Positions 1 to 64,000 of a stretch of DNA of 64,000 nt are shown here, piece by piece (position 1 is the stretch's first letter; each line of letters opens with the position of its first letter). The position numbers and the translations under genes were made by a program. The DNA comes from Clavelina lepadiformis (taxonomy: Eukaryota; Chordata; Ascidiacea; Aplousobranchia; Clavelinidae), in NCBI RefSeq assembly GCF_947623445.1, contig NC_135243.1:15626501-15690500 (forward strand), in the 5' to 3' direction. The notes under the pieces are model-generated. The model worked only from the letters and a program-made list of their open reading frames with translations, searched no databases and had not been told where the DNA came from.

Positions 1-207
1 TCGGTAGCTTTATTAAACTTTCGTACATTGCTAAATATGGCACTTTTGGATTGTGGCGATCTAGAAGGCATGCGTTCATCAAATCTGCTTAACATCAAAC
101 TAGAAGGACGCAGCTGAATGCATTCAACATTGCCAGTTTCCAGTAGACTTGGCAAACCTAGAAGTTTTATAGATATTTAATTAATCAATGGCTTTGTTGG
201 TCTATAT
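1..207. other. No gene seen
   Basis: AT-rich sequence with no convincing coding region. The last 8 bases (200-207, gtctatat) are the left target-site duplication of the next element. Confidence 0.5.
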
Positions 208-462
208 CAGTGGTTTTCAACCCGGTGGTCGCGACCCCCATGGGGGTTATTATCTTTTTATAGTGGTCGCGAGAGCTTTCAATGAGTATAAAGTTAATAC
301 ATGAGTCTTTTTTTAACAGCAATATCATTTACTCATTTTTATTTTGCTACTGTGAATCACGACAACATTACATATGTTTAGCTGAAAATTTTTGGAAGGG
401 GGTCGTCTGATTATATTGGGTTGCAAAATGGGTCGCTGAACGAAAAAGGTTGAAAACCACTG
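208..462. mobile_element. hAT-type MITE (255 bp)
   Basis: The ends are perfect inverted repeats: it begins cagtggttttcaacc and ends with the reverse complement. It is flanked by a perfect 8-bp direct repeat gtctatat (200-207 and 463-470). The CAGTGGTT end and 8-bp TSD are the signature of hAT transposons. It has no coding capacity, so it must have been moved in trans. Confidence 0.9.
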
Positions 463-470
463 GTCTATAT

Positions 471-1423
471 CATCGAAGCTAAACTACCTTACCCCAGGCC
501 GAAGGTTTTTGAAACTTTTCTTCTCTAGTTTCGGTGCTGGACAGAGATTGCATTTTTAATAACAAGCAAAAATTTACCTCCATACAAGAGAATTTTGTGT
601 CGCTTATGATATCACAATGTACTGTTGATCTTCCACTGAGTTAGATTAAAATTGATAGTTGCTGAAACAATTGAATTTCAGTAGTATAGTCATAGAAATC
701 TAACAAACAAACGGTTGCACAGAAAAATTTCATAGGGGGTTTGCATAATATCATTTAATGATAGATTATGATAAATGCGGCTTCGATAAAAAACGAGCGG
801 ACGAAGAGAAAACTACAGAACAGTATGTACACATGACAAAAAATTACATTCAAGTTTAAATTTTTACAAATTCATACTCAAACGCCTGCTCGATGTTTCA
901 ATTAACCTATTAATAATCTGTTGGGGAAAACGTACACGCAAATCTTTCCATTCGGGTTTCACCTCTTGTAAATACTACTACTTTAATATGTTTTTAGCAA
1001 CGTACTACGTAAATATGTTTTTATCGTAATGTACTACTATGTACAACGTACTATGTAATGTAGAAAAAAGCCCTTTCACTGGTGCACGTTGTGACCAGAA
1101 GAGTTAAAAAAATGCTAAGCAATATATATATATTTGAAAAAGCACCAGTACTGCATGCTTCAATTGGTCAATTTCACCAGCAGGTCTTTCTGTTTCGTTG
1201 AACCGATTAAGTTTTCTGTACCATAATTTTGATTTAGGAATGAAGTCTACCAAAAATTCCGTTAAATCATTTTTCTAAAAATTTCTCCATAACTGGAATG
1301 CTTACGATTTTTTTGGCGGACCGACGGTTTGGATCAGCTGGAGTTAAACACTGCAAGTTCACCAATGATAGATTTGTGGGCAGCGAATCTAGACCAGTGC
1401 CTATCAATCTGTGAGACTGAACG
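471..1423. other. No gene seen
   Basis: AT-rich spacer. I see no coding exon, RNA gene or element ends in this stretch of about 950 bp. Confidence 0.45.
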
Positions 1424-1431
1424 CACTAGTA

Positions 1432-1768
1432 CAGGGCTGGCCAACCCGCGGCTCTTTGCCCGGTATTATGCAGCTCTTTCGTTCATATTGAACCTCCGAA
1501 AGAGAGCACATTTTACCCATTTTAGGAAGATAAATAATACAGAAAAGTAATCTCTAATGGCTAATGTTCAATTGATATTTGCTAAATAATGACTGATTAC
1601 ATCAGATTTCGACCCAGAATAAAGATGATGAAACTGAAACAATATCTGATGCAGTATTATGACGTAATAACAAACAGCGTCATAAATCATAATGTTTATG
1701 ATGTGGCTCTTTGCGGTTAACACAGTAAGAAGTGAGGCTCTTAGTCTCTGACTGGTTGGTCACCCCTG
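1432..1768. mobile_element. hAT-type MITE (337 bp)
   Basis: Terminal inverted repeats cagggctggccaacc and (reverse complement of the right end) caggggtgaccaacc match at 13 of 15 positions. The flanks are a perfect 8-bp TSD, cactagta, at 1424-1431 and 1769-1776. A short open frame runs into it from outside but resembles no protein. It is a different family from the element at 208. Confidence 0.88.
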
Positions 1769-1776
1769 CACTAGTA

Positions 1777-2594
1777 CATATAGAAAAAATATACTGCTGA
1801 TGACGTGCGGATGATATTCGTCTTTCTGATTGTTGGTTATTCTTAAGCAACGCTGATTAGTTGTGCAAGTTTGGCGTTTTCACGCTAAACCCTGCGTGTG
1901 GACATGGTCGAGACAAGCTCATCCGTAATATAAAGTACGTTGTGCAATTATCGCAAAACAAATCAAGTTTTATCAATATAGTTTCCATGAATAAGACTGT
2001 CATTAAAATGACAGCATGTTGAAGTGACAAAGAAAAAAACAACAGCAAAGTGAAAAAAACAACAGCAACAACAACCCTTTTTTATGACACCTTGTCCTTA
2101 TCAATGTTATAAGGGTGAGGTGTCTAACGTACGGTAATACGACAGAATATTGATAAACCTAAAGGTCGGCAGTCGGTACTTGGCAAAATTGCCAAGTAAT
2201 AGTAATATATATATTAATAATAATAAATAATAAACTATAGTAATTCGGTACTATAGTACCGCGGTACTACCAACCTATGGATAAACCTAACTCCTACCAT
2301 CAAAACCAAAACCAGCTAGCAAACATTTCATGTTGCCTTTCAGATGACAAACTCGGATGACGCACACACATTCAGATGTCAGTAGTGACTACACAATGGC
2401 TAAGTTGAACCAATATATCACGGCAATCGTAACGACTCAATTTGAGACACTTTTTGCAAAATCTTGTCTTGACTTGATTCGAAACGGTCCATGTTGATTA
2501 GATTGCAGTGACAGTTAAAACGGTGTTTTCTTCCAAAACCGGTAAAATGTGAAGAGACCTTTTTATCATATGAGGGAATCTTTACTAAATTTAA
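1777..2594. other. No gene seen, AT-rich
   Basis: No gene is supported. Around 2200-2280 there is a very AT-rich stretch with TA/TAA simple sequence and a short palindromic patch built on ggtactatagtacc. Confidence 0.45.
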
Positions 2595-2885
2595 CTGTTA
2601 AATTATCTGACTCTTTTGCAGCGTGCGGTTAGAATACTCTAACCTCTTGTCAGCCGAAAGGTTTTAATATTACAGCAGAAATAGTTTGCAAGAAAAGGTT
2701 TTTATTATAGATGCTGTACACTTTCTCAATAATACGAATAACCAACAACATAAGCAATCCTACTGCTTATAAGATGTCTATTGAATTGCAATCACCATGG
2801 CTAACGTATAGACAACTCATCTGTTGATTTCGGTGATTTACTCGGTTAACACTAATCGCTGGTAGAAGTGCGAGCTTAGATACAT
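2595..2885 (-). repeat. Dispersed repeat, copy A
   Basis: This stretch aligns, in reverse complement, with 32625-33300 over its whole length with many small differences. Copy B carries a 359-bp MITE; copy A has the uninterrupted site, with a single ctctaacc at 2637-2644. The family itself is unidentified and non-coding. Confidence 0.75.
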
Positions 2886-3884
2886 GAAAGTGATGGAGTT
2901 AAAAGGTTCGATATGAAAAACACTGCGAGTCGTAACAGTTGCAACCGATAAAACAATGTTTAGACAATGGGAGATCCATGTAGCTAAAGCTGACACATTG
3001 AGACTTTGATCGGAGTTAAGGTTAAGAAGCGGGTATTTCCAATAATGACTTCTTATCACAATAGATGCTGGAAAACAACTGAAGAACGTACAATAAGGAA
3101 TATTCGGTTAAAGTTAAAGTTAAATTTCCCGAATGATGCAAAGTTATCTTTTAATGTCATCCTTTTCTCTTTGCTCTCTGCGGGAGGTTTTTTGCACTCA
3201 GTGACCCTGCGCTCGTGTAAAGAAAGTAAAATTACAATGCAATCTGGGCCAGAACCAGGCCTTCTTTAAACGTAAGCCAAACCCGGTCAAAAAAGCGACT
3301 AACAACTGTGGTCAGTGGTCATATAGTTGCAGTGTCACATTTGGAAGTGGCTTTTGTCTTCGTATGCAGCTTTGCTTTCAACAGGAGCAAGAAGTCGTCA
3401 CAATGATGAGGTTGCAAAAAAAGTGCCAATAAACGACGTCATAAGCGTTTTAACGTGAAATGTTGAGTTATTATAGAAGATGCCACAACCTAATTCGAGA
3501 GTGTAAGCACGAATCCGGATTAGATCTCACGCTTTCATGCGAATGGAACTTAAAATGTTTCAGGAAATTTTAATACGCATTTCGGGACAAAACAGAAAAT
3601 ATGATTTGGCTGTTAACTGCTCATGTTGTTCTCCAATCTTTCGGATTGTAATTTATGACAAGTTTGTACCAGTATGCAAGTAACTGCAAAGAGGTATAGA
3701 AAAAGTAATTTTCGCCTTGTCCAGAGCAGTTGACGAGCACCCGACCACATCGGGCCTGTCCTAGATCGATTGCCAACCGTTTGTCGATTAACTACCGGCC
3801 GCACGGTGAATGGAATTCCCAACCGTTCGTAATCGAGCACCGATCGCAGCCGACAGTCTCTGTAATTGCCGACTACTATACTGC
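2886..3884. other. No gene seen
   Basis: No exon recognised; several short open frames have no protein-like character. The last 8 bases (3877-3884, tatactgc) are the left member of the duplication that bounds the composite segment to the right. Confidence 0.45.
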
Positions 3885-4227
3885 CAGGGTTGCCATACCG
3901 TCCTTATTTCTAAGATTTGTCCTTATTTTAAAGGTCCGTGTCTTAGAAAATATGTTTGTCCTTTTTTCTAAGAAATGTCCTTATTTTCACTTGCGTCCTT
4001 ATTTTTAGGGCAGATCGGGGTTCGTATTTTGGGCATTTTGAAACCTTTAGTATACCACTTTGTACCAAAGAGATACCAAAATTTAAAACATGCAGATAGT
4101 GTCTTGTTTTTTTGTTTTTTTTTTAGGAACATTGGTTGCTTTTTCCTGTTGTGCACTGTTTAAGGTGGTATTCGTCTTTCGATTCCTAGTCGTCCTTATT
4201 TTTGAGTTGAGACCGATGGCAACCCTG
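3885..4227. mobile_element. hAT-type MITE, left end of the composite
   Basis: 343 bp with 12-bp inverted ends cagggttgccat. It differs from the copy at 17203 at only about 3 positions, all within its first 60 bases. It contains repeated ccttattt motifs and a T-rich centre, and no protein-coding region: the identical short open frames in both copies merely reflect DNA identity. Its left flank is tatactgc and its right flank taagtacc, so it lacks a TSD of its own. Confidence 0.88.
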
Positions 4228-4518
4228 TAAGTACCCCTTATAAGTCAGTACTAGTTCTACTATGACTAAGACTACTAGCGTACTAATACTACTACGCTTT
4301 GGGTAAGGACAGTATACCGTTCTTATTTAAAGCATCGCTTTATATACAGTAAACTTTCATCATTACTCCGTAAGAAAACATAAAACTGAATAACCGTTTT
4401 AAATCAGGCCGTACAGTTAAAAACAATGTGTATAGCCTATAAGCTTTGATAGTTGATGAATGATAGTGATATGCCATAAAGCTGCGCTTATAACACCAGC
4501 TTCTTCTTCCTTTCTCAG

Positions 4519-4678
4519 TGAATTTAAAAGAGCTTTTACTTTGCCGGAAAATATGAAAACGGAAGATGTGACGTCATCTCTGTCTGAAGATGGAATTCTA
4601 AAAATAGAGGGCGTTCGTGACGTTAAACCTGCCATCACTGATGTACCAATTTTGGTCGAACATTCAAGCACTGATTAA
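4519..4678 (+). CDS. Orphan 3' exon of a small heat-shock protein (alpha-crystallin/HSP20)
   Basis: A splice acceptor (ttcctttctcag, ending at 4518) opens a frame encoding EFKRAFTLPENMKTEDVTSS followed by LSEDGILKIEG, then an acidic tail ending at TAA 4676-4678. This is the last third of an alpha-crystallin domain: in the family, the residues after the LPENV-like motif form strands ending in the LSxDGxLxI signature. Small HSPs are ATP-independent holdase chaperones. PolyA signals AATAAA lie at 4678 and 4783. No exon for the first half of the domain is visible upstream, and only 290 bp separate it from the MITE end at 4227. It is therefore either a truncated capture at the edge of the mobile block, or a gene whose upstream exons lie beyond the MITE and escaped me. 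Confidence 0.7.
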
Positions 4679-4679
4679 A

Positions 4680-5325
4680 TAAAAGCCTGTTCCGATGCGA
4701 ATACAAAATACAGAGAGCTTGGTTTACTGTGGAAGCAGCGCCATGTTATACGTTGGCTTGATTGTCTTGCTTTGTTTTGAAGAATAAAAATTGGGTGTCC
4801 AAAATTGATACAATTTAATGTATTTTATGTAAGTAGCATTTAGCGTTAGCCTATTTTACGCAAAAAAAAACAAAAGAAAGAAAGAGCGTTGTAATAGCAT
4901 AGAATACATAAATGCACTTCAGAAAATTTGCAAAAGCACAGATTTCAAGACAAGCAGCATTTGAGCTTAGCTAGAGGCTAATACTTAGTTATAAAAAATA
5001 GAATTATTCCAATATTGTCATACCTGACTTGCGCGGTAGGCTTAATCGAGTATGATTCAATACAGGTATACCTATACACTGTAATTGCAAACGCACTATC
5101 GTAGCAAATTGCTGTTGTGGAAAGCACAACACTTTGTAGTACACATGTTATGTAATGCAGGCTTACGTTTAGCACACTATTTTTTAGTAGCCTAGTACTC
5201 AATGCGTTGGTGAAAGCGTTTTGCTATGCACTCTATAAGTCTATAACATACTTTGGTTCCACAGTTTCCAGAGTAGAAAACTGCCCTCTACCTTAAATTA
5301 CACGATTCATTAAACAACTCTGACT
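4680..5325. other. 3' flank of two convergent features; no gene seen
   Basis: Probable 3' untranslated sequence of the small-HSP exon (to about 4800), then AT-rich spacer containing the 3' end of the minus-strand NXPE gene. No additional exon recognised. Confidence 0.4.
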
Positions 5326-7260
5326 TCATACATTCCAATTGCACACGTAACTGAACAACAAACGGACTTCTTCGTCTAATGCCACGTTTTTAGGATGATA
5401 ATCTGCCAAAGGAATGATCGTTGTCAAATCCCACAAATTTAAAACCACAGTATCCTTCAAATCTTTAAACACTTCCCTCATTATAGTTTCGAATCTAAAG
5501 AGCGCCCACTCGTGAGTGCATTCCACAACGTTCATACCACGAATGATAAAACGGGTTTCAGGATGGATTTTCAAATGATCCACAATAGCTTTCTTGATGC
5601 CCATTAAGCGGTGCAAATAATCGAAAGCGTGATAGTGTATCATATGAACACCAACATTAAGTACAAGGTAGACATCCGGGCCTCCAATCTGAAGAAAATC
5701 AAGACTTTCAATTATGTCGCTTATGTAAGGTCTAGTTGAAGCAGGTCCAGTTAATTCTAATGGCATTCCGTGAGTCCTGTAATAAATGGTGATGTTATTT
5801 TCCTTGCTTTCGGCTATATGAGGTGCTTGCCTGTCAATTCCATTTTGTAGTCCGCGATGCGTTAATTTAAATGTGTTTACGGCAGCTTCAAAAAATTGTC
5901 TGATGGTCGAGTCACCCAAAAAGAAGACGATTTTATTACTAAAGCAATCGCGTGATGATGCGACCGATTCAATAGGTAATGTTTGTTGCAACGACTCCCA
6001 TCTTCCATTTTTAAAATATCCTGAAGGCAAAACCGTGCCGCGATATTCTGTACCGTAATGGCCTAATGCTGAAAACTCTTTTTTTGGTGTGACTTTAATT
6101 TTTAATCCAGATCCAGTAATTTCTCCAAACTTTCCAAAAGTTGTCGTAGTCTCAAGAAACAATTTATCAAGACGAAATACTTTAACAATGTGCTCAACGA
6201 TTGGATGACAAACACCAGAAGGAGGTCTAACACAGAACCAGGGCTCTTCGGTTCTCGGGTTGCTGTAATCGCAGAGGTCTTTGGCGTTATATCTGAAAAA
6301 AGTGCAGTTTATAATGAACCACATTTCAAAAATGAAAGTTAAATTTTGGGTGCAACCAGGTTAACTGGTTTATGGTAATCATCAACTTTTTCACTAAGTG
6401 TTGTATTATGTTAAACTGTTACGAGATACAGATTGGTGGAGCGTTTCAAAATCTTACTCAATAAATTTGTCCAAGTGAAAGCCGCAAACTACTTTTTCAT
6501 TTGATTTCAACAAAGCATGATGATAAGAACGTTTGATTGTAGGTGCTTCTGTGAAATTTATCCAACGATCAATTCCTTCAACTGAAAGCAACAACTTCAC
6601 TTCCAACGTAAAATCTCCGCTCATCAACAAAGGAGCCTTCACTGTGTACGTTCCATTGGCGTGGTCGTATATCGCACAAGGAATTCCATCCACTACTTTT
6701 CCAAATCTCGTTCTGATGAGTCTTGCGCGAAAATAATCTCCTCCGAATGTTTTATTCCGCATCAGTTGATCTCTGGCTTGAATATGAGCAACAAAAACAT
6801 CTCCTACCGAATAACGTAGTTTATTTCTTGTTACAACTTTTGAAGTGATTCTCGTAAAAAAATCCGAATCTTGCAAAGGATTCTTTAGATGATAGTTTTG
6901 ACGAGATTTAAGCAAATCAGGAAAGAAATTAATCCAATCTTTCTCTTCTCTTTCAAAAGGAGGAATGGCGTCATTACTAAGGGGCAAACCGTATGTATTT
7001 TTATACTTCATGCCGAACCAAACGGAATTGGGATCCAAAACTTCTTCAGGTATTGTTACATTCTTTAATAGATTATTAAGGTTATCAAAGTTTTTTTGAT
7101 GGGAATCCAAGTTTTGTTGTTCATTCACAACTGGTTTAATCTTTTTTGAAAACAATGTAGTTACTGCTATTTCATGCTTGTACAGTAATAGAATGGTAAA
7201 CGAAAATGCTATCAAAGCCAAAAACAGGTACCACAGCTTACGCTTACAAAGTTTTCGCAT
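5326..7260 (-). CDS. NXPE-family protein (neurexophilin-like plus PC-esterase), copy D, intact
   Basis: Two coding exons, 7260-6458 and 6292-5326, joined in phase 2 (donor GA|GTAAG, acceptor TTTTTTCAG|A), give 589 aa. Residues about 9-27 are a single hydrophobic segment after a basic N-terminus, a type II signal anchor. Residues about 145-255 form the neurexophilin-like beta domain (FGGDYFRARLIRTRFG, GTYTVKAPLLMSGDF). After the intron come the NXPE cysteine-rich linker (CDYSNPR, PWFCVRPPSGVCHP) and the PC-esterase/SGNH-like domain with GDSTIRQFF at about 394 and a C-terminal DYHP motif, His about 567, the likely catalytic partners. Known vertebrate NXPE proteins are 540-560 aa with the same order; most have no settled function, though esterase or glycan acyltransferase roles are suspected. 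Expected in the secretory pathway or at the cell surface. Confidence 0.88.
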
Positions 7261-8128
7261 GTCTATCTTTCAAATGCTTCAGTCACACCATTGAAATACC
7301 TGTATTTGAAAGATCAAGTTTTTAGGTAACATATAAACCAAAGCTTAGGATGTTTTATACAACTTTTTTATCAATACTGCCACTTCCGTCATAATTACTA
7401 GCAAATATGTTATACAATTTTAGCAATAACTGTTTAATCACTATATATTACTAAAATATTCTTTCTTCGGTATACGTAATGACAAGTGACAATTAATTGC
7501 TTTTTCGTTTAAGATCAACTTGCTTTTGATCTTGCCTCTCACTTTAAAAGTGATGCTACTACTGTGTCAAGTTACATTTTTGTTGTCATACATTAAACCC
7601 GGGTTCCTTTTGCATATTTGACTACTTGAATGCATTCTAAGCTTAATTTGCGTAGAATATATTGCTAACATATAAATGTCTGCTTGGGGGATATTGTTAA
7701 AGATCAATAAAATGTGACTGTAAAGCCACAAAGTCCCGGTGCAAAAATAACCAAAGAAACACCTTTTCGTCTAACAATTCACCTTAAAGTAAGTATAATC
7801 GTTCAAAAGTTTCACTGCAACCAAATTTCACTGACTCAAAACAACGTTACAAATGGCGGTTTATGTTCGAATTATAGTCAAAAGTGAGACATTGTCTTAA
7901 TAGGAACAAACAAAACCCTTTCTCTAATGACATAGTGATGGACATAGACCCTGAGGAAAACAACCTTTACAGATATCACAAAAGGAAAACGTTATCCAAA
8001 CGTTAAGCGCTTTAACCGTGAACAACTACATAAAAGATCATTGTTTCCATTTCATTTGTCAACCAACGCTTTTATATTCCTTTACCCCGGTTCCTTTTAC
8101 GGAACACATTCAACGTCATTAAGCATTA
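7261..8128. other. Upstream region of NXPE copy D; no gene seen
   Basis: Presumed 5' flank of the minus-strand gene ending at 7260. No TATA box or coding exon could be assigned with confidence. The string ccggttcctttt occurs at about 7600 and 8085. Confidence 0.4.
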
Positions 8129-8618
8129 AGTGATACATTTCTAGAAGTTTTTCTTGTTACGCGGCGCACCCGTTCTGTGGAAAACCAGCTGACCGCGAGA
8201 AGAAAACACAACAGAACAGTTAGACGAGTTAGTTGTGCGTGAATGAATAAACGAATACGATACGCTTTAATGCGGAGAGAGAGCAAAATTATGAAAATAT
8301 AACAATATTTCAAAATTACAAAATCAAACTTTATAAAACAAACGTGGAAAGATAACTGAACCTTTTTTGGGAAAAATCACCAAACTTCAAGTTGAAGTTT
8401 ACTTGTAGAAATACTTAATTTACACTAAATACGCTTTCTTTTGTTTCACAATTATGATGTATACAGGAAGCCAGATGTTTTTGCTACTAACCTGTAAGCA
8501 TCCGATCAGTTTATGACGCATAGTTTTCGAGTAATTAACGATTGAAAATTTGTGTGTCGTGTCGACCACACATAGTTAAAATAGTAATGTCGCGCACCCG
8601 GTTTAAATAGGGTTAAAC
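8129..8618. mobile_element. piggyBac-like MITE, copy 1, internally rearranged
   Basis: The right half (about 8396-8618) matches copies at 40115-40332 and 41680-41994 in the same direction and ends atagggttaa, i.e. a CCCTAT-type terminus at a TTAA, as in piggyBac elements. The left half (about 8129-8395) matches the other copies only as its reverse complement. The block has therefore been inverted, or this copy derives from a fold-back intermediate. A left terminal repeat is not recognisable. No coding capacity. Confidence 0.7.
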
Positions 8619-9125
8619 ATTGCTTCAATAATCTTGGCTCATCTATGTATTATAGGATAAATACAGTGTCGTTATCCGCACCAGCATATACGAAAGCAGA
8701 AAGTACAAATGGCAATTGAAATGCCTTTCTTACGTGAAGTTTTTAAACATTTTTCATAACGAGACTTTGACAGTTCTTAGCAAAAATGTTATAGAAAACA
8801 TAAGTTATACTAATGCATTCCGTAATTTTGAAGGCTGTACATTTGTTCAGTATTTTGTGAGACCGCATGACACTTATTCAAAACTGTATTTGTCTTGTTT
8901 CATTGTTTACATTATTGCGCCGTGTTCCTTGCTTGGTACTCTGTTGCTTATTTCCAATAACAAAGGGCACACTAATCTGAAAGCTAAAGTATAGCTCTTT
9001 TTCCCAATTTTCCGGGCTGGAAAAATTCAATTTAATAAAGCATTGGTAACCCTGTTGTATTTATATACTGCGTTGTGTTACAAAACATTGAAGCAGGCAG
9101 CACATTCAAAACAAATAGGATATTG
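8619..9125. other. No assigned gene; one unexplained open frame
   Basis: A plus-strand frame at 8716-8994 (92 codons, one hydrophobic stretch near its end) is open, but I recognise no family and see no splice signals or codon pattern that would make it a gene. The rest is AT-rich spacer. Confidence 0.35.
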
Positions 9126-11107
9126 TTATGGATTCCAGTTGCACACGTAGCTAAACATTAAACGAGCTTCTTCGTCCAATGGCACATCACCAGGGTGATA
9201 ATCGTACAGGCGCCACACAATGGTGAAATCCCACAAATTCAAAACCACAATTTCTTTCATATCTTTAAACACATCCCTTAAAAGTATTTCAAATCTGAAC
9301 AGCGCCCACTCCTGAGCGCACTCTACAACGTTTTGACCACGAACGATGAACCTGGTTTCAGGATGGATCTTCAAATGATTCAGGATAGCTTTCTTGATGC
9401 CCATTAAGCGATGGATGTAGTATGATGCGTCGTAATGAATGAAATGGGCCCCTATGTTAAGAATAACGTAAACATCTGGACCTCCAACCATCAAAGTATC
9501 AATTGTGTCGCTTATGTAAGGTCGGGTAGATATTAGGCCCGGTACCTCAACGGGCATCCCGTGAGTCCGGTAATAAACGGTAATGTTGTCTCTTTCACTT
9601 CGCCCTAACTGGGGCGCGTGCTTGTTTATTCTATTGTCCGGGCCAGTCTGTGTTAAATTGAATTTGTGAACTGCCACAAAAAAGAACTGCCTCATGGTGG
9701 AATCACCCAACAGAAATACGATTTTGTTACGAAAGCAATCGAAGAAGCTACCGATGCTTCAGCAGATTTGTGCTGCAGCGACACCCAATGCCCATTATGT
9801 AGAAATCCTGCTGGTACGACAATGCCTTGATATTCCATACCATATCGGATAGCAGATAGAAGTTGAGCAGAAGACATTAAATCGTTTGTTGACGAAACTC
9901 TTATTCTAGATCCAGATCCATAAATTTCCCCAAATCTTCCAAACTTAAGTTTTGTCTCACGACTGATCTCGTGCGGAGGTTTGTTAGGCAATTTTTCAAT
10001 CACGTGCTCAACGATTGGATGACAAACACCAGAAGGAGGCCTTACACAGAACCAGGGTTCTTTATTTCTTGGGTTGCTGTAATCGCAGAGGTCTTCAGAG
10101 CTGTAACTGAAAATACAAATTAGCTTTGTAGTAAAATCAGGCTTAAAATGATAAACGTGGCAATTGAACAGCTACATGTCTGCTGATGCGGTAATTGTAC
10201 TATTTTTTCAAAGCGATAACTTTACGAACTGGGGTGTCCTAACGAAGGAACTCACAATTACATACTTGTCAAATCTATCCAGATGTAGACCGCAAACCAC
10301 TTTTTCATCCGATTTCAAGATAGCATGATGACAAGCACGTTTATGCACGGCTTTTTCTGTGAAATTTATCCAATGGTCAATTCCTTCAACTGAAAGCAAC
10401 AACTTCACTTCCAACGTAAAATCTCCGCTCATCAACAAAGGAACCTTCACTGTGTACGTTCCATTGGCGTGGTCGTATATCGCACAAGGAATTCCATCCA
10501 CTGCTTCTCCAAATCTCGTTCTGATGAGTCTTGCGCGAAAATAATCTCCTCCGAACATTTTATTCCGCATCAGTTGATCCCTGGCTTAAATATGAGCAAC
10601 AAAAACATCTCCCACCACATATCTTGATCGCTTTTTTAGGGAAACTTTTGAAGTGATTCTGGTAAAAGCATCCGGATCCTGTGATGGGTTCCTGAGATGA
10701 TAATTTTGACGTGATGCAAGCAAATCAGGAAAGAATTGGATCCAATCTTCTCCTATTTTTTCAAATGACGTCATGTCATATGCACTGAGCGGTAAACCGT
10801 AAATGTCTTTATATATGTTGCCATACTAAACAGTGCTAGGATCCAAGGCTTCTTTAGGTAGTGTGAAATTTTTCATGAAGTTTTGTATTTTAATCATTGT
10901 AGATTCATTTTCTTCGTTTATGTTGTTGTTAATGAATTCGTCTTGTTCGTCGACAGTTAAGTGAACTTTATTGAAAGGAAATCTAGCTTCTGTTTTCTTC
11001 ATGCATGCTAACATAACGACGCACGTCAATATTACTAAACACAAAAATAAGAGTATTCTCAATTTCTTCCAGCGTTGTGGCATGTATGCCTTGACCTTGT
11101 AAACCAT
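9126..11107 (-). pseudogene. NXPE-family pseudogene, copy C
   Basis: Same two-exon layout as copies A and D: exon 1 11107-10266 (donor AA|GTATGT), exon 2 10106-9126 (acceptor TTTTCAG|T), both in the expected phase 2. Three lesions break it. A TAG at 10828-10826 replaces an aromatic residue (Trp in D, Phe in A). A TAA at 10588-10586 replaces Gln in the HIQARDQ motif. A 4-bp loss near 9741, just before the GDSTMRQFF motif, shifts the frame. The parts outside the lesions are well preserved: signal anchor at the start, neurexophilin-like domain, CDYSNPRNKEPWF linker, esterase motif and C-terminal YHPGDV. The gene therefore died recently. Exon 2 is 981 bp against 967 in A and D, explained by an 18-bp insertion minus the 4-bp loss. 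Confidence 0.87.
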
Positions 11108-12521
11108 ACTAGACGTAAAGGTGAAGCTGAAATATAAACGAGACGCAGTTGTAAAACTCCTTTACATCGACACTTTTTATTTGTCTCATTAATACGTTTT
11201 CAACACCCTCCTGCATCGACAGCTTAATAACACATGTTCAATTGTAGCGATGAGTGTTTAATAAATCCATGCTGGCTGCTTACCCTCATTTGTTCTTACG
11301 ACTCAGTTTTGCACCACATACGTTACTGTTGCACTGCAGTTAAAATATGCTATAGGAGTGTAGGCTGTCCGTTGCTTTTCGTCGCTACCTTCAAATGCAT
11401 TGATAAACATTCATAGGTGTTTGCTCAATGATTGCTGGGGCTGCGTTGCAAAGGTTCTGTGCTTCCAATTACTTAATCAGCCATTTCTGAGGAGTCAACA
11501 TTTCTAATTGCTCACTCACATATGCAGCCTCCATGACTGCTGCGTGTTGTCTTAGTTGCAGAAAATCCGGTTGCAGAAAAACTTAAGCGATGAAAGATGA
11601 AATTTTGTATGAAGGCAATTCATTGCACCCGTGCTATAGCTTCATAGGAAAGCTGATTCGCTAAATTTTGAAAGACTTATTTTTATGTTTGTATTTTGTT
11701 ATCACTTGGCTCACTTTACACACAGATAACACATCATTTATTTACACTTAAGATTAGGGGATATAGGTTCCTCAACCTGTTTTATTCCTCGCACCATTCT
11801 CTGTATCTTACTAACACGCAGGTTGGTCGACACAAAGAAAATTACGTTTTATTTGTTACAGAACTTACGGGATTTAGTTACATAATATCACCGGTGCTTT
11901 CACAATTTAGCCTTGCATTAGCTGCACACTTAAAAGTATTATTTGTAATGAGAATTCTTATATTTTCTACATACTTTTTAACGTCGTAGCTCATATGATA
12001 CAACACGTTTAGATACAATACAATACATACAATACAATACATATGCACAAAAAGTTTATGGCAGGAATGTTGATGATACGCAGGTGTACCACCATTGTGC
12101 TGGTTCACTATAAGCTACAAAACGGAATGTCGGTGTTGCAGTTGATCGAGCCACCACGTTGCAGCAAATGATAGTTTGTGAGTTTTGTGATGCAAATATC
12201 TGTACATATATGTATATATATACGTGCGACACCACATGTGATTGTGACCCGTTTAGTGTCTGTGTGTACTTAAGTGCTCAGATGAAAAAACTTTCGTCAC
12301 AAAAATACTCTCTACAGCATGTATCGTAATCTAAGTACCAATGTCACCAAAACCTGCTTCATTGCACAAAAGCCAGAAGAACTAACACAGGTTTTCCACA
12401 ACAAACGTGAAGAATTATTAATTAATTAATTAAATGCTTTATGTCTTTGGAATCAAAGAGTCCAGTAAAACAATTAACTAAACAAAATTCGAGCTTCATC
12501 GTTTAATGAAGCTCCAAATAA
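11108..12521. other. Spacer between NXPE copies; no gene seen
   Basis: No exon recognised in 1.4 kb. Simple sequence occurs at 12012-12041 (imperfect ATACA repeats) and a short TTAA-rich run at 12415-12435. Open frames here lack any protein signature. Confidence 0.4.
12012..12041. repeat. ATACA microsatellite
   Basis: About six imperfect copies of the pentamer ATACA in the spacer between two NXPE pseudogenes. Confidence 0.7.
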
Positions 12522-13384
12522 TTAATCATTTAAAGGTATCATCGTTGTAAAATCCCAAACATTTAAAACCACAACCCTATCCAGGTCTTTAAAAATTTCT
12601 CTCAAAATGATTTCAAACCTGAAGAGCGCCCACTCTTGAATTGATTCTACAACGTTCATGCCGCGAAAAATAAATCGGGTTTCGGGATAGATCTTTAAAT
12701 GATCCAAAATATCTTTTTTGATGCGCATTAGGCGGTGAATGTAATAAGAAACGTCGTAATGCGCCAAATGAACACCTACGTTATCTATTACATAAACATT
12801 GGAACCTCCAAGTGTTAGACTTTCAATTGTGTCGCTTAAGTACGGTCTGGTGGCGGAAAGTCCTGTTAATTGTATAGGCATTCCGTGAGTCTTGTAATAA
12901 TCTGTGATGTTGTCATGTTTGCTTTGGTCTATTTGTGATGTTTGTCCGTTAATTTTACTAGCATGGAAACTGCGCGTTAAAGTAAAAGTACTTGTACCGA
13001 CATAAAAAAATTGTTTGATTGTCGAGTCGCCCAAAAGGAAAACAACTTTGTTCCGAAAGCACTCGCGTGATGAGGCAACCGATTCAATGGGAACTTTTTG
13101 TTTTAGCGACACCCATTTTTCAGCATGAAGGCATCCTGATGCAAAGCTGTCTTTTATCACCATACCATACCGGATTAAGGACAGGAAATTTGTTGCTGGT
13201 GAAACCTTAACTGGCAATCCTGATCCTTCAATCTTCCCAAATTTTCCATAAGTTGTTGTGTGCTTATGTGTTGGTTCAGCTGTAAAATTTGTCCAGCGGT
13301 AAATTCCTTCAACTGAAAGCAACAATTTAACTTCCAACGTAAAGTCTCCGCTCATCAACAAAGGAGCCTTCACTGTGTATGTTC
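12522..13384 (-). pseudogene. NXPE-family pseudogene, copy B, rearranged
   Basis: Reading on the minus strand, the frame starts abruptly inside the neurexophilin-like domain (YTVKAPLLMSGDF), runs to FTAEPTHKH and then continues directly into the esterase region (TTTYGKFG). The end of exon 1, the intron and about 50 codons of exon 2, including the CDYSNPR linker, are deleted, in frame, near 13260. The esterase motif GDSTIKQFF survives. At the C-terminus the codon after PLND is TAA, and the conserved YHP motif with the presumed catalytic His is gone, although the downstream codons (LNDEARILFS) are still recognisable. The 5' half of the gene is missing; homology stops at about 13384. A dead copy with two deletions and at least one nonsense change. 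Confidence 0.85.
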
Positions 13385-13385
13385 G

Positions 13386-14380
13386 ATACGGCATGTGCGG
13401 CAAAACGATATAAAAAATAAAAAGCAAACGAACAACATGTGTAACAAAGAGAAGCTCGGTAACCGGAGCTCGAGCGATGGGGAATCATCGCCGGGTTTAA
13501 GTCGTGCAAAGACTTTTCTCAGTCCGAGGAAAAAGATTATCAAAACAAACCAAGAAACAACCCACGTTTTTAGTTGCCCCAGTGTTTGTAGCTTATTCAC
13601 ACCCAATGCGATGAAAGAAAGTATAAATATAGAAATAGATAGCATAATAAAGAATGCATATACGAAAATATAAGTATAGACGGAAAAAGTAGCAATCTGG
13701 CAACAGCTGCCGAAATTTTCTGAAAACAGATAAGAAATAGAACATATCTGCAACTTTATGTAGGTTTATTAGTATATTTGTTTGCTTCTCAACAACTTTC
13801 TAAAACTGTAAGGATCAATAAGAAATGGTACAAAAATATCTGTTATATTTGATACAGCTTACTGTAATATTATATTCATATAAGATTTAAACTTTTCACC
13901 GTATTATAATCTACACGTTGCGTCTTGTTATGGTAATTATAATCAGTAATCACTAATCACCCTACTACGAAAGTAACCAAGGATCAACTTAAGAAGGAGG
14001 AAAAAGCAGTATATGCACTGCTAATGGATTTTCAAGATAATACGTTTCGAATGAAACTCTGGTTCAACAAACATTGCAACATCACGTAAATGTAGAATTA
14101 TAGTTTTCTACTGCAGGTTTGTTCTCCTATGCACAGAGCACTTTAAACGTTGCAGTAGCATATTTGAAACTGCAACGTCATGCTAATATGACCAAATTGC
14201 GTTTTCGTACAAAGATAAAAAAAGACAAGCAAGGAAAAAATATCATCTATCCTATAGCCTTCATGCTACTCGGTATATGAGACTTTCCGAAAGAGAAAAA
14301 ATTCTATATTTTATATTGGTCTTTACAGTTGTGTCATGGAAGAAAATGTAACGTATTTACGCTTACGTTTATAGAAACTT
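13386..14380. other. Spacer with a hydrophobic open frame, origin unknown
   Basis: Directly upstream of NXPE copy B a minus-strand frame (13753-13370, 127 codons) encodes several hydrophobic segments separated by a charged stretch (RLKPGDDSPSLELRLPSF). It could be an exon of an unidentified membrane protein brought here by the rearrangement, but I cannot place it in a family. 13760-14380 is AT-rich with nothing recognised. Confidence 0.3.
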
Positions 14381-16398
14381 TTACTTAGGCCAATTGCAGA
14401 CATAACTGAATAGTAATAATGCTTCTTCGTTTAGCGCATGTTCCCCAGGGTGATAATGTTTCAGTGGCGACACTGTGGTATAATCCCAAAAATTCAAAAA
14501 CAACACGCCTATTAAACTTTTGAACACCTCTCTAAGGATAAACTCCAATCTAAAAATTGCCCATTCTTCCATTGTTTCCACCACATTTAAACCTCGAAGT
14601 ATGAATCTTGTATCAGGAAATATTCTTAAATGATCTGCAATGGCATCGCGAATTTTCAGAATTCTATGTACGAAATACGAAGTATCGTAATGCAGTAGAT
14701 GGACTCCGATATTGAAGATAACGTAAAGAGCAGGGCCTCCCGTCTTAAGGGTCTCAATAGTGTCACTTATATAAGGTCTGGTGCCAGGCACACCCCTCAC
14801 GGATACCGGTACGCCGTGTGTTCTGTAATAGATGGTGATGTTGACTGTTTTATCCTGGCCAAGTTGAGAAGCGTGTCTGTTTATCTTATTGCTGGGACCA
14901 GTTTGTGTAAGGTTGAAGACGGCAACTGCAATCTCGAAAAATTGTCTCATAGTCGAATCTCCGACCATATAAATTACTTTGTTTTTGAAACAATTACGCG
15001 ACCAAGCGAGAGATATAACTGGTGATTTTTGCTGGAGTGAAACCCATCTGTCATTTCGGAGATATCCCGCAGGTATCGAGGTGCCTTTATATTCCATTCC
15101 GTAAGTAACATTCCAGATTATCGGATCCTTTTTTATTATTTTTATACGCACAGACGAGCCGAAGACTTCACCGAATTTTCCGTACTCTTTCAAGGAATCT
15201 ACACTGATTTGAAACGGTGGCCGCCAAGGCAACAATCTGTGTCTGTATTGAACGATGGGATGGCAGATGCCGGATGGAGGTCGAACGCAAAACCACGGTT
15301 CTTGGTTTCTAGGGTTGCTGTAATCGCATAGCTTCTCTGGCGAGTATCTGTGGAACATTGTATATTACAATAGAATTTTCCATTTCAACACTTAGGCTAC
15401 TCTAGTAAAGCCAAACATCATATATGGCTAGTAAGGACTATTGAATGTTTGTCGTTACAGATGCGGTTTTCTTTAACACGCTGTTTCGCTTTCATTTGTA
15501 CCCTTAGATAGACTATAAGTTACCTTATAAAGCCAAACTATACTCCAGTACAAATTAGCTTGAGGCTACCTTACCTCTTAAATGTCGTGAGATGGATCCC
15601 ACAATAAACAAGCTCCATAGATTTTAAAACAGCTGTGTGTATCACGACCTTGTATTCTCCTAACTCAGTAAATTTTATCCAACGATCAATTCCTTCAACT
15701 GAAAGCAACAACTTCACTTCCAACGTAAAATCTCCGCTCATCAACAAAGGAGCCTTCACTGTGTACGTTCCATTGGCATGGTCGTATATCGCACAAGGAA
15801 TTCCATCCACTGCTTCTCCAAATCTCGTTCTGATGAGTCTTGCGCGAAAATAATCACCTCCGAACATTTTATTCCGCATCAGTTGATCCCTGGCTTGAAT
15901 ATGAGCAACAAAAACATCTCCCACCACATAACTTGTTCGGTTTTTTACAAAAAGTTTAGAAGTGATTGTGGTGAAGGAGCTTGTGTCGTTTGATTGTCCA
16001 TTAGACCGATAGTTTAAGAGAGATGTTGCGAGCCATGGAAGGTAATGAATCCATTCAGTCCGTATTTGCTTAAATGACGACACCCCAAATGCGCTAAGCG
16101 GCAAACCGTAAGTATCTTTGTAAATGTTTCCATAAAATGCCGAATTTGGATTTTTGGTTTCGTCAGGTAAGGCAAAATCTTTGGTGATATTTGATGCCTC
16201 TAGCTTTTTAGTAGTCGTCTTTGCTATGTTCGACTGATAATTTCTGTAATATAAGCTTTTTGCACCAACGTAGGTAGAATCCATTTGTATACTTGATATA
16301 TAAACTAGGGATATACAACAGCTGATGCCAATCCCCAACAACGTATAATACTTCATCCAAGGAATCATCTTGCATAGCTTATTCTTAGGCCTATACAC
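14381..16398 (-). CDS. NXPE-family protein (neurexophilin-like plus PC-esterase), copy A, intact
   Basis: Exons 16398-15575 and 15347-14381 join in phase 2 (donor AG|GTAAGG, acceptor TTCCACAG|A) to give 596 aa. Order of parts: basic start and one hydrophobic anchor (about 16-34); a variable stalk; the neurexophilin-like domain (about 160-262) with the FGGDYFRARLIRTRFG block; the linker CDYSNPRNQEPWFCVRPP, which is diagnostic of NXPE proteins; then the PC-esterase domain with GDSTMRQFF (Ser about 406) and HYHPGE near the C-terminus. Exon 2 is exactly 967 bp, as in copy D. It is upstream-most of the four tandem copies, all transcribed leftwards, which suggests tandem duplication. Function as for copy D: a type II membrane or secreted enzyme-like protein whose substrate is unknown. 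Confidence 0.88.
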
Positions 16399-17202
16399 TT
16401 CATGTATAAAAGAAGCTGTGAAAGTCTTGTTCGAGCTATCGGTTTCCTGCAGCTATAATAGCCTGTACAATGTCAGAAGCTTTCTACATATAAACTAAAC
16501 ATAAGCCATTGAATTATATGTTTCTCTTCCAGCACGAAAAGTAGAAAAGATAATTTAAATTATGTTCTTCATAACTCCGTGAATGCAATACCACTTCCAG
16601 ATAACATCACACAAAGCTGACGTTATATTGCCATTTTGCGTGGACCATTTCTTCGAAGTTAAACGCACCAATTAATAAGGAAATACTGTAATACGACATA
16701 CCACGACGTGGTAATTGGAAACTTTCTGGGAAATTACCTGTGGCTTTACACTAGCTTGCAGCATTCCATACACATGGAGAGGACGCAATAAACAAGGTTA
16801 TAGGGACTTGCACATTATTTAGTGATTTAGTCGATGCATTGTGCGTTATTATCTACATTTCTGAAGCAAGTGTTTTGCTGTACTGTAACGGCCTAAAGTG
16901 TTCGATTTGGTTAACTGAGGACTTACTTAGGTTTAGGTTAAAAGTTGGATTATGGTAGTAAGGTGGTGTCACCCTGTGCCCCTAATATCACATCTCGTAA
17001 ATTTTTCCATATTACACAAATGATTGAAATATCTTCAATGTTTTGCGTTTGAAGGAAACCATTTTCTATCCTAATACTAATTAATTAACACAATCGCATT
17101 ACCAAGTCCCTTTATCAAGTCAACCCAAATTTAGCCTTCAAGCTATTTCACTGTCCTAATACACTGTATTGTTTCAGTCATGATTAGTCTATACTCTATA
17201 AG
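16399..17202. other. Upstream region of NXPE copy A; no gene seen
   Basis: Presumed 5' flank of the minus-strand gene. No promoter element could be assigned convincingly on that strand. The 8 bases before the next element are tctataag. Confidence 0.4.
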
Positions 17203-17545
17203 CAGGGTTGCCATACCGTCCTTATTTCTAAGATTAGTCCTTATTTTAAGGATCCGTGTCTTAGAAAATATGTTTGTCCTTTTTTCTAAGAAATGTCCTT
17301 ATTTTCACTTGCGTCCTTATTTTTAGGGCAGATCGGGGTTCGTATTTTGGGCATTTTGAAACCTTTAGTATACCACTTTGTACCAAAGAGATACCAAAAT
17401 TTAAAACATGCAGATAGTGTCTTGTTTTTTTGTTTTTTTTTTAGGAACATTGGTTGCTTTTTCCTGTTGTGCACTGTTTAAGGTGGTATTCGTCTTTCGA
17501 TTCCTAGTCGTCCTTATTTTTGAGTTGAGACCGATGGCAACCCTG
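17203..17545. mobile_element. hAT-type MITE, right end of the composite
   Basis: 343 bp, about 99% identical to 3885-4227 and in the same orientation, with inverted ends cagggttgccat / atggcaaccctg. Its right flank (17546-17553) is tatactgc, identical to the left flank of the other copy; its own left flank is tctataag. Confidence 0.88.
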
Positions 17546-17553
17546 TATACTGC

Positions 17554-20052
17554 AACTAGATTTAGTCTGTGGCGAAAAGACTGGTCGGAAGTAGGTTGTA
17601 TCGTCTATATGCCTAGCCTATAGCTCGACTGGGGTATATATATCCATGAAAGTACTGGGGTTTATATGTCAACTAAGCGCGCTGTTTCTGATCTAATCTG
17701 CTAAACAAGTCGTGACTTGGTGAGATTGAATAAATCATTTTCAGGTGAAAAACTGACAAAAAATGCAATGTATTTGAAACGAAATGTTGGTGAGTTGTGA
17801 AAGTGTAAACACCATAATTAAAGTTATGTTAAGCTTTATTGACCCGAGATAATCATGTTGTGCCTTGGTAGCACTTATTCCCGACTGTCTGTCTGCGTGG
17901 TCGGCAAGTGAACTCTACCAGGCTCGTTTCGCGAATGTATGGTCAACTGTGTAAAACGGGAGTGGAGTTGAAAAACGTTTAATGGCGATAATAAATCGAA
18001 AAGCAGCAGCTGACGTATCTTGTAGACCTACATTAAAAACATATCGGAAAGTCGGGCATAAAAGCTTGCTAAAATCGACAGAAACCAATCTGAAAAAGGG
18101 CTTAACTTTACAGCACTTAGTTTCTGCTTTCACTAAAAATCGAAATGCAGAATCGTAAAATCCACTCAACAAAATACTTGCCAGCAGAGCACCAAAGAAA
18201 AAACAGAATCAATCTTAGTCACATAGCAAGAAAATAGGGGTTGCACGGGCGCCGTATATTCTAAAATTTTGCGATTTCAATGATTTTGTCGGACGTTCTA
18301 CGTAATAGCTGAAAAACGTGTGTTAGACCAATCAGAGGCCAGCATGCCCGGTGTTGCTTTTCAGTGCGGGTATTGCACTAGCAAATGGCGCGTTAAAAAC
18401 GTCCAGGTCGTATGTTTAGGCTCGCCTCAGTTGTAGATGAAAATTGATGAAACTTGACCTTTTTGGCCCAAAATTTCATTCTTGAATTTAACATTTTATT
18501 GTAAGAGTTAGAGATACGTGATTTTATCAAGATTTCGTGAAATAACAGCCTAATGCCTACAAAAGTGACATGCAAAATTTCAGGGCGCCCGATGCGAAAA
18601 GTTTCGATTAATTGCATTTTTTTTGTAATTTCACTATATAAAAAAACAAACAAAGAAATTATACATTTTTACAAGCATATACGGCGTCTTAATTACCAGA
18701 TAAAACCTCAGGGGTAGCGGAGTAACGCCTCACGGGAAATAAGCTAAAAACTGTGCACATGTGAATGGTAAAGAAGTGCGGTAGTGCGAGAGCAGTTATA
18801 AAAGCCGATAAGCACACACACAAATGAAGCAATGTATAGCGCCAATAAAACAGATGTTAACACACACATTGGACAAATTACTTTATAATAGTGGAGTAAA
18901 CAAACAGTGCATGCACACTCTTAGATAAAAGTTATATAACAGTTTACAGGGTATATATAATAAATATAGCAATTAACAGCTTACGCCGTAAACTAATGCC
19001 TTAGAAATTGGTTGATACAACATTAAAATGCAGTTCTTATAAAACAGGTGCATAAAAATACCCCGTGACACGCTTAGGGAACTTTAACCATACCTATTTC
19101 ATGTTTTCCACATAAAACATTTTGCTGTACATACTTGTGCTCGATCTGGATATCAGCATCTTGCACATCCTTTTTACAATGTGATGTCATTATTGTAATC
19201 TAATTGCCAGTTAGTGGGGTTTCACGCCAGTTGGCCTACTTAAGAGGTGAGCTGCGCTCTATGTAACTAAGTTCAGTATATTGCAAAAGTGGTTCTTGTA
19301 AGCGGGAATCGAAGTTTTAATTTGGTTAACTGGTAGTTTAGATAGTTTAGAAGATCATAAAAAGGTGTGATGCAATCACCATCGTTTTTTTTCAATATTT
19401 CACCTAAAACAAAGAGCTGTATATTTACAAAGCTAATTGTACCAAATTAGGATAAAACTAATTATAACTATAACTTCTGCAACAACTTATAGCTGCAAGA
19501 ACAACTATAATGCCTTATGCTGCAGTAACTTCCACCACTAAGGTAAAATACTTTTTGTTGCAGTTAGACTCCGGTCGGTTGTAAATCCCGGCCAGTATTA
19601 ATATATCTGGTAGGATAAGTGCTCCGAGGAAAACGAAAACTCGTGGTTGAGTGAAAAAACCACGCCCGACAAAAATATTCAACAAATTAAATGCGCTTTC
19701 ATTGCATTGAGTATAGCTACTAACAGTTAGGTGTTTAAATACCCTTATAGTAATGAATATTTTTTATTGTAGTTAACCTGCCCGCTTTTTTTTAATTAAA
19801 TGCAACCTTTTCATTTGTTTTTCATCTAAGCAAATAATATCATCGGTCTGCCTGATGTATACACAGCTCTTGTTGTTGAGAAAATATGACTTTAATTTCT
19901 GGCATTTCAAATGACCTAAAGCGATGCTTAACATTATAATTTTGACGTCAGACTTGACATTTGTTAACGCTTAGCAAAACACCGGGAAGAAGTGCGCCAT
20001 ATTTGGAAGTTTTCTTCAAAATCTCGTTTTTTGTTTGTCCCTGTTAGACTCA
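17554..20052. other. No gene seen; upstream region of the filament gene
   Basis: 2.5 kb without a recognisable exon. A possible fold-back element spans about 18250-18690, with roughly 10-bp inverted ends (cgccgtatat / atatacggcg), but I found no clear TSD. Enhancers of the filament gene may lie here, but nothing in the sequence shows it. Confidence 0.4.
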
Positions 20053-20061
20053 TATATAAAG
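20053..20061 (+). promoter_or_regulatory. Candidate TATA box of the filament gene
   Basis: TATATAAAG in a suitable position upstream of the intermediate-filament coding region (ATG 20633). A transcript starting about 30 bases downstream would have a 5' leader of about 550 nt; a possible leader intron could begin at ttag|gtaaact near 20139. Prediction from sequence only. Confidence 0.45.
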
Positions 20062-20632
20062 AGCAGTTAAGTGTATTTCGTCGATTTCATCGTCGTAACT
20101 TTCAGAAGTTTGGCTGTTGTGTGAGTTAGATTGTATTAGGTAAACTGTTTGTAAATGGTTTTGAACAGTGAAAGTGTATATTTTACCACTAAGATCAGAT
20201 TGAGTTTTGATGATAGTAAATTACGGCACATATCCTTTACCATAAATTAGAATTATCGCTGTCTTGTAGTTATATCTAATGAAGCAAACTCAAGCTTGCG
20301 TAAGCTCGTGTTGCTTAATTAAAAGTTAACCTTTAGTGTGCTACCATTTATTCCGCTTTTTTGTTATACTGAGGTTAACTCGGTTCAGCTACCATCACAT
20401 TATCACCTTACCTTACTAGACATACAGTATATAAAAACAATAGCTTACTAAAAGATTAGTAAAACGATGGTTGCTAAGTTATACTTATTTGCAAGCGAAC
20501 TGGCTGCTTAGAATAATAAGAATAATAGTCTGGTAAATAGTCTAGTAAACCGGTGGTAGCTTTATTACAGTTTATGCTTAAGGCATAGATTACTATATCA
20601 GTTTTAACGGCTTGCTTTTTTCAACCGCGGCA

Positions 20633-23600
20633 ATGCAATCTCCTGGTCAAAATCGCCAAGGCACGTCATACAGAGTGGTCACTTCTACTCGAACAACAAC
20701 CTCAGGTCGGGATTTATCAGCTCCGTCTTCTTCGCCTTTAAGATTGCCAGACGTCGCACCACAAGGAAGAGTGAGTAAAATTTATGCTTTTACTAATCAA
20801 TGCGTGCCACGCAAGAAATTGCTATACTGTATGCAATACGAAACCTAAGCTATTTTGTTAACTGTAAATACCCTGGCCTACAGCATCAGCGGTTTTCTGC
20901 TGCTAATTTAAGCATATGTATATATATACAGTATGGTACTTTAAGAGATTTTACAATAAAAGTTTGGTCCTCATCTTTTATTCCATATTTATGTTATATT
21001 ATTTAGATGTCGTATGGAATGTATTCCTCCACTTATGATTCTGGATATGGCGCTGGAATGGGATCTGTGTATGTTAGCGAGAAAGACATCCAGGAACTTG
21101 GTGGAACTCAAGGACTCGAGTTTAGAAACATGAGATCCGGCGAGAAAGAAGAATTAAAGGTTACTCTATTAAAAAATAAGCGCAACGTATTAATCTATGA
21201 GCATAAATGTATAAATGCATTGATTGTGGTATACTGGTACGGGAAGGTATTTGACCTTGCTTTCGGATTTGATTTTATCTTTTAAGTAATCTGTCCTGTC
21301 TGAGAGAACAATAATGGAAAGTCATAAACTATGGTAGGCTTCCGTTTCAATCTGTGAATTTTATTACAGGGTCTTAACAATCGATTTGCATCGTATATTG
21401 AACGTGTAAGGTTCCTCGAACAGCAGAATAAGTTGTTGGAGGCCCAATTGAGGCAACTTTCGGTTAAGTACGAGTCGAAACTTGGCGAGCTTTATGCCAG
21501 TGAAGTACGTCGCTTGAAAGCGATAATCGACTCACTGAATACTGATAAAGCTCTTATTGATGCGGAATTAGATCATATGCGTCAGGATGTCAATGATCTG
21601 AAAAGAGAGTGAGTAACATATAAGTGATTGCTAAACATCTTTGAAATGCATTAAAATGATACAGTAAGATTATTCAATGTTTGAAAACGCTGAATTGAAA
21701 ATTCCCAAAGATAATGCAGCACGTAACGATTTGTTTCGACGACATACTTGGAAAAATTAATTGCAGATATCACTAATTAGAATGTAAAAGGAAAACTTCC
21801 AAACGTTTAAAATATTTTGCAATTCCCATTTTGTATTTTTTACTACACTTTTATGGCACAATTAATTTTTTTAATGTTTTTGTCAAACCAGAATTGATTC
21901 ATATAATGTGAGCATATTATTTGGTTCACCTTTGTGAAAAGGAACGTTTTTATCTTAAAATACATTTTTGGGTGTAGTCATTTGGAAATTTAAAGCTTTC
22001 TCGTAAACAGTCATGTTAATAACCACTGTAGACACGCTCATAAACGTATAAACTGTAACTTTAGAAATGTCAAGACATAATAGAATACTGCGCTCTCAAT
22101 ATCTGTTTGCTATTGTTGTTGCTCCGGGCTATAAACGATCTTTTGCAAAACGTGTCTCAAGCAGGCTAACAAGAGGTTTATTACCATATATGGTCGTGTG
22201 CTTCTTGAATGACAAACCGATCGTTAGCCCGGGGCTAACATTATCTGTCGCACACGTAGGCGCCGAACACTTGTCGTATTTGGTGTACATGAAATGTCTT
22301 TTAAATTTGACATTTTTTAACTGAACTTAAAACACGTTAAATATCATCATGCCTTAGAATTTCATGTCCTTTAGAGTAATTTATTCTACTTGATTGGCTC
22401 GTTAATATTTCTACTTAAAAACCGATGTCGATGTCTCAAATATAACATAAACTTCTTACATTATAATTTTGCTGCTAAATATGTGGTAGCCTACAGGCTA
22501 TCATGTTTGTGTGTACGTTATACTTTTGATGTTGTTTTCCAAAATATAAGCTCATAACTAGGGCCCGCAAAAGTCAATAAAGTCAAAAATTTTTAAGGAC
22601 CTCGTCTGACCACGAATCAAAGAATAAAATTGTTTTCAGCACCTAGGGGATTGTTTCTAAGAAGTTTATAGGTCAAAATTTACAATAAAGTCAAAATTTT
22701 CAATAAAGTCAAAATTTGTCAAATTATGGCTTTTGACAAAGTTTTTCTGTTTCTTGAGAGTAATTTTTGTAAAAATCCTCGTGGAAGCATTGTAAATCAG
22801 GAACTGCGACACAATTAAACCATATTAACCCATAAAAGCAGGAAATAAGTCACAATGCCCACTTGGATCAGCAGTAACTTTTATCGCAAATTGTCCATTG
22901 TTTATTCATTGTTACGTATTTAAATAAATTAATCCTTATGCCGCGTGAAGGGGGTTACATTACTTCTTCCCTGTTTAATTTGCTGTTTATTAGAATTTAC
23001 CATTCGGAGAAAATCGAGGCAAAGTGCCCTTTTCACAAGGACAAAATAACACAAGCTACCTAAATCTAACGCCAAAAAACACGACGCACTTTTTATAATC
23101 CATAAAACACCTTGACTTTTCGACAAAATATTACGTTTGGGTCTGAAATCGACAAAATATTATGTTTGGGTAACTGGAGGAAGAACTGTGGCCTCTACAA
23201 ATAAGCAATTTCGTTAGGTCAAAATAAAGTCAAAATTTGATAAAAATAAAGTCAAAAAAAATTTTTTTTAGGTCAAAATAAAAATGGCCCTACTCATAAC
23301 CAATACAATATATGTCAAATCAAAGCATATACAGTATAGTTTAGTTTTTTTCTTATGTGTTAGTATCAAGGGAAGCAAAGTTTTCAAACAGAGTTTTGAA
23401 TGCCGATAAACTTGACATGTAAACTCGAACCGTGTTGTGATCAAACATGACTTAGATTTGAGTTAATCATAGAGTTAGTAAATATTTCTACTTCGGTTTA
23501 TGTTAAGGAATTTTGGTTTGTAGGCATGAAACTGCTGTAAGCGAGAGAGAAGAACTTGAAAGGGAATTGACCAACTTGAGATCAAATGTTGATGATTGTA

Positions 23601-25316
23601 CAATTAGTCGCGTTGATTTGGAACGGAAATTAGTGTCTCTTCGTGAGGAACTTGATTTTGACAACTTGGCTCACACTGAGGTAAATATACTCCCAATATA
23701 TATTTTGACTACTTCGGTAGATATGCTTTCTAGACTAATGCTGCAAGAACAAATTTGAACGTCTCATAACCCAACAACTTATAAGAGTTGAAATAATAAC
23801 AATGAAAGTAACGAAGTTAAAGTTTTGCGTTCACTTCTTATTTATAGATCGTCAATGAACTGAAATCTCAATTGGTCACTGACCACGTTCGCGTCCAAGT
23901 GGACACCCATGGTCCCGATCTTTCGGATCTCCTTCGAGACATTCGGGCACAGTACGATTTGGCAGCGAAGAAAAACAGGGAAGAATCTGAGGAATGGTAT
24001 AGTGGAAAAGTAAGATTTTCAATGTTTCATTTCCATTTTTATTCATAGACTTTAATATTATGAATTTAAATACATTTTTGTAAAGCAAACGAGTTAAACT
24101 TATTCTCTTTCTCTACCTTTAAAGCATATTTAACATTGCGATTTTGTTCAGCTCAATGATCTAAATGCAAAAGTATCGCAAGATGCAAACCGGTTGAAGG
24201 ATGCACAGAGCGATTTAAGCGAGATGCGAAACCGAGTCGGTACTCATACCACCCAAATAGAATCTCTTCGTTCCAACGTAAGTAAACCTATCGAAACGTT
24301 TTGCAAATATAAATATTTCAACTCTATAATATGCATTATCATATTATTAATAAGAAATAGTTTTGGGACACGACAGAGGTGTATAATAAATCTGGATGGC
24401 TTCTGTGATATAGGCTATACGTCCTCGTCGTCTACCTTATTTGGGTAGTAGAGGATATCAGCAAATGTAGCAGAACAAATATGCAATAAACCTACACATT
24501 TTAGAAAGATTACCTTGAACGTCAACTGGCTGATGTCGAAGAACGGTTTGGACGTGACATTAACTCATACCAAGACCAAATTGCAGAGTTGCAAACTCAG
24601 CTTGAGAAGATTAAATCCGAGATGGCAGAACGTCTGCGAGAATACCAAGATTTGCTTGCGGTCAAATTAGGTATTATTTTACCTTATAATTGGGATTTGT
24701 TGCACAAAAATTACACTACATAATTATCAAATAATTTTGGTCAGCTCTGTGTCCAGAGAACTTCAGCAGTCTAAGTAGTGGTATATAAGTATCGAGGTTC
24801 CTGATAATTAAAGACAGAAACATGTTTGAATTTTATTGTACTTTTAATATCGTTTAGGGCTCGATTTTGAGATCAGTACCTATCACAAGTTGCTGGAAGG
24901 TGAAGAGTTCCGACTACAAGGGGTTGCACCAAATGTAAGCAGGAGTGGCACAACATATTCGCTTCGAAAAGTGGTGGAAGAATATGAAAGCGCCAGCAAA
25001 ATGGTATGTCTGAATATTTTAGAGAGAGATTTTAGAGTAAAAATTTTTAGATTATAAATGATAAAATAATACGAAATAGCTCAATGATTAGTCCATTCAT
25101 CTATTCGACAAGAAAATCTAAGTTGGTGAATATCAGAGTTTACATAGGTATTAGGTACAAGCCTTTTTTAAATGACAACTCCTAATTACATGCCTTTTAA
25201 CGGTCATTTTGTGCATTTAATCATCACTGAGCATTATTCAAATTTATAAACAAGTTTTTTACGACATAAGTACTTTTTTGCAGGCACAATCGAAAGATGG
25301 ACGCAAATCTCCATAG
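20633..25316 (+). CDS. Cytoplasmic intermediate filament protein
   Basis: Nine coding exons: 20633-20770, 21007-21159, 21370-21608, 23524-23680, 23848-24009, 24152-24277, 24505-24670, 24858-25003, 25284-25316. All introns are GT-AG and all junctions keep frame; 439 aa. Residues 1-97 are a Ser/Thr/Arg- then Gly/Tyr-rich head. The rod starts at 98 with the helix-initiation motif LNNRFASYIERVRFLEQQN and ends at about 397 with the termination motif TYHKLLEGEE. The tail is only 42 residues and lacks the lamin Ig fold and CaaX box. The rod of about 300 residues is the short chordate form, missing the 42-residue coil-1B insertion of lamins and protostome filaments. The VDTHGPDL...LRDIRAQYD segment resembles type III filaments (vimentin/desmin), but the exact class cannot be fixed here. 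It assembles into coiled-coil dimers and 10-nm filaments in the cytoplasm. Confidence 0.93.
22559..23292. mobile_element. hAT-like non-autonomous element in filament intron 3
   Basis: 734 bp with ends tagggcc / ggcccta and a perfect 8-bp TSD ctcataac (22551-22558 and 23293-23300). Both ends are rich in repeats of gtcaaaat, read toward the inside. It shares terminal tagggc, 8-bp TSD and the gtcaaaattt sub-repeats with the element at 59713. No transposase frame. It fills nearly 40% of the third intron. Confidence 0.82.
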
Positions 25317-28300
25317 CTTGAAAGCGCTTTAGTGCAGATCACCAATTAATATCCTGCAGTATATAAACATGGGCCACTATTGTATTATCAAAATTATGTC
25401 ACATTGTATGAAATATGGATATAGCAATATAAGCCAGATCTAAGTATGGAGTATAAACCAAATTCGAGTATAAAATATAAGCGACTAAACATTACGCTTA
25501 TGCCATTCTGAAGTGTAATCCTAAGTAGGCTTATTTCCGAATGAGGTTTTTAGCCTACTTGTAAATTGCATGTACCACCATATAGTATTAGTAGCACTAT
25601 TTTGCACTTATTTTTGTTCACATACGGTGAAAAAACAAAAAGTATAGCTGATATACTAACTAAAAGCCTATAATCTTGTTGCTATTTACATTGAGCCATT
25701 CATGCTCAACAAACATTGTGTCTATAACTATGTAATTTTGTTATGCTATAGATAGAGTATAAACTATATAGTCGCCTGTATTTGCAAGCTACTGGTGTGG
25801 GGATTGTCGCATCAACTCCTAAAAAGTATTCTATTGCGTTCTGCATATAGGTTTTCCAGTGTGGCAAAATAACAGGAAATGTATTTCTTGGTGGAGTTTT
25901 GTAACTAAAATGTACAAAAGTGAATTTCATGGAATTAACCATAAAATGCTAATCAAATATACAATACAAAGATCTGCGCTGAAACATGTTGTGTTTCCTC
26001 GGTGCTACTTGATAAAACTTACAAATTATGCTTTATTTAGCTAGTGTAAGTAAAAGAACAAACTAATAGTATATTTTGTTAGAGCGTTGAAATAGCAAAT
26101 GGTCAAGTTCAAATTCTAAAGACGAGAAAATGATGCCAGGCAATAACTAGAATCTGTCCTTATTTTGTCCAGTCAATAAAATAACTTAGGTCTTTCACCC
26201 AATTACCAACCAAAATCCTAATGAAACAAGGAACTGGCATCTATAGTTAGAACCATAGAGAGAAAGTTCTTCTCCAATCCACTTTTATTCCAACGCTGCT
26301 GGGTCAAAGTCACAGAGATATTTAATTTAAAAGCAAGCAAAGATATTTAAAAGCACAGATGAAAAAAATGTTGTTAAACTTACCTGCAGACTACAGGCGG
26401 GAAAATTTACATGCAACGTTTGCAATTTTTTACTATAAATTGACTGTAAAATGAAACACCACAAAACGTAAATTGCACTGTTTTTATTGCAAATATTACA
26501 TGTCACTAACTGAATATTACGGGTAAATTACACTGCAGTAACGAAATTCTTTTATGATAAAACCAAGACATTTTAATAACATTCACAGAACCAAGAAAAC
26601 ACTCAAAATAAATTATTCATTTGTTTCAAGGCTCATAACATGTTTGACCATCGTATATTTCAAGCTTTGAAAACGAGCAATAGGATCCACTTTTTGATTT
26701 TTCTGAAATGGACTTGGAAATATACGAGAACGGCACCTAAAAACAACGTTACTGCTTAGAAGGCCGCTTCCACAAAATTAAAGCATTAATTACAATTGTA
26801 ATAAATTTGTATCTCACAAGATGTTGTTTTAGGATGATTAAAATGCAGAAAAGGGAGAGCACGGGAAAAGGGCTTGAAGTAGGCTGCTACAATTGCAACT
26901 TCATGTTATCCCTAAAATCGCTGAAAATGCCATTGCTGCCAATTGTACACCAAGTTAACAAAACCTTTAAGTTCGTTTAGGCTATATATTCTACCTTTAC
27001 ACTTATTTAATCATACACAAAAGATGACACATTTGAACTTTAAGGCTAGGCAACAAATGTTATAAATACAAAAACAAGCTATCTAGAGCCATAACATTGC
27101 ACACATACAATTCGACGTTTTTCTATGCTGACAATACTTATTCTGCTATCTGTTGTTCTCACATTATCTATGTATCTAATTCCAAACACCGCTGTCATTG
27201 TCAAGTGACTTACACATCTGTCACCGCTCAAGCTGGGAATATGAAATGACCGCCTGGTCAGTTTTCTTTGCGCCAGAATTGCTACAGCGGTTGTAGTCTG
27301 TACATCGTGCTTTTGCAGAAAAAATGTTTGAAGCACAGGTGTAGCTCAGATGTGCCACGAGTGTGGCTCAGATGCGTCACGTTGTGGCGAGACGCAAATA
27401 AAACATTTGAGCCAAACACGTGGCTCAGATGCGTCATGATGGTGGTGGTTCTCATTTGTTATTAACTTTTTACCATGACGATCAATTTTGCACATTTTTA
27501 CCTAAAATTGCTTTTATATGAGAACAAGCAGTTCAGATAAGGAATTGTAGGCTACATGCGACGGAGATCACAGATCGTCAGATCAGATTCTCATTCATGG
27601 GAAGGTGAATGGTTTAGAAGTAGTTGATAGTTGGAAAATATTATTACGCGTGAACTTTTGAGTACCACAAAAATGGTGAAGTCAGGTGAAGCAGCTCTGC
27701 TACCGAGACGTTGACATAAAATCATTAAATTGAATACAAAGCATTGACAACAAACCCGGGACCTGTTGAAACATAATTGCATTTCATACTGGAAATAACA
27801 ATTCACTCAATTGTTCATTTAATCGCTCGCATGTAAGGCTAGGTCCATTGATTACTATTTCATGTAAAATGTCTGTTTTTATCAGCGAGTTTTTTTGACT
27901 ACGTAGTATACAGTATTTAAAAAAATAGCAATGAATTCAGTCAGCACCATTATCATTCATTCTAAACACAGTTTTTGGTTCATTTTTTAAAAAAAATAAC
28001 AAATTATTGGATTTATACATTGATTTGAACCTCTAAGTCTTTATTGACTAATGTATACCTCTATTTGGATGCTCTCTTGTAATAGATGCTGTAATAGATA
28101 TGCTATAATATGACACTGTTTGCCCTTTATGGAAATGGTAAGCGTGCAAAAATGACATTCTGAGCTTTGCACGTGAGCTCTGAAATGGGTTGGTAATTTA
28201 AATTCAACTAAATTTTGAATTTATTCTAAATTCAACTATAAATTCAGATTTATCATAATCAATGAATTGTGGTCTGAGCCAGTTCCTTTTTCTCTTCCAT

Positions 28301-30199
28301 CTTTTCCATCTCAATTCCCAAAGTTGCTTCAATCGATATGTTGTCAGTCAAAACACCTTCTCTTGTGTATGAGTTCAGTTTATTGGGATAAAAACAACAC
28401 CGTTAGAATGGCAAATTTTTTTTTATGTTACTATAAATTATACACTGTAATTTGTATCTACTTTAATCAATAAATACATAGATAGGTTACTGTCAGGGTA
28501 TATTTGTTGTCTGTAAAATGTGTAATTTGTTTACGGGATCGTTGAGGTAGGCTACCCTAATCATAACATTTATTGGTATGTTTTTTGTGCACTTACCCTA
28601 CCTATATTATCCCATACCCTATATTATCGGGCCTTCACCCTGGCCATACAGAAATGGGATTTCGATCCCTGGGATTGCGTTTCTTTTGGCGAGGTTCATT
28701 TCAATTAGCCTATCTTTATGCAGTTTGCGTAAGTCGTCGTTGTTTGCGTATTTCATCGGTTGGTCGCGCTCGTGATTAACGTTGTGCAGCGAATCGTGCT
28801 GCTGTTGTATGAAAAATCTTTGTTGAGTGTTGATTTAAGCCAGGGGGTCATTGCAAGTGGGTATTTTCTTAGATTCTGCAAAGTTTATCAGTCAACTAAC
28901 AACGACCTGGTAGTTATAGTGCATATAGAAAGTTTTATTAAATTAATTAATCAGACTGAGTTAATGATTATAATACACCTTTACTGGATGTTATATGTTA
29001 TTACCGGATGGCATTTGGTTGAGTTTTTGTATATATATTTTGGTGGTAACATTAGCATTTATTATCTCTTTTATGGGTTGAATTGACCGGGTTTGATCTG
29101 ACCGAGGTGAAGTAGTCACTTTGAATAAAAAAGCAGAATACACGATAGCACAATAGGGCTGACTTTTACTTTATTTATGTTTACTATTATTTTATTAGTT
29201 TATCATGTTACTTATTGTTATTGTTTTCATTATGTTATTGGTCTAAACTCTAGACTCCGTATCTCTAGATTCTATAGATTAGACGTAAATCATGTTTGTT
29301 GTACAAACTAAGAAAACGCTTATGTTCTATTTTTCAATGCGGTTTATATGTTTTATAAACATGCCACTTGCTTCTATCTGTAAATTTTTAATTTCTTGAC
29401 AACAGTACTTTGCCTACCATCCATATAAGTGACTATTACGATTATATGTATTTATGTGTATTGTGTGTATTTTACGAGTTACGAGTGTACATATATGCAT
29501 GCATGTATCGGAAATGCATCGTATGTATTTCTAGTGGCTTCACGTTTACTATACATCATATACTGTATTATTCTTATGAAGGACGATGTCAACCCGAAAT
29601 TAATTAATGTTTTCTTTTCTGCAAATAAATGGAATATGAGGCTTTCTGCTTTAGTTGTATTAATAGCAACTATAGACCTGCCTGGTTACGCAACAACTTT
29701 TTCTCTCGAATCAGCGGTGGATCAACAAAACACAACAGATATGGCAATCAAAATGCCTCTACCTGTAGCTCTCCATTCTCCTCAACGTCTACGAACCCAC
29801 AAAGTCTTCATTCCAGCAATGAAACCGAGAAACCAGCGGAACAATTTAACGATGCGATGACGTGCATCATATAGCTTCGTTCAAAACAAAAAAGTGCTAA
29901 ATCTGCGGTTATGACTTTCACGAAAGGAAATATTGTCCGACGAGATATCTCACATGCAACATATGCGTGAGAGTTGGGCATTTGACGAAGATATATGTAA
30001 AAGAAAAATGTACTTTCAAAACCGTCGCTATACACATATAAAAGGTACACCGACCTTGTGTTCCATCACTGCCATTTATCAGCATGACCTAGTCGAAGCG
30101 ACACTCATGATATCAGTACGTGATCAAAACCTATGTGCAATGGCTGAATCTGAAAATTTCGATAATAACTTTATTAACGCTGCCACCGCCAAATCAGTC
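25317..30199. other. Gene-poor stretch; no gene seen
   Basis: About 4.9 kb. The first few hundred bases are presumably the 3' untranslated region of the filament gene. Near 27340-27445 there are three imperfect copies of a unit resembling gtgtggctcagatgcgtcac. Several open frames of 60-140 codons exist, but none has a domain, splice logic or codon pattern I can defend. Confidence 0.4.
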
Positions 30200-30604
30200 C
30201 AGGCTTGTCCATGGGAATGGGATTCCCACGGGAATCCCATGGGAAATGTCCCATGGGATGGGATGGGATGGGACAGCACGAATTGCAATTCCCATGGCAT
30301 TGAAAATTTGCTAAATGAGCACAGTGACTCGGAATATGAGTACCAATGATAATAAATTGTCATAGATAGACAACTTTTCTGAACTTTAAAGTTAACAAAG
30401 TCAATAAATTTTGTCGTTTTGTATCTCTCTTTGTACATGTAGTCAATTCTAATAGACATTAGACTTAAATTTCCATAAATTTAATAACATTTATTGAATT
30501 GTATTTTGATGGGATGGCATGGGATGGGATGGGATGGGACAGGCATGAATTGCTATGGGATGGGATGGGATGGGACAGAAAAAAATGTCCCATGAACAAG
30601 CCTG
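30200..30604. mobile_element. MITE with GGGAT arrays
   Basis: About 405 bp with inverted ends caggcttgtccatggga / tcccatgaacaagcctg (one mismatch plus a small gap). Inside are arrays of the pentamer GGGAT (at about 30255-30272, 30508-30540 and 30555-30575) and the recurring core gggacagcacgaattgc / gggacaggcatgaattgc. The direct repeat caaatca lies within 3 bp of the left end and exactly at the right end, so an 8-bp hAT-like TSD is likely but imperfect. No coding capacity. Confidence 0.7.
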
Positions 30605-30828
30605 CAAATCACCCTACCTACCAATATCCTCAACACGCCAAGGAGTATGTATGGCACAAAGTATGTTTGAGACGTAACATGTTAGGTTCCTGTGTATAAC
30701 TGTATAAGCGACATAGTTGTCAGCAATCACCAACATGAAAATGTTTCAACCGGTGTCATGGTAATTTTATGCAGCGACAAGTATTTAAGTCAAGTATTTC
30801 AGATACGTCACAATCGGCTCTCATAACC

Positions 30829-31640
30829 GAATATGGTGGTCGCAGGGAGGATTTTACTTTATCCAAATAAGGAATTTGTGCGTCATCTGCGGATTTTATT
30901 GCAAACCAAACCCGTGTTTTGCCAAACGTGCACTAGTAGCAATATACAGGCCCGCATGACGTGAGCTGTACTTATGCTGGTAAGACTGCACGTCGCTTTC
31001 ACACAAGGATATATGAAAGAGCACACGCGCTTAGACTGTGCAGGTAAATCATCATCCAAAATCATATTAAGAATTGTTCAACATGCATTGATTCAAATCA
31101 CGAGGAAAACTTTAAAATTTTACGGAAATGCAAAAAAACATTATGAATGCAAGATCCACGAAGCAGTTTTTATTAAGCAATTGAATCTAAGCCTTAATAA
31201 ACAAGCCTATGAAAATGGTTCATCGTTTTTATTAAAAGTGTATAACTAATCTCCCCACCCCATGCCCGTAATTACATATGCTTTAATGTTTCCAACGTCA
31301 TCTATTTAGCGATTGCTATTTTTTACACCTTGCCTTTCGCAACATCTGCTATCACCACAGCCTGTTATTTTGAACAATGCCTTTGCACCTATTATATCGT
31401 TTACTGTATCGTCTTGTCTGGAAACTCTAAATTTCGTGTACTTTTCTCTTGCATGTGATATAATTATGATATTATTATGATATAAATATTTACATAACTT
31501 TGATTTTAAAACTTACATTACTCTGATGAAGAACGTTCGTCCGATACATGTCCGAAACATATTTGTTCTCGTACATTGTTAATAATTATGTTTCCTACGC
31601 TAGTTGTTTGTTTGCAACTTTATGGCACCTCATAATAATT
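30829..31640 (+). mobile_element. Penelope-like retroelement remnant, 3' part, copy 1
   Basis: At 30967-31044 a frame encodes CTYAGKTARRFHTRIYERAH, a GIY-YIG endonuclease-type block (Y..GKT..RRF.TRI.E). After a frameshift the frame of 31000-31249 encodes the typical C-terminal end (HYECKIHEAVFIKQLNLSLN ending SSFLLKVYN). A non-coding tail at 31381-31633 matches the tail of copy 2 at 46930-47184. Penelope-like elements encode a reverse transcriptase followed by GIY-YIG; the reverse transcriptase is not recognisable here. Degenerate by frameshift and truncation. Confidence 0.62.
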
Positions 31641-32624
31641 AATTTTTATTTAGCACGAATCAAAAAGCAATTTTGTTTGATAACAATCCGTTGTAATCAT
31701 TGTAGCCTATTATCTCGCAATAAAACTTTTGATAATTTCATAGACTTTTGCTCAGGTTAACCAGAATAAATCATTTAAATATTGTAAAACAAAGTAACGT
31801 ACATGTGTGACGTCATCGTCAGGCCAATTGCTTTAGTTACATAATGATGCCTATATTGGCTTGCAAATGTTATACTAAAATAACTATTTACTCTTGGGTA
31901 AATTATATTTTAAAGAATTGTATCTCTGTCTTGAAACATCTAATTTTTGAAAAGTGGAGGATGTAGTATTTCGTGGTGACCACGTTTAGCCTACATGTCT
32001 AGCTTTTTAGCTCATACGGTCTGACTAATAGAACAACTGGAAATTAATGTATTTATCTGAACGTATGTAAGTCCTTCCTAGAACAACTACCAGCCTGCAA
32101 TTATTCACACCTTAAGATGAGATTTGTCAATATCGAGGAATAGCTGCAAAACAGCATCAACTTCACCAGCTATCTCGCTTGACTAAGGAATGACGGAAGG
32201 CGCCAATCCGGTTTGTAACATTGATGTGTAGCGGCCTTGGTAGTATTTTTAATACCATTATATCATTTCTTGCAAAAGTGTTTTTTAGTTGTTGATTGAA
32301 GTTTGTGAAATTGTTTTTTTTTTTGATAAACACTTTAACTGTCGTTTGATATTTGGAAACTTGCTCTGAACAACTTCGTGTGAACTCTTTTTAGTATGTT
32401 TCCAGGTAGTTTTCGACTGTCTGTGCTAATAAGAAGTCTTTATTGAGAATGTCCGCTTCTTAACTTAGATACTGATTATTATTTATCTAGGTATCAATGT
32501 GTCACCTTTAGCTATATATATCTCCCATTGTCAACACATTGTTTTCCTGGCTGCACCTGCTACGAATTGCTGCGTTTATCATATCCAGGATTTTAAGTCC
32601 CAATGCATTTAGGTTTTATAAGTT
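31641..32624. other. No gene seen; one short dispersed repeat
   Basis: About 50 bases from 32227 (tgtagcggcc, then ataccattatatcatt) recur at 39348, marking an unnamed dispersed repeat. Otherwise nothing is recognised. Confidence 0.4.
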
Positions 32625-32650
32625 GGCACTTCTACCAGCGAGCGGAGACC

Positions 32651-32671
32651 GAGAGAGAGAGAGAGAGAGAG
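32651..32671. repeat. GA microsatellite
   Basis: About ten uninterrupted GA units inside dispersed repeat copy B. Confidence 0.85.
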
Positions 32672-32886
32672 TGTTAACTGAGTGAATCATCAAATTCTAC
32701 AGATGAGTTGTCTAAGCTAGAAATGGTGATTGCAACTCATACAATAGACATCTTATAAGCAGTAGTGTTACTTATGTTCTTGGTTATTCGCAATATTGAG
32801 AAAGTGTACAGCACCCATTATAAAACCTTTCTTGTGAGCTATTTCTCTTGTAATATTATAACCTTTTCGCTGACAAAAGGTTAGAG

Positions 32887-33245
32887 CAGGCATGCACAAC
32901 TCAAAACAGTACACGGGCCGTTTTAGGGAAAAAAATTTTTCGCGGGCCGCGTGCTTACATTGTTGTAACTAACGTGTAGCCTACTTTATATAATGTGACC
33001 GATTAACCGTCGAATAAGAGATATTATTGAGAAGATGGTTACTGTCAAGAGACGGTTGCCTCTCGCACTACAGTATCTAGTTGTTTTTAACGCTTATCGG
33101 CGGTAAAGCATCGGATTCGTTGATTATGTAACTGTAACCGTGGAGAAAATGCCTGAATGAGCGAAATCACGGAATATCTCGCGGGCCGCACGAAAAGGTT
33201 TCGCGGGCCGCATGCGGCCCGCAGGCTGTATGTTGTGCATGCCTG
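32887..33245. mobile_element. hAT-type MITE nested in dispersed repeat B
   Basis: 359 bp with perfect 14-bp inverted ends caggcatgcacaac and a perfect TSD ggttagag (32879-32886, 33246-33253). It contains several gcgggccgc motifs, making it GC-richer than its surroundings. The paralogous repeat at 2637-2644 shows the empty site, which confirms both ends and the 8-bp duplication. Confidence 0.93.
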
Positions 33246-33300
33246 GGTTAGAGTATTCTAACGGCACGCAACAATAGAGTCAGATATAATTAATTCAACA

Positions 33301-33869
33301 GGTAAATTAAGTTAAGATCCTCATAAGACAAAGTGTGATTCAGACGGATGTTACTGTTATGCTTCAAGTAGCGCAGTACACATTCACAATTAGTTACACA
33401 TGTGATAAAAACGTATCCAATCAGTGGCCATAAATATAACTTTGAGACGAACACGCTGACAGCCTGAAAGTTTCTCAAGCGAACACAGCCGAAATATGGT
33501 ACCGACGTGGGTAACCTTCTGTGCGAATGTGTTTATACGCTGCGACCAACGCCAAACCAATAACCTTTTATTATAAACCTTTTTATTATCGATCAGAATA
33601 AGAGAGAGAGAGGATCTTTTCTTCTACATGGCCGCTACAAACCCAATTTGCACAAAGCTACTTCGGTAAACGGTTAGCCGGTTATGCAATTGGTATTTTC
33701 TTACTTGGGTAAGCAGCAGCTGGTATAGTACGTAGAAACTTGTTTTACTGGCTGCCGTTTAGTGAACTAAGAAATTAGGAATACAGTAAATGACAATTAC
33801 AATAGTCAGTGAATTAAAATCTATCTTATTATTCAACTCCAAATGACGCACTAATTTTTTCAAAGTTTA
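33301..33869. other. No gene seen
   Basis: AT-rich spacer without recognisable exon or element, apart from a short GA run at about 33601. Confidence 0.4.
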
Positions 33870-33871
33870 TA

Positions 33872-34411
33872 CAGGGTGCGGCAGAAAAACCTACCACATT
33901 TCAAATTGTTACTGTACCAGAGCTGTAGCAGTCTGACAGGAGATTGAATTGAAATTTTGCAGCAAAGGACTTAGCATTTGTGTTTCAGGTTTTAGTTTTT
34001 ATAAGTAAATAATGTTTTGTGCAAATTTTTAAAATTTTCTATCTATATGTTCGCCTGGACTGGCGAACACCGTGCATTTATTGAGGAAGATTTCATTAGA
34101 AATGGGGAATCTGTGACTCGAACGCTCAGAAATTTTAAGACTCATTTCAAACTAAACTGTAACGATCCTGGTCCCAATCGAAAATCTGTACTGCTCTGGG
34201 TCAAAAATTTCAGAGCTACGGGTTTAGCACTAAAGCGAAAGCCACCTGGAGGCCTGGAGGGGCGCCACCTACAGGATGTAATCTTTAAAACATAAATACA
34301 TCAAATGGTAACCTTTTCACTTTGAGATGAGACAATAAATGTTTTGATTGCTTATGAATTTTGTCTCTTTTTCCTAGTTTGAAATATGGTAGGTTTTTCT
34401 GCCACACCCTG
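33872..34411 (+). mobile_element. Tc1/mariner-type deletion derivative
   Basis: 540 bp with inverted ends cagggtgcggcagaaaaacc... and ...ggtttttctgccacaccctg, almost perfect over at least 34 bp, flanked by TA (33870-33871 and 34412-34413). The TA duplication and the helix-turn-helix frame inside indicate the IS630-Tc1-mariner superfamily. The catalytic DDE part of the transposase has been lost, so the element is non-autonomous. Confidence 0.82.
34047..34295 (+). pseudogene. Truncated transposase, N-terminal helix-turn-helix
   Basis: From ATG 34047 the frame encodes MFAWTGEHRAFIEEDFIRNG, then ESVTRTLRNFKTHFKL and a KSVLLWVKNFRATG segment ending in KRKPPGG. This pattern (a first helical domain, a linker, R/K-rich PPG) matches the N-terminal DNA-binding domain of Tc1/mariner-like transposases common in invertebrates (the DUF4817 type). 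The frame then runs off homology and stops at 34295. About 80 codons remain of a protein normally several hundred residues long. Confidence 0.7.
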
Positions 34412-34413
34412 TA

Positions 34414-36799
34414 TTAACCTAAAACTAATCCCCTCTGAACCAAACTCTCACTTTTCAGGATTAAATTATTAAGCAAGGCTGCGAATTGAAATACGTAGTT
34501 ACGTAGTAGTAAATAACGTAGTTTTTCAACTTAAAATCAAACTTTTTTAAATCTTAATTAATTTAAAACTAATCCCCTCCGACCCACAGTCTCATCTATC
34601 ATGAGTAAATTAGATCAAAAATAAAGTTGGACAAAAAATGAAGTCAAGTAATAGCAAGATTCGAAAACGAGACCTCCAGCTTACCATCTTCATCGTCAAT
34701 CAGTACAACCCCGTATTGCTTTCGTATCCCCGACGAAAACGAGAGTGATAAAAACCCATCAGCGAAAATCTGCTGGTTACCGTATTCCGATTCAGGAACT
34801 TCGGTAATAAACAGACGCCAGTGAAATAGTCAGTTCGGTTTTTTCTGCATGACTGGGCATTGCTGTTGCGTCTGAGATGTCATCATATGAGGGGCGTGAC
34901 GTAAGCATCAATGCTGGTTTACTAGATTGCATAGCCTAGGATGCTTTAGCTCTTAAATCGTTGGGTGTGGTCTACAAGTGCACAACTAGATCACGTCACA
35001 ATTTGAGTAGTTGGGGTCTAGTATACAGAATCATCATGTGCTTGTGCACTTGTCTACTAGGCCTAGACCCTGGGAAATAAACGGCTACATATGGTTACCG
35101 AATACTGCAAACGGTTGAAATTTTTTGAAAAAAGAATGACTTCAATGCTTAAGACAAACTTCGGGAACCGTGCCGCGGTACAGTAATTACAGAATTGGGT
35201 ACCGTAACCTACTAGGCCTAGGCGATTGTCTGCACGCTACTGCAATGCAGACTGAAGAGTACAGGAGCCGGGCGGTAAAGTATAGAAGTTTTTGACAAAC
35301 AAAATAATGTTTGTAAAGACGCAGATTTGGGTGTGAAGTCGTGCAAAGACATAAATTTTTAAAATTAATAAAATACTGCTCGTTGCAACTTCTCGGTACA
35401 TCGACAATGATGTATGTAAAAGGATACCAATGCTATCCAATAGATTCTAGTACTGAAAACTAACACCTCTTTGTCTAAAGCTGAAGACTTAAGTGGTGCT
35501 GGTGGTGACGTTTGAATCCAGTAACTGGTTCCAGTCTTTTATCTTAAAAATATTTTTAAAAAGGCTGTTAGCCTGATCCTTCAATCTGTGGCGGTTAATA
35601 CCACAGGCATGCCAGTTTTGGCTCTTCCTTTCAAAAAATCCGCAATCCGCACATTTTTAGACATACCGGTACCACTAATTGCCAAAATTAGTGTTAACTT
35701 TTTATATAAATGCATGCGTCTGTGCAGAGTATCATTTAGTTAACTTTGCTTCAATACAAGTTTCATCAATGTTTTTCATTTACTTGGCACTGTCAGTTTA
35801 CCTGCAGTGCTAGGCCTAGTCGAAAAGAGCACGGAACTGTTACCAGAGTTAGATCAACTCGCTGTCATGATGGGACTATCTCTCTTTCCCGCGGCCTTTG
35901 GCGATGCCCATTAAACGTTTTCGAAATCGCTTCTCAGTTCGCATCCTACACTTTCAGAAGCGAATCCAGAGGATACTTATAACATTTTTATCCGTCGTTT
36001 ACCACAAATCCAATTGAAAGTTTGTAGACCTACTAAATCCAAAATTACCAGTATTTAGGCTAACCTTCCTTGCCTAGTATTCTGCCAAAATTGTAGTAGA
36101 CCAGAAAGTCCAAAAGGAGGTAAAGTTTAAAGAATGCATAACATCCAGATCAAAAAGCTAATTCTGTAGCTAAGTGTGTAGGAGATAAAAATTAATTGCA
36201 CATACTGTATATACCAGCCTATAAGGCCACTCCAAGTTTTTCAAGCCAAAAATATGTTTTTAATGCGTACTTGGTGGTTTTTTATCTCTTTTTTTTTAAA
36301 TAAAGCTTGTTGAAAACTGGTTTTCCAAATTCCGAGTAATTAGCAACCCTAATGTTCACAACGTAATAATACCTAACAGAAAAGAAATTCAGCCGATTAG
36401 ACATACTTTTTTCCAGATTTCTGGTTGGGCATATAAGCCCTTCTCGTTTTTTTGGCCCAATATATTCATCAAAAAGGGGGCTTATATACGGTATAATGCC
36501 TGTTGTATATTATGTTGTGTTGCGTAGAGGAAACGAGTAAGCAAAAGCTTGTTCTTCCCAATAAACACTTGCTATACTTCGAACCCTTAACCACTAAATA
36601 ACCAAGCAATGAAAACAACTTGCTTGTTTTGTATAACGTGTGTGATTGGCAAAACATTGACAACCATAAATGTTTAAGTCAGGAACACTAATATCAAGTA
36701 CACACAAACCAGACTGTAGATTATGGCAGAAGCACACCCAAAATTGTTTGGTCAAAATGGATGATATTGTGTACCGGGAGAAGAATGATCTCTCTAAAA
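34414..36799. other. No gene seen
   Basis: 2.4 kb without supported genes. A fold-back of ataagccc / gggcttat lies at about 36430-36485. A stretch near 35490-35540 (gtttgaatccagt) resembles a tRNA B box, without a convincing A box. Confidence 0.4.
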
Positions 36800-37087
36800 C
36801 AGTGGTTCTTAAACTGGGGGGCGTGTAAGATTCATAAGGGGGGCGCGAGAGATGACAAATGTGCATTATCTTGTACAATTTTCATTAAAGATGTGCATTA
36901 TCTTCTGCAAAGCCTCGAATTAAACGTTTGGTTTCCCAAAAACAACTACATCCGTCACATTATTGAAAGTTAATTGAAAATAAATCGTTGTTTTGTATAA
37001 TGCTTTTTTATTTTGCAATGAGGTGGGGCGCGGATCTTTTAGGTACCGTCAAGGGGGGGCGTGTGCCAAAAAGTTTAAGAACCCCTG
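36800..37087. mobile_element. hAT MITE, short derivative of the element at 41327
   Basis: 288 bp beginning cagtggttcttaaactgggg and ending aagtttaagaacccctg. The flanking 8 bp are ctctaaaa (36792-36799) and ctctagaa (37088-37095), one mismatch. Both ends match the 1162-bp element at 41327-42488, but the BED-finger region and nested insertions are absent: an internally deleted form. Confidence 0.85.
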
Positions 37088-39768
37088 CTCTAGAAGAAGG
37101 AAACACCAATTTTTTCTACATTTTTTTATTATAAAAGACTGTACCTTGTATACCACAAATGCTGGACAGGCTTGGGCCACAAGTCGCAGTGCATACCGAC
37201 TGCTTCCTTGCACACTGGAATTTTTATTTTGCAACCCCGAGATCTTGGCAAAAACTGCCATACTCTGCAATCCGGCACACAGAGTAACGGTCATGAAGAT
37301 CTTTTTTCTTCAGCAGCTAAATCCGAATAACTGTCTTCGCTACTTCTGTCTTCATCGCTATGTAACATTTTGGTAACGGCATAGTTGGTCGCAGTGTCAT
37401 GTTCTAAATGAGGCTTGACATTAACCACCACAGAGGTTACTATTCTCACACATTTTTTAAATTTCATTTTTGTTATTTTACCCGAATTTGGAACTGCTCA
37501 CCAGCTCCACTGAACATTACAAAAATAGCACCACTGGGTCTCGAACACAGAACATGGGTTGTCCCCAGCGCAGCGGCGCTACTGAGCCAACTTAGTAGGC
37601 TACTCACATACTTTTAGTGTATTTTTTTTCTGGAAAGCTTTTTCTGCATGTTTTCCGTGTTCAACAGTAATCATTTGATTTTGTGTTTGTAAAGCATTTC
37701 GATTTTCGAACGTGTTTACAAGGTATTTACGTTAAATAAGCCATTGTTGCACATATTCAGCCTTTTCTCTACAGAAAATTGTAATTTTATGTGATTTCTG
37801 TAATCATAAATGTTTTTTGCTAACGAGCTAAAGAGGCAGGGTCATAGCCAAAAGAGTGGATGCTGTTGTTGAACGGCAGCCTCCTATTTTCCAGTAGCGC
37901 CTTTACTATTGCTTGCTGCTGTTGGTTGCGCAACACTATACTGCTGTTTGCGATGTAATCAATTGTCGTTTAGTTTTTCAACAACGTAAGCAGCTGATGT
38001 GCTGTCAAATGAACAGTAAGCTGTCCATTTTTCAACAGTAACCAATAGCAGAGTTCTACTTGAGCCGCTGGGGCTAAAAGTGAGTGTGCGGAGGTGTGTC
38101 ACACCCTTCAAGCGTGAAAGGTGCGACATACTTTGCCAAAACGGAAGTAATGCCTATGATAAAAACGAACAGGGCAGGACATCATTCTATATTCGCCTTT
38201 TAAGGGAATTTAGGCGCACGTCACAAAGCATTTACTTGACGTCCAACTTATCATGTCTTATATTCGTATGCATGACCTGGACGTTTCACAACAATTGCTT
38301 TATTTGTAAATAATTATAATCTATCGGCGGGAATGAAGTTAATCTTTTTCCGCATAATAGATTCGGTTGTCTATACAAGAACTAGGCTATCTCTTCTCAT
38401 ACATTGCAGCTTTTTTCATTGCCTTTGTTTTTGTGTCTGGGCAATACAAAAACTTGACATAATGTGGCATTATTAGTTGTAACTGGCAAAATTGCTGATA
38501 TATTTAAAACGAAACCTTTACACAAGATTGGTTATGCCTTGAACATCGTTTAATAAACAAATGGATTAATCGTAGTGTTGATTGCGAAAATATACATGCT
38601 TTACAATAATTTTTTGAAAACTAGTGCTCAGCGTGGTTAATGTGTCCATCACTTTCTGTGAAAACAATAACAAATGTGCTGTGATCACTAGTACCTGGCG
38701 CCAACTTAATTCAATGTGAAATGCTATGTGCATGTGAAGCGTGGTTCGTTCTCTTCGCCTTTCTCTTTTCGAGCTTGTTTTTCTCTTTTAAATCCTTGGC
38801 GAGTGTATGAATTGAATGAATTCACTTTGAAACATTGACAAAAATAGTCTTGGCGCATGTGATTTGCATACTTATTACTGGGTATCTTTGTTTCAACCAA
38901 TATTATTTTGTTCAAAGCTGAATCTATTAGAATTAACATAAAAACAATCTTATTTTGTAGAAGCGATGATAACCTATTTTGTGTGGCGTGTGCTCATAGA
39001 GTTTTTAACAATTGTTATCCCCGGTGTTGGTATAGGAATGTGTCAACTATGTCGAGCGTAGTCCGATTGTCAACAATAGGCGTTCTAATTTGCATTAATA
39101 GCTTACTTTGGAGTGACTGGGTGGTCGTTCTAGTATTTTACGAAATAGTATTGACGCTTTGTACTAATTTTCCGCATAAAGAAGTACAACTTATAGTTGA
39201 AATTCGGCATATTGTGAAGTTTTCACTGAAGAATATACTTCATACCTTCGGTAAATGAAATCTAAACAGCTAGCTAAATTTACGATCTATAACGGTATTC
39301 ACATTAAGCACCTATGTCTTATGTTGTCAAAATCGGTGAAATACATTTGTAGCGGCCTAGGTGGCATTTTTAGTACCATTATATCATTCTTGGGAAAATG
39401 TTTGCCAGTTTACATTAAGTGTGGCATGGCCAAACTGTGATAGTAAAAGTTTCATCAACTGTATAATGTGTGCTTTTATCCTTATCAAAGTTCCTAGGAA
39501 AAACGTGCTGAAATGACAAATTACTTGTTGCATGCCACGAATGTGACATCGGATGTGAAACTTTTTCATCCCTAGGGGAATACGCACATTGCGCAATGTG
39601 ATAAAATTGTCTCTGTCAAATTTAAATCAAGGAGAATTTATTATCGAAGCTAGATAATGTTGTTTTGAATATAAAACTGTTAAAATTTGCTTCTATTTTC
39701 TATAACTGTCTTTGGGATTAGTGGTCATACCAGTTATTATCAGTATTTTCATGCTCGTTATAAGCCCT
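37088..39768. other. No protein gene seen; possible SINE fragment
   Basis: 2.7 kb without a supported coding exon. A tRNA-like patch is listed separately (37520-37600). About 50 bases from 39348 repeat sequence at 32227. Open frames at 38908-39258 and elsewhere have no recognisable features. Confidence 0.4.
37520..37600 (-). repeat. Possible tRNA-derived SINE head
   Basis: On the minus strand, ttggctcagtagc resembles a pol III A box and, about 40 bases later, tgttcgagacccagt resembles a B box with a 4-of-5 pair T stem. The acceptor stem does not close, so this is not a functional tRNA. A tRNA-derived SINE head is plausible; no second copy was found in the window. Confidence 0.3.
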
Positions 39769-40332
39769 TAACCCTATCTTAGACTATGTTGTGGTCGACC
39801 CTGCACACAGTCAACAACAAAATGTGGCATACAGTTGCACTTTTCCTGTAGAAACTTGAAATTTGGTGACTTTTATTAAAATAGGTTCAGTTATCATTCT
39901 ATGTTTGTTTTATAAAGTTTGATTTTTTAATTTTTGAAATATTGTCATATTTTCATGAGTTTGCTCTCTCTGCATTGAAGCATATCGTTTTTGTTTCGTC
40001 AATCACGCACTACTGTACTAACTCGACTAACTGGTCTCTTGTGTTCTCTTCTCGCAGTCAGCTGGTTTTGCGCACAGCGAGAGCGTGGCGTAACAAGAAA
40101 AACTTCTAGAAATGTATCACTTGTAGAAATACTTAACTTACACTCAATGCACTTTCTTTAGTTTTACAATTATGATGTTTCCAGGAAGCCAGATGTTTTT
40201 GCTACTAACCTGTAAAAATCCGATCAGTCTACAATGTATAGTTTTCGAGTAATTAAAGTTTAAAAATTTCTGTGCAATGTCGGCCACACATAGTTAAAAT
40301 AGTAACGTTGCACCCCCGGTTTCGATAGGGTT
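39769..40332. mobile_element. piggyBac-like MITE, copy 2
   Basis: It begins ttaaccctatc and ends gatagggttac: inverted CCCTATC termini at a TTAA target (one base diverged on the right), as in piggyBac elements. Sub-terminal sequences are also inverted repeats (actatgttgtggtcgac against the complement of gtcggccacacatagt). The body is collinear with copy 3 and serves as reference for the inversion in copy 1. Non-coding. Confidence 0.72.
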
Positions 40333-41318
40333 ACGTCTTCGTCACTTCTTCCCTGTGCTATTAACAACTAACTACTGATTTTTAATATCTTCATTTACTA
40401 ATAATAATTATAAACCAAAAAACGAGTTTGTGCAAATCAACTTCCCAGCGAAGCTTTGTTTTGTGATACATTCTCACCAGAACATTTCCTTTAGAGAACA
40501 GGTTGAAAAATAACATCAAGTTTTGCAAAAAATATAAGGCTAAGTGTTAGTTTTGTTTGATACAAAGCAGAGTAGTGCCCAATGCAGTTGCATTGGTGTA
40601 AGCTTGGCCCTGACTGGCAATAATCGCCATTATGATGGAGATTTCACAAAGCTGGTGCAAAATAAAGAGGATTTCTACAAAAAATCACTGATGTATGGAC
40701 GCAAGGGTTTTATTTACAAATAAATGTGGAAGTAGGAGCAAATTTTTATTTTGCCTAGTAGGGCACTGTTTCTGTTTGTCATTAACTAAGCGTTATTGCA
40801 AACATAACTCTAAAAAAAGTTAATGCGTCACCGCATGCCACTGGTCCAATCATATGGTTTGACATGGATTAGCCTGTAGCCATGTCACAATAGGGGCTAA
40901 AATTGCACTTCCACCAGCAAGCTGGGTTCGATGTACAAATCGCGGCACTACCCACCTCTGCATGTATGCTGGGTTAGTTAAAGTTTAGACGGCAGACAAG
41001 TGTTTTTGGAAAACTGGTCTGCCAGTTACCAAGTTTAGAAAAAGTGATTGAATGACTAGCTGGTGGTGCAATTGGGATTTTCTACTTCGGTAGTTGCTGA
41101 CCGGTGACGTCGACACCTATTTAACAGGCCACCACTTGCTGAAGTAGGAAAATACCAATCTAGCAAAGTGGTAATGAAACTGACTTTCACGTTTTCTTTG
41201 CCCAAGTGTTTTTTAAATAAATCGTTAATAGATATTCAAATCTTCCTTGATTGTCTTTTTCAACAATCACTGATGCTTTCATCGCTCAATTTGCATTGCG
41301 GCTGTTGAGTAGTTTAAT
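40333..41318. other. No gene seen
   Basis: About 1 kb of spacer with no recognisable exon, RNA or element ends. Confidence 0.4.
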
Positions 41319-41459
41319 GTTTAAACCAGTGGTTCTTAAACTGGGGGGCGTGTAACATTCGTAAGGGGGGCGCGAGAGATGACAAGCTGTCTATTATATG
41401 AGCTATGTCTAAACATGCTTTCTTGACTTTCACTATAGGTTCATTTTTACTAAAATTTT

Positions 41460-41994
41460 AAAGTGTGTCACGATGGCAATTGTATTTTTGAAATTTGGAT
41501 TCCGAAATACGTCAATTGTTACATCATAATATTTGGTGTTTCTCCACATTGAAGCGTATCGTTTTCGTTTACTCATTCATGCACTCCTAGCTCGACTAAC
41601 TGTTCTCTTGTCTTCTCTTTTTGCGGTGACCTGTTTTTTCTCACAACGGGGGGCGGCGTAACAAGAAAAACTTTTACAAATGTATCACTTGTAGAAATAC
41701 TTAATTTACATTAAATGCATTTTCTTTAGTTTTACAATTATGATGTATACAGGAAACCAGATGTTTTTGCTACTAACCTGTAAATATCCGATCAGTTTAC
41801 GACGTATAATTTTCGAGTCATTAACGATTGAAAATTTGTGTGCAGTGTCGGCCACACATAATAAAAATACTGGGATCACGTCAATTGACCGTGAACAAAT
41901 TCACCGGCGATAATTGTTCGCGGTCAATTTCCCACGGTTAATTGTCGTGGAACCAAAAATACTAATGTCACGCACCCGGTTTAAATAGGGTAAA
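41460..41994. mobile_element. piggyBac-like MITE, copy 3, nested in the hAT element
   Basis: Collinear with copy 2 from the tgaagcgtatcgttttcg segment to the terminal atagggtaaa (a mutated TTAA). The left boundary is not sharp; similarity to copy 2 fades before about 41560. Its right part is interrupted by the 92-bp insert at 41872-41963. Confidence 0.65.
41872..41963. mobile_element. Small palindromic insertion, 9-bp duplication
   Basis: Compared with the other piggyBac-like copies, 92 extra bases sit between two copies of aaaaatact (41863-41871 and 41955-41963). The insert is built of overlapping inverted repeats: cacgtcaattgaccgtg against cacggttaattgtcgtg, and ttgaccgtgaacaa against ttgttcgcggtcaa. 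Family unknown. Confidence 0.65.
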
Positions 41995-42090
41995 ACCAAC
42001 GTCAGCCAATATTAAAACCGTAAAATGAAGTAAAACTTAAATTTAGTATTGATTTAATAAACAGATATTTTAGTAATTAAACTAATTGTA

Positions 42091-42279
42091 TTGAGTGGAA
42101 AAAAGAGAAAGTATGACCAAAATTATCTGACGTATGGCTTTATAGATACCACAGTGAACAAAAAAGTCGTACCGCAATGCGCGATATGCTTAGAAAAGCT
42201 AAGCAACGACGTTTTGAGACCAAGTCGTTTGCAGCGTCATCTTCATGAATATAAAGACAAAACCCAGGAACAAACTTGA
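42091..42279 (+). pseudogene. BED zinc-finger fragment of a hAT (ZBED) transposase
   Basis: The frame LSGKKRKYDQNYLTYGF continues with a PQCAICLEKLSNDVLRPSRL segment and QRHLHEYKD. The C-x2-C and H-x-H ligands with KLSNDVLRPS between them match the N-terminal BED finger of ZBED5/FAM200-like hAT transposases. The expected initiator ATG is TTG (42091), and the frame stops after 62 codons where about 600 are normal. Confidence 0.75.
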
Positions 42280-42496
42280 CTGTGCAGCCGACCTAAGATG
42301 TGCATTATCTTCCACAAAGCCTCGAATTAATCGTTTGGTTTCCCAAAAACAACTACATCCTTCTCATTAATGAAAGTTAATTGAAAATAAATTGTTTTGT
42401 TTAATGCTTTTTTATTTTGCAATGAGGGGGCGCGAAATTTTTAGGTACCGTCAAGGGGGGCGTGTGCCAAAAAGTTTAAGAACCCCTGGTTTAAAC

Positions 42497-43349
42497 GTAA
42501 TCACTGACTCAATTTAAATAACCTGCCGCATTTAAAGCCATTGTACCTTAAACAGTTTCTGAGCCAACATGCAAGAACACTGCTCAGCTGTTTTTGTTTA
42601 GGGTTGGCTAGCCAACTGGCTATAGCATTAAGCCATATAGCCAGTCGGCTGGCTATCTTTGTGTTAGATGATTCAGTACAGCAATAAATTGACAGGTTTT
42701 AAATATGCTAGAAAATGAAAACAAACAAAATATTGAGGTAATTATGAAATTCCTATTTTTTTTCACACGAGTCAACACTAATCTACAGGAGCGCGGAAGC
42801 AACAAAACTAATTTGCGGAAGGAGTAAAGGTTTGGGGATAATTTTGTCATGAAAAGTGATCGTTGGGGTCAATAGGGATTAGAGTTAGATTAATTTTGTA
42901 TTGTGACTCATGCGCTTCAGTAGATTAATGTTGTTACTATCGTAGATTTATGTTGGCCTTCACACGCTTTCAAAACACATGGGGCTAGTGTCCCAGCCAA
43001 TTACTGAGAATATAGCGTTATGCGTTACCATTTTTTATTTAATAAATGTCCATGTTCGATTGCCGAATTCATAACATTGACTAACTAGAAGAAAGCCTCT
43101 GATTTTTTCACACACATGATGCCTCGTACACACTTGACACCGTCCTTTGCTACCATTCGTTGCAATAGTAATAAAATTGCATATAGTCAAACTGGGTATA
43201 ATGATCTGCTATAAGAACCGAAGGATTTTTGATTCAGTTCTTAAAGATTGGATATTCTAAATTGCCCATTCAGCAAGATAATATGAATGAACGGGAAGAA
43301 CTTTTCAGTTACTTGAAAGATTTCAATATTCTAACACCCTGAATCTATC
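42497..43349. other. No gene seen; short hairpin
   Basis: At 42603-42657 tggctagccaactggctata and tatagccagtcggctggcta form an imperfect hairpin. Nothing else is recognised. Confidence 0.4.
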
Positions 43350-43617
43350 TACCGTATTTTACGGACCATAAGGCGCACCCGGTTATAAGGCGCACTGTCA
43401 ATAAATTGCTTTGATTAGTTTTTTGTTCATACATAAGGCGCATCGGGCCATAAGCCGCACCCGATTCTAAGGAGTATGGGTTACCGTATAAAGCTCAGTA
43501 AAATACGTTGCACGCATTATGATCCATACATTAGGCGCACCGGCTTGTAACGCGCACGATCAATTTATGAGGAAAAAAAGGATTTAAATTGCGCCTAATG
43601 GTCCGTAACATACAGTA
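43350..43617. mobile_element. MITE with ACCGTATTTTACGGACC ends
   Basis: About 268 bp. The left end taccgtattttacggaccat and the reverse complement of the right end (tactgtatgttacggaccat) agree at 17 of 20 positions and continue into shared ataaggcgca-like sequence. Internal ataaggcgcac units are repeated. MITEs with this look are widespread in animals. TSD length could not be settled (TA possible). Confidence 0.72.
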
Positions 43618-43842
43618 CACCTCAATTACGCAGTGTATTGTGTTGGGAGGAATGTAGGCTTGTAACTAAAAATGCCAACTCTCCATATATATACTACGCT
43701 TGTTTTTGATGTATTTTGGTGAAAAGACTATCATTATAAGTATGGTGACTATATTTGATTATGCAACATTATAACCAAGTTTTATTGTTAAGGTTACATA
43801 TTTTTGCTTGTAAAGGGTAATCCTCAAAGTGAGCTGTTTAGA

Positions 43843-44565
43843 ATGGACACGTCATCATGGAGAATTCGTGCTGTTATGGAACCACGTGGTTTTATTCGAG
43901 TAATTGAAATTGTTCTTGCCATTGTTGCGTTTGCAACCACTGGTGGTTACCACAGTACAGCAGAATATGCTATTTCCTGTCCCAGTCAGACTATTCCAAA
44001 CTTAATTCCTGTTCCCATATCGTATCCTTTTCATTTAAATGGAAAAGATATAGCATTTGATAATTGTAGTGGGAATACCACCACAACACGAATGGAAGGA
44101 AATTTGTCACCCTCAGCTCAGTGGTTTATGTTTGTTGGTGTCACTGCTTTTTTATATTCCTTGGCAGCTGTCATTTTTTATGTTATGTTTGATGCAAAGG
44201 TGCGGCAGACTCACGAAAGAGCAGTTACCATCACTGATTTGGCTGTCACTGTTATCTATACATTTCTATGGCTTACAGCTGCATCTGCTTGGGCTTGGGG
44301 TCTAGGGGAAGTGAAGAAATGGACGAGCCAGAATCGTTTTTTTAGCAATAGTCCATTGGACTCCATTTGCAATCAAGAAGATACAACATGCAGCATCATA
44401 CGTAACCCTGATTTCACTCCGTTAAATGCTTCAGTTGCTTTTGCATTTCTCAACTTCTTCCTTTGGGGATGCAACTGCTGGTTTGTGTACAAGGAATCTC
44501 CATATCATCAGGAACCAGCAAAAGACAATGCAGGTGCACCTCCTCAGCCACCTAATAACATGTAA
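43843..44565 (+). CDS. Synaptophysin-family four-pass membrane protein
   Basis: Uninterrupted 240-codon frame from ATG 43843; the open frame extends 13 codons upstream without another ATG. Four hydrophobic segments (about 17-37, 93-115, 130-152, 195-217) give the MARVEL-type topology with both ends cytosolic. The EPRGFIRVIEIVLAIVAFAT start, the WLTAASAWAWGLGEVKKWT segment before loop 2 and the NASVAFAFLNFFLWGCNCWF last helix are family hallmarks. Luminal cysteines 46/75 and 176/183 match the two conserved disulfides, with glycosylation sequons at Asn78 and Asn195. Family members (synaptophysin, synaptoporin, SYPL) sit in synaptic and transport vesicles. The cytosolic tail is short and Pro/Asn-rich, unlike the YG-rich neuronal tail. 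Vertebrate genes have several introns; none interrupts this CDS. A short upstream exon is possible (tgtttag just before the ATG). Confidence 0.9.
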   Translation: MDTSSWRIRAVMEPRGFIRVIEIVLAIVAFATTGGYHSTAEYAISCPSQTIPNLIPVPISYPFHLNGKDIAFDNCSGNTTTTRMEGNLSPSAQWFMFVGVTAFLYSLAAVIFYVMFDAKVRQTHERAVTITDLAVTVIYTFLWLTAASAWAWGLGEVKKWTSQNRFFSNSPLDSICNQEDTTCSIIRNPDFTPLNASVAFAFLNFFLWGCNCWFVYKESPYHQEPAKDNAGAPPQPPNNM

Positions 44566-45545
44566 TGTTTGAAACATTGTTCAGTGCATCCTTAGAACTG
44601 TACAGCAATGGTTTAGTTATCTACGTATTGCTTTAATAGTGAAATGGTTTGTAACATGCAAGCATGCATCGAAATTACATTATTTGGTACTGAATTTTAT
44701 TTAAAAAATAATTTGACATAAATTAATCTTTGTGTTATCCTATGTCGGAAGCATGTCGAGTAGTTTCTCTAATTTCACTACGTGAAATGCCTAATTTTGA
44801 GGTCCTTTTCCTCTAGTCCACGTGCTCTGTGTAAACTAAGTGCAAACAACGGGAAGGGCATGGATTGCTTACACAGTGAATGTAGTGTATGACCACAAAT
44901 TAGAATACATACTCCTATTTGAATGCTGTTCCAAAAGTAAGGTTTTTTGAACATTGACATTATGTCCAAAATTGCACTAAAACAGTGAAAGGGGAAATTG
45001 CACACTATGAGCATATAGCATGTATGATGGTGATATATTGACATACTTCATATTTGTGGTATGATACTTTACTAAACTAAACCCCAAAATATACTTCAGA
45101 TTGCTGAACCAAAGTGAAATATTCTTATTTGTGTAGCGCAGTTAGTATCATGAAAGATTTATAACTATATGCTCAAATGTACTTTCGGTTGTATCAGTGG
45201 CATTTAATTGAGTGTTGTCTGATTGTGCAGTGGATATTGTAGTGATTTGACGTTTTTGAACTTTGTAATATATGTAATTGCTTTCTAACAAATCAGCAAT
45301 TATCCATTATAGCCCCAAATGTTAAAGTGAAATTCATTTGCATTAAAATCATTTGGTTTGCTTGTTATATATGTTTTAGCTTGTTATTTATTGTGTGAGT
45401 AATGCTCTAAGGAATATTAAAAGTTGCTGTAGGTTTGACAGTAAAAAGTGATTCTAAACTAGAATTACCTGTATTAAACTAATTGCAATGGTTTCATATT
45501 CGGTACTATTCCCATAGGTTTTGTGTAGATCTTTTAATAAAAGTA
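44566..45545 (+). other. Probable 3' untranslated region of the synaptophysin-family gene
   Basis: AT-rich and free of plausible exons. An AATAAA polyA signal lies at 45536-45541. No earlier AATAAA was noticed downstream of the stop codon. Confidence 0.5.
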
Positions 45546-46006
45546 CAAAACGTCCACACAATTTTGTAATGTTTTAAACCCCAAACCTCTCAACAACTGA
45601 GAATAGTTTAAAGTATGATGACAGCCATAGACGCCAACTAATGGGTTGACAAACCATTGCTACAGGCTAGAAATACTCTCGTTATAAGACAACAGAAAGC
45701 CTAGGTCAACCATCGGTTAAACTACTTTCTTTTGAGGATTACGCATTACAATGGCTGGCAAGCCATAAATCGTCTCCTTTGTTCCGATCAAGTGGATGAT
45801 GGTGCACTGTTTCATGGATCGAAAGAGACAATTTCAAAACAATACAAGGGAATCTTCGACTAGTTTAGTGAATGGTGCTTATTTTAAAACTTATATTTTA
45901 GCAAATACTGTTGCCTGAATAGTGCTTTTTCTAAGAAAAATATATGTAATAAACTTCGTCAATCTTTAGATGAAAAGTAACAGCAGCGTTAAAAAAGAAA
46001 TTTGAC
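45546..46006. other. No gene seen
   Basis: Spacer with no recognised exon or element. Confidence 0.4.
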
Positions 46007-47184
46007 ATGGAACTTCAGTGTTTAGTGTTTACTTCAATCAGAGTACAAAACTACTTCAGCAATAAGTCCCATATTCTGATAGCTTCGCTATCTACTGTCG
46101 TATATCAATTTACATGTCCATATAATAAGAGTAATATATACACACGTAAAACTTCTCAAAATTTTGGTACCAAGTTGTCTAACATACAAAAATCAGCGAT
46201 CAAAACACACATAGAAATATGAAAGGATGTGTAACCTCCAGGTATAGGTCCAGGTCTCAATATGAAATTGACGCTGCAACATGAGCATCAAAATGCATTT
46301 TTTACACAGCCATCTTGCTAATTTCCCGGAAAACCTTGGTGCGATGAGCAAGGAGTAAAATTCCACCAAGATCTGAAGGTGATGGAGGAAAGATATCAGG
46401 GAAGATAGGACTTACATATGCTGGCTGACTATTGCTGGAGTATTAAGCGAGACTGCCCACAGCTTAAGAATGCCAGGAAAAGCTACAAGAGTAAATTTTT
46501 GTCCTAAAACTTGCACTTTATTTGTCCTGCAGAAGCAATATCCGTTTTAAGGAACAGAATAGAGCTTCAAATGCTTATTTGAAAACCATTGAGTTACTTT
46601 CGGTTGCTTGTGGTTCTTAAAACGTTTTATACAATAAACACAGATGTCTTAAATGTTGTACTTTTTTGTGGGTTATGAGACAAAGTGAATTGTAAAAATT
46701 TATAAAATGGCACCCATTGCACGACCAACTGTGCCAGTACGACGTACCCTGGTTAAAAAAGCTTGGATTTGTAGGGGTATTTATTGATCAAAAATTTGAG
46801 ATTTCTTGACTTTTTCAGTAATTTTACAGACCATCCGACATTGGAACTTTGTTACATTTCGATTTTGTATGATGTTAACATATGTTTATCAAAATGCTGC
46901 TTACTCCCTTCTATGTTCACATAGTTTTAATTGCGTTCACCTATTATATCGTTTACTGTATCGTCTTGTCTGCAAACTCTAAATTTTGCGTACTTTTCTC
47001 TTGCAGCTACTTCCGTACGGAGTTGTTATAAACATTTACACAACTTTGATTTTTACATTTACGTTCGCTTATCACTCTGATGAAGGACAAATGTTTATGT
47101 CCGAAACATTTTATTTCTCGTACATTGTTAATTAAGTATTTTTTCTGCGCTAGTTGCTTTGCTTGCAACTTTATGGTATTTCAT
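46007..47184 (+). mobile_element. Penelope-like retroelement remnant, copy 2, interrupted
   Basis: 46060-46210 encodes LSTVVYQFTCPYNKSNIYTR followed by KTSQNFGTKLSN, a degenerate GIY-YIG block with the usual VVYxFxCP lead-in. The tail at 46930-47184 matches that of copy 1 (31381-31633), including ctattatatcgtttactg and caactttatgg. It contains CTGATGA (47077-47083), a GGAC/GTCC stem and GAAAC (47103-47107). Between the two parts lies a fragment of another element (46275-46507). Confidence 0.58.
46275..46507 (+). pseudogene. Broken copy of the transposon-associated gene found at 62799
   Basis: The frame from 46275 encodes CNMSIKMHFLHSHLANFPEN then LGAM, shifts at about 46342, and continues DEQGVKFHQDLKVMEERYQG, an in-frame TAG (46406-46408), DLHMLADYCWSIKRDCPQ and a basic tail to TAA 46505-46507. 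It aligns with the last 100 or so residues of the 62799-63842 product (MSVKLHFLHSHLEFFPPNL, DEHGERFHQD, MGDYCWFLQRE). One frameshift and one nonsense codon; 5' part absent. Confidence 0.8.
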
Positions 47185-48884
47185 ATGCATGAAATGCAAA
47201 CTAGCGAGAGCTCGGCAAGTCAAAGGAATAAAGGAAAAACTGATCTGGGTGTAAAGTTTGGCGTTTTGCACAAGGTGTACTTTCCAAAACATTAGTATCA
47301 TGCAACGAACCAAAATGCAAATAATTTTTCTTTTAACTCGTGAAAACTGGGTTGTTTTACGACGCGTAGTTTTCCGGTATAACGAAGGGTGCATCGCTGC
47401 TACACACTTCGCCACACGACCGACATGGTGAACATGCCAGATGATTATTATTGTTCCTGTTGGCAGCCAGAGTATATTTAACGAATACGTTCAGTTTACT
47501 TTTCAAAAAATGACGTCTTTTGTCTTTGCGTATAGGACCAAAACGTAACCGTCGCACGACGTCAAGATACAATGTATTTGTGATCTCATCGATAGGAATT
47601 TAAGTAATCTGCTCGTGCTGCCCCTGGAAATCTCAAACCTTTAAATGAAAGAAATGATGATAACTTACAATTCAAAACAAGCTCTGCATTATAACATGCA
47701 AATGCAATGGTTTATCGAAAATTTACAGAAATGATAAACATACCTTTACCATAATTTGCGCGACCACGCTTATTTCTTTTGTCTTGAGGGCGACTTTTTC
47801 TTATTTACGAACGTGAAACATCTGGCGATGTCAAGTGAGTGAAACACCTTGCGACATGAAATACCTGAAAGCGACTGCGGCATGTTTTCACTTGTCAACA
47901 AGCTCGCGTTGTTAGGCAACGTTGCTATGCATTATCCAATCGCCATACAAAACATTCTGTTCATGTACCCATGGTAGCCAATACTTGCTTTTGTATCGCC
48001 TGAATTACGTCACAATTGACTCTAATTATTATTGATTAACAATACTCCCAATCAGCTGTTTTGGTTTCCTAGTGATAAAATTTGGAAGCTACCGGTCTTG
48101 GAATCAGTGGCTACTTTACAAATAAAATCAATAAAAAGAACTTTCAAGTCGTTTTGTTTTTTGTCCAAATTCTGTCTTGAAGATTTCATGTTACTCAACG
48201 CTTCAGGCGATGCACCACACCAGCAAGGTACGTTGTTTCCAATATTGAATATTACAAGGCCGATTAAGGTCAATAGTACCGTCTAGGAATTAGAGGTTAC
48301 ACCTGATTTGATGTAATTTCTGATTTTGATGGTACCTTGTATCACTTCAATTTGTCGCCGTAATATGGGAAAGAAGATGAAATAACTTCAGCAATCTTTT
48401 GTTGAAGGTTTGGTGTCCTCTTATCTTCGTTTTAACGGAGCATCGCGTCCCTTTACTTCATTTATTGATGATGATGTTGTTTATTCGGTTTAACCATAGT
48501 TTCTAGGAGTTAGCCTAACTGATGGCGTTAAAAATTAGCTTGTTTTAACCATTAGAAATTTAATAACTTAAAACAAAAATTACCCCTACTTTGTATGGTA
48601 CTCCCTAGTTATTTATCAATTAGGCATGTAGATGTAGATTGTAGAGGAAACATCCATCTTTAAGAGGGTATCTAGTTAGACTGTTAGAGTTATGCGTGTA
48701 CCACGCCACTACCTAGTAGTAGTACCAGTACACCTCTGGGCCCTGCACCAAGCAAAGATTAATTATCAACAGCTACCATATCTTTCATTCAAATCTAAGA
48801 AGTGAACCATACCTTTCGAACATTCTCTTCAAACTTTAGCTGTAAATGGCTTTTTAGCGTAAGATTTAACTGGTGAGTCGATAT
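47185..48884. other. No gene seen; upstream region of the KLHL10-like gene
   Basis: 1.7 kb without recognisable exons. No TATA box is evident near the KLHL10-like ATG. The string tggtgagtcg at 48871 resembles a splice donor, so the first exon assignment of that gene carries some doubt. Confidence 0.4.
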
Positions 48885-51800
48885 ATGAATGTTGTATTCA
48901 CCTTGTTTGAAGAAACTGGACAAGGTGATCCAGAAACTTTTAATGATCTTGTCAGCTGGCAAAGATCACATCAGAAGTGGCAAACCTTCAGGGATTTGCG
49001 GATGGAAGGCCTTTTTTTTGATGTAGTTCTAAAAACAATCGATGGCACCGCTTTTCCTGCTCACAGAATTATTTTATGCGCATGCAGCCCTTACTTTAAG
49101 TAAGTTGGGTAATGATTTGTACTAGTTTAGCAACGTAAATACTTCCCAATCTTTACATATTCCATTGTGCTGTATCTTGGAAATAAGCGTTGCAGATAAT
49201 CAAATAATGGACCACAAAATTGGGACAAATTTTAATTTGAAAAAGTACACATAAAATTATAATCTCGTTTATAGATCCCTGTTTAGTGGACGATGGGAAA
49301 GTGGAAACAGAGAGGAAATCACAATACCTGGTGTAACAACACAGGTCATGGATCACATATTTCAGTTTGCATACATGCGCGAAGTAAGTCGGTGTATTTA
49401 TTCATGGGCCTTCTTGCATTTATGTACGTATATGACATATTAAAAACAAGGAAAGGGTGCTAGATTGAAAGTGGAAAATCGGTATCTTGGTTACATAAAT
49501 TAATTTACATTTAGAAAATTTATGTACTGATTTTCGAAGGTGACATTGACGTCAATAAACGAAACTAAAGAATTGTTGATGGTAGCCAATCATCTTGGAA
49601 TTGATGAAATTATACAAAAATGTATATGCTATTTGCTGAGAAAGATAAACTTCGCAAACTGCGTTGATTTGTGGGAATTTGCGAGGTTGGTTGCGTTTGA
49701 TACCTCAATTATTACTACTAACCATGGTGTTTTTGCTTTGGCAAGATTAGTTGCAAGTAACCTGCGCGCTGGAGCCAAATTATGTTATTTCTTTCACAAA
49801 ACGTCTCCAGAACGTACTACTGTAACACACTTGAGAAGTCTACAAAGGAATACATATTGAGGCATATAGCTGAAATTGTGTGTGAAATGCCTACTCCCGG
49901 ATTTAGACAAGTCTGGAATCTATCAGAAGAAGATTTGCAGGCATTTCTGCAAGACGATGAGCTAAACGTACCCGAAGAATCCTTTACTTTTTGGATTATA
50001 ATGAGGTGATTTTTCAAATTGCTTGGGGATTGATTTCAAAGACTTGTCTTCTCTAGCTCTGTCTTATGTAGGATATTGTTATATTGAAGAAATCATTATT
50101 ACAAATTTTATGAGTCACAGTTGAACATTTTTATACAAGGTGGGTGGATGAGGATATCTTACACAGACATAAAAGCGTGTATAACCTATTGCAATGCATG
50201 CGTTGGGGCAATCTTAACGTTGATTTTCTGGAAGATGTCATCCAAAAACATGACTTAGTCGGGTCTTGCAAAGACAGCCTGTGAGTATACTGTCCTTCAA
50301 TTGTGTTTTAATGTTCTGTTGGTTTACTTAACAGTATTTTCTTGCTATCGGTATGCACTTACCAAGACAATGCATTACCAATTTACAGATACCTTGTGGA
50401 ATTTTTAAAAGCCTTTTGCAAAAATCATTCCCTTTTGCCTTCGACGTTACCGCTGCCAAAGAAAAGAGATGCCAACGGCAATTACCTGATTTCCCCCGAG
50501 CATGCAGGCAAATGGCTCACCCCTCGCTATCCTCGAAAGCTAATACTTGTGGTTGGTGGTTGGTGTGGCGAAAGTCCAACGAAATGTGCAGAACTATATG
50601 AACCGAAAAGGAAAAAGTGGAGACTGATCAACAAAGTATTTCCATCACTACTACAGGTACAAGTGTTTGCAGTGTAGTATATATTATCGAAGCTGGTGGC
50701 AACTTACCCATTGTTTTCATGGTGATTTTGTAATCGTTTTCATGGTTTAACTTTGTAATATCTTGGAAACAAAAGTTTCAAATATTAATAGGCTAACCGT
50801 TTCTGAAAAAGCGTCATGCTGTTATATAGTTACTAAATTCTTGATTTTTCTGTCCTTCTAGCATATTGTCAACATAATTAGATTATTTGTAAAATTAGAA
50901 CTTATGCCAAAAGTTGGTTTGTCTTGTCCACTTAGCCGATACTTATTGTCTATTTGTCTAACGTGTTGGTCGATTTTCAAATGAATACATGGAACGAGTG
51001 TAACGGATTATATCCTTCCAGGTTTGATAAACTGCCATTTCTAAACGTGAGGCGCACGCTCCACGGGTGGTTCCGGGCGAAATTTTGGCGGGGCTTGCCA
51101 AAATTTTGGTGAAATTTATGAATTCAAATTTAAGAAAGAAAGAAGTAATTACTTTTCGCAACTTTCACTTTAAAATTAAGCGAGAATGCAACTGTACCTT
51201 TTCAATAGCGTACTAAGCAGGAAAGCTATTTCCCCATAGGCTTTTTTGCGTCTTTATTCCTTTTCCTTCATCGCACTTCCTTGTTTGCTTATCGGCTATA
51301 ATTTAATCGAGAAAAACGTACAACGAGTGGGTATACGGCGTTTGAAAATAGTTAATACATCATAAATAGCTATTTTTCGTACGTATAAATATTTGTATTC
51401 ACTTCGTTTTGAGGCGTTCTAAAGCCATTTTTAAACATAAAAAAACAAAATGTTTGCACTTCGTAAATTTTGGTCGAGGTCCGAGGTGGATGAATGCTTA
51501 AAATTTATACTCAGCTTATAAAGACATTTGGCCTCCTTTGCATCAAATTAGAAATGCAATCCCAAATACGTTATTTATGGTGAGAAGTAGGATTTTTTTG
51601 AAACAAAAAATGGAGCCTGAGACAAAAAAATCTGTTTCAACGGCTAGTGGCTACAGTTGTAATACCTCCCGTAAGCTCGAATCACGCTCATCGATAGAGG
51701 AATCGGGGGGGGGGGGGGGGGGGGGACGGAACAGAACTGTTTCTTTTGGCTTACTTCAAACATTTGATAAAAACGGTGCCTAACAATTCAACCAACCCTC

Positions 51801-54090
51801 TTGCCTAACGCCAAAGGTAGACTGACCTTACATTTAATCAAAGCAGAGAGTTACAAAAGCGCCGTATAAATGTTATCAATTATTATCATTAGTGAAGCGT
51901 TTTAAGCTTTCGACGAGTAAGCCGCGTAAACTAGAAATAACAGAGTGCACAATAAACATAGAGCGTGGTCTATAAAGATAGAAAATATAGCCTAAATTCT
52001 ATGCAACATAAACATACAAATGGCATCCAACAATATCATACCGGTATAAAATGTTTATAAGCCTACCGTTATCAACCTAAAAAATGTACATAGCAACAAA
52101 TAGCTTATACACGCGTGCAGGTTTTTTTTTAAGGTTTGGTTTGGGTGACCGCTAAGTAGTTTTAAGAGACCGCAAGTGTTTCATTTAAATACCAAAAAAT
52201 AGCCATATTTACAAGTCCAAATTTTGGGAAACCGCTGGAGAAATTTGGGGGACCGTTTCGGTCACCCAAAACACCTTAAAAAAAACACTGCACGCGTGAG
52301 AGGAAGTGATCTGTTAATATTAACGCCTGCTACAAAATAAACTAGGGATAAAAAGTTTGATACAGGACTTCGTGACGCGAGTGTTGTCTGAATGATCAAT
52401 TAATCAACAGGTTACCAAGTTCATAAAGCAGTTTATTTTATATGGTTAGTTCTATTATCACTGTATGTATTCTCTTTCTGTACCTCAACTATTTTTTGCT
52501 TACACTGTACAGCGGCCAAGAGCATACCATGCTATTCTTTACCTTGATGGATATATATACCTTATTGGTGGATACGATGGGCGAAGCACGTACAACTCGT
52601 GTGATAGATTTGACATGAAAACCTGTCAGTGGAAGGAAATGTGTGGTATGCACAGTCGGTGAGTTCGACGACGTTTAGTTTACTGCTTAAAAGTATGGTG
52701 GGCGTCTAATAATAATCGCCCGTAAAAGTTTCAGAAGGATGAAAAACTTTGGCGATGTTTTCTAATATTTTCTGACATGAAAAAAATACGACTACTTTGG
52801 GTGTTGACTCAGGTACGAATAATTGTTTGTCATTGGCAGACGATGTTATGTCAGCGCCACTGCCGCAAATGATTGCATCTTTGCCCTAGGAGGTGCAGAT
52901 GGATCACGAGACGACAGGCTTAAGTCGGCGGAAAAGTTCTATCCTTCTCGCAACATTTGGGTGCGGCTTCCTGACATGTTGGAAAGACGAAGTGACGCAG
53001 GTTGCCCCTATAATTCAGTAAACATTTGAGACAATTGTGTGCTGGTTTGTGACAATGCAGAGTTAACTTAGTATAAAATCTGCGCAGGTGCATGTTGCTT
53101 GGGAAGTCGCGTGTATGTAGCTGGAGGTTTCACTGGAAATGAGTGTGTGTTCAGCGTGGAATTTCTGGACAATGATGCCGACCAGTGGACCCGTATTTCT
53201 CCCATGACCGTTCCTCGGTCTGGGGTGTCAGTTGTAGCTTATCGCGGAAAACTTGTGGTTCTCGGAGGTTATGATGGACGTGAAAGGTTGAAAAGTGTTG
53301 AAATATTTGATCCCAGTGAAAATCGCTGGGCAACATTGAGTCCAATGATAACTAAGAGGTGAATGAATTTAGGTTATTACATAAAAACAAAAAATTATAG
53401 TTTTGTTATGTGCTTTCATAATCTCAACCTTGGGTTAAGAGGTATGTGTTTTAAGCTCACTATAATAAGTTACAATGACAAACTTTTCTCTCCATTACAG
53501 GTTATTCTTTAAACTTGCAAAGACAGTGCAGTCTATCTTCGTTTGTTTCCACTTTTCTAGAAAATTTTAAACTTATTTGCCGTTATCGGCTATCCTTTTT
53601 TTCATGCAGATCAAATTTTACTTCCTGCGTGATCGACAGTAAACTTGTTGTAATGGGAGGTTTCAACGGAATTGCCACCTGCTCCGATGTGGAATATTAC
53701 GACGATGTCTGCGAACAATGCGGAGATGCATCTTGTTCTAGTTACCATCTGGGCAACAGTTCGTCCTGCTTCATTAGTCAGCTACGAACACCGCCAAAAC
53801 ACTGTGGAAAAACGACAGAGAAAAGCGATGCTGGTACGTGTTCATCCAAACGTGCACTCAATTTCGATAACGATCTTGAAATGGCTGGTACTTCTCAAAT
53901 CAGCTCATCAATCAAATCCCAAGTATCACCCGGTTTGGTTTCGCCAAGGAAAGAAATCAAAGGAAAATCAAGGTGGAAGTCTTTGCCTAAGATGTTACTC
54001 AGTCGCAGTGCTTTAAGCTCCTGTGTTATCACTGGACTATCGCCAAAGTTCTTGAACTCAGTACTTCTAGAAGATCAACAGGATGCTTGA
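48885..54090 (+). CDS. KLHL10: BTB-BACK-Kelch protein, KLHL10-like cullin-3 adaptor
   Basis: Ten exons: 48885-49099, 49275-49383, 49540-49685, 49811-50005, 50140-50280, 50389-50656, 52513-52658, 52840-53000, 53088-53358, 53610-54090. Every GT-AG junction preserves frame; 710 aa. BTB about 25-140 (FDVVLKTIDGTAFPAHRIIL), BACK about 145-265 (ending near LRHIAEI...WNLSEEDLQAFLQDDELNV), then six kelch blades from about 318, each with a GG doublet (VVGGWCGES, LIGGYDGRST, ALGGADGSRD, VAGGFTGNEC, VLGGYDGRER, VMGGFNGIAT). RCYVSATA and GGFTGNECVFSVE are close to vertebrate KLHL10, a CUL3 adaptor needed in spermatids. Blade six carries an insert of about 83 Ser/Lys-rich residues, which explains most of the excess over the usual 608 aa. 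Intron 6 (1.86 kb) holds a 21-G tract. The start at 48885 is the first ATG; an upstream exon is possible. Confidence 0.9.
51705..51725. repeat. Poly-G tract (21 bp) in KLHL10-like intron 6
   Basis: Twenty-one consecutive guanines on the plus strand, unusual in this AT-rich sequence. Confidence 0.9.
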
Positions 54091-54227
54091 ATACTTTGAG
54101 ACAAATCACGATTTCGTATCAAATGTTGTTTTCACAGCATAGCTGCATGCTAAGAAAACTTTAATTCATATTTGCTGTGCACTGATAAATAACATCCTAT
54201 TATTTATTTATGCTTAGTTTAGGAGAC

Positions 54228-54547
54228 CAGTGGTTCCCAAACTTTTTCAGCTTGTGGCACACTAGAAAAATTAGAAAACGCTCGCGGCACACTTACAAGA
54301 GAAGAAATGTTGCTTTAAAAAATTACCCTACTCTATCGACAATGCCATAATTGGTTTCATCGTCACATGTGCTTATTTCTCAGCTATTGAAGCAGCTAGA
54401 AAGCTTTTAAGTCGCATATGCTTGTCTGCATGCCTTATTTTAAATATTTATACAGTTCTTTTCCAAAATTCCAAAAAGATTCGCGGCACACCTGAGAATC
54501 TGTGGCGGCACACTAGTGTGCCGCGGCACACAGTTTGGGAATCACTG
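54228..54547. mobile_element. hAT-type MITE (320 bp)
   Basis: It begins cagtggttcccaaacttttt and ends cagtttgggaatcactg; terminal repeats agree over about 16 bp. Internal tgtgccgcggcacac palindromes repeat near both ends. The flanks (taggagac and gtctagac) share only the last four bases, so the TSD has decayed or was imprecise. It sits 137 bp beyond the KLHL10-like stop codon. Confidence 0.78.
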
Positions 54548-57500
54548 GTCTAGACTATAGTATAGACTATAGAGGATATTTTCATGGTAATGTCGCATGG
54601 TAGTTGATGTCTGGTATTTTACAACCTCTAGAGTCTAGACTATAGACTATAGAGGATATTTTCTATTGCCTCTATTTTCTTCAATTCTTTATACAGTTTT
54701 GTTATATACTGTACCTAGTATAATCATCTAGTTAACGAGTGAACGAAAATGGAACAATTAGATATATTATTTTAATATACTAAAAACTATACTGAACTTT
54801 AAAATCAATAACAAGTTTACATAGAGCAGGGGCGGATTAGCAAAATACAACAGCCCGGAATTATGAGAAGTAAAACGGCCCACGCCCAAAATAAGTTTAT
54901 GAGTAAGAAACAGTTGCCATGATTATTTTAGAAAAAGCCGAGTGTATTTGTCAAGTAGCTCATATATAGGCTATTGTCTTCAAATTTATAGTCACTATAT
55001 AATAGTTTACGGAAGTCATACATGTTTCGTTGGTAAAGAATTGAACAAAATTACGTTTTTTAGTAGAAGTTAATATCATCAACATATAAGCTCTGTCGTC
55101 GCATTAATCAAAGTTTATTTCTTGGTAAGAATGCTGATATGAACAATATCTGTTGAACTTATGTCATAATATGTCACAAAGGTGGCGCAAAAACAAAAAT
55201 GTGCATAACAATAGGTCAATTCGAAAGGTAGAAATCGTAATACAACATCAAATCCTAAAATAGGTTAAATTCAATTTTTAACAAAGTCCATTCGAGGTTG
55301 CTGTATGCCACTATAAGGTAACAGAAACAGCCATCATTATCAATCGTCATGCTATATACTTTTAAACGAATAGTTTATGTTCAACCCAGCGATGAAAGTA
55401 GGTCTACGGCCAAGCTTTTCTGCTCGGGCTTTGATTCGAGCTCGAGTTTATGAAAATTGTTTGGTTCTTAATAAGTTTTGGCGATTTGGTTTTTAATCAG
55501 TTTTGACGAAGCTTACAATGACAAATGCAAAAACTTCAATAATTTTAGAAAGATACATAACAAAATTTTTATAAAAATTGTAACAGTTTTTAAATTTTCC
55601 ATTCTAGATTATGTCAAAGCTTATAAAAACCAAATCGATGACAAAACCATTTAATTTAAAATCAGAACAAAAGATAATGAGTTTTTTAGCAAACTGGTCT
55701 ACATATCATCGCTATTTTTACATTAAAACTCTGAACAAAAGAGATTATCTTAAGATTGCTACACTTTACCATTTACGCAAACGCATTGTTTCTAACTGAG
55801 ATATCGTGCGGCACTTTGAAGGTCTATTGTAAGGAATCTTTTTGCGTGATTCGAACGTCATTGTGGGCTTTTATGTTTCCAAAAACAATAGGGAAACCGT
55901 GCTCTTCCCAGGCAATACAGATCAGCCCTTAAATACACAAGTCACCACAAAAAAACAACAATTGGTCTTCATTCCACTACACAAAACAACGCCTAACTGT
56001 GATGCCGCATAAACGCAATAATGTGTAAAGCACAGTAACGCAGATGTCCTCTCTCTTTCACAGCTCCTTTCCAATGCCGATCTTTCTGGCTCATCTTTTC
56101 TCGTTGACCTCCCGTGACGTCAACATACATCGCTTAACCGTAGACTAGTGTGGCTCCAACCGCCACATTATAAACGAGTGTAACCTCATTTTCATTGCCT
56201 GGTGCATATCGCGTGTGGCACACTCAATCTCGTTAGATTTTAGACACACCTCTTACGTGTTTGTGCGTGAACATGTTCGTCTCAAAATATGCCAGGTTAG
56301 TAATTTCCCAGGTAGGCTAAGGAGCTTACAGAATATAAGGTCATCGTCAGAGGTCGCATCCAAAATTATGAAACCCTACTGAATCTTTCGCATGCCTTTG
56401 TACAGTCTACGTTTTGCTAGGGTGGTAGAAATACATTATGGAATGTGAGATTCTATTAAGCTGTTATACATAATAAGTATGGTACCCTACTTTGGTTTAA
56501 GTATGGCTACATTTCTTGCAACTGCACCCAAAGTTATTTAGATGTTTTGCAGCCCGGAGATCATGTGGTATTTCCCGGATAGGTTTTCGCTTAGGCCTAC
56601 ATTTATTCCTAGAAATGTGATCATGCTAACGGTTCAACCGTTGTAACTTATGCTATCGTGTCCGCTAGGTAGCGTAAGGTCACCAAGTTCGTTTGCAAAG
56701 AAAAGTCAAGTTGTGTTTTTCAATTTTGTCACTTCGTTTTTTATGTCTGCTGTGCTTGTTGTAGTTACGTTACTCGTTTAGAAATGGAGAGGAATAGGCG
56801 TTTGTTTGGAGACGCCTACCTATACTATCAACATATGCCTGTGTACATGTTTTTGTCAATAAAATAAAGTCAAGTTATTCACAGCCAGGAACAGCATTAT
56901 CATACATAAGGGTGATTATAGCGTAATGAATTTTGTTGCGCTGTAATGTATTCCTGGATTTTTTTAGATTTAGATGAAAAATCATAAATTTGTGTTTTTC
57001 ACGCTACAGGTAAACTTGTTAGATTATAGATTTTCCAAATACCGAGATATCTGTTGTTATGTTTATGTATCATCTGTAGTTAGATATAGCCTAAGACCGT
57101 AACGTACTCAGGATATTTTTCAATTAGAAACTTTAGTTAAATTAACTATCAATACGTTATCCCAGCAAAAATATCTGTGTCGTCAGCAAACATGATAGGC
57201 CTATGGCTTACCTTAAATTCACAAAATCGTAATAAAAATATTGTTATACTGTCTATGTTAGCAAATAGGTTACAAAGCAAACTTACAATAAAAGTTGATA
57301 CATGGTGATAAGATTACTTCGCGGCTACGAATAGCAACGGAAACCTAATTGGCAATGGAGCAGTAGGCAGAAAATCGCTTTTAAAAAATACACACATCAA
57401 ATCCATTATTCAGCATAGATATCATGCTTTCCCAAGATTTACTGAAATTTGCATGGCCAAAGAATGGCATAAAATCTTCATTTACCTGTTTCCCATTACA

Positions 57501-59704
57501 TGTATAGATGTATAGTACATTCCATCGCAGTGTTATTAAAAACTAGATTTCCACCATTTAAAGCATTGTGTCCCAAAAACAATTTTATTGTATTCTTGCA
57601 TATGCTTCAATGCTGGAGTTCATACAAATGAAACTTAAAGAACGATGGGCGCTTGCCATTGTGAGATCGTTGTCAGGTAAGGTGTTGTAAGGTTGTAAAA
57701 TTATGCGCGATCAAGTTGCATTCTACATAAGATATCTATGAACAAAATGCACCATTCAAAATAGAAGCGGATATGCTTTTTAAGTAGATTTTATATCCTT
57801 ATGTAGTTAATGCTTTTGTCACAATTGTTTTTGAAACGGTAATTGATACAAGATTGCTTTTTCTATGTTTCTGCATTTGTGAAAAAGGAATTTTCCTTTT
57901 ACTCATTTTTGCTTCAATACAACTGTACATTTGTTGCCAATGGTTTGATTGTTTCGTCCCAGACGTGTCATTTGTGTCATCAATTTGCTTGATTTTAACA
58001 TTCCACGCGTTCATGTGATACAGCCGGCTAGCCACGTTAATTTGCAATAATTCGGCTGGTTAATTTGTCCTAAATGTCATTTAACTGGTGGGATGCTTTA
58101 TTAGCAGGTATTACAGCTAGCCGTTTCTTGTGTTAGCTGAAGACAAAGGCATTATATATTGATATGTAGTAAGATGCTCATTAATCCTGTTTGAGTTTCT
58201 GCTGCTTTTAGGAGTGATCTTTAGACGGTTTCAATTAAAGCTATTTACTGGTTAGTTTAGTTTCATTACGTTTGTATCCAATACTTCTACTTAGTGCACA
58301 TTAACATGAATTATGTAGCGAAGTACTTTACTTGTTAAATATCTAATCGCTTTAAACTACAAATGGAAATGCTGAAAACGATCGAAAGAGGTTTATATTT
58401 GAGCATTATGTTGAGTATTGTTTGCTTGTAACTATACTTTGTAGGCGTTTAGTTAATCGAATTAATTTTTAAAAATGTGTTCAGTATTTCCAGAACTATA
58501 TTGGTGAAATGATGATATACTTTTGACTTGTGTAGTTGCATAATTCTTTCCGAACAATGTCGTTGACGAGTTTTCGACGCTACATCGGAAATGCGTCAAC
58601 AAGATAACAATGATGAAGGCGAATATAACTAATTGTATGATTTAGTTTTATAATTTTGCGGTAGTGAAACACACGTTTATGACGTAACATGTCAAAACAA
58701 TAAGAAACGATTTTATTATATCTGCTTATAACCTTGCTGTATGTTGTTACTTTTCAGGTTTTAATGATTCGATCTTGTAGCCCGACTAGAGCCGAGGGTA
58801 GGAGCAATCTGGTTCTATTACCTCGCAGCGTGTTTGGTTAGCAAAGATTTGTGATTGCCACTTCATCCAAGCTTCAACTATCTGTGCAGTTGGTTTGTTG
58901 GGGTTTGTTTGTGGATCTGGTAATGCTTTAAGCATTGGGCCTCTATCAGAAGTGACTGATGCGTGTTAAATGTATTAACATCATGCCTCCGTCAGGTCAA
59001 TGACTTTTTTGGTGTATTGGGGTTTTTGTATTTGATGTTGTACTGTCTGCCCTGAAAATTTGATCTTTGAGAAAGTTCAGTATTTGCAAAGCAATCAATT
59101 TGTTGAAATGCTTGAGAATACCTTCCGGTGCTCGATGTGCGGTTAATTGTAAATACTTGTACATATTGGTGTCAACCGCCATCACACCACTTGTTTTGTC
59201 CTCTGTAAAATGTTAATTTATGTGCAAGTCTCACTGCCCAGCCGAAACATTATTTGTGTTTGTTCTGTGTTTACTATTTGTATAAATCATAGTAAGTACC
59301 GAGCGCCTTCAAATTCGATATGTTTTGTGTTTGTTGTAAGTGATACCTATGAATCAGCCGTCAAAATTGCTAATCTTTATAATTGCCATCAAGACAATAT
59401 TGCGTACTTCTCATCACAACTGCAATAAAAATTGGGCAAACCAAATATCATCATCGGTTTTGATGTTTACTTGTTTACTATTTGTAGATATTGTAGTACC
59501 GCCTTCTATTAAGATGTATTTCTATTAACAAAGATGTTGTCTTCCTTTCACTCGATAAGACCCTGCCTAGAATCCTCACTCGTTCGGAACTTCATTATTC
59601 TAACCTAAAGTTTCGAACTTGAACGTATGGCTCGTTTTATAGTAAAACTAATTACCAAAATAGCAACCCTGTTCCCTAAGACGTCGTCAACAATGTTATT
59701 TTAT
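54548..59704. other. Gene-poor stretch; no gene seen
   Basis: 5.2 kb. A 30-bp unit (gtctagactata then gactatagaggatatttt) occurs at 54548-54582 and again at 54633-54662. A possible single transposon end, caggggcggattagc, is at about 54829. No exon with protein-like character or splice logic was found; short open frames (e.g. 55611-55799, 57799-58047) are unassigned. Confidence 0.4.
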
Positions 59705-59712
59705 CTGATCAT

Positions 59713-60301
59713 TAGGGCGATTATTTTTTTACCTAAAAAACAAAGTTTTTGACCTAAAAATTGAAAATTTTGACAAATTTTGACATTAAAGAACTTTTTT
59801 TTGACAAATTTTGAGATATGAAGAGCTCAAGTAGTTAAATTATGCATTATTGTACAAAAAGTTAAAATTTATTGTAGTAAATAAGGGCAAAAATGTGAGC
59901 ACACACCTAGCCTATTCTGAAAAAAGAAATGAGCTAATTACAAATCACTGCCAAAAAAACTGCAACTAAGACACAACAAAAACTGTTCAATACATTTGTC
60001 TAAATTAAAGATACATGAAATTATTGAACTATCTAAAGCAAAACCGAAACAAGAGCTGATTCACAATAAGTAGACAATGGGCCATTTACAACAGTATAAA
60101 GTAGGCTAGAAGGTGTACAATGTAAAATGACAAGTTCACATACAGTGCAACCTCTAAGACACCACGAAAATGCACTTTGTAAACAATTTTGACTTGGTAA
60201 AAAATTTTGACTTTGTAAACAATTTTGACATTTTTTGACCTAACACTGTAAATTTGACAAATTTTTGACTTTTTTTGAAAATTCAAAAAATAATCGCCCT
60301 A
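59713..60301. mobile_element. hAT-like non-autonomous element, TAGGGCGA ends
   Basis: 589 bp with perfect 17-bp inverted ends tagggcgattatttttt / aaaaaataatcgcccta and a perfect 8-bp TSD ctgatcat (59705-59712, 60302-60309). Both flanks are made of repeated ttttgac / gtcaaaa units. Related to the element in filament intron 3 (22559-23292). No coding capacity. Confidence 0.9.
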
Positions 60302-60309
60302 CTGATCAT

Positions 60310-62432
60310 CCAATCGTTCGAACCTACTGGTAATGTTCTCTATTCTCGTAGTCTAATTTTGAAAAACTACACTGTAAGAAATATTTTTGCACAGAATAAC
60401 ATTGAATGATGGTTGTGTTTAAACTGAAGCTAACTTGACCACAAATCCTTTACAAATAAGTCTATAACAGGCAGCGTGTATAGCAAACTCAAACTCGCCT
60501 ACATCGATATGTTCAACAGGATTCCAAAAGTAAATGACGTTTAACTTTCGCGATGAACAAGCATTTTAAAATGAGCCTCAAATGACCACAGCAGTTGGAC
60601 TACACGTTGACCACATTCAGTCAGCGCCAGAGAAAAAGAAAAAGCATGTGTAAAACGTCAAATTTGGGAACCTCTTATTTCAAAACAATTTTTGACGGTT
60701 AACGTTACAGTGCAAGCTTAAATGTAATTCCAAGGAACAAGCAAGCGGTTCTAACGTCAGAGATCTCAGAAAAATACTTGCAAATTTGCATTAACTACAA
60801 AAGCAAAGAAACCGTTATCTTCCCTTACCATATTTTTATTTGATTTCTCAGGCAAAATTATGTTGATTTCAAAAGTTGATCCCCGTTTGAACATTTTTTC
60901 ATCATAGAGACACAATTTATCTCGGTGGTTTTGGAAATTGCACGTTTTTCAAAAAGATTATGTGGAACTGAGAGGTTTTTTAGCTGTGAAATTTGCTGAA
61001 CGACATTGTTTGGAAAGATTTATACAACTACATAAGTTAGAAACAAGTACTTCATCATTTCACCAAAACTCTGTAAAAGTTAATTGGTCTAAAGTTCTAA
61101 ACTATATGACTTTGTAGAATTTATAAACCCATTTTAAAATCAGGTTATTTTTAAGGGATCTTTATACAGAAAAGTTGCTGTATGGTGAATGCTGCACCTA
61201 GTTCCACTTATACTTTATGAGCTTGAGCCTGCATGCGAAAGCAATTCAGCAAGTAGCGAAATTGTAACGATTTTACCGTATATCACTAAAACATAAAAAA
61301 GCGTATAACGAAGACAAGCAATCTATTATTCACAAACTGTTTCTACTTGCTACACTGACCTAATAAGAAACTTCCATACAAGAATGAGCGAAAGCATGTA
61401 GACCTTTTGAAAAGTCTTGTTCTATGGTAAAAGTTACTCGTTGAAAAGAATGTGAGAAGAATGTAATTTAATATCGTGGCCAGATCGGGCTGTCGGTTGG
61501 ACGTGTGGAATCCTACAATCATACAAATTTCTTTCCAACCATGTAATGACATGTTTAACATTTTTAAACACTAAACAGTGTTATAATATTAACTTTTACT
61601 TAAATAGTTAATGTTCCTCATTGTTGCTGATAAGACTTTGTGCACACTAGTTAGTCATATTACACACTGTGCATAATGAATAGACACTTTCATGATATTG
61701 AACAAAAATTGGTTTTTTATGATATCACAGATATTTGCGGCAGCTTAAACCCTAATCAGCACAAATACTAATTTGTCTATTTGCAGCTTACATATAAAAA
61801 CTTGAATGTTTCAAAGCCACATCAACCCAATTACAGTCATTTCTTTTCCTGATGAAGGCATACCATTATTCAACTGACAAACTGCTACATACTATTAAAA
61901 CTACTTTCTCTATGCGTATACTTATATAGGAAAATGCCTTCTGATTTAAGGCCAACTATTTTTTGGACTTACTCCCATGCTTTTACACAAACTAGTCCGA
62001 ATATGGATCTGATGTGGACTAATTTTTAAAATAATGACGAAGTTAAATGTGAATCAACTAATTTGATGGCAGCACACACTTACTATTTGCCTTTTTAAAC
62101 GCATATATCAACCTGAAGCAGTTACTTCCTGATGGATACTTTCCATAAACACCACGAAAAGTTGTATGGTGGCGGTTAATACTTAACACATATAAAGCAC
62201 ATCAAGCAAAACAAAGATGTTCTGATGGCCCCAATTTTTCAAGGTATACAAAGTTGTTTTATCCAAAGTATGTACAAACACTTGCTGATAAAGGTAGAAA
62301 AATGATAATAGTCGTACAAAATGCAAGCGACATTTTCGACAATAGCAGGGAAATGTTACCCTTGGAGACAATATTTAAATCGAACAGCCAAACCCAAGTT
62401 AGTGACAACATTTGGGCAATATATAATAATGT

Positions 62433-62463
<31 letters not shown>

Positions 62464-62798
62464 TTGGTAAATTAAAACAACAATATAACACTGGACAACA
62501 GCAAAATTATTCCTCAAATAAAAATAAACTGCCTAGACTAACTTTGGGACGCTGATTCCAAATCTGAAATCAGAATTGGTCTATCACGTCAGGTTTTCAA
62601 GATATGAAAATTCACGAAATTCGGATTTTGCATTGATTGGCACTATATTATGAGGTTCTACAGTACAAGGTATTGTGCAATTTTCTTTCCCAGCGAATTG
62701 TTGGTCATATTATGTCACAATGCATGTTATGTAAGATTAATATTGACATTATTTTGTAAATGCAATGTTCTATCTTTTCACAATTAATGCATTCTTGA
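60310..62798. other. No gene seen
   Basis: 2.5 kb of AT-rich spacer. A TA microsatellite is listed separately. No upstream exon of the 62799 frame could be found. Confidence 0.4.
62432..62461. repeat. TA microsatellite
   Basis: About 14 TA units without interruption. Confidence 0.9.
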
Positions 62799-63842
62799 AT
62801 GTTCTTGGCCATGACTATAGAGGGGGGGGGGGGGGGGGGTAAAATCGAAGACTCTGTGTGTTTTTGCACTGATGTTGATTCACTCATGTATGAGCTTGGC
62901 CACCAACACATTAGCACTGAGTGGAGACTGTTCATTGATTCTAGCAAAGCTAGTTTGAAAGCTGTCCTACTGCACAATGGGAATGAAAAGCCTTCTGTCC
63001 CTATTGCTCATGCTGTCGATTTGAAGGAGACGTACGAGTCTATGGAAACCATCCTACGGGTCATTAACTACCGGGCTTATAACTGGAACATATGTGGAGA
63101 CCTTAAAGTTGTGTCACTTTTGCTCGGATTGCAGTTGGGTTACACCAAGCATATGTGCTTTCTCTGTTTGTGGGACAGTCGAGACGATGCAAACCACTAT
63201 GACACAACTGAATGGCCAATGAGAACGGACTACATTGTTGGAAGATATAATGTTAAGTGCCAACCCCTAATTGATCCGAGCAAAGTGTACTTGCCACCAC
63301 TTCACATTAAACTGGGCCTGATCAAACAATTTGTGAAGGCAATGGATTTCAATGGAGATGGATTCCTGCATATAAAAGAAAAATTTGGTGCAATACTAAG
63401 TGATGCTAAACTGAGAGCTGGAATATTTGTTGGCCCCCAAATACGTGATTTGATCCGTGACCCAGTATTTCCATTCAAGCTTAATTCAATTGAATTAAAA
63501 GCCTGGAATGCATTTGTACAGATTGTACAAAATTTTCTTGGGAAGTACAGGGCAGAAAATTACTCGGAACTAGTGGACAATTTGCTGGAATCATACCGCG
63601 AAATGGGCTGCAGAATGTCGGTTAAACTGCATTTTCTTCATTCACACTTGGAATTTTTCCCGCCAAACCTGGGTGATGTGAGCGACGAGCATGGGGAAAG
63701 ATTTCACCAAGACATCTCTGTGATGGAATCGCGGTATAGAGGTCGATTTAACCCAAACATGATGGGGGACTACTGCTGGTTTCTTCAGCGTGAAACTGAC
63801 ACTGAACATACTCGAAAGAGCAAGTGTATAAAGCACTTTTGA
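62799..63842 (+). CDS. Transposon-associated protein of unknown class, 5'-truncated copy
   Basis: 347 open codons. The first 14 codons, including an 18-G tract (62822-62839) read as Gly, are probably not original; family-like sequence starts at about 62841 (KIEDSVCFCTDVDSLMYELG). Notable blocks: EWRLFIDSSKASLKAVLLHN, NICGDLKVVSLLLGLQLGYT followed by CFLCLWDSRDD, LPPLHIKLGLIKQFVKA, GIFVGPQIRDLIRD, LHFLHSHLEFFPPNLGDVSD followed by EHGERFHQD. I recall this as a high-copy protein family scattered through invertebrate genomes, uncharacterised and behaving like a mobile-element gene. FIDSS, GDLK and DEHGE could be the acidic triad of an RNase H-like (DDE) transposase fold, with CFLC as a metal-binding knuckle; this is my inference. 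The C-terminus looks complete, the N-terminal part is missing. A broken sister copy is at 46275-46507. Confidence 0.65.
   Translation: MFLAMTIEGGGGGGKIEDSVCFCTDVDSLMYELGHQHISTEWRLFIDSSKASLKAVLLHNGNEKPSVPIAHAVDLKETYESMETILRVINYRAYNWNICGDLKVVSLLLGLQLGYTKHMCFLCLWDSRDDANHYDTTEWPMRTDYIVGRYNVKCQPLIDPSKVYLPPLHIKLGLIKQFVKAMDFNGDGFLHIKEKFGAILSDAKLRAGIFVGPQIRDLIRDPVFPFKLNSIELKAWNAFVQIVQNFLGKYRAENYSELVDNLLESYREMGCRMSVKLHFLHSHLEFFPPNLGDVSDEHGERFHQDISVMESRYRGRFNPNMMGDYCWFLQRETDTEHTRKSKCIKHF
62822..62839. repeat. Poly-G tract (18 bp)
   Basis: Eighteen guanines inside the open frame of the transposon-associated gene, at the point where family similarity begins. Confidence 0.9.
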
Positions 63843-64000
63843 GGGAATATAATGTTATTTTTGTCTGATTTAATTATCCTGGGTTGTGTTAAATTGTGCA
63901 GTATGATAATGCTGTTATTTTCAATAGAAACTACTGGGTTGATTACATGTAATGTTTTGTTCCGCTCAGCCAAAATTAGCCAAAATCACAGTTATGGGTT

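Follow-up and report, generated by a model that had tools for sequence, protein, structure and literature searches.

Composite transposons of bacteria (IS-gene-IS) are made of two like elements that mobilize the DNA between them. Among animals, the giant transposing elements of Drosophila, built with foldback elements, carry white and roughest and are an example of elements that flank and move genes. MITEs, the elements considered here, are commonly regarded as passive passengers. The unit that we describe on C4 of the ascidian Clavelina lepadiformis differs from the bacterial case in that its flanking elements are without transposase and its ends are eukaryotic and hAT-like, and from the Drosophila segments, which are far larger and bounded by foldback elements, not MITEs.

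In maize, Ac/Ds (hAT) macrotransposons form units of 10.3 and 28 kb, or of up to ~100 kb for a Ds-Ac pair; excision of such a unit can leave a TSD footprint of 8 bp, and the first copy can stay in place while a second one arises (PMC9910405, PMC4270019, PMC3260210, as described in the available parts of these papers). The unit on C4 shares with those systems the presence of host DNA between two copies of a transposon. The maize units, as these excerpts present them, have Ac, fAc or Ds ends and were seen by genetics, whereas here the ends belong to 343-bp MITEs, the host is a chordate, the cargo consists of gene copies and the event is reconstructed from one assembly. Teratorn of medaka, a piggyBac-like transposon fused to a herpesvirus (PMC10175614, available part), is likewise a case in which a DNA transposon carries a large piece of DNA in an animal, although it does not consist of MITEs around host genes. 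Among the literature matches listed, in a search that most subscription journals lay outside, there was no MITE-built macrotransposon in an animal. Macrotransposons being known in maize, the C4 unit would be a natural, MITE-built case in a chordate.

Results

The window is the whole stretch of DNA that was analysed, 64,000 nucleotides of contig NC_135243.1 (C4), and C4 positions are counted from its first base. Two MITEs, which bound a unit of 13.7 kb, and their flanks are placed as follows.

3877-3884: left outer 8-bp TSD, TATACTGC, off-consensus for the MITE family (score -4.7)
3885-4227, + strand: left MITE (M1), 343 bp, with the common family state at the 3 sites that differ from M2
4228-4235: left inner flank, TAAGTACC (score -5.1)
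17195-17202: right inner flank, TCTATAAG, one of the two octamers that form the TCTATAAG-TCTATAAG footprint on C6
17203-17545, + strand: right MITE (M2), 343 bp, with three derived substitutions
17546-17553: right outer 8-bp TSD, TATACTGC

An earlier note on this DNA had reported two 343-bp MITEs in the same orientation with about 3 differences, identical outer octamers, and inner flanks that resemble neither each other nor the outside. Each of these observations was confirmed: the copies are separated by 3 substitutions (MITE positions 34, 48 and 50), the outer 8-mers are identical, and TAAGTACC does not match TCTATAAG. Both MITEs are full-length with complete ends (CAGGGTTGCCA...TGGCAACCCTG); neither has a TSD of its own, and a duplication of the family's length stands only outside the unit. 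They have in common a private marker that occurs genome-wide at these two places only, which identifies M1 and M2, on sequence grounds, as sister copies. The arrangement of a macrotransposon is thus present, with two copies of one transposon around host DNA and putatively usable outer ends. In the one assembly searched, the C4 flanks joined as an empty site have no match besides the locus from which they come.

The MITE family has the traits of hAT MITEs, namely an 8-bp TSD, a non-coding length of 343 bp and CAGGG-type terminal inverted repeats with CAGGGTTGCCA ends. We take ends of this type to be hAT-like, and we apply that term to the family on the basis of the TSD length and the ends only. 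The genome is rich in hAT-domain sequences, several with open frames of more than 600 aa. A first look returned 666 hAT domains and 150 were scored, 68 of which, on C1-C3, were compared with 100 listed of 318 places with the MITE end, located on C1, C2 and the start of C3. Within this comparison the end place nearest to a hAT domain was 18.9 kb away, and no autonomous hAT with the same ends (CAGGGTTGCCATACCGTCC) was found in the compared part of the genome (C1-C3). The hAT-type assignment made by the earlier note is based on the 8-bp TSD and the ends, with no autonomous partner found in that comparison.

TSDs of other family copies were exact over 8 bp in 23 of 29 and mutated or shifted in 6 of 29 of a first set. 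A further set of 25 same-orientation neighbours, chosen by eye among the 100 listed of 318 genome places and holding several duplicates of one insertion, contained 15 exact TSDs, 7 with one mismatch, 1 with two mismatches and 1 shifted, and for 1 copy the right end was not found; the flank pattern of the block, with an outer match and no own TSDs, was seen in 0 of these 25. Some family copies are held in tandem arrays elsewhere (C1, C3), and array copies retain a common TSD. In a target model built from the 23 exact TSDs, TCTATAAG scores 7.2 and counts as a preferred target, and TATACTGC is far from preferred, with an expected frequency of ~7e-7; both TAAGTACC and TATACTGC fall under the minimum of those 23 TSDs (-3.4), and preferred-type sites lie 4 bp and 2 bp out of register at TAAGTACC and TATACTGC respectively. 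The model has two family insertions sharing an 8-mer ~0.4% of the time, a figure that replaces the chance of 1 in 65,000 proposed earlier, which overlooked target bias.

A larger colinear NXPE cluster lies on C6, with 94-97% identity to the block. A whole-block genome search was swamped by a nested repeat, and the homology was therefore obtained from a search in pieces.

4228-17202, + strand: block matching C6:18034965-18056281, 13.0 kb here and 21.3 kb at C6

The homology runs from the first base past the left MITE up to the base that directly precedes the right MITE, and the fetched C6 flanks match the window outside the block only in one 95-bp repeat at 23214. At the edges of the assembled C6 cluster 0 of 2 MITEs are present. 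Where the right MITE is expected, C6 has TCTATAAG-TCTATAAG, an excision footprint. Because this footprint carries the block's inner right flank, it indicates that the right MITE was formerly present at C6, flanked there by a TSD of its own, and that the 8-bp TSD around the C4 unit is a new one; together with the structure at C4 it implies that the right-hand TSD partner of this MITE was exchanged for TATACTGC. The left junction at C6 is spanned by a preferred-type target, GTTATAAG, which reads as GTTA and TAAG on its two sides, and no MITE, footprint or duplication was seen there. As a donor-flank test of the inner flanks, the comparison thus gave a right flank equal to the C6 footprint and a left flank with no trace of a MITE at C6.

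Noncoding divergence between C4 and C6, taken in the parts outside repeat B, amounts to 107 of 4575 sites; close to the footprint it is 19 of 677 sites, no lower than elsewhere. M1 and M2 differ at 3 of 343 sites, and the comparison with the noncoding figure gives no clear dating (Fisher p 0.087). The clusters differ in size by 8.2 kb (repeats B and B'), which could be attributed to deletion in C4 or duplication in C6, the mosaic site pattern not deciding between the two.

The block holds the following NXPE genes.

5326-7260, - strand: intact NXPE gene 1, exons 7260-6458 and 6292-5326, 589 aa, GT-AG intron
9126-10894, - strand: broken NXPE gene with a 4-bp deletion relative to C6 copy B
12462-13387, - strand: truncated NXPE pseudogene with 2 in-frame TAA
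14384-16284, - strand: intact NXPE gene 4, at least 558 aa, matching P0001

Genes 1 and 4 bear out the earlier count of two intact genes. Gene 1 has an N-terminal hydrophobic anchor, as judged by eye, and a GDS motif. P0001 carries PF24536 and PF06312 (NXPE C-terminal and neurexophilin domains), and PF24536 is found in 4 of the 6 block frames given. Different genes are broken in the two clusters: the C6 counterpart of gene 4 has a one-base frameshift, and the C6 copy of the pseudogene is stop-free over the matched stretch, yet the same parts are missing. Like human NXPE1, a sialate O-acetyltransferase (PMC12216134, available part), these genes combine neurexophilin-like and NXPE C-terminal domains with a GDS serine motif, present in both intact genes; unlike it, they have DYHP and HYHP where DXXH was sought, and DXXH was not found in either intact gene. 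According to the same portion of that paper, DXXH also differs in other NXPE members such as NXPE4.

Discussion

The best reading of the locus, and on balance a probable one, is a composite (macro)transposon, in which a transposase inserted the MITE-block-MITE unit as a whole. Two sister hAT-like MITEs would have come to flank the NXPE cluster on C6, and a transposase of the MITE family, supplied in trans, would have paired the outer ends of the two MITEs, the left one of M1 and the right one of M2, and handled them as the termini of a single large element. The whole unit would then have been inserted into C4 with duplication of TATACTGC, and the C6 donor may have been restored from the sister or homologous chromosome, unless the assembled C6 represents another haplotype that lost the right MITE separately. 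This reading is favored by an outer duplication of exactly 8 bp, the TSD length of the family, by C6 homology bounded at 4228 and 17202, by a TCTATAAG-TCTATAAG footprint of a preferred target where the right MITE belongs, and by the private marker of M1 and M2, C4 flanks that match their own locus only, and abundant hAT-domain sequences. Against it stand a C6 left side without MITE or footprint, the scores of TAAGTACC and TATACTGC below all 23 exact family TSDs, a C6 footprint that requires a separate excision or haplotype difference, undiminished divergence near that footprint (19/677), the lack of an autonomous hAT with these ends in the compared part of C1-C3, and the lack of an empty site in the one assembly. 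Of the whole-block mobilization with an 8-bp TSD that the earlier note proposed, a C6-derived, MITE-bounded copy with an outer TSD is borne out; the pre-formed two-MITE donor, and the use of its ends by a transposase, are instead inferred. As to the donor, C6 shows no trace of a left MITE, and TAAGTACC is off-consensus.

Another possible source of the same structure, which we consider unlikely but worth serious attention, is aberrant S-phase transposition of one cluster-edge MITE, a single event that would have copied MITE and cluster to a different chromosome. C6 would have carried no MITE but the right one, and its ends, lying on sister copies or else on a circle or on a re-replicated fragment, would have been inserted at C4; the MITE would be duplicated with its left-hand flank, the left inner junction would be an end-joining scar, and the sister chromatid would retain the cluster and the TCTATAAG-TCTATAAG footprint. 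The sister MITEs, the right footprint at C6 with the cluster kept and the traceless C6 left would all be covered in one step, and TATAAG, which occurs both in the right MITE TSD TCTATAAG and at the left junction of C6, GTTATAAG, may be a 6-bp microhomology with 4 bp lost. A single event predicts equal divergence, however, and M1-M2 tends below C4-C6 at the Fisher p given above. For maize Ac, the available part of PMC4270019 describes composite insertions whose junctions show microhomology or recombination, but these begin with two elements and reversed Ac/fAc ends. A single-element version is our own extension of these cases; that paper does not use the term sister chromatid transposition. Homologous recombination of a C6-derived circle, or of an ectopic MITE-cluster-MITE copy, into a resident C4 MITE with TSD TATACTGC yields the same final structure, and we regard it as less probable still. 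The earlier note had dismissed a circle as predicting matching inner flanks; that argument fails, since a circle formed between two MITEs has non-matching ones, and recombination into a C4 MITE accordingly stays among the candidates. The tandem arrays would also make recombination at such loci plausible. The resident MITE would nevertheless need to be of the same private lineage, as the marker is on both product MITEs and nowhere else in the assembly, and TATACTGC is an odd target for a single MITE, though equally odd for insertion of a macrotransposon.

An assembly artefact, in which an alternate C6 haplotype bearing a MITE on each side of the cluster was wrongly joined to a MITE of C4, is very improbable. 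The C4-C6 divergence of ~2% could equal haplotype divergence, and the published assembly presents one haplotype, incompletely phased, with alternate contigs deposited separately as GCA_947623165.1, which counts for this possibility; it was built, on the other hand, from 117-fold HiFi reads with a consensus quality of 67.4 and Hi-C curation (PMC10884593, available part), and a 343-bp repeat should not mislead reads of this kind. Two independent MITE insertions with outer flanks matching by chance have almost no probability left. Target preference lifts the chance match to the ~0.4% given above, but 53 other sampled copies with both ends found have their own TSDs, exact, mutated or shifted, and the explanation is refuted by C6 homology that stops exactly at both MITEs and by the other right-MITE TSD there. 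The earlier exclusion of independent insertions is thereby upheld, and the C6 copy is a stronger argument for it than the octamer chance figure.

Two further candidates were rejected. The block as an insertion into C6 would have edge MITEs, which are missing, and the C6 outer octamers CGATGTTA and TCTATAAG differ, and the tandem octamer there is a TSD that belongs to the right MITE only. A plain tandem or segmental duplication that brought a MITE along was set aside on the C1/C3 array copies, which retain a common TSD.

If one cluster-edge MITE was the agent, the event would have left a donor footprint and, at the target, a composite transposon already assembled, and re-replication-type composite insertion, to our knowledge known from maize only, would be a natural route of gene duplication in a chordate. 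If instead a macrotransposon was inserted, a MITE pair would have moved a whole gene cluster between chromosomes, with the related donor locus and its footprint identified, and would provide a testable route of gene duplication in animals. Such events could add to presence-absence variation of NXPE-family genes, because the C4 and C6 copies have by now diverged as to the genes that are broken in each.

Structure of the unit and its MITE family

The earlier note described two MITEs with their flanks around an NXPE gene cluster (the block, 4228-17202), and inspection of both MITEs and of the flanking octamers agrees with that description.

Features of the MITE-block-MITE unit on contig C4 (window coordinates)
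3885-4227: M1, the left MITE, 343 bp, ends CAGGGTTGCCA
17203-17545: M2, the right MITE, 343 bp, ends CAGGGTTGCCA
3877-3884 and 17546-17553: outer octamer TATACTGC, identical outside both MITEs
Beside M1, TAAGTACC, and beside M2, TCTATAAG: inner octamers

A genome search for the family gave 773 first-look candidates, of which 40 were scored, and the exact 25-base MITE end occurs 318 times. Target-site duplications (TSDs) were read at 30 loci, yielding 31 copies (M1, M2 and 29 others). Exact 8-bp duplications are present in 23 of the 29 others; the remaining six have one mismatch (three copies), two (one copy), three (one copy) or, in L007, a 9-bp match with shifted register. The duplications follow the pattern N-Y-TATA-R-N, and TSD and end type together make this a putative hAT family. 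No autonomous hAT partner was found, the nearest pair of MITE end and hAT domain lying 18.9 kb apart when 100 of the 318 end places were compared with 68 hAT domains from the three contigs that carry those places. Eight hAT-domain matches share a score of 41.9 bits and an open-frame length of 854 aa (for example C1:25535821-25536024), which suggests a recently active hAT family.

M1 and M2 have in common three insertion letters, at which 24 of the 29 other copies have a gap and 5 have other letters, and one substitution absent from all 29. The marker 27-mer, with two mismatches allowed, is found in exactly two genomic places. By their letters M1 and M2 are evidently sisters. They differ at three positions within 17 bp (window 17236-17252, M2 positions 34-50), each derived in M2 when polarised by other family copies, and are otherwise identical. 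This divergence (3/343) is lower than the noncoding divergence of the block from a colinear copy on contig C6 (107/4575 outside a repeat, B), a difference that is not significant (Fisher p 0.087).

A second sample comprised 25 same-orientation neighbour copies, a subset of such neighbours chosen by eye among 100 of the 318 end places. Their TSDs were exact in 15, with one mismatch in 7, with two in 1 and shifted in 1, and 1 copy was without a recognised right end; several of the sampled copies stem from one insertion that was multiplied by tandem or segmental duplication. None of these 25 resembles M1 and M2 in having foreign flanks to its left and right. Tandem or segmental MITE arrays lie at C1:12067863-12107547, with exact 9633-bp spacing across four successive MITE copies, and at C3:901027-1079640; one TSD is common to the 4 C1-array copies examined (of 5) and another to the 7 C3 copies examined. 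Additionally, copies L018 (C1:4040935, plus) and L019 (C1:2399030, minus), 1.6 Mb apart, have identical 12-bp flanks in opposite orientation, which suggests an inverted segmental duplication.

A colinear cluster on contig C6

The whole-block query returned 2087 first-look candidates, 38 of them scored; searching with the block in pieces located a colinear copy at C6:18034965-18056281. Homology between C4 and C6 begins at base 4228 and ends at 17202, and the C6 flanks examined match the window outside the block nowhere except in one 95-bp repeat at 23214. The C6 cluster measures 21.3 kb and holds two repeats, B and B', at a spacing of about 8.2 kb, versus a single B in C4. Substitutions number 244 in a 7933-column alignment (4228-12122) and 109 in a 5028-column alignment (12190-17202). 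Nested in the block at 8128-8618 is a dispersed repeat with matches in many places, and the window has related sequence around 39.8-40.3 kb. An exon in the left flank of the C6 cluster (locus L075) resembles, by eye, a small heat-shock (HSP20) protein.

At the place expected for M2, the C6 right edge reads TCTATAAG-TCTATAAG, which is the remnant expected of a MITE excision that kept both TSD copies. The same octamer, which fits the family target (score 7.2 on a model from the 23 exact TSDs), is the inner right flank in C4. M2 therefore formerly stood at C6 with its own TSD, and so its right-hand TSD partner was exchanged for TATACTGC in C4. The C6 left edge has neither MITE nor duplication. 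GTTA followed by TAAGTACC spans that junction. Within it lies GTTATAAG, a target of the preferred type that is shifted by 4 bp relative to TAAGTACC; a random octamer attains the score of GTTATAAG with odds of about 0.0015.

Probable origin of the C4 unit

An 8-bp duplication of the family's length outside the MITEs, homology that stops exactly at their inner edges and the replaced TSD partner of M2 together indicate that the family transposase most likely inserted MITE-block-MITE as a single unit. We lean slightly towards the unit having been assembled at C6 before it moved to C4; the C6 footprint would then have arisen by an excision of its own or belong to another haplotype, which counts against this reading. 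Further points against it are that the left MITE is missing from C6, that both TATACTGC and TAAGTACC score lower than all 23 exact TSDs, that the hAT assignment is based on TSD and end type, with no autonomous partner among the places compared, and that the one assembly searched (209 Mb, 95 contigs, with the window at C4:15626501-15690500) contains no empty C4 target site. With 3 mismatches allowed, that assembly also has no MITE end fused to the C6 right flank.

With a composite insertion from a single MITE, one step would account for the footprint, for the sister relation of M1 and M2 and for the absence of any trace at the C6 left edge. The part of the source consulted gives no direct precedent for it, since composite insertions in maize arise there from two elements (PMC4270019), and we consider a single-MITE origin unlikely. 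Recombination into a MITE resident in C4 would leave an identical end product and seems to us less probable still, while misassembly is very improbable. The earlier note had also excluded a circle, by reasoning that fails if the circle forms between two MITEs.

The C4 unit has a parallel in maize Ac macrotransposons, whose architecture is the same as far as the consulted parts of the sources describe it. Ac units of 10.3 and 28 kb are described there; the larger one, once excised, left an 8-bp TSD footprint in modified form, and an additional copy was found with the first retained (PMC9910405). A Ds-Ac pair, according to a source likewise consulted in part, mobilised stretches of up to roughly 100 kb (PMC3260210). 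Among the matches listed for the open-licence literature, judged by titles and abstract starts, none concerned a MITE-built macrotransposon in an animal.

The NXPE genes

Elsewhere in the window are a 347-aa open frame without Pfam match (62799-63842), a MARVEL domain (43804-44565) and a Kelch motif (53515-54090). The block itself carries four NXPE-like genes or remnants on the minus strand, two intact and two broken. Two intact genes had been claimed from the sequence, and they were recovered: one encodes 589 aa by a GT-AG gene model, the other no fewer than 558 aa. Exon 2 of gene 4 (14384..16284) matches the C. lepadiformis protein P0001 at 100% identity across 325 aa, and both exon parts of P0001 are present letter for letter in the window. 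The block products have NXPE C-terminal and neurexophilin domains and a GDS motif. Human NXPE1 is described, in the part of the source consulted, as a sialic acid O-acetyltransferase with a DXXH motif (PMC12216134); in the block products this motif is replaced by DYHP or HYHP.

Of the codons that differ between C4 and C6 across both exon frames of gene 1 (5326..7260), 17 are non-synonymous and 14 are synonymous. Gene 4 is intact in C4 and frameshifted in C6, and the second gene has a 4-bp deletion in C4 and an open exon in C6, a reciprocal inactivation (C6:18053485-18054460 and window 9126-10894). The broken genes are thus not the same set in C4 and C6.
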